A stretch of DNA of 34,243 nucleotides from Rubrivivax sp. (lineage in GTDB: Bacteria > Pseudomonadota > Gammaproteobacteria > Burkholderiales > Burkholderiaceae_C): contig JALHOU010000023.1 of NCBI GenBank assembly GCA_022842825.1, positions 1 to 34,243 of the forward strand. The letters run 5' to 3'. Positions 1 through 34,243 of this stretch are shown piece after piece. Under the pieces are notes generated by a model, which saw nothing but the letters and a program-made list of their open reading frames with translations, was not told the origin of the DNA and searched no databases. Every line of letters starts with the position of its first letter. The first letter of the stretch is position 1. The translations under genes were made by a program, and so were the position numbers.

Positions 1-8
1 GTGCGGCT

Positions 9-992
9 TCAGCGCACGGGCGGTGGCGGCGCTGTCGGCGCCGCGCCGGTCTCGCCCGTGCGCGCCGGCCAGGTGGCGAGCAGCACGCCCGCCAGCGCCA
101 GCACGAACGCCATCGCGTGGCCAACCCCGAACGGCTCGCCCAGCACCAGAACGCCCACGGCGGCAGCGCTCACCGGCACCATGACCATGAAGACGCCCGA
201 CTGGGCCGCTGGCACCTGACCGAGGCCGGCCATCCACAGCCAAACCGTGATCATGCTGGCGGCCAGCGCGTAGAAGACCAGCAGCGCCCAAGTCGACGGG
301 CCCACCGTGCCGAAGTCGAAGGTGCTCGCCTGCCAGAGCCCGAGTGGCGTCACGAGCGCCAGCCCCCAGAGGTTGATGAGGGCGCTGATGCGCCGCGGCG
401 ACACTTGCGCGGTCAGCTGCTTGCCGATGATGACGTAACACGCCTCGCACACCACCGCGCCCATCAACAACACGAAGCCCCAGGGCGAGGCGGACACCGT
501 GGCGCTTGCGGAGGCGCCAGGCGCGCTGTCCGGCGCGCGCACCAGCGCGAGCAGCACCACGCCGGCCACGGCGCAGGCCACGGCGGCCCACGTGCGCACA
601 CCCACACGTTCGCGCAGCACCCACCACGAGCCCAGCGCCACGGCGGCCGGAATGGCGGCCATCACCACCCCGGCGGCCACGGCGCCGCTTTGCTTGACGC
701 CGTAGAGCATGCAGATGGAGAAGAGGAAGTTGCCGAGGAAGCTCTCCCAGAAGAGCAGCCTGCGGTCACGCGGCGAAAGCGGCGCCTCGCCCGGCGGACG
801 CTTGATCCAGTGCAGCATGGCCAGCGCGGCGATGCCGAAGCGCAGCCAGGCGAGCAGGAAGACGGGCAGCACCGCCACCAGCAGCTTCGACAGGCCGATG
901 TAGCTGCCGACCAGCGTGGTGCTGGCGGCCAGCGCCATCCAGGCCCACATGGGCGTGGCCGGCTGGACCGGCTGGCGTGCCGGGGCCGCCAT
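9..992 (-). CDS. EamA/DMT-family transporter
   Basis: A 327-residue hydrophobic protein with about ten predicted membrane segments in two similar halves, the layout of drug/metabolite (EamA) exporters. The first half begins after a short polar N-terminus with a Thr-Thr-Leu-Val-Gly-Ser-Tyr stretch. The second half begins around a Pro-Trp-Gly-Phe-Val-Leu-Leu segment. The ATG at 992 was chosen because it follows the upstream gene's stop by 37 bp and begins the conserved part; the open frame continues upstream only as antisense of that ligase gene. No clear Shine-Dalgarno precedes it. It is the last gene of the minus-strand polyamine run, so it may export an amine, amino acid or glutamylated product; that substrate is inference. 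The family is certain, the substrate unknown. Confidence 0.85.
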   Translation of the reverse strand: MAAPARQPVQPATPMWAWMALAASTTLVGSYIGLSKLLVAVLPVFLLAWLRFGIAALAMLHWIKRPPGEAPLSPRDRRLLFWESFLGNFLFSICMLYGVKQSGAVAAGVVMAAIPAAVALGSWWVLRERVGVRTWAAVACAVAGVVLLALVRAPDSAPGASASATVSASPWGFVLLMGAVVCEACYVIIGKQLTAQVSPRRISALINLWGLALVTPLGLWQASTFDFGTVGPSTWALLVFYALAASMITVWLWMAGLGQVPAAQSGVFMVMVPVSAAAVGVLVLGEPFGVGHAMAFVLALAGVLLATWPARTGETGAAPTAPPPPVR

Positions 993-1029
993 GACCGGCT
1001 TGCCGTGTGCAGTCGGCGCCGCCGCCGGC

Positions 1030-2388
1030 TCAGAAGAACTCGGCATAGCGCGCCATCTCCCAGGTCGAGACATGGCGTGCGTAGGCGGTCCACTCGGCGT
1101 TCTTGAGGGCCATGAACTGCCGCGTGAGCTCGGGGCCGAGCGCGTCGCAGACCACGGCATCGGCAGCGAGGGCCGCCACTGCCTCGGCCAGCGACTGCGG
1201 CAACTGGGCGATGCCGCGCGCGCGCAGCGCCGCCAGCGGCAGCTCGAAGAGGTCGTCGGTGACGTCGGCCGGCGCCTCCAGGCCGCGCTCGATGCCGTCC
1301 AGCCCGGCGGCAATGAGCGCGGCGCAGGCCAGGTACGGATTGGCGCTGGCATCGGGCAGCCGCCACTCGAATCGCCCGGGCAGGGTGCGCACGAGCGCCG
1401 TGCGGTTGTTGGGCCCCAACGCGATGTGCGCCGGCGCCCAGGTGGTGCCCGAGATCGACTCGCCCACGGTGAGCCGCTTGTAGGAATTGACCGTGGGGGC
1501 CGCCAGCGCGCACAAGGCCGGCGCATGCGCGAGCACACCGGCCACGAAGCGGCGGCCAAGCGGCGACAGCGGCGCTCCGGTGGCGCCGGCATCGAACAGG
1601 CAGCGCTCGGACTGCGCGCCGCCGGACTGCCGCTCCCACAACGAGACGTGGAAGTGCATGCCGCTGCCCGGCTGGTCGGCAAAGGGCTTGGGCATCATCG
1701 AGAAGACCATGCCGCGGGCTTCGGCCAGTGCGTGTGCGGCAAGCTTGAAGAGCATCAGCCGGTCGCAGCTGGCCAGCGCCTCGGCATGCGCGAAGTTCAC
1801 CTCGTACTGGCCGTGCGCATCTTCGTGGTCGAGCTGCAACACGTCGAGGCCGCAGGCCTGCAGCGCTTCGCGAAGCGCCTGCAGGAAGCCCGCCTGCCGA
1901 GGCAGCGACTTGAGGTCGTAGGAAGGCTTGTCGAGGCGGTCGTGGTCGTCGTGCGGCGCGTAGCGTTCGCCTTGCCGCTTGAGCAGGAAGAACTCGGGCT
2001 CGATGCCGACCTCCAGCCGCCAGCCTTTGGTTTCGAGCCTTGCCACGGCGCGCCGCAGCACCTGGCGCGGGCAGGCCTCGAAGGGCTGGCCGTCGACGAA
2101 GCCGTCGCCGATGATGCGCGCCACGCCGGGCATCCAGGGCAGCGGCAGCGCGGTGGCCGCGTCACCCCGGGCGTAGTACTCCGAGCGTGGCCCGCTGCGG
2201 CCCAGGCCGGTGCCGGCGATGGACGGCCCCGCGAAGCCCGCACCGGTGGCGAGCACCTCGGTCAGGTGCTCCAGCGGCACCCACTTGCCCTTGGCCACGC
2301 CGTGCAGATCGGTGAACTGCACGAGCAGCGTGTGCACGCCGGCTTCGTGCAGGCGCTGGCGCAGCGCCGCCGCGTGCAGCGCGCTCAA
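1030..2388 (-). CDS. Glutamine synthetase family ligase, type III-like (GlnT/GmaS-like)
   Basis: A 452-residue protein of the glutamine synthetase fold: an N-terminal beta-grasp part (Val-Gln-Phe-Thr-Asp-Leu-His-Gly-Val-Ala-Lys-Gly-Lys) and a catalytic part with Glu-Pro-Glu-Phe-Phe, Pro-Gly-Ser-Gly-Met-His-Phe-His, Asn-Ser-Tyr-Lys-Arg-Leu and Asn-Asn-Arg-Thr-Ala-Leu-Val-Arg, which form the metal, glutamate and ATP sites in this family. The length and motif style fit the proteins called type III glutamate-ammonia ligase. That group includes gamma-glutamylmethylamide synthetase, so the true amine could be ammonia, methylamine or another amine. It differs clearly from the PuuA-like ligase at 9595-10962. 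It lies 48 bp downstream of the DUF3138-like gene, so it probably shares the polyamine operon. The family is secure, the substrate is not. Confidence 0.85.
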   Translation of the reverse strand: MSALHAAALRQRLHEAGVHTLLVQFTDLHGVAKGKWVPLEHLTEVLATGAGFAGPSIAGTGLGRSGPRSEYYARGDAATALPLPWMPGVARIIGDGFVDGQPFEACPRQVLRRAVARLETKGWRLEVGIEPEFFLLKRQGERYAPHDDHDRLDKPSYDLKSLPRQAGFLQALREALQACGLDVLQLDHEDAHGQYEVNFAHAEALASCDRLMLFKLAAHALAEARGMVFSMMPKPFADQPGSGMHFHVSLWERQSGGAQSERCLFDAGATGAPLSPLGRRFVAGVLAHAPALCALAAPTVNSYKRLTVGESISGTTWAPAHIALGPNNRTALVRTLPGRFEWRLPDASANPYLACAALIAAGLDGIERGLEAPADVTDDLFELPLAALRARGIAQLPQSLAEAVAALAADAVVCDALGPELTRQFMALKNAEWTAYARHVSTWEMARYAEFF

Positions 2389-2436
2389 AACGCCTCGCGG
2401 GCGCGCGGCGCCGAGGCCGACCCGCGGTAGATCACG

Positions 2437-3843
2437 TCACCAGGCCACCAGCACCGAGGCACCGAAGAGCTGGTTGGTCCTCTTGTACGTGCCGTCCTTG
2501 GCGACGAGGAAGACCGGACGGTCGGCGCGGTCGAGGCGGTATTCGACCTTGAACGTGGTGTTCAGGTCGTAGAGCCAGCCCATGCCCACGCTGATGGCGC
2601 TGCGGTTGGCTCCGCGGCTGCATTCGGCCACGGTGGGGTCCGTCACGCAGTCGAGCGTGGCGTCGACGCCCAGGCCGCTGCGGTTCTCGCCCAGCGAGCC
2701 GTTGGCTGGGTCCCAGTAGCCGGTGTAGCCGAGCAGGCCGCCGCCGTTCTTCTGGTTGCGGATGTGGTCCATGCGCACGATGCCTTCCAGGCGCGGCGTG
2801 AACTTGTGCGCCGCGAGGGCGGACAGGCCGGTCCACTGCGCGTCGCGCAGCGCGCCGGTGACGGGGTCGGGCGCGATGGCCGCGCCCTGGTGGCGGCCGT
2901 AGCTCAGCTGGCCCTGCACGGTCCAGTCGCCGCGAATGAAGTAGGCGTCGAACTCGAACAGATCGACCTTGGTCTTGGCCGCGGCCGCATCGGCGAAGTT
3001 GGCCGCCTTGCCGTGCACGCCGGCGAAGCCGAAGCCCTGGAACTCGCCACGCGAGTAGTCGACGCGGTAGGTGAAGACAGGCGACTTCTCGTCGGGGCCG
3101 TTGCGCGAGGCGTTCAGGTTCGCGAGCATGGCCTTGACGATCCACTTGCCGCGCGTGATCTCCAGGCCCGCGCCGGTGAAGCTGGTAGGCAGCGTGTAGT
3201 CGAACAGCAGGTTGTGCGTGATCAGCTTGTTCAGCGTCGGCTGCAGGTACTCGTAGCCCGACCAGTCGGGCAGGTGGCCGGCGATGAAGCGTGTCTGCAG
3301 GTCGGTGAGCGGGATGCTCACGCTCGCCTCGTGCACGACGCCGCCGTTGCCGATGACCGAATCGGTGCCGCGGTTGGGCACGAGTGTCAGGCGCCACTTG
3401 CTGCCCGACTCGGTCTCCTTCGTGAAGTCGAGCGAGACGGCGCCGAAGTAGGAGTTGTCGTAGTGGTAGCCGTCGTCGGCGACGTTGTTGATGAACTGGA
3501 AGCCGGCGCGGCCCTGGTTCTTGTTGTAGATGTACGTGGGGTCGGCGTAGCCGGAGATCTTGAGGCCCTTGTAGCCCTGGTCGGTGAAGGCGTCCTGCAT
3601 CGCCTCGGCCTTGACGCCGATGCGGCTGAGCTCGCGTGCCTGCTCGGGCGTCATGCCCCACTGTCCGGGTTGTGCGGGCGGCGCGGCCTGGCTCTGGATC
3701 TTGCGCTCCAGTTCCAACACGCGCTCACGCAGTGCGCGCAACTCCTCCAGGACGGCGGCGGGCGTGGGCTGCTGCTGCGCCACAGCCGGGAATGCGGCGG
3801 CCACGGCGAGCGCCACGAGAGCTTTTTGTGCGGTGGTCTTCAT
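2437..3843 (-). CDS. Outer-membrane beta-barrel protein, DUF3138-like
   Basis: A 468-residue exported protein. Residues 1-23 form a signal peptide (Met-Lys-Thr-Thr, a hydrophobic core, Ala-Val-Ala). A coiled-coil-like stretch rich in Glu, Leu and Arg follows (Val-Leu-Glu-Glu-Leu-Arg-Ala-Leu-Arg-Glu), as in several trimeric porins. The rest has alternating aromatic/polar strands and ends in an aromatic residue (Val-Ala-Trp), as expected for BAM-dependent barrels. It resembles the Burkholderiales proteins grouped as DUF3138, recognised from memory. The ATG at 3843 is fixed by a full AGGAGG 8 nt upstream and by the signal peptide; an in-frame upstream start gives no signal peptide. It lies 61 bp after potI and 48 bp before the GlnT-like gene, so it is probably co-transcribed with the importer and may serve as an outer-membrane route for the same substrates. 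Confidence 0.8.
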   Translation of the reverse strand: MKTTAQKALVALAVAAAFPAVAQQQPTPAAVLEELRALRERVLELERKIQSQAAPPAQPGQWGMTPEQARELSRIGVKAEAMQDAFTDQGYKGLKISGYADPTYIYNKNQGRAGFQFINNVADDGYHYDNSYFGAVSLDFTKETESGSKWRLTLVPNRGTDSVIGNGGVVHEASVSIPLTDLQTRFIAGHLPDWSGYEYLQPTLNKLITHNLLFDYTLPTSFTGAGLEITRGKWIVKAMLANLNASRNGPDEKSPVFTYRVDYSRGEFQGFGFAGVHGKAANFADAAAAKTKVDLFEFDAYFIRGDWTVQGQLSYGRHQGAAIAPDPVTGALRDAQWTGLSALAAHKFTPRLEGIVRMDHIRNQKNGGGLLGYTGYWDPANGSLGENRSGLGVDATLDCVTDPTVAECSRGANRSAISVGMGWLYDLNTTFKVEYRLDRADRPVFLVAKDGTYKRTNQLFGASVLVAW

Positions 3844-3904
3844 GAGGGGCTCCTCCTGGAGTGGGGTCGGGGTCGATCGGAACAAACCTGGTGGTGCGGT
3901 GCGC

Positions 3905-4771
3905 TCACGCGTGGGCCGCGGCGGCCAGTTCGGCCTGGTGCTTGCGCTCGGCGTTGGCGATGAACCAGCTCGCGGCCACGATGCCGATGGCGATGATCAC
4001 GATGATGACGGTGGCCACGGCATTGACGCTCGGGTCCAGCCCCAGGCGTGCGCGCGAGAAGATGACCAGCGGCATGGTGGTCGACCCGGGGCCGCTGAGA
4101 AACGCCGAGAGCACCACGTCGTCCAGCGAGATGGTGAAGGTGAGCAGCCAGGCCGAGATCAGGCTTTGCGCGACCATCGGCAGCGTCACCAGCCAGAAGA
4201 CCTGATGCGGACGCGCCCCCAGGTCCATCGCCGCCTCCTCGAGCTGCGGCGGCATCGCCTGCAGGCGCGACTGGATCACCACCGTGGCGTAGGCCATGCC
4301 CAGCAGCAGGTGGCCGAGCCAGATCGTGCCCATGCCGCGTTCCGGGAAGCCGACGCCGAAGGTCGCCTGCGTCGCACGCTGCACGCTCACCAGCATCAGC
4401 AACAGCGAGAGGCCGATCACCACCTCGGGCATCACCAGCGGCGCGTTGACCATGCCGGAGAAGAGCGTGCGCCCGGTGAAGCGCTTGTACTTCACCAGCG
4501 CGAAGGCGGCGAGAGTGCCCAGCACCACCGAGCCGCTGGCGGTGAGAAAGGCGATCTTCAGGCTCAGCCATAGCCCGGCCAGCAGCTCGGCATCCTGCAC
4601 CAGTGCCGCGTACCACTTCAACGTGAAGCCGCGCCAGACGTTGGGCAACGGCGAATCGTTGAACGAGTACAGCACCAGCGCCACGATGGGCAGGTACAGG
4701 AACAGATAGCCGAAGCCGAGCCAGCCGCGGCCGAACCAGCGGTTGAAGCGCGCCGAGGTGCCGAGCTTCAC
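3905..4771 (-). CDS. potI: Putrescine/spermidine ABC transporter permease, PotI-like
   Basis: A 288-residue inner-membrane protein with six predicted helices and the binding-protein-dependent permease EAA loop (Glu-Glu-Ala-Ala-Met-Asp-Leu-Gly-Ala-Arg), which docks on the ATPase. Phrases such as Leu-Tyr-Ser-Phe-Asn-Asp-Ser and the Phe-Thr-Leu-Lys-Trp-Tyr segment are typical of PotC/PotI. The start is a GTG overlapping the stop of the upstream permease by 4 bp (GTGA), a sign of translational coupling; its length is close to E. coli PotI. It forms the channel with the PotH-like partner and is powered by the PotG-like ATPase. SpuH is the equivalent name in Pseudomonas. Confidence 0.93.
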   Translation of the reverse strand: MKLGTSARFNRWFGRGWLGFGYLFLYLPIVALVLYSFNDSPLPNVWRGFTLKWYAALVQDAELLAGLWLSLKIAFLTASGSVVLGTLAAFALVKYKRFTGRTLFSGMVNAPLVMPEVVIGLSLLLMLVSVQRATQATFGVGFPERGMGTIWLGHLLLGMAYATVVIQSRLQAMPPQLEEAAMDLGARPHQVFWLVTLPMVAQSLISAWLLTFTISLDDVVLSAFLSGPGSTTMPLVIFSRARLGLDPSVNAVATVIIVIIAIGIVAASWFIANAERKHQAELAAAAHA

Positions 4772-5712
4772 TTGGTGGACTCCTGCGCCTCGGCCTGATA
4801 TTTGCCGAAGATCGCCAGCGGCACGATGATGAGCAGCACCATCACCACGGCCACGGTGGAGGCCACCGGCCAGTCGTTGTTGCTGAAGAACTCGTCCCAG
4901 ATGACGCGGCCGATCATCAGCGTCTCCGGCCCACCGAGAAGCTCGGGGATGACGAACTCGCCGATGCACGGAATGAAGACCAGCATCGAGCCGGCGATGA
5001 TGCCCGCCTTGGACAGCGGCACCGTCACCTTCCAGAACCCCACCCAAGGCGTGGCGCCCAGGTCGGCGGCGGCCTCCAGCAGCCGCAGGTCCATCTTGGC
5101 CAGGTTGGCATAGAGCGGCAGCACCATGAAGGGCAGGTAGGTGTAGGTCATGCCGAGCACCAGCGAGAACGGGGTGTGCATCAGCTTGCCCGGCGCGGCG
5201 ATGAGCCCCAAGGCGTGCAGCACGTGGTCCAGGCCGCTGCCCACCACCAGCTCGGCGACCCAGCCGTGCTCGGTGAGCAGGCCGCGCCAGGCGTACACGC
5301 GAAGCAGGAAGGAGGTCCAGAACGGCAGCATCACCAGCATCACGAGCGCCGGTTGCACGGTCGCCCGGGCACGCGCCATGAAGTAGGCGAACGGATAGCC
5401 GATCAGCAGGCAAAGCACCGTCGTGGCGGCGGCGTAGCGGATGCTCGACAGGTAGGTCTTGAAGTAGAGGTCGTCGCTGGCGAGGAAGGCGTAGTTCGAC
5501 AGCTTCAGCTTGAGCGTGAGCACGCCGTCGACAAGGGCCAGCACCGGCTTGAAGGTGGCCGTCTCCATCTCGGAGACGCTGATCTTGCCGACGATGAAGA
5601 AGGGCGCCAGGAAGAACAGCAGCAGGAAGAGCATCGGCAGGGCGATGACGGCCGTGCGGCCGCTGAACAGGCCGCGGGCCAGCGTGCTTGCGATGCGCTT
5701 GGGGCCGCCCAT
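4768..5712 (-). CDS. potH: Putrescine/spermidine ABC transporter permease, PotH-like
   Basis: A 314-residue inner-membrane protein with an N-terminal helix, a periplasmic stretch and five further helices, closing with the EAA loop (Glu-Ala-Ala-Ala-Asp-Leu-Gly-Ala-Thr-Pro). The Leu-Leu-Arg-Val-Tyr-Ala-Trp segment is typical of PotB/PotH. It starts 19 bp after the potG stop and overlaps potI by 4 bp, so the three genes are one transcription and translation unit. Its length matches E. coli PotH. It is the first half of the heterodimeric import channel. Confidence 0.93.
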   Translation of the reverse strand: MGGPKRIASTLARGLFSGRTAVIALPMLFLLLFFLAPFFIVGKISVSEMETATFKPVLALVDGVLTLKLKLSNYAFLASDDLYFKTYLSSIRYAAATTVLCLLIGYPFAYFMARARATVQPALVMLVMLPFWTSFLLRVYAWRGLLTEHGWVAELVVGSGLDHVLHALGLIAAPGKLMHTPFSLVLGMTYTYLPFMVLPLYANLAKMDLRLLEAAADLGATPWVGFWKVTVPLSKAGIIAGSMLVFIPCIGEFVIPELLGGPETLMIGRVIWDEFFSNNDWPVASTVAVVMVLLIIVPLAIFGKYQAEAQESTK

Positions 5713-5731
5713 GACCGTGCCGGCTGCGGCG

Positions 5732-6829
5732 CTACTGCGTCAACACCACGTGGGACGACGGTGACCAGGAGGCCCAGACGGCGTCGCCCCAGGTGACCTC
5801 CTCGTCGCGATGGCGCTCGGTGTTGGCCTCGCTCGCCTTCAGCACCGCGCCGCTGGGCAGCGCGAGGTGGTAGACGGTGAAGCTGCCGAAATACGACTTC
5901 TCCTTCACCGTGCCCTGCACGGCGTTGTGCGCCGTGTCCGGGGGCGGCTCGCGGCCGACGACGATCTTCTCCGGCCGAAGGGCCACGGTGACGGCCATGC
6001 CCTCGGTGCCGGTGATGCCGTGCCCGACATAGTGCCTCACGTCAGCGCAGCCGATCACGCAGTGGTCGGCCGCATCCACATCCAGCGTGCCTTCCATGAG
6101 GTTGACGTTGCCGATGAAGTCGGCGACGAAGCGGCTGTGCGGCGTCTCGTACAGCTCGCCCGGCGCGCCGATCTGCATGAAACGGCCGTCCTTCATCACC
6201 GCGATGCGCCCGGCCATGGTCATGGCCTCTTCCTGGTCGTGCGTGACCATGACGCATGTGACGCCGACCTGCTCGACGATGTTGACGAGCTCGATCTGCG
6301 TCTGCTCGCGCAGCTTCTTGTCGAGTGCGCCCAGGGGCTCATCGAGCAGCAGCAGCTGCGGCTGCTTGGCCAGGCTGCGTGCCAGCGCCACGCGCTGCTG
6401 CTGGCCTCCGGACAGCTGGTGCGGCTTGCGCTGCGCGAACTTGCCCAGTTGCACCAGCTTGAGCACGGTCTCCACGCGTTCGGCCACCTGCTCCCTGGGC
6501 TTGCCCTCGCGCTTGAGGCCGAAGGCGATGTTCTCCCACACCGTCAGGTGCGGGAACAGGGCGTAGCTCTGGAACATCATGTTGATGGGCCGCTCGAACG
6601 CCGGCATGCCGACCAGGTCCTGCCCATTGAGCAGGATGCGGCCGGAGGTCGGCGTCTCGAAGCCCGCCAGCATGCGCAGCAGCGTGCTCTTGCCGCAGCC
6701 GGAGGGGCCGAGCAGGGCGAAGATCTCGCCCTTGGCGATGTCGAGGCTGACGTTGTCGACGGCGCGATAGGCGCCGAACTCCTTGACGACGTCGACGATG
6801 CGCAGGAAGGCGCCGGCCGTCTCAGCCAT
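5732..6829 (-). CDS. potG: Putrescine/spermidine ABC transporter ATP-binding protein, PotG-like
   Basis: A 365-residue ABC ATPase. Walker A is Gly-Pro-Ser-Gly-Cys-Gly-Lys-Ser-Thr at residues 41-49. A Q-loop (Met-Met-Phe-Gln-Ser-Tyr-Ala-Leu-Phe-Pro), the signature Leu-Ser-Gly-Gly-Gln-Gln-Gln-Arg, Walker B Leu-Leu-Leu-Leu-Asp-Glu-Pro and the switch His (Val-Thr-His-Asp-Gln-Glu-Glu-Ala) follow in order. The C-terminal third is the TOBE regulatory region (Leu-Arg-Pro-Glu-Lys-Ile). It lies 24 bp after the potF-like gene and 19 bp before potH. It drives polyamine uptake by the PotH/PotI channel; SpuF is the Pseudomonas name. Confidence 0.95.
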   Translation of the reverse strand: MAETAGAFLRIVDVVKEFGAYRAVDNVSLDIAKGEIFALLGPSGCGKSTLLRMLAGFETPTSGRILLNGQDLVGMPAFERPINMMFQSYALFPHLTVWENIAFGLKREGKPREQVAERVETVLKLVQLGKFAQRKPHQLSGGQQQRVALARSLAKQPQLLLLDEPLGALDKKLREQTQIELVNIVEQVGVTCVMVTHDQEEAMTMAGRIAVMKDGRFMQIGAPGELYETPHSRFVADFIGNVNLMEGTLDVDAADHCVIGCADVRHYVGHGITGTEGMAVTVALRPEKIVVGREPPPDTAHNAVQGTVKEKSYFGSFTVYHLALPSGAVLKASEANTERHRDEEVTWGDAVWASWSPSSHVVLTQ

Positions 6830-6853
6830 GGTGCGATGCTCCGCGTCGCACCT

Positions 6854-7975
6854 CTACAGGCCCGTCTTGAACGACGTGTAGGTGCGTGTCATCAGCCGGC
6901 GCAGGTCGTTGTTCAGCGCATCCGGCGGCACCATCTTGGCCAGTTCCGCCGGTGGCAGGAAGACGGTGGGGTTGGCCGCGATCTCGGGCTTGACATGCGG
7001 GCGCGAGCCGGTGTTCGGGTTGGCGTAGAAGACCTTGTTGGTCAGCGAGGCATGCACCTCCGGACGCAGGATGTAGTTGATGAACTTGTGCGCGTTGCCC
7101 GGGCGCGGCGCATCGGCCGGGATGACCATCACGTCGAAGAACAGCAGGCCGCCGTTCTTGGGCAGCAGGGCCTGGATGTTGTGGCCGGTCTTGCCTTCGA
7201 TGGCGCGCTGGCGCGCGATGTTGATGTCGCCGCTCCAGCCCAGCGAGACGCAGATGGAGCCGTTGGCCATGTCGTTGATGTAGCCCGACGAGCTGAACAG
7301 CGTGACATGCGGCCGCACGCTCTTGAGCAGGGCGGCAGCCTGGGCGTAGTCGCTCGTGTTCTTGCTGAACGGCGGCCTGCCCAGGTAGTGCAGGGCGGCC
7401 GGCACGACCTCGGTGGCCGAGTCGAGGAACGAGACGCCGCAGCTCTTGACCTTGCTGATGTACTCGGGCTTGAAGACGAGGTCCCAGACGTTGTCGGGCA
7501 TCGGCGTGCTGCCCAGCGCCGCCTTGACCTTGTCGACGTTGATGCCGACGGTGGTGAAGCCCCAGAGCCAGTTGACCATGTACTCGTTGCCCGGGTCCAT
7601 GCGCGCCAACTGGCTGAGCACGGTGGGATCGAGGTTCTTAAGGTTGGGCAGCTGCCCCTTGTCCAGCTTGCGCAGGAGGCCACCGTCGATCTGCAGCTTG
7701 GCCCAGTTGGAGCTGGGCATCACGATGTCGTAGCCGGTCTTGCCGGCCACCAGCTTGGCGTGGACGATCTCGTTGTTGTCGAAATTGTCGTAGCGCACGC
7801 GGATGCCGGTCTCGCGCTCGAAGTTGCGGATGGTGTCGTCGGCGATGTAGTTCGACCAGTTGTAGATGTTCAGCACCGGCTCCTCGGCCTGGGCCGAGGC
7901 GGTGCCGCTGAGCACGGCAAGGGTGGCGGCGACACCGGCAGCGAGGGCCGAGACGACTTTCTGGGCGCGGGACAT
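6854..7975 (-). CDS. potF: Periplasmic polyamine-binding protein, PotF/SpuD-like
   Basis: A 373-residue periplasmic solute-binding protein. The signal peptide is about residues 1-28 (Ser-Arg-Ala-Gln-Lys, a hydrophobic core, Ala-Ser-Ala). The mature part starts with Leu-Asn-Ile-Tyr-Asn-Trp-Ser-Asn-Tyr-Ile, a hallmark of PotD/PotF proteins, and carries the aromatic and acidic residues expected to bind diamines. The ATG at 7975 is set by GGAGG 8 nt upstream and by the signal peptide. It hands putrescine or spermidine to the PotG-PotH-PotI complex encoded just downstream. The 158 bp in front hold a good -24/-12 sequence (8033-8048), so the import genes may have their own sigma-54 promoter. Specificity for putrescine over spermidine cannot be decided by eye. 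Confidence 0.94.
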   Translation of the reverse strand: MSRAQKVVSALAAGVAATLAVLSGTASAQAEEPVLNIYNWSNYIADDTIRNFERETGIRVRYDNFDNNEIVHAKLVAGKTGYDIVMPSSNWAKLQIDGGLLRKLDKGQLPNLKNLDPTVLSQLARMDPGNEYMVNWLWGFTTVGINVDKVKAALGSTPMPDNVWDLVFKPEYISKVKSCGVSFLDSATEVVPAALHYLGRPPFSKNTSDYAQAAALLKSVRPHVTLFSSSGYINDMANGSICVSLGWSGDINIARQRAIEGKTGHNIQALLPKNGGLLFFDVMVIPADAPRPGNAHKFINYILRPEVHASLTNKVFYANPNTGSRPHVKPEIAANPTVFLPPAELAKMVPPDALNNDLRRLMTRTYTSFKTGL

Positions 7976-8032
7976 CAGCGTTTCCTCCGGGCGGCAAGAC
8001 AGGGGCGGGGGGCAAGGATGCCCATTCCCCAT

Positions 8033-8048
8033 TGCAAGCCACGGGCCA
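8033..8048 (-). promoter_or_regulatory. Putative sigma-54 (-24/-12) promoter before potF
   Basis: The minus strand reads TGGCCCGTGGCTTGCA. Against the RpoN consensus TGGCAC-R-N4-TTGC-W it differs at one defined position, and the invariant GG and GC are separated by exactly 10 nt. Transcription would start near 8022, giving a leader of about 47 nt before the potF ATG at 7975. Sigma-54 control of nitrogen-source uptake genes is well known; activity here is inferred. No clear NtrC-type enhancer was seen in the 85 bp upstream. Confidence 0.6.
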
Positions 8049-8133
8049 GCGGTTGGGCTATCCGGGGAAGCGCGCGGATGTTGCGCGCCGGCCAACGCCG
8101 CTCAGGTGGCCCTCGGACGGCGATCGGCGGCGT

Positions 8134-9540
8134 TCAGGACGCGTTCAGCCAGCCTTCCCGCACGGCGTCGGCGAGCGTCAGGTCGAGGCAGCGGCGTATC
8201 AGGCCGACCATTTCGTCGATCTGTGCGCGCGTGATGACCAGGGGCGGCGCGATGATCATGCGGTCGCCGACGGCGCGCATGATGAGCCCTTCGCGGAAGC
8301 AATGGCCGCGGCAGACCATGCCGATCTCGCGCTCGGGCGCGAAGGCCGTGCCCTTGGCCTTGTCGGCCACGAGCAGCAGGGCACCCATCAGGCCGCAGGT
8401 TTCGGCGTCGCCCACGAGCGGGTGAGCCGCGAGCTCGCGGTATGCCGCTGCAAGATAGGGCCCCACGTCGGTGCGGACGCGCTCCACCAGCCCCAGGGTG
8501 CGGATCAGGCGCACGTTGGCCAGGCCAACGGCGCAGGCCACGGGGTGCCCGGAGTAGGTGTAGCCATGTGCGAACTCGCCGCCGCGCTCGATGAGCACCT
8601 TGGCCACGCGGTCGCCCACCATGACGCCGCCAAGCGGCACGTAGCCGCTCGTCACGCCCTTGGCAAAGGTCATCAGGTCGGGCCGGCTGCCCAGCGTCTC
8701 GCAACCGAACCATTGGCCGGTGCGGCCGAAACCGCAGATGACTTCGTCGCTGACGAGCAGCACGCCGTACTTGTCGCAGATGCGCTGCACCTCCGGCCAG
8801 TAGGTCGACGGCGGAATGATCACGCCGCCGGCACCCTGCACCGGCTCGCCGATAAAGGCGGCCACCCGGTGTGGACCGAGCTCGAGGATGCGGTCTTCGA
8901 GCCAGCTGGCGGCGAGCAGGCCGAACTGCTCGCGCGACAACCCCTGGTGGCGGCCTTGATCCCACCAATAGGGCTGGGGGATGTGCACGATGCCGGGAAT
9001 CGGCAGCCCGCCTTGCGCATGCATGCCGGACATGCCGCCCAGCGAAGCCCCAGCCATGGTGCTGCCGTGGTAGGCGTTGTGGCGGCTGATGATGATGTCG
9101 CGCCCGGGCTCGCCGAGCACGTCCCAGTAGCGCCGCACCATGCGCACGATGGTGTCGTTGCCTTCGCTGCCCGAGCCGCTGAAGAAGACGTGCTCGAAGC
9201 CGGGCGGGCTGACCTCGGCCAGCAACTCGGCCAGCTCGATGGCCGGCGGCGTGGCCGTCTGGAAGAAGGCGTTGTAGAAGGGCAGCTCGCCGAGCTGCTT
9301 CGTCGCCGCGTCGATGAGGGCCTTCTGGCCGTAGCCGACGTTGACGCACCATAGGCCGCTCATGGCGTCGAGGATCTTGGTCCCGTCACTGTCCCAGAGG
9401 TAGATGTTGTCGGCGCGCGTGATGATGCGCGCGCCCTTCTTCGCCAGCGATTGGAAGTCGGTGAAGGGATGCAGGAAGTGGCGCGCGTCGGCGGCCTGCC
9501 ATTCCTGGGTGCTGCGGGTGCTGCTCGAAGGGCGGTTCAT
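8134..9540 (-). CDS. spuC: Class III aminotransferase, SpuC-like (putrescine/polyamine:pyruvate)
   Basis: A 468-residue PLP enzyme of the class III (omega) aminotransferases. The PLP lysine is Lys294 in Phe-Ala-Lys-Gly-Val-Thr-Ser-Gly-Tyr, with Asp265 (Ser-Asp-Glu-Val-Ile-Cys-Gly-Phe-Gly-Arg-Thr-Gly) contacting the ring nitrogen. Ser-Gly-Ser-Gly-Ser-Glu-Gly-Asn-Asp near residue 125 binds phosphate. The Leu-His-Pro-Phe-Thr-Asp-Phe opening is typical of SpuC and related amine:pyruvate enzymes. It lies 54 bp downstream of the PuuA-like ligase and before potF, the same place as spuC in the Pseudomonas spu cluster. It probably converts putrescine or a glutamylated polyamine to the aldehyde with pyruvate as acceptor. 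The ATG at 9540 has GGAG upstream. Confidence 0.88.
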   Translation of the reverse strand: MNRPSSSTRSTQEWQAADARHFLHPFTDFQSLAKKGARIITRADNIYLWDSDGTKILDAMSGLWCVNVGYGQKALIDAATKQLGELPFYNAFFQTATPPAIELAELLAEVSPPGFEHVFFSGSGSEGNDTIVRMVRRYWDVLGEPGRDIIISRHNAYHGSTMAGASLGGMSGMHAQGGLPIPGIVHIPQPYWWDQGRHQGLSREQFGLLAASWLEDRILELGPHRVAAFIGEPVQGAGGVIIPPSTYWPEVQRICDKYGVLLVSDEVICGFGRTGQWFGCETLGSRPDLMTFAKGVTSGYVPLGGVMVGDRVAKVLIERGGEFAHGYTYSGHPVACAVGLANVRLIRTLGLVERVRTDVGPYLAAAYRELAAHPLVGDAETCGLMGALLLVADKAKGTAFAPEREIGMVCRGHCFREGLIMRAVGDRMIIAPPLVITRAQIDEMVGLIRRCLDLTLADAVREGWLNAS

Positions 9541-9594
9541 GCGAAGGCTCCGACGTGGGGAAGCAAGGGGGGCATGGCAGGCGAATGACGCGAG

Positions 9595-10962
9595 TCAGAC
9601 GTGCAGCAAGAGGTGCTCGCGTTCCCACGACGAGATCACCTTCATGAACTCGGCGTACTCGATCTCCTTGATCTCGGAGTAGACCGTGACGAAGCCCTGG
9701 CCGAGCACCTCGGCGAGGTCCTTCTCGGCGCGCAGTTGCTGCAGTGCCTCGCCCAGGCTGCGCGGCAGCTGGTAGTCGCCGAGATAGGCGTCGCCCTTGC
9801 ACTCGGCGCTGGGCTCGATGCGGTTGACGATGCCGAGGTAGCCGCAGGCCAGCGTGGCGGCCAGCGCCACGTAGGGGTTGGCGTCGGCGCCGATGACGCG
9901 GTTCTCGATGCGCCGGGCCGCCGGCGGCGCCACCGGGCTGCGGATGCCCACCGTGCGGTTGTCGGTGCCCCACTGGATGTTGATCGGTGCGGAGCTCGAA
10001 CGGGCGAGGCGCCGGTAGCTGTTGACATACGGCGCGAAGAGCGCCATCGCCGCCGGGATGTACCTCTGCAGGCCGCCGATGTACCAGAAGAACTCGCGGC
10101 TCGGCGTGCCGTCCTCGTTGCTGAAAATGTTGCGCCCACCCGCCTTCTCCACCACGCTCTGGTGCACATGCATGGCGCTGCCGGGCTCGCCGGCGATCGG
10201 CTTGGCCATGAAGGTAGCGAACATGTCGTGCCGCATCGCCGCCTCGCGCACCGTGCGCTTGAATAGAAAGACCTCATCGGCCAGCCCGAGCGGGTGGTCG
10301 TGGAAGAAGTTGATCTCCATCTGGCCGGCCCCGACCTCGTGGATCAGCGTGTCGACGTTGAGCTCCATCTTCTCGCAGTAGTCGTAGACGTCCTCGAAGA
10401 GTGGGTCGAATTCGTTGACGGCGTCGATGGAGTAGGCCTGCCGGCTCGTCTCGCTACGGCCGCTGCGGCCGATGGGCGGCTTCAGCGGCACGTCGGGGTC
10501 GGTGTTGCGGGCCACGAGATAGAACTCGAGCTCCGGGGCCACCACGGGGCTCCAGCCCTTGGCGTCGTACAACTCGCAGACGTGCCGCAGCACCGAGCGC
10601 GGCGCATACGGCACGAGCAGGCCGTCGCGGTCGTAGCAGTCGTGGATGACCTGCGCCGTCGGGTCGCTGGCCCAGGGCACGATGCACACCGTGCTCGGGT
10701 CGGGGCGCAGGTGCATGTCGCGGTCGGTGGGGTTGATGACGTCGTAGTACGGCCCCTCCTCGGGGAACTCGCCGGTGACGCCCATCGCGACAACCACCTC
10801 GGGCAGGCGCATGCCGCGGTCCTCGGTGAACTTCTCGCGCGGCAGGATCTTGCCGCGCGCCACGCCGGTGAGGTCAGGCACGAGGCACTCGATCTCGGTG
10901 ACGCGGCGTTCGTTGAGCCAGCTCTCGAGCTCGCTGAAGGTGAAGTGGGACTTGGAGTTCAT
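9595..10962 (-). CDS. puuA: Gamma-glutamylpolyamine synthetase, PuuA/SpuB-like
   Basis: A 455-residue glutamine-synthetase-fold ligase. It has the N-terminal Val-Pro-Asp-Leu-Thr-Gly-Val-Ala-Arg-Gly-Lys, Pro-Glu-Leu-Glu-Phe-Tyr, Glu-Val-Gly-Ala-Gly-Gln-Met-Glu-Ile-Asn-Phe, Gly-Ser-Ala-Met-His-Val-His-Gln and Asn-Ser-Tyr-Arg-Arg-Leu motifs of the PuuA/SpuB/SpuI group, and lacks the tyrosine adenylylation region of GlnA. It should couple glutamate to an amino group of putrescine (or a longer polyamine) with ATP, the first step of the gamma-glutamylation route. The ATG at 10962 was preferred over an in-frame start at 11025 because the extension looks unlike this family. A weak ribosome site (AAGGG) lies somewhat far upstream. 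The hydrolase for the last step is immediately upstream. Confidence 0.9.
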   Translation of the reverse strand: MNSKSHFTFSELESWLNERRVTEIECLVPDLTGVARGKILPREKFTEDRGMRLPEVVVAMGVTGEFPEEGPYYDVINPTDRDMHLRPDPSTVCIVPWASDPTAQVIHDCYDRDGLLVPYAPRSVLRHVCELYDAKGWSPVVAPELEFYLVARNTDPDVPLKPPIGRSGRSETSRQAYSIDAVNEFDPLFEDVYDYCEKMELNVDTLIHEVGAGQMEINFFHDHPLGLADEVFLFKRTVREAAMRHDMFATFMAKPIAGEPGSAMHVHQSVVEKAGGRNIFSNEDGTPSREFFWYIGGLQRYIPAAMALFAPYVNSYRRLARSSSAPINIQWGTDNRTVGIRSPVAPPAARRIENRVIGADANPYVALAATLACGYLGIVNRIEPSAECKGDAYLGDYQLPRSLGEALQQLRAEKDLAEVLGQGFVTVYSEIKEIEYAEFMKVISSWEREHLLLHV

Positions 10963-11102
10963 GGGTTGGGTGCCCTTGAGGGCGGCAAATCTTCTGGGTC
11001 GTATGGCGGCCGGGTGGCGGGACACCCACGCCGGCAGGAAACGGGATGTCGGCGCCCAAGGCCGCGAGGTGGGCCCGCGGCCGGTCGCGGGCGGCAGGCG
11101 GC

Positions 11103-11936
11103 TCAGGCGCCGACCGAGGCTGGCTCAGGCGCCAGCGGGGGATGCGGCAGCGGCTCGCGCGGGATGCCACCCGCCTGCTCGCGGTACGTGCGCACCGCCT
11201 CGCCGAAGGCTGCGAACAGGCGACAAGAGACGGGGTTCTCGGCCGCCTTCCATTCAGGGTGCCATTGCACGCACAGGTTGAAGCCCTGTGCGCCGGCGTG
11301 GCGGAAGGCCTCGACCAGCCCGTCGGGCGCAGTGGCCTCGACCACCAGCCCGGGAGCGAGCTGCTTCATGCCCTGGCCGTGCACGGAGTTCACCTCGAAG
11401 CAGGTGCTGCCGACGATCGATGCCAGCCGGCCGCCGGGCACCACGTGCACCGGGTGCGCGGGCCCGTACTGCGCCTCGGCCGGCCGATCGGCGGGGGCGC
11501 GGTGGTCGGCGTGGCCTGCCACGTCCTGCACGGCCTGGTGCAGCGTGCCACCGAGCGCGACGTTGAACTCCTGCGCACCGCGGCAGATGGCAAGGAGCGG
11601 CATGCCGCGCGCCAGGGCGGCGCGGACGAGCGGCAGCGTCCAGGCGTCGCGCTGCGGGTCCAGTGGCAGCGTCTCGTCGAGCACGGCCTCGCCGAAGTGG
11701 GAGGGGTGCACGTTGGACACCGAGCCGGTGAGCAGCACGCCGTGCGCGAGGTCGAGCGTGGTTTCGATCTCCTCGGGCTCCAGGCGCGGCACGACGAGCG
11801 GCAGTGCGCCGGCCAGGCGCACCGCCTCGACATACTTTCGCCCGGCGACATGGAATGGGTGATCGCCCAACGGTTTGTTGCAGGCCGGCACCAACACCAC
11901 AGGCTTGCCGGCAGGGGATCGGGAGTTCGTCTTCAT
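11103..11936 (-). CDS. puuD: Gamma-glutamyl-GABA hydrolase, PuuD/SpuA-like
   Basis: A 277-residue class I glutamine-amidotransferase-fold hydrolase. The nucleophile is Cys118 in Leu-Leu-Ala-Ile-Cys-Arg-Gly-Ala-Gln-Glu; His226 and Glu228 in Val-Gln-Trp-His-Pro-Glu-Trp complete the triad. Leu-Leu-Thr-Gly-Ser-Val-Ser-Asn-Val-His-Pro matches the family's oxyanion-loop region. It would cleave gamma-glutamyl-GABA to GABA and glutamate, the last step of the Puu route. A GTG 12 nt further upstream (11948) is an alternative start; neither has a strong Shine-Dalgarno. It follows the PuuB-like oxidase after 21 bp and precedes puuA by 140 bp. Confidence 0.9.
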   Translation of the reverse strand: MKTNSRSPAGKPVVLVPACNKPLGDHPFHVAGRKYVEAVRLAGALPLVVPRLEPEEIETTLDLAHGVLLTGSVSNVHPSHFGEAVLDETLPLDPQRDAWTLPLVRAALARGMPLLAICRGAQEFNVALGGTLHQAVQDVAGHADHRAPADRPAEAQYGPAHPVHVVPGGRLASIVGSTCFEVNSVHGQGMKQLAPGLVVEATAPDGLVEAFRHAGAQGFNLCVQWHPEWKAAENPVSCRLFAAFGEAVRTYREQAGGIPREPLPHPPLAPEPASVGA

Positions 11937-11957
11937 CGTCGCTGCCACAGGGGCGCT

Positions 11958-13286
11958 CTAGGCAAGGATATCGCGCAGGCGATACCAAGCCATCCCGAGG
12001 ACCAGGGCCGGCGTGCGCAGCGCCGCGCCCCCCGGGAAGTTTCGGTGCTTCAGGCGCGCGAACACATCGAAGCGGGAGGCGTCGCCCGCCATCGCCTCGG
12101 CCACCAGGCGCCCGGCCAGCCCGGTGAGCGCGAGGCCGTGGCCCGAGAAGCCCTGCAGGTAGTAGACGTTTTGCGGAGTGCCGGCGTGCGCAGGCGGAAG
12201 ACGGCCGAAGTCGGGCGCCCGGCTCATCGAGATGTCGACGAAACCGCCCCAGGCGTATTCGACCCGGCTGTGGGCCAGCTGCGGGAACGTGGCCACCATG
12301 CGCTGTCGCATGCTCTCGGGCAGTTTGGCCGGCGTGGTGGTGCTGTAGCTGACGCGTCCGCCGTAAAGCATGCGGTGGTCGGCCGTGGCGCGGAAGTAGT
12401 CGAGCACGAAATTGGTGTCGCACACGGCGCTGCCTGAAGGCACGAGGCTGAGTGCCAGCGCGGGGTCGAGTGCTTCGCTGCAAGCGATGTACGTGCCGAC
12501 CGGCATGACGCGCGACGCCAGCGGCGCAGCCAGCGGCGGGCGGCTGGCATGCAGGTAGACATTCCCGGCCAGAAGCACCTGCTTGGCCGTGACCTGGCCG
12601 CCCGCGCAACTCAGCACCGGGTGCGAACCCGGCTTCAGTGCCTGCACGGCCGTGTGTTCATGCAGCCGAACACCGGCAGCTGCCGCGGCGCGAGCCAGGC
12701 CAAGCGTGTACTTCAGGGGGTGCAGGTGGCCCGAACGGGCGTCGTGCAGGCCGCTGTGGAAGCGCGGGCTGGCGATCCAGCGCCCGATCTCGGCCGGTTC
12801 GATGCGCCTGAGCGCGTAACCGTAGCGCGACTCGATGCGATCGGCCCACGTCGCCAGGTTGCGGCCCTTGCGTTCATTGGTGGCCAGGCTCAAGTAGCCG
12901 TCGCGCCAGTCGCAGTCGATGCCGTGCTCGGCAATACGCTGGCGCAGCAGGTCCAGCGCCTCGATCGACATGGCCCAGACGCGCCGCGCCTCGTCAAGGC
13001 CGAGCTGGGCTTCGATCGTCTCCTGGTCGCAGGCAAGCCCGTGGATCGCCTGCCCGCCGTTGCGCCCGCTGGCACCGAAGCCGACTTCGCGCGCCTCAAG
13101 CAGCACGACGTCGAAGCCGCGTCCCCGCAGGTCAATGGCCGCCGAGAGGCCGGCCAGCCCGCCGCCCACCACCGCCACGTCGCAGTGGGTGTCGCCCTGG
13201 AGGGCCGGATGAAACTGAGTCCGCGCCGCGGTGGCGGCGTAGTAGGAATGGCGGGTCAGCTCCTGATCGGTGTCGAGCAAGGGCAT
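11958..13286 (-). CDS. puuB: FAD-dependent gamma-glutamylputrescine oxidase, PuuB-like
   Basis: A 442-residue D-amino-acid-oxidase-type flavoprotein. The FAD dinucleotide fold is Val-Val-Gly-Gly-Gly-Leu-Ala-Gly at residues 39-46, ending with an acidic residue in Leu-Leu-Glu-Ala. Gly-Ala-Ser-Gly-Arg-Asn-Gly-Gly-Gln follows, as in PuuB and PauB proteins. The C-terminal Tyr-Leu-Gln-Gly-Phe-Ser-Gly-His-Gly-Leu closes the FAD site. It would oxidise gamma-glutamylputrescine to gamma-glutamyl-aminobutyraldehyde with release of ammonia and peroxide. Glycine or sarcosine oxidase relatives look alike, but the neighbours (puuD, puuA) make PuuB/PauB the best choice. The aldehyde dehydrogenase expected next in the route is not in this window. 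Confidence 0.88.
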   Translation of the reverse strand: MPLLDTDQELTRHSYYAATAARTQFHPALQGDTHCDVAVVGGGLAGLSAAIDLRGRGFDVVLLEAREVGFGASGRNGGQAIHGLACDQETIEAQLGLDEARRVWAMSIEALDLLRQRIAEHGIDCDWRDGYLSLATNERKGRNLATWADRIESRYGYALRRIEPAEIGRWIASPRFHSGLHDARSGHLHPLKYTLGLARAAAAAGVRLHEHTAVQALKPGSHPVLSCAGGQVTAKQVLLAGNVYLHASRPPLAAPLASRVMPVGTYIACSEALDPALALSLVPSGSAVCDTNFVLDYFRATADHRMLYGGRVSYSTTTPAKLPESMRQRMVATFPQLAHSRVEYAWGGFVDISMSRAPDFGRLPPAHAGTPQNVYYLQGFSGHGLALTGLAGRLVAEAMAGDASRFDVFARLKHRNFPGGAALRTPALVLGMAWYRLRDILA

Positions 13287-13380
13287 GGGCAGGCGGGGGA
13301 AGGTATGCGCTAGGCAGGCCCTCGGTGGTGCGGAAGTGGCGCGATGGTAGTGTGCGTGGCAGGGGAGACCCGGTCAGGAC

Positions 13381-14739
13381 TCAGGCGGCGCGCCGGATGG
13401 CACCGCGCAGCGTGTCGACGATCTGGTCGATCTGACCCTTCTCGACGATGAGCGGCGGCGAGAGCGCGACGATGTCGCTGGTGGTGCGCACGAGCACGCC
13501 CTGCTTCCAGCAGTCGAGGAAGATGTTGAAGGCGCGCTTGGTCGGCTCGCCGGCCATCGGCGTGAGCTCGATGCCGCCGATGAGGCCGAGATTGCGGATG
13601 TCGATGACGTTGGGCTCGCCCTTCAGCGAGTGCACGGCGTCGGCAAAGTAGCCCTCGAGCTCCTTGGCGCGCGTGAGCAGGCCCTCCTCGGCATAGACGT
13701 CAAGCGTGGCGATGCCGGCGGCGCAGGCCAGCGGGTGCGCCGAGTAGGTGTAGCCATGGAAGAACTCGATCAGGTGCTCGGGCCCGTTCATGAAGACGTC
13801 GTGGATCGCCTGCTTGGCGATCACGGCGCCCATCGGCACCGTGCCGCTGGTGATGCCCTTGGCGCAGGTGATGAGGTCGGGCGTGACGCCGAAGGTCTGG
13901 GCCGCAAACGCGCTGCCGGTGCGGCCGAAGCCGGTGATGACCTCGTCGAAGATGAGCAGGATGCCATGCTTGTCGCAGATCTCGCGCAGGCGCTTGAGGT
14001 AGCCCTGCGGCGGCATCAGCACGCCGGTGGAACCGGCCACCGGCTCGACGATGACCGCGGCGATGGTGCTGGCGTCGTGCAGCGCCACCAGGCGCTCGAG
14101 GTCGTCGGCGAGTTCGGCGCCGTGCGCCGGCAGGCCGCGCGTGAAGGCGTTGCGCGCCGGGTCGTGCGTGTGACGGATGTGGTCCACGCCGGTGAGCAGC
14201 GAGCCGAAGTGCTTGCGGTTGCTGACGATGCCGCCCACCGAGATGCCGCCGAAGTTGACGCCGTGGTAGCCGCGCTCGCGGCCGATGAGGCGGGTGCGCG
14301 AACCTTCACCGCGCACGCGGTGGTAGGCGATGGCCATCTTGAGCGCCGTCTCCACCGCCTCGCTGCCGCTGTTGGTGAAGAAGACGCGGTTCATGCCCGC
14401 GGGCGCGATCGCGGCGACACGCTCGGCCAGCTCGAACGACTTCGGGTGCCCCATCTGGAATGCCGGGGCGAAGTCCATCTCCGCGGCCTGGTCCTGGATG
14501 GCCTTGACGATGCGCGGGCGCGAGTGGCCGGCATTGACGCACCACAGCCCCGCCACGGCATCGAGCACCTGGCGGCCGTTGGCGTCCCAGTAGTGCATGC
14601 CCTGCGACTTGACGAGCAGGCGCGGCGCCTTCTTGAACTGCCGGTTGGCGGTGAACGGCATCCAGTGCGCGTCCATCGCAAGCTGGCTGCCCGTGGCCTC
14701 GGCGGCATGCATCAGGGCGGGGTCGATGGCCTTGTTCAT
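13381..14739 (-). CDS. Omega-amino acid:pyruvate-type aminotransferase
   Basis: A 452-residue class III PLP aminotransferase. Lys294 in Thr-Cys-Ala-Lys-Gly-Ile-Thr-Ser-Gly is the PLP lysine and Asp265 in Ile-Phe-Asp-Glu-Val-Ile-Thr-Gly-Phe-Gly-Arg-Thr-Gly is its partner. Asp-Ala-His-Trp-Met-Pro-Phe-Thr-Ala-Asn-Arg-Gln-Phe near residue 23 is the N-terminal signature of omega-amino acid (beta-alanine):pyruvate aminotransferases. It could remove the amino group of beta-alanine (from spermine/spermidine breakdown), GABA or putrescine. It is distinct from the SpuC-like enzyme at 8134-9540. It is the first gene of the minus-strand island, preceded by GGGAG, a -24/-12 sequence and a divergent Lrp-type regulator. 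Confidence 0.9.
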   Translation of the reverse strand: MNKAIDPALMHAAEATGSQLAMDAHWMPFTANRQFKKAPRLLVKSQGMHYWDANGRQVLDAVAGLWCVNAGHSRPRIVKAIQDQAAEMDFAPAFQMGHPKSFELAERVAAIAPAGMNRVFFTNSGSEAVETALKMAIAYHRVRGEGSRTRLIGRERGYHGVNFGGISVGGIVSNRKHFGSLLTGVDHIRHTHDPARNAFTRGLPAHGAELADDLERLVALHDASTIAAVIVEPVAGSTGVLMPPQGYLKRLREICDKHGILLIFDEVITGFGRTGSAFAAQTFGVTPDLITCAKGITSGTVPMGAVIAKQAIHDVFMNGPEHLIEFFHGYTYSAHPLACAAGIATLDVYAEEGLLTRAKELEGYFADAVHSLKGEPNVIDIRNLGLIGGIELTPMAGEPTKRAFNIFLDCWKQGVLVRTTSDIVALSPPLIVEKGQIDQIVDTLRGAIRRAA

Positions 14740-14801
14740 CTGGGCTCCCGTGCGCGCGAGCGCGCAACAAACGTTGATCTGCGAGTCTAGAGAGCCGGCC
14801 G

Positions 14802-14817
14802 CGCAATGTGCTTGCCA
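14802..14817 (-). promoter_or_regulatory. Putative sigma-54 (-24/-12) promoter of the polyamine island
   Basis: The minus strand reads TGGCAAGCACATTGCG. The GG and GC elements are 10 nt apart, and TGGCA and TTGC match the RpoN consensus exactly; one position in the -24 block and the last base differ. Transcription would start near 14791, about 52 nt before the aminotransferase ATG at 14739. A second such site lies before potF, which makes chance less likely. It lies in the 165-bp gap shared with the Lrp/AsnC-type gene. Confidence 0.55.
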
Positions 14818-14904
14818 TGCCGACTCGGGTTACCCCTAGTCCAAGCAATTCGGTGCGGTTCCTACTATCAGGTGCGCAAGTTTCTGCGGATCGAAGAGGC
14901 TTCG

Positions 14905-15363
14905 ATGCAACTGGATTCGATCGATCGGTCCATTCTCGCCGTGCTGCAGCAGCAGGGTCGCATCTCCAACCAGGACCTCGCGCAGCTCGTGCATCTGTCG
15001 CCTTCGGCCTGCCTGCGCCGCGTCAAAGCGCTGGAGGAGGCCGGCGTCATCGCCGGCTACGTGGCGCTGCTCAACGCCAAGGCGGTGGGCCAGCCGGGCA
15101 CCAGCTTCACGATCATCAACCTCGACGGCACGCAGCCGGCCAGGCTGGAAGCCTTCGAGCAGGCGGTGCGCGACTCGCCGCAGATCCTCGACTGCTTCTA
15201 CGTTGCCGGCAGCAACGACTATCTCGTGCGCTTCACCTACAAGGACGCCGAGGACCTCGAGCGCTTCCACGCCGAGGTGCTGCCGCGCCTGCCGGGCGTG
15301 ATGCGCAGCAACTCGATGCTGGTGCTGCGCACTGTGAAGCGGACGACGGCGCTCGCCCTGTAG
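14905..15363 (+). CDS. Lrp/AsnC-family transcriptional regulator
   Basis: A 152-residue regulator. The N-terminal helix-turn-helix covers about residues 1-55 (Leu-Asp-Ser-Ile-Asp-Arg-Ser-Ile-Leu at the start, Ser-Pro-Ser-Ala-Cys-Leu-Arg-Arg-Val in the recognition helix). The C-terminal half is the ligand-binding RAM domain, with Gly-Ser-Asn-Asp-Tyr-Leu-Val-Arg-Phe in its usual place. The ATG at 14905 has AGAGG upstream and begins at the usual family N-terminus; the open frame reaches further upstream without family similarity. It is transcribed divergently from the aminotransferase-puuB-puuD-puuA-spuC run, so it is the likely local regulator, perhaps sensing an amino acid or amine. That link is inferred from position. 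Confidence 0.93.
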   Translation: MQLDSIDRSILAVLQQQGRISNQDLAQLVHLSPSACLRRVKALEEAGVIAGYVALLNAKAVGQPGTSFTIINLDGTQPARLEAFEQAVRDSPQILDCFYVAGSNDYLVRFTYKDAEDLERFHAEVLPRLPGVMRSNSMLVLRTVKRTTALAL

Positions 15364-15388
15364 CGCCTGGCCGGAGGCGGTGGGCGGT

Positions 15389-15904
15389 TCAGCCGTCGCG
15401 CATCTGGCGGCGTGCCGCCGGGTACACAAGCGACTCCTCTAGCGCGATGTGCTCGCGGTACAGCTCCGTGAACACGGGCAGGGCGTGCTGCAGCATGTTC
15501 AGGTCGTACCAGTTGTAGCCGTGGGCGATGGCCTCGATCTGCGTCGAGAGCTCGATCCAGTCCTCCTCGAGCCAGCCGTGGTCCTGCTGAAGGCGCTTGA
15601 TGTGTTGGACGAGCTCGGCGTCGCCGCCAGCCAGCAGCCCGGGGAAGATGCGGGACTCTTCTTCGGCGTGGTGCGCCCGTGCCGGCCCGTTGAAGAAGGC
15701 CTGAATGTGCTCGGCGCTCTCGCGCGCGATGCCATCGGGCCCGTTTTCGCCCACGTGCGTCAGCAGCCGTTCGAAATCCACCAGCACCTTCAGGACCTCG
15801 AGATGTGCACGGTCCAGGCTCTCGAAGCCGGGCAGCGGCGGCGCGGCAGGACGAGCTGTCCTTGCGGGACGCGGAGGACGGGCGGGTTTCGCGGCGGCGT
15901 TCAT
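15389..15904 (-). CDS. Hemerythrin-like (HHE) domain protein
   Basis: A 171-residue cytoplasmic protein. The first 25 residues are rich in Pro, Ala and Arg and probably disordered. The rest is a four-helix bundle with metal-binding residues spaced as in HHE proteins: a His in Asp-Arg-Ala-His-Leu-Glu-Val, His-His-Ala-Glu-Glu-Glu-Ser-Arg-Ile-Phe-Pro in the middle, His-Gly-Trp-Leu-Glu-Glu, and His-Ile-Ala-Leu-Glu-Glu-Ser-Leu-Val-Tyr-Pro near the end. These would hold a di-iron centre for oxygen, NO or iron handling. The ATG at 15904 has AAGGAG in front. It converges with the Lrp-type gene 25 bp away. No functional link to the polyamine genes is visible. Confidence 0.9.
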   Translation of the reverse strand: MNAAAKPARPPRPARTARPAAPPLPGFESLDRAHLEVLKVLVDFERLLTHVGENGPDGIARESAEHIQAFFNGPARAHHAEEESRIFPGLLAGGDAELVQHIKRLQQDHGWLEEDWIELSTQIEAIAHGYNWYDLNMLQHALPVFTELYREHIALEESLVYPAARRQMRDG

Positions 15905-16016
15905 CAGTCGGCTCCTTCCTGGGATGGAGCCGAGTGTTCTGCGCCACCCGGCGCGCGGGCTTGCGCGGGATCAAGGAGCCCTTGTGGCCTGCCCGCGCAA
16001 GTGCCAGCCGCTGCGC

Positions 16017-16979
16017 CTACGGCGCCCTGCGCCGGGGCGGACAGGCCAGCCTGGTGCACAGGTAGGTCCAGACAAAGTGCGCTGCCGCCTGGCTGCTGAG
16101 TTCGGCATGGTCGAAAGGCGGCGCCACCTCGACACAGTCCATGCCCACGAAGGGCAGGTCGGCCCACTCCTCGAGCAGCGTCAACACCTGGGACGTACTG
16201 AGCCCGCCGGGTTCCGGCGTGCCGGTGCCCGGCGCGAACGCCGGGTCGAGGCAGTCGATGTCCAGGCTCAGGTAGACCGGCGGGTGCCCATGGTCGGCCA
16301 GCCGCTGGCGCACCGCATCGAGTACCGGGGCCATCTGCCCCGGCGCGACGAGGCCGCGCAGCTCGCGTGCCGTAAAGATCTGCCCGCCCCGTTCTCGCAC
16401 GTACTCGCGCGCGCGGCGTTCGCCGGCCGAGCGAATGCCGATCTGCGTGAAGCAGCTGTCCAGCACCAGCCCCTCGGCCATGGCCTCATGGACCCACGTG
16501 CCGTGGCCGCTGGGCTCGCCGAAGTGGTCGCTCCAGGTGTCGCAATGGGCGTCGAAGTGGATCACCGCGAGCGGGCGCCCCAGATGCTCGCGGTAGGCGC
16601 GCAGCAGCGGCAGGGTGATCGAGTGGTCGCCTCCCAGCCACAGCATGTGGTGGCGGCGCACGAGCTGGCCTGCGAGGGGCCGCAAGGCCTCCCGCATTGC
16701 GACCAGCGAGGTGTTGGGCAGCGGCAGATCGCCGAGATCGACCAGTTGACCCTGCGGTGTCAGCGGGCTCACATCGAACAGCGGGTGCGTGGCGTCGCAC
16801 AGCATGTGGCTCGCCTCACGGATGGCCCGCGGCCCGAAGCGAGCCCCGGGGCGGTTGGTGGTGGCACCGTCCCAGGCAATGCCGGCCACCGCAAACGGAG
16901 CACTCGCAGCATCGGGCAACGCGCCGGGGGCCCGGGCACGCAGAAAGCCCTGGTCGCTGCGGAAGGCGAATGAAGTCAT
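16017..16979 (-). CDS. speB: Agmatinase-family ureohydrolase
   Basis: A 320-residue ureohydrolase with all metal-binding motifs: Gly-Gly-Asp-His-Ser at 116-120, Asp143-Ala-His145-Cys-Asp147, and Ser-Leu-Asp240-Ile-Asp242-Cys-Leu-Asp-Pro, followed by Gly-Thr-Gly-Thr-Pro-Glu-Pro-Gly-Gly-Leu. These bind two manganese ions. The length and the last motif fit agmatinase or guanidinobutyrase better than arginase. Agmatinase would yield putrescine and urea and so feed the catabolic island next door; guanidinobutyrase would yield GABA. The ATG at 16979 was chosen because the conserved region begins soon after; the upstream in-frame sequence is antisense of the amidotransferase. No strong ribosome site is visible. 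Confidence 0.9.
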   Translation of the reverse strand: MTSFAFRSDQGFLRARAPGALPDAASAPFAVAGIAWDGATTNRPGARFGPRAIREASHMLCDATHPLFDVSPLTPQGQLVDLGDLPLPNTSLVAMREALRPLAGQLVRRHHMLWLGGDHSITLPLLRAYREHLGRPLAVIHFDAHCDTWSDHFGEPSGHGTWVHEAMAEGLVLDSCFTQIGIRSAGERRAREYVRERGGQIFTARELRGLVAPGQMAPVLDAVRQRLADHGHPPVYLSLDIDCLDPAFAPGTGTPEPGGLSTSQVLTLLEEWADLPFVGMDCVEVAPPFDHAELSSQAAAHFVWTYLCTRLACPPRRRAP

Positions 16980-17065
16980 GGCGTGTACGGCAAACTGGCG
17001 GGCATGGAGCGATGCCACGAAGCCGGCCATTGTCGGGCCCGCACGCCGTACGCGACGCCGGTGCC

Positions 17066-17782
17066 ATGAAGCCGGTGCTCGTGCTGCAACATCTGAGCGG
17101 CGACGGCCCGGCCTATCTCGGCCGCTGGCTTGCCGAGCATGGCGTGCCGGTGGACGTGCGCAACACCGAGGCGGGCGACGCCTATCCGGCCACGCTGGCT
17201 GGGCATGGCGCCCTGGCCATCCTGGGCGGCGAGATGAGCGCCAACGACCCGCTGCCCTCGCTGCGCCAGGCCGAAGCGCTGTTCCTGGAGGCGCTGCGCG
17301 AAGGCATCCCGACGCTCGGGCATTGCCTCGGAGGGCAGTTGATGGCACGCGCTCTCGGGGTTGGCGTCGGCGACTCGCCCGCACCCGAGGCAGGTTTCAA
17401 CGAGATCCAGGTGCTTGCCGGCGCCGCGAGCGAACCCTGGTTCGGTGCCGTCGGCCCGATGCCGGTGTTCCAGTGGCACTACGAGGCGTTCGACTTGCCC
17501 GACGGCGCCGAAGTCCTGGCCACGAGCGCGGCGTGCCGGCACCAGGCCTTTGCGATCGGGCCGCACCTGGCCATGCAGTTCCACATCGAACTCGATGCCG
17601 AGAAGCTCGACCGCTGGTCGCGTGACGAAGGCGCTCGATTCGTCCACGCACTGGCCCGATGCCCGGCGACCGTCCACGAAGGTCGGCGCATGCGCCAGGA
17701 CGGTGCAACCTTGCTGCCGGCCCACCAGCGGCTGGCGTCGCGCATCTACGGCCGCTGGGTCGAGGCAGCCCGCGCGCGTTGA
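17066..17782 (+). CDS. Class I glutamine amidotransferase-like protein
   Basis: A 238-residue stand-alone amidotransferase-fold protein resembling the GMP-synthase-like group. The nucleophile is Cys87 in Leu-Gly-His-Cys-Leu-Gly-Gly-Gln-Leu; the other triad members are His173 and Glu175 in Gln-Phe-His-Ile-Glu-Leu-Asp. Gly-Gly-Glu-Met-Ser-Ala-Asn-Asp is the oxyanion region. It has no synthetase domain and no synthase partner next to it, so it may act as a gamma-glutamyl hydrolase or deaminate glutamine for an unknown acceptor. It is divergent from the agmatinase gene with 86 bp between starts, so the two may share control. It differs clearly from the PuuD-like protein. Confidence 0.85.
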   Translation: MKPVLVLQHLSGDGPAYLGRWLAEHGVPVDVRNTEAGDAYPATLAGHGALAILGGEMSANDPLPSLRQAEALFLEALREGIPTLGHCLGGQLMARALGVGVGDSPAPEAGFNEIQVLAGAASEPWFGAVGPMPVFQWHYEAFDLPDGAEVLATSAACRHQAFAIGPHLAMQFHIELDAEKLDRWSRDEGARFVHALARCPATVHEGRRMRQDGATLLPAHQRLASRIYGRWVEAARAR

Positions 17783-18119
17783 GTTCGACAGTCCGGGTGC
17801 GACGGGCTGCCTGGGTGTGCTGAGTGGGTCGGACCGCCTGAGCGCGCCCCCGATCACGTGGAGGGGCCTGCCGACCGGTACCGCATTGCAGCACTCATGT
17901 TTCACGATGTGGTTCAAAGTGCGCTGCAAAGCAGCAAAAAACCGCCATATGGAAGAACGGCATTCCTTAATGCGGAATTCGTTCATAAGTCATTGACTAT
18001 TAAAGTGGAATTTTCATGTCTTATATAAGACACGAAACTCAAAGCTCCTGCTCTACAAGCTATCCTGACCGGGTCAACGGTTCCATCCGAAACCCTTCAA
18101 CCCGCCACAGGAGTACCTC
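17783..18119 (+). promoter_or_regulatory. Non-coding leader and control region of aceA
   Basis: This 337-bp gap is visibly more AT-rich in its last 200 bp than anything around it, and no convincing gene was found. It holds an inverted repeat GCATT-CCTT-AATGC at 17960-17973, overlapping ATTCC/GGAAT arms (17962-17978), a TTGACT -35-like hexamer at 17993-17998, the perfect palindrome at 18017-18032, and the aceA ribosome site. The exact -10 box is unclear: spacing from TTGACT to the TATA-like bases inside the palindrome is too long for a normal sigma-70 promoter. Confidence 0.6.
18017..18032. promoter_or_regulatory. Perfect 16-bp palindrome, likely repressor operator for aceA
   Basis: The sequence TGTCTTATATAAGACA is identical to its reverse complement over all 16 bases. 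It lies 88 bp before the isocitrate lyase ATG inside the AT-rich control region, and its centre contains TATATAAG, which may overlap the -10 box. Symmetry and length fit a dimeric repressor such as a GntR-family carbon-metabolism regulator. The regulator is not identified here. Confidence 0.6.
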
Positions 18120-19418
18120 ATGACCGCACCGACTCGCCAGCAACAGGTTGCCGCCCTCCAGAAGGAGTGGGCCGAGAACCCGCGCTGGAAGGGCATCACC
18201 CGCGGCTACACCGCCGAAGACGTCGTGCGCCTGCGCGGCAGCCTGCCCATCGAGCACACGCTGGCCAAGCGCGGCGCCGAGAAGCTGTGGAACCTGCTCA
18301 ACACCCAGCCCTTTGTCAACACGCTCGGCGCGCTCACCGGCAACCAAGCCATGCAGCAGGTGAAGGCCGGCCTCAAGGCCATCTACCTCAGCGGCTGGCA
18401 GGTGGCGGGCGACGCCAACAGCAGCGGCGAGATGTACCCCGACCAGAGCCTGTACGCGGTGGACTCGGTGCCCAAGGTGGTCAAGCGCATCAACGCCACG
18501 TTCAAGCGCGCCGACGAGATCCAGTGGAGCGAAGGCAAGAACGACACCGACTTCTTCGCCCCCATCGTGGCCGACGCGGAAGCCGGCTTCGGCGGCGTGC
18601 TGAACGCCTTCGAGCTGATGAAGGCGATGATCGACGCCGGCGCCGCCGGCGTGCACTTCGAGGACCAGCTCGCCAGCGTCAAGAAGTGCGGCCACATGGG
18701 CGGCAAGGTGCTGGTGCCCACGCGGGAAGCCGTGGCCAAGCTCGTGGCGGCGCGCCTGGCCGCCGACACGATGGGCACGCCCACCATCCTGCTGGCGCGC
18801 ACCGACGCCGAGGCGGCCGACCTCGTGACGAGCGACGTCGACGACAACGACAAGCCCTTCCTCACCGGCGAGCGCACGGTCGAAGGCTTCTTCCGCACCA
18901 AGAACGGCCTGGACCAGTCCATCAGCCGCGGCCTGGCCTACGCACCCTATGCCGACTTGATCTGGTGCGAGACGGGCAAGCCCGATCTGGCGTTCGCGAA
19001 GGCCTTTGCCGACGCCATCCACGCCAAGTTCCCGGGCAAGCTGCTGGCCTACAACTGCTCGCCTTCTTTCAACTGGAAGAAGAACCTGGATGACGCCACC
19101 ATCGCCAAGTTCCAGCGTGAGCTGGGTGCCATGGGGTACAAGTTCCAGTTCATCACGCTGGCCGGCTTCCACAGCCTGAACTACGGCATGTTCGACCTCG
19201 CCTACGGCTATGCGCGCAACAACATGAGCGCCTTCGTCGAGCTGCAGGAGAAGGAGTTCGCCGCCGCCGAGCGCGGCTTCACCGCCGTGAAGCACCAGCG
19301 CGAGGTCGGCACCGGTTACTTCGATGCCGTGACGACGACCATCGAGAAGCAAGCCTCGACCGCGGCGCTCAAGGGCAGCACCGAGGACGAGCAGTTCTTC
19401 GACGGCACGCACCACTGA
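18120..19418 (+). CDS. aceA: Isocitrate lyase
   Basis: A 432-residue isocitrate lyase, close to the E. coli length. The active-site loop is Lys-Lys-Cys-Gly-His-Met-Gly-Gly-Lys at 188-196 with catalytic Cys190. Ser-Gly-Trp-Gln-Val-Ala-Gly-Asp (91-98), Asp-Ala-Glu-Ala-Gly-Phe-Gly-Gly (152-159) and Asn-Cys-Ser-Pro-Ser-Phe-Asn-Trp bind substrate and magnesium. It splits isocitrate into glyoxylate and succinate for growth on acetate and fatty acids. The ATG is supported by ACAGGAG just upstream. No malate synthase gene is adjacent. It stands alone between an AT-rich control region and a hairpin terminator, and is probably repressed through the palindrome upstream. Confidence 0.98.
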
Positions 19419-19452
19419 GCATCGGGCGCCGACGGCGCCACGACAGACGCCG

Positions 19453-19476
19453 CAAGGGCGCCCTCGGGCGCCCTTG
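19453..19476. terminator. Strong hairpin terminator between aceA and the ABC permease gene
   Basis: A perfect inverted repeat with 11-bp arms (CAAGGGCGCCC and its complement) separated by TC, 34 bp after the aceA stop. It is followed on the plus strand by TCGTT, a weak T-run. It stands between convergent genes, so it may work in both directions. Confidence 0.75.
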
Positions 19477-19508
19477 TCGTTCCTGCAGTCCGCCCCGGAG
19501 GCGATCGA

Positions 19509-20423
19509 TCAGTCGGCCCGCCCCGACGAGTTCTGTCGCCAACGCACGAGCAGTGCAAAACATCCGGTGGAGAACAGCAAGCCGGCCAGGAACAGAGGCG
19601 AGGCCAATGCGGACACGGCGGCGCCGAAGTCGCGGACCGCGATGGCCGGAAGCCGGGCCAGCGCGTCCAACCCGCTGTCGGGGGAGAGGTCCAGGCCCAC
19701 GCCACCCGCACCCATGAACGCCTGCCCGGCGCGGCTGAAGATCTGGCGCAGGACGTCGAGCAGCCAGCGCTGACCGAAGGCGATCTGGTCGAAGAGGGTG
19801 ATCAGGCCGACCCCGACCGCCAGTACGACCCAACCCCAGCGTCTGAACCAGGCGTTGAGCAGCGTGACCAGCAGCACCACGGGCAGCGCCCAGAGCACCG
19901 CGAGGGGAAGGCCGGCGAGGAACCGGACCGTGAGGGTTGCCGTCGCCGCCAGCGTGGCCGACCACGGCACCTCGACCAGCGCCGAGGCTCCGACCAGACG
20001 GCCGACGAGCAGCACCGCGAGGAGCTGGCCCGCCAACCAGCCCACCACCGCCGCCGCGGCGGGCAGCAGCACCAGGTGCACGAGCATCGGCGTGCCGAGT
20101 GCGGCGCTGTGCGGCACCGGCAGCGAGAGCCAGAACTCATTGGACCGGTCGGCATGGTCGCGCCGCGCCAGGCCGGCGATGTTGATGACGCCCGTGACCA
20201 CCGCCACCCACAGCATCAGCACGGGGCCGATCAGGGCCGGCATCGCGGAAAGCAGCAGGGCCAGCGACTGCGGCTTCGCCGTGATGCCTTCGTCGAAGTC
20301 GAACTGGGCGACGCCGACGGTCAGCAGCGCCAGGCCGAGCGGGATCGCCGCCAGCAGCATCCAGCCGAAGCGGTACTGCAGCCATTCGCGCTGCATCAAG
20401 GGAAGGAAGGTGCGCGTGACCAT
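19509..20423 (-). CDS. ABC-2-type transporter permease
   Basis: A 304-residue membrane protein with six or more predicted helices. It begins with a polar Pro-Leu-Met-Gln-Arg-Glu-Trp-Leu-Gln-Tyr-Arg segment before the first helix, as in ABC-2 permeases. An intracellular loop Arg-Arg-Asp-His-Ala-Asp-Arg-Ser-Asn-Glu-Phe-Trp-Leu-Ser-Leu-Pro after helix 2 is a recurring feature of permeases in GntR(YtrA)-ABC cassettes. It lies 22 bp downstream of the ATPase gene, its likely partner. The substrate is unknown; related cassettes are linked to cell-envelope or antibiotic stress. Confidence 0.85.
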   Translation of the reverse strand: MVTRTFLPLMQREWLQYRFGWMLLAAIPLGLALLTVGVAQFDFDEGITAKPQSLALLLSAMPALIGPVLMLWVAVVTGVINIAGLARRDHADRSNEFWLSLPVPHSAALGTPMLVHLVLLPAAAAVVGWLAGQLLAVLLVGRLVGASALVEVPWSATLAATATLTVRFLAGLPLAVLWALPVVLLVTLLNAWFRRWGWVVLAVGVGLITLFDQIAFGQRWLLDVLRQIFSRAGQAFMGAGGVGLDLSPDSGLDALARLPAIAVRDFGAAVSALASPLFLAGLLFSTGCFALLVRWRQNSSGRAD

Positions 20424-20445
20424 GGTTCGTGCTCCGGGATGGCGT

Positions 20446-21372
20446 TCAGAACTGCGTGCGGTCCAGCTCGGGGCGCCGCGTCAGCGCCACGAACAGGTCC
20501 ACAAGGCTCGGCCGCACGCGCTGGCCGAGCGACATCACCGCGTCGGGCGGTGCACCGTCGAAGAGTGCCGCGCTGCCGCCTGGGCCGGTGCGGTAGCGCA
20601 GCAGCGGATGCGCCGCGGCCACCTGCTCGGCCACCGCTGGTGCATGCGCCAGCGCCACGAAGCGCTCCTCGAGGTCGACCAGGCTCGTCGAGAGCACGAG
20701 CTTGCCCTCGTTGAGCATCAACACATCGGACAGCAGCGTCTCGACCTCCTCGACCTGGTGCGTGGAGACGAGCACGCTGCGCTCGCCGTCGCACCACTCG
20801 TCGATGAGCATTTCGTAGAAGGCCTTGCGCGAGAGCACGTCCAGGCCGAGCGTCGGCTCGTCGAGGATCATCAGCCGCGCGTCGATGGCCGCCGTGAGCG
20901 CCAGGTGCACCTGCACGACCATGCCCTTGGACAGGGTCTTCACCTTGTCGCCAAGCCCGACGCTGGTGCGCTTGAGCAGCGCACGGGCCCGTTCGGCCGA
21001 AAAGCGCGGGTGCAGGCCGCTCATCAAGGTGACGAGCTCGCTCACGCGCGCCCAGCGCGGCAGGATGGCCACGTCCGGGATGTAGCAGACCTGCTCCAGC
21101 AAGGCGACGCGCTCGCGCACGGGATGGCGTCCGAGCACGGTGAGCTCGCCCGCGCCCTGAAGCAGGCCGACCATGGCCTTCATGAGCGTGGTCTTGCCGG
21201 CGCCGTTGTGCCCCAGCAGGCCGACGATGCGGCCTTTGGGGATGGTGAAGCTCACGTCGTCGAGCGCGCGCTTGGCGCCGTAGCTGACGCAGATCGACTT
21301 CGCCCGCACCAGCGGTTCGGCTTCCGCCGAGCTGGCGGCCTGGCTGGTGGTGCTGTTCGCGGTCGTGTTCAT
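20446..21372 (-). CDS. ABC transporter ATP-binding protein (CcmA/YtrB-like)
   Basis: A 308-residue ABC ATPase. Walker A is Gly-His-Asn-Gly-Ala-Gly-Lys-Thr-Thr at 54-62 and Walker B is Leu-Met-Ile-Leu-Asp-Glu-Pro-Thr-Leu-Gly-Leu-Asp. The signature is Leu-Ser-Lys-Gly-Met instead of Leu-Ser-Gly-Gly-Gln, a variant frequent in exporters of this class. The switch His is in Val-Ser-Thr-His-Gln-Val-Glu-Glu-Val. The first 20 residues are Ser/Thr/Ala-rich and extend beyond the usual N-terminus. The ATG at 21372 overlaps the GntR-type stop by 4 bp (ATGA), so the two are translationally coupled. It pairs with the downstream ABC-2 permease. Confidence 0.92.
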   Translation of the reverse strand: MNTTANSTTSQAASSAEAEPLVRAKSICVSYGAKRALDDVSFTIPKGRIVGLLGHNGAGKTTLMKAMVGLLQGAGELTVLGRHPVRERVALLEQVCYIPDVAILPRWARVSELVTLMSGLHPRFSAERARALLKRTSVGLGDKVKTLSKGMVVQVHLALTAAIDARLMILDEPTLGLDVLSRKAFYEMLIDEWCDGERSVLVSTHQVEEVETLLSDVLMLNEGKLVLSTSLVDLEERFVALAHAPAVAEQVAAAHPLLRYRTGPGGSAALFDGAPPDAVMSLGQRVRPSLVDLFVALTRRPELDRTQF

Positions 21373-21752
21373 TGGGTCTGCTCCTCCCAGCGCAGCGACT
21401 CGGGGCCGATGCCCAACCGCCGCAGCCGCGCCCGCAGGCGAGGCCATTCGAGTTCCAGAAAGCGCTGCCTCTCGGCCGTCTGCAGCCGTTCCCGGGCGCC
21501 AGGGTTGACGAAGAGCCCGAGGCCGCGCCGGTTCTCGAGCAGGCCGTTGTCCGAGAGCGTCTGCAGCGCCCGTGTCACGGTGAGGGGGTTGAGCAGGTAA
21601 CGCCCGGCGAGTGTGCGCACCGAGGGCATGGCTTGCCCTTCAGGCGGATCGCCGTCCAGCAGTTGCGCCGCGAGCAGGTCGGCCAGCTGCTGGTAGATGG
21701 GCAGTTGAGGGTCCCAGGGCTGCATGCCGTTCGCCGGGTGTGTTGCTGACAT
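21369..21752 (-). CDS. GntR-family regulator, YtrA subfamily
   Basis: A 127-residue protein with an N-terminal winged helix: Leu-Pro-Ile-Tyr-Gln-Gln-Leu-Ala-Asp-Leu, Met-Pro-Ser-Val-Arg-Thr-Leu-Ala, then Asn-Pro-Leu-Thr-Val-Thr-Arg-Ala-Leu-Gln as the recognition helix and Arg-Gly-Leu-Gly-Leu-Phe-Val as the wing. A short C-terminal helical tail replaces a ligand domain, which defines the YtrA type. Such proteins usually repress the ABC operon they lead. The ATG at 21752 fits the family's N-terminus; a longer in-frame reading upstream is not protein-like. An imperfect inverted repeat (GTGTTGCT / AGCACAC, about 21738-21759) overlaps the start and could be its operator. Confidence 0.9.
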   Translation of the reverse strand: MSATHPANGMQPWDPQLPIYQQLADLLAAQLLDGDPPEGQAMPSVRTLAGRYLLNPLTVTRALQTLSDNGLLENRRGLGLFVNPGARERLQTAERQRFLELEWPRLRARLRRLGIGPESLRWEEQTQ

Positions 21753-21882
21753 AGCACACCATAGCGGCCCGCGACCCCGGCCCCAAGCCGGGCGCGACAG
21801 GCTGCAGCCGCAGCCGACGGGCTGCGTGAGGGGCGCGCCATCGTCCGCCCGGCGACGAGCACCGTGAGCGCGAGCGACAGCT

Positions 21883-22283
21883 TCAGGCCTGGCGCGGCGA
21901 TGTCGGCCGCCGCATCGCCAGCCCCGCCAGCAACCAGAAGCCGCCGAAGACCCCAAACACGCCTAACACGGCCAGGGCCTGCCGGCGGTCCTGCACCACT
22001 TCGGCCGGCATGGGGTCGAAGCCCGCCCGCAGGTCGCGCGGAGCTCGCATCCGGTGGCCCGCGCCTCGATCTCTACCGACTGCACGACCACGATTCAGGC
22101 GACGACCGCGCCGATGACCAGCGTGCTGAACCCGAAGAGCATCATGCCGACGCTGGCACCCGCCTCGAACGAGCCGGCGAGGCTCCCCACGATCACCGCC
22201 ACCAGCCCATGCACGAGTGCACCGCCGAACGTCGCCGCGATGCCGAGCGCAAATGGCCGCTCGGAGTCGGGCGACTCCGGCAT
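21883..22283 (-). pseudogene. Broken gene for a small membrane protein (internal stop and frameshift)
   Basis: Two short frames read like pieces of one protein. The first (22095-22283, 62 residues) has two predicted helices and stops at TGA in the middle of a hydrophobic run (Val-Ile-Gly-Ala-Val-Val-Ala-stop). Reading past the stop in the same frame continues sensibly as Ile-Val-Val-Val-Gln-Ser-Val-Glu-Ile-Glu-Ala-Arg-Ala-Thr-Gly, then decays near 22035. The protein-like reading resumes in another frame (Asp-Leu-Arg-Ala-Gly-Phe-Asp-Pro) with a third helix (Leu-Gly-Val-Phe-Gly-Val-Phe-Gly-Gly-Phe-Trp) to a stop at 21883. One nonsense change (Trp to stop is plausible) and one single-base loss would explain it. 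Sequencing error, or two separate small genes (22095-22283 and 21883-22050), are alternatives. The family is not recognised. Confidence 0.5.
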
Positions 22284-22350
22284 CACGCGCACCGCTCCGC
22301 ACGCAAAGGGGTCGATCGTCCCGGCCGTGCCGTCGGGCTCGGGTGCCGCT

Positions 22351-23499
22351 TCAAAGGCTCTCTTCGAGCATCTGCCGGTAGTCGTCGCGACTGGCGAGCC
22401 GTGGATTGGTCTTGTGGCAATGGTCGGCCATGGCGCCATCGATGACACGCTCGAAGATGTCGCGCGTCACGCCCATCGCGGCCAGGCCGGCCGGCAGGCC
22501 CAGGCGGGCGTTCATCTCGCGCAGCGCGCCGGCGAGCTCGGTGCCGGCAGCATCGCAGCCCGGCAGGCCAATGGCCTCGGCCAGGCGCTGTAGCCGCCGC
22601 TCGCCGCGGGTCGAATCGGCGCTGGCGTTGAAGCGCACCACTGCGGGCAGGAACATGGCGTTGAGCGTGCCGTGGTGCAGGCGCGGGTTCACGCCGCCCA
22701 GGCTGTGGCTGAGCGAATGCACGCAACCCAGGCCCTTCTGGAACGCCATCGCGCCCTGCATGCTGGCGCTCATCATGTTCCAGCGCGCCGCCATGTCGCT
22801 GCCGTCGCGCGTGGCGCGCTCGATGTGGGCCCAGCCGCGCGCGAGACCATCGAGCGCGATGCCGTCGGCCGGCGGGTTGACCGCCGGCGCCATGAAGGTC
22901 TCCATGCAGTGCGCGATGGCGTCCATGCCGGTGGCGGCCGTCAGCAGCGGCGGCAGGCCGCGCGTGAGCTCGGGGTCGAGCAGCGCCGCCTTGGGTACGA
23001 GATGCCAGCTGTGGAAGCCGAGCTTGCGCCCGTCGTCCACGATGACGATGGCGCCGCGCGCCACCTCGCTGCCGGTGCCGGCCGTGGTGGGGACGGCGAT
23101 GAGCGGCAGCACGCGGTCGGTGATCTTGAGGCTGCCGCCCTCGATGGTGGCGTAGGTCTTGAGCGGCCCCTCGTGCGTGGCGGCGATCGCCACGCCCTTG
23201 GCGAGGTCGATGCTCGAGCCGCCGCCCACGGCGACCAGGCCGTCGCAGCGCTCGCGCCGCAGCACCTCGACCGCGGCGCGCACGCCGGCCTCGGTGGGGT
23301 TGGACGGCGTGCCGTCGAACACCGCGTGGGGCAGGGCGCCGAGCGCCTGCTCGGCCAGCGCCAGCACGCCGGCCGCACGCACGCCGGCGTCGGTGACGAT
23401 GAGCGGGCGGCGCATGCCCACGCGCTCGCACTCGGCGGGCAGCAGGCGGACAACGCCGGGGTCGATGTCGATCTGGGTGAGGTAGAAGATGCGGGCCAT
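22351..23499 (-). CDS. Iron-containing alcohol dehydrogenase
   Basis: A 382-residue group III dehydrogenase. The nucleotide site is Val-Gly-Gly-Gly-Ser-Ser-Ile-Asp-Leu-Ala-Lys near 92-101, with Pro-Thr-Thr-Ala-Gly-Thr-Gly-Ser-Glu-Val near 137. Metal ligands fit Asp193 and His197 (Gly-Met-Asp-Ala-Ile-Ala-His), a His in Cys-Val-His-Ser-Leu-Ser-His (261 or 265) and a His in Leu-His-His-Gly-Thr (275/276). It reduces an aldehyde or oxidises an alcohol with NAD(P). Relatives act on 4-hydroxybutyrate/succinic semialdehyde, among others, so a role in GABA-derived metabolism is possible but speculative. The ATG at 23499 matches the family N-terminus; the upstream extension is not conserved-looking. 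It is divergent from the thioesterase-GNAT gene. Confidence 0.92.
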   Translation of the reverse strand: MARIFYLTQIDIDPGVVRLLPAECERVGMRRPLIVTDAGVRAAGVLALAEQALGALPHAVFDGTPSNPTEAGVRAAVEVLRRERCDGLVAVGGGSSIDLAKGVAIAATHEGPLKTYATIEGGSLKITDRVLPLIAVPTTAGTGSEVARGAIVIVDDGRKLGFHSWHLVPKAALLDPELTRGLPPLLTAATGMDAIAHCMETFMAPAVNPPADGIALDGLARGWAHIERATRDGSDMAARWNMMSASMQGAMAFQKGLGCVHSLSHSLGGVNPRLHHGTLNAMFLPAVVRFNASADSTRGERRLQRLAEAIGLPGCDAAGTELAGALREMNARLGLPAGLAAMGVTRDIFERVIDGAMADHCHKTNPRLASRDDYRQMLEESL

Positions 23500-23717
23500 G
23501 ACCGACAGTATGCTCCGGCCTGCCTTGGCCCCGGCGCACTCCATCCATCTGCGGCACGCGCCGACAGCCCTGCTCACACCGGCCATGGCGGGGGTGCTGG
23601 AGCGCATCCGACGGGCGCGCCGGCCACCTTTTCATGCGCTGAGCGGCGCAACCATGCCGCCGCCGCGACTTTGCAGAATGCCTGGGCCGCGCAGGCCACG
23701 AACCACCCCCGACGACC

Positions 23718-24593
23718 ATGACGACGACGACCTTGCCGAACCGAGCCGACTTCCGCTTCCTCGACCGCCTGCGCGTGCGCTGGGCCGAGGTGGACATGCA
23801 GAAGATCGTCTTCAACGGCCACTACCTGATGTACTTCGACACCGCCATCGCGGGCTACTGGCGCGCCCTGGCGCTGCCTTATCACGAGACGATGGAGGCG
23901 CTCGCCGGCGACCTGTTCGTGCGCAAGGCCACCGTTGAGTACGAGGGCTCGGCACGCTACGACGACATGTGCGAGCTGGGCGTGCGCTGCGGGCGCATCG
24001 GCAAATCGTCGATGACCTTCAGCCTGGCGCTGTTTCGCGGTGACACGCGGCTCATCACCGGCGAGCTGGTCTATGTCTTCGCCGACCCGGCCACGCAAAC
24101 GAGCCGTCCCGTGCCGGCGCGGCTGCGCGAGGTGCTCGAGGGCTTCGAGGCCGGGCAGCCCATGCTCGAGTGCCGTACCGGCACCTGGGCCCAGCTGGGC
24201 ACGGACGCCGGCCCGCTGCGGCAGGCGGTGTTCGAGGCCGAGCAGGGCGTGCCGATGGCGATGGGCGGCGACGCGGCCGACGCAGCAGCGGTGCACGTCG
24301 TTGCCTATAACCGCTTCGGCCTGCCCATGGGCACGGGGCGTCTGCTGCAGGAGGCACCAGGTGTGGCGCGCATCGGCCGCGTGGCGGTGCATGCGGGGCT
24401 GCGCGGGTCGGGCGTGGGCGCTCAGGTCATGCGCACCCTGGCCGCCGCGGCGCGTGCACGCGGTGATCGCGAGGTCGTGCTGGCGGCGCAGACGAGTGCG
24501 CTGCGCTTCTACGAACGACTGGGCTACTCGCCGCGCGGCGCCGCCTTCGAGGAGGCCGCGCGAGAGCACCAGCAGATGGCACTCTTGCTGTAG
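23718..24593 (+). CDS. YbgC-like acyl-CoA thioesterase fused to a GNAT acetyltransferase
   Basis: A 291-residue two-domain protein. Residues 1 to about 140 form a hotdog thioesterase of the 4-hydroxybenzoyl-CoA/YbgC type, with Arg-Trp-Ala-Glu-Val-Asp26-Met-Gln-Lys-Ile-Val-Phe-Asn-Gly-His-Tyr holding the expected catalytic Asp. Residues from about 155 onward form a GNAT domain, with the acetyl-CoA loop Arg-Gly-Ser-Gly-Val-Gly-Ala-Gln and the C-terminal Leu-Arg-Phe-Tyr-Glu-Arg-Leu-Gly-Tyr. A Pro-rich linker (Ser-Arg-Pro-Val-Pro-Ala-Arg) precedes the junction. Both active regions appear intact. The fusion suggests that it both hydrolyses an acyl-CoA and acetylates something; substrates are unknown. 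Confidence 0.92.
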   Translation: MTTTTLPNRADFRFLDRLRVRWAEVDMQKIVFNGHYLMYFDTAIAGYWRALALPYHETMEALAGDLFVRKATVEYEGSARYDDMCELGVRCGRIGKSSMTFSLALFRGDTRLITGELVYVFADPATQTSRPVPARLREVLEGFEAGQPMLECRTGTWAQLGTDAGPLRQAVFEAEQGVPMAMGGDAADAAAVHVVAYNRFGLPMGTGRLLQEAPGVARIGRVAVHAGLRGSGVGAQVMRTLAAAARARGDREVVLAAQTSALRFYERLGYSPRGAAFEEAAREHQQMALLL

Positions 24594-24692
24594 CAAGAGG
24601 CGCCAGGGGTCCAGGGGTCTGCGGACGCTTTCGGTCGCGCTGGAGGGTCGGGCGCTGCGACAGCCACTCGGCCCCGGGCTCCCTGCGTGTGC

Positions 24693-24998
24693 TCAGGCGG
24701 GCGGGCAGCGCTCGAAGATCTCCACCTTGCGCGGTCCTTCGAGCCAACGCTGAAAACGCGCTGCGCCCTCGCTGACGATGCGGCGCTCGAGCACGGCGTC
24801 GAGGGCGCCACCGGCGTAGGTCTCCATCAACGTCGCCGTGGCCGGCGCGGTTGCGCCGGCCGCGTCGGCGCGGCGGTAGAGCGCAGCCTCGAGCCCCGGG
24901 AATTCGCGACGCAATTCGGCCTGCCACTCGGCGGCGTCGCGCGCGGCCGCGTGGGCCCGCGCAGCAGCGGCCTTCCAGTAGATGAACAGTTCGCGCAT
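24693..24998 (-). CDS. DUF4936-like small protein
   Basis: A 101-residue protein beginning Met-Arg-Glu-Leu-Phe-Ile-Tyr-Trp-Lys, with a helical Ala/Arg-rich middle, a Glu-Thr-Tyr-Ala-Gly motif and an Arg-Lys-Val-Glu-Ile-Phe-Glu end. It has the look of DUF4936 proteins found next to ygfZ in Burkholderiales, recognised from memory. Its function is unknown; the fold may be a small ferredoxin-like alpha/beta sandwich. It lies 47 bp downstream of the ygfZ stop on the same strand, so it is likely co-transcribed. The 99 bp to the convergent thioesterase gene show no clear terminator. Confidence 0.8.
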   Translation of the reverse strand: MRELFIYWKAAAARAHAAARDAAEWQAELRREFPGLEAALYRRADAAGATAPATATLMETYAGGALDAVLERRIVSEGAARFQRWLEGPRKVEIFERCPPA

Positions 24999-25045
24999 CG
25001 GGACGGGTGCGGTACGCGCGGGGCGGCGTCTTGCCCGCGATTCGC

Positions 25046-26014
25046 TCAGGCGGCGAGGCTCGGCATCTCGTAGGGCAGGGCGTCCAGCCGCAGCAGGGGG
25101 CCATCGGGGCGGCCGAGGTGGAGCAAGCCCCCTTCGGTGGCGGCGAGCTTGAGCTCGACGAGCCCCGCGTACGCCCCGGCGTAGGCACCGCCGAGCACCA
25201 CCATGCCCGCGGGTTGCCCGGGGTCGGCGTCGTGGAAGACCTCCTGCGCGGGCTGCAGCGGTTCACCCCCGGTGACGACGAAGGCGCGGCGCTTGAGCGT
25301 GCCGCGGTACTGGCTGCGCGCCACGACCTCCTGGCCCGGGTAGCAGCCCTTCTGGAAGTTCACGCCACCGACGAGTTCCAGGTTGACCATCTGCGGCACG
25401 AACTGCTCCACCGTGGCCGCCACGATGCGGGCCGTGCCGCTCCGGGCTTCCAGCCAGCACCACGCCGACGCGTCGAGCGCGGGCGCCGAAGCGGGCAGGG
25501 CGTCGCCGGCGAACAGCACGCGTGCGACCAGGTTCCCTTCGACCGCTGCGTCGGGCAGGCGCACCGCCTGGCCCGCGCCGGGGAGCGTGGCCACAGCCCA
25601 GGCCGGGCGTGGCGCGGCCGCACCCAGCGCCGCCTGGCCGGCCTCGCCGGCCAGGCCCCAGAGCGGCAGCTCGGCGCTGGCGTCGCTCAGCTTGCACTTG
25701 GCGCGCAGCACGTACATGGAGAGCCGCTTCAGCGTCGCCGGCAACAGGTCGGCACTGCAGGCGAGCAGGAAGTCGCCCGCCGCTTCCCGCCACACCACGA
25801 AGCTCGCCAGCAAGCGCCCCTTGGCCGAGCAGTAGCCCGCCAGGCGGGCCTCCGACGCGCCGAGCCGCTGCATGTCGTTGGTCAGCTGCCCTTGCAGGAA
25901 CGCGGCGGCGTCCTCGCCGCGCGCGCGGATGACGCCCCAGTCGTGGAGACGCAGTGCACCTTGCGGGGCCGAGACAGCGGGGCCGTGCGCGGCCGTGGAA
26001 GAGGGTTGCAGCAT
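25046..26014 (-). CDS. ygfZ: Folate-binding iron-sulfur maturation protein, YgfZ-like
   Basis: A 322-residue protein of the YgfZ/GcvT-like family. The signature Lys-Gly-Cys-Tyr-Pro-Gly-Gln-Glu lies at 222-229, followed by Val-Val-Ala-Arg-Ser-Gln-Tyr-Arg-Gly-Thr-Leu-Lys-Arg-Arg. Early on, Ala-Ala-Ala-Phe-Leu-Gln-Gly-Gln-Leu-Thr-Asn-Asp and Ser-Ala-Lys-Gly-Arg match the folate-binding fold. It supports repair or assembly of certain Fe-S enzymes using tetrahydrofolate. The start at 26014 is preferred; in-frame ATGs at 26029 and 26047 are possible, the last overlapping mltG. It is divergent from mltG with only 23 bp between starts, so their promoters must overlap or lie inside the genes. Confidence 0.93.
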   Translation of the reverse strand: MLQPSSTAAHGPAVSAPQGALRLHDWGVIRARGEDAAAFLQGQLTNDMQRLGASEARLAGYCSAKGRLLASFVVWREAAGDFLLACSADLLPATLKRLSMYVLRAKCKLSDASAELPLWGLAGEAGQAALGAAAPRPAWAVATLPGAGQAVRLPDAAVEGNLVARVLFAGDALPASAPALDASAWCWLEARSGTARIVAATVEQFVPQMVNLELVGGVNFQKGCYPGQEVVARSQYRGTLKRRAFVVTGGEPLQPAQEVFHDADPGQPAGMVVLGGAYAGAYAGLVELKLAATEGGLLHLGRPDGPLLRLDALPYEMPSLAA

Positions 26015-26037
26015 GCCGACGATTATCATTTCCGCCC

Positions 26038-27066
26038 ATGTCAGCAAGGTCCCAGGGGTCTCGCCGGTGGCTGGCCCTGCTCGGGGCCTTGGTCGCCCTC
26101 GCGCTGCTCGGCGCCGCCGTCGCGGCGTGGTGGGCGTGGCGCTGGGTCGACGAGCCGCTGCGGCTCTCGGTGGCGCGGGCCGAGGTCACCGTCGAGGCGG
26201 GCGCCTCGGCGCGCACGGTGGCGCGGGCCTGGGTGGACGCCGGCGTGCAGACGCATCCGCAGTGGCTGCACGAATGGTTCCGCTGGTCCGGTCAGGCGCG
26301 CGGCATCCGCGCCGGCACCTATGAGCTGACGCAGGCCGTCACGCCGCGCCGGCTGTTGACGATGATGGTCAATGGCGAGGTCGTGCTGGAGCGCGTGCGC
26401 TTCATCGAAGGCTGGACCTTCAGGCAACTGCGCGCCGAACTGGCCCGCGCGCCGCACCTGCGGCCCGAGACGCGCACGATGAGCGACGCGCAGGTGATGG
26501 CGGCGATTGGCGCGCCGGGGCAGCATCCCGAAGGGCGTTTCTTCCCGGACACCTACACCTACGGACGCGGCGTGCCCGATGTCGTCGTGCTCAAGCGCGC
26601 CTACGCGGCGCTGCACGAGCGGCTGGCCGCCGTCTGGGCGGAACGGACCGCCGACTCGCCGTTGAAGAGCGTCGACGAGGCGCTGATCCTCGCCTCCATC
26701 ATCGAGAAGGAAACCGGGATCGAGGCCGACCGGCCGCTCGTCGGCGGCGTGTTCGTCAACCGCCTGCGCCAGGGCATGCTGCTGCAGACCGACCCGACCG
26801 TCATCTACGGCCTCGGCGAAACGTTCGACGGCAACCTGCGCAAGCGCGACTTGCTGGCCGACACGCCCTACAACACCTACACCCGCGCCGGCCTGCCGCC
26901 CACGCCGATCGCCCTGCCGGGCCTCGCATCGCTGCGCGCCGCCGTGCGGCCACAGGCCACGCGTGCGCTCTACTTCGTCGCCCGCGGCGACGGCAGCAGC
27001 GTCTTCAGCGAGACGCTGGCCGACCACAACCGCGCGGTCAACCGCTACCAGCGAGGTGGTCGTTGA
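26038..27066 (+). CDS. mltG: Endolytic peptidoglycan transglycosylase MltG
   Basis: A 342-residue inner-membrane enzyme. Residues 11-35 form one N-terminal membrane helix; a LysM-like part follows (Ser-Ala-Arg-Thr-Val-Ala-Arg and Gly-Thr-Tyr-Glu-Leu). The catalytic YceG domain contains Ala-Ser-Ile-Ile-Glu223-Lys-Glu-Thr, with Glu223 as the expected catalytic acid, then Val-Phe-Val-Asn-Arg-Leu and Gln-Thr-Asp-Pro-Thr-Val-Ile-Tyr-Gly. It cuts nascent glycan strands and sets their length. Its stop is shared with the TTG start of tmk (4-bp overlap), a common pairing in proteobacteria. Confidence 0.96.
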
Positions 27067-27677
27067 GCGGGCGCTTCGTCACCTTCGAAGGCATTGACGG
27101 CGCGGGCAAGAGCTCGCACATCGAGGCGCTCGCGCAATGGGTGCGCGAGCGCGGGCACGAGGTCGTCGTGACGCGCGAGCCCGGCGGCACGCCGCTCGCC
27201 GAGCGGCTGCGCGAGATGGTGCTGGTCGAGCCGATGGACACGCTGACGGAGTTGCTGCTCGTGTTCGCGGCCCGGCGCGACCACCTCGCGGGGCAGATCC
27301 TGCCGGCGCTGGCGCGCGGGGCGACCGTGCTCTGCGACCGCTTCACCGATGCCAGCTTCGCCTACCAGGGGGCCGGGCGCGGCCTGGAAGCGGCGCGCAT
27401 CGGTGCGCTGGAGCAGTGGGTCCAGGAAGGTCGGCAGCCCGACCTGACGATCTGGTTCGACCTCCCGGCCGCCGTGGCCGCGCAGCGGCGGGCGGCGGCG
27501 CGCCAGCCCGACCGTTTCGAGCAGCAGGACGAGGCCTTCTTCGGCCGCGTGCGAAACGGCTATGCGGCGCGGGCGCGCGAGCATGCGGTGCGCTTCGTGC
27601 GCATCGACTCCGAGGGCTCTCCTGCGCAGGTGTGGCGGCAGGTGGTGGCGGCCGCCGAAACGCGGGGCTGGTGGTGA
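27063..27677 (+). CDS. tmk: Thymidylate kinase
   Basis: A 204-residue dTMP kinase. The P-loop is Gly-Ile-Asp-Gly-Ala-Gly-Lys-Ser-Ser at 10-18; [10 protein letters not shown] is the dTMP-binding motif and [12 protein letters not shown] the DR(Y/F) motif. The lid [11 protein letters not shown] holds the arginines of the E. coli-type enzyme. The start is TTG overlapping the mltG stop (TTGA); no ATG or GTG at the right place would keep the P-loop N-terminus. It makes dTDP for DNA synthesis and is coupled to holB downstream. Confidence 0.96.
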
Positions 27678-27693
27678 ACGGGGTGAGCAACGC

Positions 27694-28716
27694 ATGCTGA
27701 TCGACGCCGAAGGCACGCTGCCACTGCCCTGGATCGAGGCGCCGCTGCTGCAGGCGCTGGCTGCCGAACGTTGCCATGCCTTGCTGCTCTGCGCGGCGCC
27801 CGGCGCCGGCGCATTGCCGCTCGCGCTGTCATTGGCGCAGTCGCGCCTGTGCGAGTCGCCGCGCGCGGGCGGCCTCGCGTGTGGCCGCTGCGGCAGCTGC
27901 CGCCTCGTGCACGCGCAGGGCCATCCCGACCTGTTCGTGCTGCTGCCCGAGGTGGAGCGGCGCGAAACGGGTTGGCTCGTCGGCGACGATCGACCCGAAG
28001 GTGACGAGGCCAAGCGCAAGCCGAGCCGCCAGATCCGCATCGACGACGTGCGCGGGCTGCTTGACTGGGTGACGAAGACGAGCTCGCGCGGGCGCGGCAA
28101 GATGGTCGTGCTGCACCCGGCCGAGGCGCTGAACCAGCACGCCGCCAGCGCCCTGCTCAAGACGGTGGAAGAGCCCCCGGCGGGCACGCGCCTGGTACTG
28201 ACCTGCAGCGATGCGATGCACGTGATGCCCACCGTGCGCAGCCGCTGCCAGCAACTGGCGATGCCTTCACCCGACCGCGCGTTGGCCGTGTCCTGGCTTG
28301 CCGGGCAGGGCGTCGTCCAACCGGAGGTGCTGCTGGCGGCGTGCGATGGCCGCCCGCTCGAGGTGCTGGCCTGGCAGCAAAGTGGCTTCGACGCCGAGCG
28401 CTGGGCGGCCTTGCCGAAGCAGCTTTGCGCCGGGCGCGCCGGCTTGCTGGCCAGGGCCAGCGTGCCTCAGGCGGTGGAGTTGCTGCTCAAGGTCTGCCAC
28501 GACGCGATGGCGATTGCGGTGCGCGGCCCCGGCCGCTACTTCGCGCCGGCAAGCCTGCCGGCGGCGCTGTCGCTGCCCGCCCTTTGCCGCTGGCAGCGCG
28601 AGCTGCAGCGCTTGGCCGAGGCAGCCGAACACCCGTGGCACGAGGCGCTGGCGATCGATGCGCTGGTCAGCGGTGCCCAGCGCGCACTGGCGACCCCGCC
28701 TGCCGCGGGCGGCTGA
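27694..28716 (+). CDS. holB: DNA polymerase III subunit delta-prime
   Basis: A 340-residue clamp-loader subunit. The P-loop region is degenerate (Ala-Ala-Pro-Gly-Ala-Gly-Ala-Leu-Pro, no Lys-Thr), as expected for delta-prime, which does not hydrolyse ATP. A four-cysteine zinc module is at Cys53, Cys63, Cys66 and Cys69. Arg-Gly-Lys-Met-Val-Val-Leu-His-Pro-Ala-Glu-Ala-Leu-Asn, Ala-Ala-Ser-Ala-Leu-Leu-Lys-Thr-Val-Glu-Glu-Pro-Pro and Val-Arg-Ser-Arg-Cys-Gln are diagnostic. The ATG at 27694 lies 16 bp after tmk. A long upstream in-frame reading is a shadow of tmk. Confidence 0.95.
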   Translation: MLIDAEGTLPLPWIEAPLLQALAAERCHALLLCAAPGAGALPLALSLAQSRLCESPRAGGLACGRCGSCRLVHAQGHPDLFVLLPEVERRETGWLVGDDRPEGDEAKRKPSRQIRIDDVRGLLDWVTKTSSRGRGKMVVLHPAEALNQHAASALLKTVEEPPAGTRLVLTCSDAMHVMPTVRSRCQQLAMPSPDRALAVSWLAGQGVVQPEVLLAACDGRPLEVLAWQQSGFDAERWAALPKQLCAGRAGLLARASVPQAVELLLKVCHDAMAIAVRGPGRYFAPASLPAALSLPALCRWQRELQRLAEAAEHPWHEALAIDALVSGAQRALATPPAAGG

Positions 28717-28793
28717 CGGCGTCGCCGCGAGGGACGCCGAGTCGGGCCGAATTGGCGCCTGTGCCGGATGCCCCTTCGCTACACTGCAATCCC

Positions 28794-29192
28794 ATGAATG
28801 ACCGCTTGACGACCCGATCGGCCGGCTTGGCGCCGGCGGTGCCCAGTGCTGCCGCCCGCCCGAGCGTGATCCAACTGGTCTTTCGTGAGAAGGGAGCCCT
28901 TTACGCGGCCTACATCCCTTTGCTGTCCGATGGTGGGCTGTTTGTCCCGACGACCCGCGACTACCGCCTCGGGGAGGACATCTATCTGCTGCTCTCGCTG
29001 CCGGACGACCCGCAACGCTTCCCGGTGGCCGGCAAGGTGGCCTGGATCACACCGGCCAACGCCTCCGGCGGCCGCACACAGGGCGTAGGGGTGCGTTTCC
29101 CCAACGACGAGAAGACGCGGCAGCTCAAGGTGAAGATCGAGGAGATCCTCGGCACGACGCTGCAATCGGCCAAGCCGACGCAGACCATCTGA
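28794..29192 (+). CDS. pilZ: PilZ-domain protein, type IV pilus type
   Basis: A 132-residue protein with a disordered Ala/Pro-rich start and a PilZ domain from about residue 24: Leu-Ser-Asp-Gly-Gly-Leu-Phe-Val-Pro-Thr, a Leu-Leu-Leu-Ser-Leu-Pro strand, Gly-Lys-Val-Ala-Trp-Ile-Thr-Pro and Gly-Val-Gly-Val-Arg-Phe. Like Pseudomonas PilZ itself, it lacks the RxxxR c-di-GMP motif, so it probably does not bind the nucleotide but works in pilus assembly with PilB/FimX-type partners. Location between holB and tatD is the usual one. The ATG at 28794 is 77 bp after holB. A longer frame upstream is a shadow of holB. Confidence 0.92.
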   Translation: MNDRLTTRSAGLAPAVPSAAARPSVIQLVFREKGALYAAYIPLLSDGGLFVPTTRDYRLGEDIYLLLSLPDDPQRFPVAGKVAWITPANASGGRTQGVGVRFPNDEKTRQLKVKIEEILGTTLQSAKPTQTI

Positions 29193-29265
29193 GCCCCGCG
29201 CCATCCGGCGGCCATCCCATCGCCGGGCCTGCGCGCCGCAGCTGCGGAGTTCATGACCACGACCC

Positions 29266-30078
29266 ATGTTCGTCGACTCGCACTGCCATCTGAGCTTTCC
29301 GGACCTGCTGCCGCGCATCGACGAGATCCTCGATGCCATGGCCGCGGCGCGGGTCGAACGCGCGTTGTGCATCTGCACGACGCTCGAAGAGGCCGAGACC
29401 GTCCTTGCGCTGGCCGGGCGCGACGAGCGGCTCTTCGCCACCGTCGGCGTGCACCCCGACAACGAGGGCGTGCGCGAGCCGCGCGTCGAGGACCTGTTGG
29501 CGCTGGTCCGCCGCCCGCGCGTCGTCGGCATCGGCGAGACCGGGCTGGACTATTACCGGCTGAACGGCCGCACGGTCGCCGAGATGCAGTGGCAGCGCGA
29601 CCGCTTCAGCGTTCACATCGAGGCGGCGCGAGCGGCCGGCTTGCCCTTGGTGGTCCACACGCGCAGCGCCAGCGAGGACACCGTCAGGCTGCTGCGCGAG
29701 CAGGGGGGCGGTGGGGGCGAGCTACGGGGTGTCTTCCACTGCTTCACCGAAACGCAGGAGGTGGCCGATGCGGCCCTGGAGATGGGTTTCCACATCTCGT
29801 TCTCCGGCATCCTCAGCTTCCGCAACGCGCAGGCTCTGCGTGATGTGGCGCGCAACGTGCCGCTGGAGCGCTGCCTCATCGAGACGGACAGCCCTTACCT
29901 GGCGCCGGTACCGCACCGGGGCAAGCTGAACACACCGGCGTGGGTGCCGCATGTGGCCGAGGCGCTCGCACTGGCCAAGGGGCTCACGACCAAGGAAGTG
30001 GCCGCGGCGACGCGGCGCAATTTCGAGCGGCTCTTCGGCCTGCCTCCGGCGGCAGGCGAGAGAGGGGCTGCCTCGTGA
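29266..30078 (+). CDS. tatD: TatD-family metal-dependent DNase/hydrolase
   Basis: A 270-residue TIM-barrel hydrolase. Metal ligands: Asp-Ser-His-Cys-His at the start, Gly-Ile-Gly-Glu-Thr-Gly-Leu-Asp-Tyr-Tyr (Glu), Val-Val-His-Thr-Arg (His), Phe-His-Cys-Phe (His) and Glu-Thr-Asp-Ser-Pro-Tyr-Leu (Asp). It is the YcfH-type member normally encoded beside holB/pilZ and probably has 3'-5' exonuclease or quality-control activity. The stop is overlapped by the GTG start of the ankyrin gene. Confidence 0.95.
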   Translation: MFVDSHCHLSFPDLLPRIDEILDAMAAARVERALCICTTLEEAETVLALAGRDERLFATVGVHPDNEGVREPRVEDLLALVRRPRVVGIGETGLDYYRLNGRTVAEMQWQRDRFSVHIEAARAAGLPLVVHTRSASEDTVRLLREQGGGGGELRGVFHCFTETQEVADAALEMGFHISFSGILSFRNAQALRDVARNVPLERCLIETDSPYLAPVPHRGKLNTPAWVPHVAEALALAKGLTTKEVAAATRRNFERLFGLPPAAGERGAAS

Positions 30079-30740
30079 GAGGCCCTGCGTCGCGTCGGGC
30101 CTGGCTCCAGGCTGCCGCCCGCTCGGCCGTCGCACCCCTGTCGCTACTGGCAATCGGCCCGACGCGCGGCGGTCCGCGCGAAGACTTCTTCAAGGCCATC
30201 GAGCTGGACAACGTGCGCCTGCTCCGGCCGCTGCTCGAGGGTGGCGTGGATCCGAACACCACCGACGACCGCGGCAACACCGGGCTGCTCGTGGCGGTGC
30301 GGGACGGCTGCTTCGAGGTCGCGGCGCTGCTGCTTTCGACCAGCGGCGTGGTGATCGACCAGCCCAACGCGGCGGGCGAGACCGCCTTGATGATGGCCGC
30401 GCTGCGCGGGCACGGCGACTGGGTCGTGCGTCTGGTGCAGCGGGGCGCGGCCATCCAACGCAGCGGCTGGACGCCGTTGCACTATGCCGCCAGCGGCCCC
30501 GAGCCGAAGGTTCTCGCGCTGCTGTTGGAGCGCGGCGCGGCGGTGGACGCAACGTCCACCAACGGCACCACGCCGCTCATGATGGCGGCCGGCTATGGCG
30601 CCATGGACGGCGCAGACCTCCTGCTGGCGCGGGGCGCCGACCCGCGCAGGCGCAACGATCGCGGCCTCGCTGCAGTGGACTTCGCCCGCCGCGCCGGGCG
30701 CGACGCGCTGGCCCGCCGCCTCGAGGCCGCCGTGCGTTGA
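30075..30740 (+). CDS. Exported ankyrin-repeat protein
   Basis: A 221-residue protein. The first 30 residues (Arg-Arg-Ala-Trp-Leu-Gln, then a hydrophobic stretch Val-Ala-Pro-Leu-Ser-Leu-Leu-Ala) look like a signal peptide or anchor. Five or so ankyrin repeats follow, seen in Asn-Thr-Gly-Leu-Leu-Val-Ala-Val-Arg, Gly-Glu-Thr-Ala-Leu-Met-Met-Ala-Ala, Gly-Trp-Thr-Pro-Leu-His-Tyr-Ala-Ala and Gly-Thr-Thr-Pro-Leu-Met-Met-Ala-Ala. The GTG start overlaps the tatD stop by 4 bp (GTGA), so the two are coupled. Ankyrin proteins are protein-binding scaffolds; the partner is unknown. Export is a prediction by eye. Confidence 0.88.
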   Translation: MRGPASRRAWLQAAARSAVAPLSLLAIGPTRGGPREDFFKAIELDNVRLLRPLLEGGVDPNTTDDRGNTGLLVAVRDGCFEVAALLLSTSGVVIDQPNAAGETALMMAALRGHGDWVVRLVQRGAAIQRSGWTPLHYAASGPEPKVLALLLERGAAVDATSTNGTTPLMMAAGYGAMDGADLLLARGADPRRRNDRGLAAVDFARRAGRDALARRLEAAVR

Positions 30741-30876
30741 TCACGAGCCGGTCCTTGCGGATCGTGTTGGATGTCATCTGGCCGGTGTTTTCCCTGTATT
30801 TGCGGTGTACGACGCGGAAGGCGCCGCGTAGAGTCGATTCGCACTGAGTGGTCGATTCACTTCCTGGAGCTTCGAG

Positions 30877-31092
30877 ATGGCGCATTCAACGACCGAACAC
30901 AACCCGTTCATGCTGCTGGTGCATCCCGAGGCGGTGTTCGCCGCGATGGAGAAGTCCGAACGGTTGGGCAGCCTCAACAGGCATCTCTGCCGGCCGCTGG
31001 ACCGCGTGGTCGGGCCCCAGGCCGCCCCGGCTGCGAACGGCGAAGATGATCCGGACGACGATCTGACCGACGTGATCACACAGCCGCAATGA
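30877..31092 (+). CDS. Small conserved-looking protein with acidic tail
   Basis: A 71-residue protein. The first 45 residues form a compact part (Asn-Pro-Phe-Met-Leu-Leu-Val-His-Pro-Glu-Ala-Val-Phe-Ala-Ala-Met-Glu, then Ser-Glu-Arg-Leu-Gly-Ser-Leu and Arg-Pro-Leu-Asp-Arg). The tail is acidic (Glu-Asp-Asp-Pro-Asp-Asp-Asp). The phrase 'His-Pro-Glu-Ala-Val' followed by 'Arg-Leu ... Arg-Pro-Leu-Asp' recurs, from memory, in small hypothetical proteins of Burkholderiales. GGAG lies 7 nt before the ATG. It has its own 136-bp upstream gap with the direct repeat GTCGATTC (30833-30840 and 30851-30858). Its function is unknown. Confidence 0.75.
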   Translation: MAHSTTEHNPFMLLVHPEAVFAAMEKSERLGSLNRHLCRPLDRVVGPQAAPAANGEDDPDDDLTDVITQPQ

Positions 31093-31358
31093 AACGGCGC
31101 CCGACTGGAACGTCTCGGCTTGAAAAGTTCGGCGCGACAGTGAGATATCGAACTTTATTGAAGTGAATTCCGCAGGTCGTCGGATTTGCCATGGGGCCCT
31201 GAGCGGCCTCTGTTGAGTTCCTGATATATGTGTACAATGTATATTATGTAAACTTATAGTCCGGTCTGGAAGATCCGACGGCCGCCGGTCGCGGCACGGC
31301 TTGCGCGGCACTGGTTCCACCGCAACCGCCCAACCTTCCTGCCCGGCACCGGTCGCAA
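31093..31358. other. Non-coding gap with AT-rich island
   Basis: Between two converging genes. The bases from about 31200 to 31262 are strikingly AT-rich compared with everything around. On the minus strand TTTACA (31252-31247) and TATATC (31228-31223), 18 bp apart, form a reasonable sigma-70 promoter that would transcribe antisense to the small gene. On the plus strand TTGAGT (31213-31218) and TACAAT (31233-31238) are only 14 bp apart. No coding frame or strong terminator was seen. Confidence 0.35.
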
Positions 31359-34243
31359 TCACACCATCTCCGCCACCGTCGATGGCAACTCGCCCCGCGC
31401 CAGCGCAGGCATCGCCTTGGCAAACAGTGTCGGCTCCTGGACGATGCGTACGAACGGCTTGGCCGATCCCGGCGGCCCGACGATCAGCCCACCCACCGGA
31501 TCGCCCGCGCGCACGAGGAACCGCCACCAGGCATCGCTGCCGGCCGCCGCCTGGAACGTCTGGTCGCCTGGTTCGGCATTCATTGCGCCGAAGCTGCGCA
31601 CGTCAATACCGTCGCACTTCAGCTGAACGATCTGCCGGCTGGGCGGCATGACGGCGACCTCCCCAAAGATGCTCTCGACCAGCACTGAGGCCTGCGCCGC
31701 ACCGATCGGCCACAGGCCGCGTGCGGACCCCGCCAACTCGGCGCAGTCGCCGGCAGCCAGCACGTGCGGGTCGCTGGTGCGCATCTGCGCATCGACGCGG
31801 ATGCCCGCGCCGACATCGATGCCGGCCGTCTCGGCCAGGAAGACGTTGGGCTGGATGCCCAGGCAGGCCACGAACAGATCGGCCCGCACTCGCGGTCCAT
31901 GCGCCAGCCAAGCGGCCGCAATCTCCGGCGTCCCGTCGTAGCGGGTGATCTGCACATCGGTCACCACCTGCACACCGATGCTCTCCAGGTAGTTGGTGAG
32001 CACGGTGGCCCCCTGCTTGTCCAGCTGCGCGTTCATCAGCCGATCAGCGCGGTGCAGCAACGCGACCTTGAGTCCGAGCTTGTGCAAGGCGTCGGCCGCC
32101 TCGACCCCAAGCACGCCGCCGCCCACCACCACGGCGCGCCGCGCCCGCTGCGAGCGCACATACTCGCGGATGGACTCGGCGTCCGCGGCCGTGCGCAACA
32201 CAAAGGCGTTGGGATGCTCCATGAAGCCCGCGTCGGGCAGGCTCGCGCGGGCGCCGGTCGTCAGCACCAGCCGGTCGTACGGCAGCCACTCGCCGCCGGA
32301 GAGGCCGAGCCGCTTCTGCTCGCGGTCGATGCGCGCCGCCACCCGCCCATGCAACGCCTGGATGCCGTTCGATTGCGCCCAGTCCGGCGTCACCAGGTGC
32401 AGGGCCTCCATGCCCTCGGGGTCGTGCACGAGCCGTCCGATGCCCATGCGGTTGTAGAACCGGTGCGGCTCGTTGGTGACGATGGTGATGTGCACGGTCG
32501 GGCTGCTGCGCCGTATGCCCTCGGCCACGCTCATCCCCGCGACACCGTTGCCGACGATGACGACACGCTTCACGTCGGTGCCGCGCGCGCGGTCCAGGCG
32601 CGCCGCGGCGGCGATCGTCGCTGGGTCGGCCCGCGGAGCGGCCGAGCGCGCATCGCGGTCGATCGTCACCGGCCCGCTCACCACGCACATGCAGGCCAGG
32701 CGAACGTTGCCGTCCAGGCCCATGCGGCGCAGCGTGGCCTTCTCGTCCGCATTCATCGGCGAGAGATGGTCCGAGCCGTCGCAGATGGCGATGGCGTCCG
32801 CGCCGCATACGCCGGCGCGGCAGCCGTAATTGATCTTCAGCCCGGCCTTTTCGATCGCCTCCAGCAGGGTGCCGTCGCTGGCTGCCTGGAAAGTGATTCC
32901 CGTTTCGCGGTCGGTCACCTCGACGGCGTCGTTCTGGGCCAGCCGCTCCTTGAGGCTACGCCCGCCGCCGAAGCGGGACTTTGCGTCGGCGCCCTCCGAG
33001 GCCGGCCGGGCCGCAGCCTCGACCTTGGCGGCGCGCGAAGCGGCCTGCACGCGCGCAAACCGTCGTTCGGCGCGCAGGCCGGCGCCGCCGAGCGCCACGG
33101 CCAGAACCACGCCGACCCCGCGGGAAGCCAGGCGCAGCCAATCCGGCGCCGCGCCATCAGCCAGCTTCGCCAGGCTCGCCACGATGATCGGCCCGGCAAA
33201 GAAGTAGAAGATGCTGATGGCTGCCGCGCCAAAGACCAGCGAGACGCGGTAGGCGTTGGCCGGCACGAAGGCCAGTGCGATGCCGTAGATGCCGGCCGAC
33301 GTGGCCGCCCCGCCCAGCAGCAGCGCCAGGCCCGCGGCGGGATGCTGCAGGCCAAGCGGCTGGGCCAGGAAGTAGCCCAGCAGCAACCCCGGCAGGAGGC
33401 CCATGAACAGCCGGCGCTGCGAGGCGTAGCGCGGGTCGTCGTCGTATACGTCGCTGAAGACCGCGGCGCGCGGGTTGAAGTCGTAGCAGTTCTTCTGGCA
33501 GCCCAGGCACGGGTCGCAATAGCCGTTGCGCACGACGACCAACGGCGCCTGACCATAGGTGCGCTGGATCGGCCCGAGCGGGCAGAAGGTGCCGCACCAT
33601 CCGCTGCGCCCCTTGAAGAACCAGCCGCCCACCAAGGCTGCGGCCAGCATCCCGAAAACGACGACGCCCACCGTCGGCCCGTGATGGTTGAGCCAAGGCT
33701 GCCGCAGAGCGACGGCGCCGATGAAGAGGACAAGCGCAATGGTGAAGGCCGAGTTCTTCAGCGTCGCCGGCAACTCCAGCGCCCTGCTCTTGCCCAGGGC
33801 GCGGGGCAACTGGTTCAACGCGGCCATCGGGCAGATCTGCCGCCACAGGCCCGGCGCCACCACCAGCAGTGCCGGGACCACCGGAATGGCCAGGCCCCAG
33901 AACAGCAGCAGGCCGAGCTCGGGCTCGATGATGAGCACCGCGCCCATCGCCATCGCGACGACAAGGGCACCAGCTCGCAAGGCGATCCACAGCCCCTCCG
34001 GGCCCTGCGCCGCCATCTGTGTGTAGTTGCGGAAGTAGCGTCCCGCCGCTTCGGCCAGCCGCGCCTCGCGGCCTTCGCGCTCAGCCGTCAACGCGGAAGG
34101 CGGCGCGGCCGCCGTCTTTGCCGGGCTCTGCGTCGGCCGTGGTCGCGCGGCCGGGCCCGAAGCCACGGTGGCGCCCGGCCGGGTGCCCGCCGGCGGCGGC
34201 CCCTTGATCACGGTTCCGGGCAGCGACGCCTTCGGGCCGGTAA
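31359..34243 (-). CDS. Multidomain membrane redox protein: 4Fe-4S, 2Fe-2S ferredoxin and FAD/NAD reductase (5' partial)
   Basis: At least 950 residues; the frame is still open at the window edge, so the true start is probably outside. Numbering from a GTG at 34211: a Pro/Ala-rich linker (1-45); about nine membrane helices (75-380) carrying Cys127-Pro-Met, Cys206-Gly-Thr-Phe-Cys210-Pro, and Cys232-Asp-Pro-Cys235-Leu-Gly-Cys238-Gln-Lys-Asn-Cys242, as in NapH/NosR/CcoG-type polyferredoxins; a 2Fe-2S ferredoxin (430-520) with Cys464, Cys469, Cys507 and an Asp at the place of the usual third Cys; a disulfide-reductase-type FAD/NAD part (547-860) with Gly-Asn-Gly-Val-Ala-Gly, Val-Gly-Gly-Gly-Val-Leu-Gly and Ala-Ala-Gly-Asp-Cys-Ala; and a C-terminal domain as in NirB-like reductases. 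It should pass electrons between NAD(P)H and a membrane or soluble acceptor. The pathway is unknown. Confidence 0.85.
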   Translation of the reverse strand, partial: TGPKASLPGTVIKGPPPAGTRPGATVASGPAARPRPTQSPAKTAAAPPSALTAEREGREARLAEAAGRYFRNYTQMAAQGPEGLWIALRAGALVVAMAMGAVLIIEPELGLLLFWGLAIPVVPALLVVAPGLWRQICPMAALNQLPRALGKSRALELPATLKNSAFTIALVLFIGAVALRQPWLNHHGPTVGVVVFGMLAAALVGGWFFKGRSGWCGTFCPLGPIQRTYGQAPLVVVRNGYCDPCLGCQKNCYDFNPRAAVFSDVYDDDPRYASQRRLFMGLLPGLLLGYFLAQPLGLQHPAAGLALLLGGAATSAGIYGIALAFVPANAYRVSLVFGAAAISIFYFFAGPIIVASLAKLADGAAPDWLRLASRGVGVVLAVALGGAGLRAERRFARVQAASRAAKVEAAARPASEGADAKSRFGGGRSLKERLAQNDAVEVTDRETGITFQAASDGTLLEAIEKAGLKINYGCRAGVCGADAIAICDGSDHLSPMNADEKATLRRMGLDGNVRLACMCVVSGPVTIDRDARSAAPRADPATIAAAARLDRARGTDVKRVVIVGNGVAGMSVAEGIRRSSPTVHITIVTNEPHRFYNRMGIGRLVHDPEGMEALHLVTPDWAQSNGIQALHGRVAARIDREQKRLGLSGGEWLPYDRLVLTTGARASLPDAGFMEHPNAFVLRTAADAESIREYVRSQRARRAVVVGGGVLGVEAADALHKLGLKVALLHRADRLMNAQLDKQGATVLTNYLESIGVQVVTDVQITRYDGTPEIAAAWLAHGPRVRADLFVACLGIQPNVFLAETAGIDVGAGIRVDAQMRTSDPHVLAAGDCAELAGSARGLWPIGAAQASVLVESIFGEVAVMPPSRQIVQLKCDGIDVRSFGAMNAEPGDQTFQAAAGSDAWWRFLVRAGDPVGGLIVGPPGSAKPFVRIVQEPTLFAKAMPALARGELPSTVAEMV

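Follow-up and report, generated by a model that had tools for sequence, protein, structure and literature searches.

A predicted membrane-anchored fusion of NAD(P)H reductase, ferredoxin and NapH-like module, encoded beside putative, exchangeable signal-sensing partners

A single open reading frame of 960 codons lies at the edge of the window (the whole stretch of 34,243 nucleotides analysed, contig C23 of a 502-contig draft genome of Rubrivivax sp.) and runs without a stop up to that edge. The end of the window overlaps the terminal 145 bases of contig C57 with 1 mismatch, and the frame continues there for 55 further codons upstream to an ATG, so the full-length protein has 1015 aa. Across this join the gene order is acyl-CoA dehydrogenase, FHA, CNBD, fusion, ankyrin and TatD (the last two by reading, i.e., named without profile support, as wherever we use this term). 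The join is supported by the relative G012 (locus L030), where the identical order lies on one 967-kb contig, with ankyrin and TatD on the opposite strand. The features of the gene are the following:

31359..34241, reverse strand: three-module fusion ORF, 960 codons in the window plus 55 on C57 (1015 aa)
34029..34241, reverse strand: Pro/Ala-rich N-terminal stretch, without Pfam domain
33009..34028, reverse strand: membrane module, 8 predicted TM helices, NapH-like
33828..33845, reverse strand: WX3CP motif (W84-x3-C88-P89), invariant in the 70 rows of alignment A4
33579..33596, reverse strand: CX3CP motif (C167, C171, P172), from the 70-row alignment
33480..33518, reverse strand: CX2CX2CX3C-x-D, secure 4Fe-4S motif with an invariant Asp, from the alignment
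32679..32915, reverse strand: Fer2 [2Fe-2S] ferredoxin domain (Pfam)
32796..32798, reverse strand: invariant Asp at the third Cys ligand place (GCRAGVCGAD), 73/73 rows
31728..32567, reverse strand: Pyr_redox_2 FAD/NAD(P) reductase of the putidaredoxin reductase/BphA4/NirB-N type

The original prediction held that one polypeptide joins a reductase, a ferredoxin and a membrane Fe-S module, and this was borne out: Pfam places Fer4_5 at 198-230, Fer2 at 443-521 and Pyr_redox_2 at 559-838 of one chain in one open frame. A frameshift or assembly join between the modules, named beforehand as what would refute the fusion, was looked for in the window frame and none was seen. The order of the modules is compatible with the suggested wire from NAD(P)H through FAD and 2Fe-2S to 4Fe-4S. 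AlphaFold modelled the window protein with a mean pLDDT of 90.1 and a pTM of 0.62, the linker at 363-386 falling mostly below 50. The Pro/Ala-rich start had also been taken as a sign of a further N-terminal domain. This part did not stand: only four codons separate the ATG from the preceding in-frame stop, which leaves no room for such a domain in the window protein, and the part encoded on C57 matched 0 Pfam families. Actinomycetota relatives, unlike the window protein, do have a fused N-terminal FHA domain.

Pyr_redox_2 scored 174.7 bits against a Pfam cut-off of 26.1. Structure comparison matched the FAD part to BphA4-like reductases, with the two-dinucleotide-binding-domain flavoprotein fold present, so the reductase has the putidaredoxin-reductase/BphA4 fold. 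Its closest solved relatives are partners of dioxygenases and P450s. Putidaredoxin reductase, BphA4 and toluene dioxygenase reductase are soluble, free-standing, dioxygenase- or P450-linked enzymes; here, in contrast, the reductase is fused to a ferredoxin and a membrane module, and a conserved oxygenase neighbour was not found at the fusion loci. The best NCBIfam match of the FAD part was NirB (TIGR02374), which it resembles in its N-terminal half; however, the match ends at profile position 382 of 794, and membership was rejected at 237 bits against a cut-off of 578.35. As to a preference for NAD or NADP, the position that follows strand two of the NAD domain holds Arg in 66 of the 69 aligned rows with a residue there. 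An Arg also occupies that place in the listed BphA4 T176R mutants, but P. furiosus 1xhc likewise has HR.

The ferredoxin passed the Fer2 profile (PF00111) with 34.1 bits against a cut-off of 21, and its sequence profile matched plant-type [2Fe-2S] ferredoxins in the PDB with 47.7 bits (e.g., Ferredoxin-4, 9i2a). It differs from them in the ligands: across the 73 aligned rows (71 loci, the window and a second copy in the same genome, on contig C3) three Cys never vary and Asp always takes the place of the third ligand, so that the four-Cys pattern CX4CX2C...C fails at this position. An Asp ligand at the corresponding place is known from E. coli SdhB. Our literature search on the Asp ligand gave no match, and none was found in the accessible part of PMC3538594.

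The membrane module is the most divergent of the three. Fer4_5 reached 21.2 bits in the full chain, just below the Pfam cut-off of 22, and 23.9 bits when the membrane part was scanned alone; with E values up to 0.1 allowed, 63 of 70 members show it. Modelled alone, the unit gave a pLDDT of 93.1, a pTM of 0.91 and eight long helices, with which the hydropathy profile is consistent. With an even number of helices, both ends and the Fe-S loops would face the same side of the membrane, which we take to be the cytosol. The 70-row alignment of this part holds the motifs W-x3-C-P, C-x3-C-P and C-x2-C-x2-C-x3-C-x-D, hence one secure 4Fe-4S site; a second cluster would require the Cys of the CX3CP and WX3CP motifs plus a non-Cys ligand. 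Over the 73 rows six membrane Cys and the Asp that follows them are invariant, and the seventh Cys (C88) is kept in 72. Calling this part a polyferredoxin was therefore an overstatement, since only one CX2CX2CX3C accompanies the seven conserved Cys. Alignment A3 (first model) was made without L044, L066 and L100; A4 (second model) lacks, in addition, L069, L070, L074 and the C3 copy but includes L104, L105, L107 and L110.

The nearest named profile of the membrane unit was NapH (23.1 bits against an NCBIfam cut-off of 234); MauN gave 22.3 against 213. NapH, NosR and RdhC share, in the accessible part of PMC5928378, a unit of four helices with two CX3CP motifs, and the membrane part of NapH is proposed there to oxidise quinol, the function of the motif being given as unknown. 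Tested for the two CX3CP and two 4Fe-4S motifs described in that portion of the paper, our unit showed one CX3CP, one WX3CP and one CX2CX2CX3C; with scores far under the cut-offs, membership in NapH or MauN was rejected. The unit thus resembles the NapH/NosR/RdhC proteins in its membrane helices, its CX3CP-type motif, its 4Fe-4S motif and a weak NapH score, and departs from them in its 8 helices, single CX2CX2CX3C, one CX3CP and one WX3CP, a score of about one tenth of the NapH cut-off and an FMN domain that was not found. A PDB sequence search with the membrane part alone gave no match, and one with its profile gave two chance-level matches only. Foldseek and VIA-align with the membrane model returned only low-scoring, unrelated membrane proteins, and absence from these results excludes nothing. 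From its motifs and scores, we read the part as a putative divergent NapH-like unit rather than a polyferredoxin.

A scan that used the membrane/ferredoxin alignment as query and covered 84,980 species genomes confirmed 110 stretches. The best 80 loci were studied, with genes called by a script of our own that gives ORF starts only approximately. At 71 of these 80 loci a single ORF holds parts of all three modules. The FAD part is shortened in four of the 71 (L069 and L070 at a contig end, L044 and L074 inside a contig), which leaves 67 with all three modules and a full FAD part. The remaining nine comprise L080, L108 and L109, which run off their contigs, L106, with a broken 170-aa ORF, and five membrane units alone (L104, L105, L107, L110 and L114). 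In the last of these, from Bradyrhizobium, the adjoining gene encodes Fer2 plus an FNR-type reductase with the ordinary CX4CX2C motif, which looks like a non-homologous build of apparently the same wire. Carriers include Rubrivivax, Accumulibacter, Rhodoblastus, Lysobacterales, Chloroflexota, Verrucomicrobiota MAGs, Nocardia and Mycobacterium. The distribution is patchy and scattered. Near-full-length matches occupy 8 places in 6 of 41 genomes, the window's own included: 5 of 25 from the same genus (again with its own) and 1 of 16 others in the order. A family-wide draw found the fusion in 1 of 100 genomes, namely its own. A plasmid search with the membrane/ferredoxin part gave no match. The C3 copy is 929 aa long and has a CNBD gene upstream, beyond which the contig ends; G012 also holds both the window type and the C3 type. 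Judging by contig names, four genomes have two loci each (L036/L066, L037/L068, L038/L067 and L039/L065), and in every pair one belongs to the tree group of the window and one to that of the C3 copy.

It had been noted that no neighbour reveals the acceptor, and the loci bear this out: once the enzyme, CNBD and FHA genes are set aside, every neighbour cluster is confined to 7 or fewer of the 80 loci. The two clusters that reach 7 are a protease-like gene (by reading; Rubrivivax and kin) and kinases. The lack of another widely shared neighbour speaks for control of the enzyme rather than for a dedicated pathway. Extended to the right, onto C57, the operon starts with the FHA gene, a 422-aa ORF with FHA (PF00498, 60.5 bits) and T6SS_FHA_C (37.1 bits) domains, and continues with a 167-aa CNBD protein (PF00027, 47.7 bits against a cut-off of 27.5) directly upstream of the fusion. 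What these genes suggest is regulation of the enzyme rather than the identity of its acceptor. Of the 80 loci, 59 have a CNBD gene within 6 kb: 58 of these genes lie upstream, on the strand of the enzyme gene, and that of L088 lies downstream. At L054 and L058 the ORF start was called too far upstream and runs into the CNBD gene. The 21 loci without a CNBD comprise nine with a fused N-terminal FHA domain, one with an FHA gene only (L064), two that start at a contig edge (L037, L093), the five stand-alone membrane units and four with neither CNBD nor FHA (L062, L071, L098, L100).

An FHA gene stands beside 26 of the 59 CNBDs, seen as its C-terminal part only in L043, L049 and L058, and its presence separates two kinds of CNBD. 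All of these 26 have lost the cassette Glu, whereas 32 of the 33 without FHA retain it. The Arg is present in 2 of the 26 (L043, L061) and in 31 of the 33 (not L088, L109), and both residues are kept in 31 of the 33. The CNBD cassette of the window operon, FGMLGFLDGAPATV, lacks the Glu and the Arg, whereas that of the C3 copy, FGELAFFDGKPRSAT, is canonical and aligns with PKA-RI. The FHA pattern GR/SxxH/NG[TS], which we take to be the phosphothreonine-binding residues, is intact in the window FHA gene, in 24 of 27 FHA genes and in 9/9 fused FHA domains; the three FHA genes that miss it are the ORFs of 149-228 aa at L043, L049 and L058. All nine fused FHA loci are from Actinomycetota, and no CNBD was found there. 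With one kinase as query and E up to 1e-5, a kinase homologue was found within 6 kb at 7 of the 9 fused loci and at 0 of the 27 FHA-gene loci, contig reach permitting; kinase domains were confirmed by Pfam in L084 (with PknH_C), L096 and L111. The window's genome has 20 kinase places and 3 nucleotide-cyclase-family places and so has the means for both inputs.

The CNBD partner shares its domain with Crp/PKA-type proteins, the cassette of the C3 copy included. Those proteins pair the domain with a DNA-binding or kinase module; here, by contrast, it stands alone (median ORF 160 aa, 41 loci) and its pair is a redox enzyme. The operon FHA gene has the FHA and T6SS_FHA_C domain pair of T6SS TagH, yet no T6SS genes lie beside it in the C57 stretch read. 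VipB is on C178, and a higher-scoring T6SS_FHA_C gene (181.7 bits), near T6SS components by reading, is on C69; the operon FHA gene was consequently rejected as the main T6SS TagH.

The tree was built from 68 of the 73 rows, after L044, L069, L070, L074 and L100 were dropped for a truncated or odd N-terminus. In it, the fused-FHA group, which takes in L098 (support 100), is placed among rows with a CNBD that come from Actinomycetota, Chloroflexota and others. The FHA-gene group, which takes in L064 and L037 (support 93), sits within Pseudomonadota. Branches of support 100 separate the two groups, the root being a midpoint only. The tree thus puts apart what appear to be two gains of FHA. Since the labels are strongly clustered in it, the counts above reflect few events. 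The stand-alone CNBD with an intact cassette is the more widespread partner and probably the older one; the window type apparently moved from nucleotide to phospho-threonine input and still has its CNBD, which may serve as an adaptor.

With a signal-sensing partner usually encoded alongside, the family resembles an electron wire that can be switched on and off. We hypothesize that the enzyme is a signal-gated, membrane-anchored NAD(P)H dehydrogenase whose wire leads to a general acceptor, most likely quinone, a reading to which we give a probability of about 0.45. The domain order, the residues at ligand places, the operon neighbours, the sensor swap and the FHA binding residues support it at the level of sequence; from them we infer the order and direction of the electrons, the quinone acceptor, the gating, which is argued from genomics, and the meaning of the signal. 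A hydride from NAD(P)H would enter at the C-terminal FAD domain, from which single electrons would pass to the fused [2Fe-2S] ferredoxin, with three Cys and one Asp as putative ligands, then to the 4Fe-4S site on the presumed cytosolic face of the eight-helix NapH-like module; the most likely next station is the quinone pool. A soluble partner would determine when the wire conducts. Most widely, that partner would be a CNBD protein that stands alone and has its cyclic-nucleotide cassette intact; in the window's clade, an FHA protein reading phospho-threonine together with a CNBD without ligand residues, maybe a docking adaptor; and in Actinomycetota, an FHA domain fused to the enzyme, usually with a kinase nearby. 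The signal perhaps opens a relief valve for excess NAD(P)H.

It is conceivable, if unlikely, that the wire runs in reverse, from quinol through the membrane 4Fe-4S site and the ferredoxin to FAD, making NAD(P)H at the expense of excess quinol or membrane potential. Several carriers come from lineages that include phototrophic members, such as Rubrivivax and Rhodoblastus, which would suit such a direction, as would the quinol oxidation described for NapH in the accessible part of PMC5928378. However, carriers also include Nocardia, Chloroflexota and Accumulibacter, an ion-pumping subunit was not seen among the conserved neighbours, and the reductase shares its fold with enzymes in which NADH oxidation serves to reduce a ferredoxin. 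The nearest solved relatives of the FAD domain work for dioxygenases and P450s, which raises another possibility: that the acceptor is a membrane or peripheral protein encoded elsewhere (an oxygenase, a P450 or a thiol protein) and the fusion a membrane-bound ferredoxin/ferredoxin-reductase supply unit. A P450-like cluster, identified by reading and not by profile, does occur at L063, L098, L111 and L112, but 4 of 80 loci are few and the genes vary in orientation and distance, so we consider this improbable.

The gating itself may be questioned, since the CNBD and FHA proteins could instead serve in the localisation or assembly of the enzyme, for instance as tethers to another complex, the FHA gene being a relic of T6SS TagH. 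Its T6SS_FHA_C domain fits such an origin, and the retention of degenerate CNBDs after loss of the ligand residues suggests a structural role. We nevertheless find it doubtful: the stronger T6SS_FHA_C gene on C69 is apart from the fusion operon, and the persistence of Glu and Arg in nearly all CNBDs without FHA, like that of the phospho-Thr residues in the FHA domains, is hard to explain without ligands. An error of gene prediction or assembly, with separate genes read as one, is extremely improbable. The window does end within the gene of a draft genome, and frames are broken in the FAD part of L044 and L074 and in the membrane part of L106; yet the one-frame order with a whole FAD part recurs in 67 of 80 loci, among them the isolates Rubrivivax sp. 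A210, Andreprevotia and Nocardia, which refutes an artefact. The signal-gated dehydrogenase remains our preferred reading.

All the modules are known individually; for their combination, the third-ligand Asp within it and the repeated sensor swap we found no earlier description. The three-module combination had no description in the papers searched, some of them judged by title and abstract, a coverage outside which most subscription literature lies. The searches of Pfam, NCBIfam, the PDB, plasmids and the literature likewise returned no characterised role, the other outcome named beforehand as a refutation. We tentatively propose, at somewhat less than even odds, an undescribed family of membrane NAD(P)H-driven wires with plug-in inputs, in which a cyclic nucleotide would be the default, FHA would have replaced it twice independently, second messengers or kinases would switch respiratory electron flow directly and post-translationally, and invariant Asp ligands in the ferredoxin and membrane sites would tune the potentials.

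Control of bacterial electron transport has mostly been studied at the level of transcription. If our reading is true, the conserved pairing of this enzyme with proteins that bind cyclic nucleotides or read phospho-threonine would act as a rapid post-translational switch that works directly on electron flow. Owing to the two separate input swaps, a single enzyme assay with two ligands would suffice to test it. The invariant Asp of the ferredoxin and the Cys-poor NapH-like unit would, in addition, offer a simple single-chain model of how electrons enter the membrane.

A convergent gene family lies downstream of the FHA-fused form of the enzyme, recurring at four of the loci kept from our genome-collection scan (L089, L091, L092 and L097, the four clustered loci, with products of 311-357 aa) and, by reading, at L102 as well. 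The L091 member bears an FHA domain close to its C-terminus (35.7 bits), so the system may include a second FHA reader. A third T6SS_FHA_C match in the window's own genome is located at G000:C6:23553-24020 (40.7 bits), and no second redox operon was seen on reading its surroundings.

In a Rhizobiales MAG, a cupin-like N-terminus replaces the first membrane helices of the fusion copy (L100:7728-8300; Cupin_2, 18.7 bits, below the cut-off of 27.2); this copy is either chimeric or carries an input domain of a third kind. In the stretch L071:6027-12364, the full fusion has neither CNBD nor FHA; its neighbours are a sigma-54 response regulator on one side and a GGDEF-EAL protein on the other, which may represent a further type of input. 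In genome G034, a gene that by reading is cytochrome-like, with a CxxCH motif, is oriented divergently from the CNBD-fusion pair (L035:12165-14549).

Elsewhere in the window, a gene run resembles, by sequence, a cluster for putrescine/spermidine utilisation and transport:
1030-14739, mostly - strand, putative cluster members: glutamine-synthetase-like, ABC transporter, two aminotransferases, amidotransferase

The membrane unit also exists outside the fusion. It stands alone, with its Cys motifs retained, at L104, L105, L107 and L110 (by title, three Anaerolineae/Anaerolineaceae/Chloroflexi sources and one Bacteroidetes MAG); at L105 and L107 the product of the following gene is ~970 aa long and contains QGFSVSG repeats in tandem. 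In Bradyrhizobium aeschynomenes (L114:7857-10349), the membrane unit is its own gene, followed by a gene that couples Fer2 to an FNR-type reductase and has the usual CX4CX2C motif, a pair that looks like the same electron wire assembled with a non-homologous reductase.
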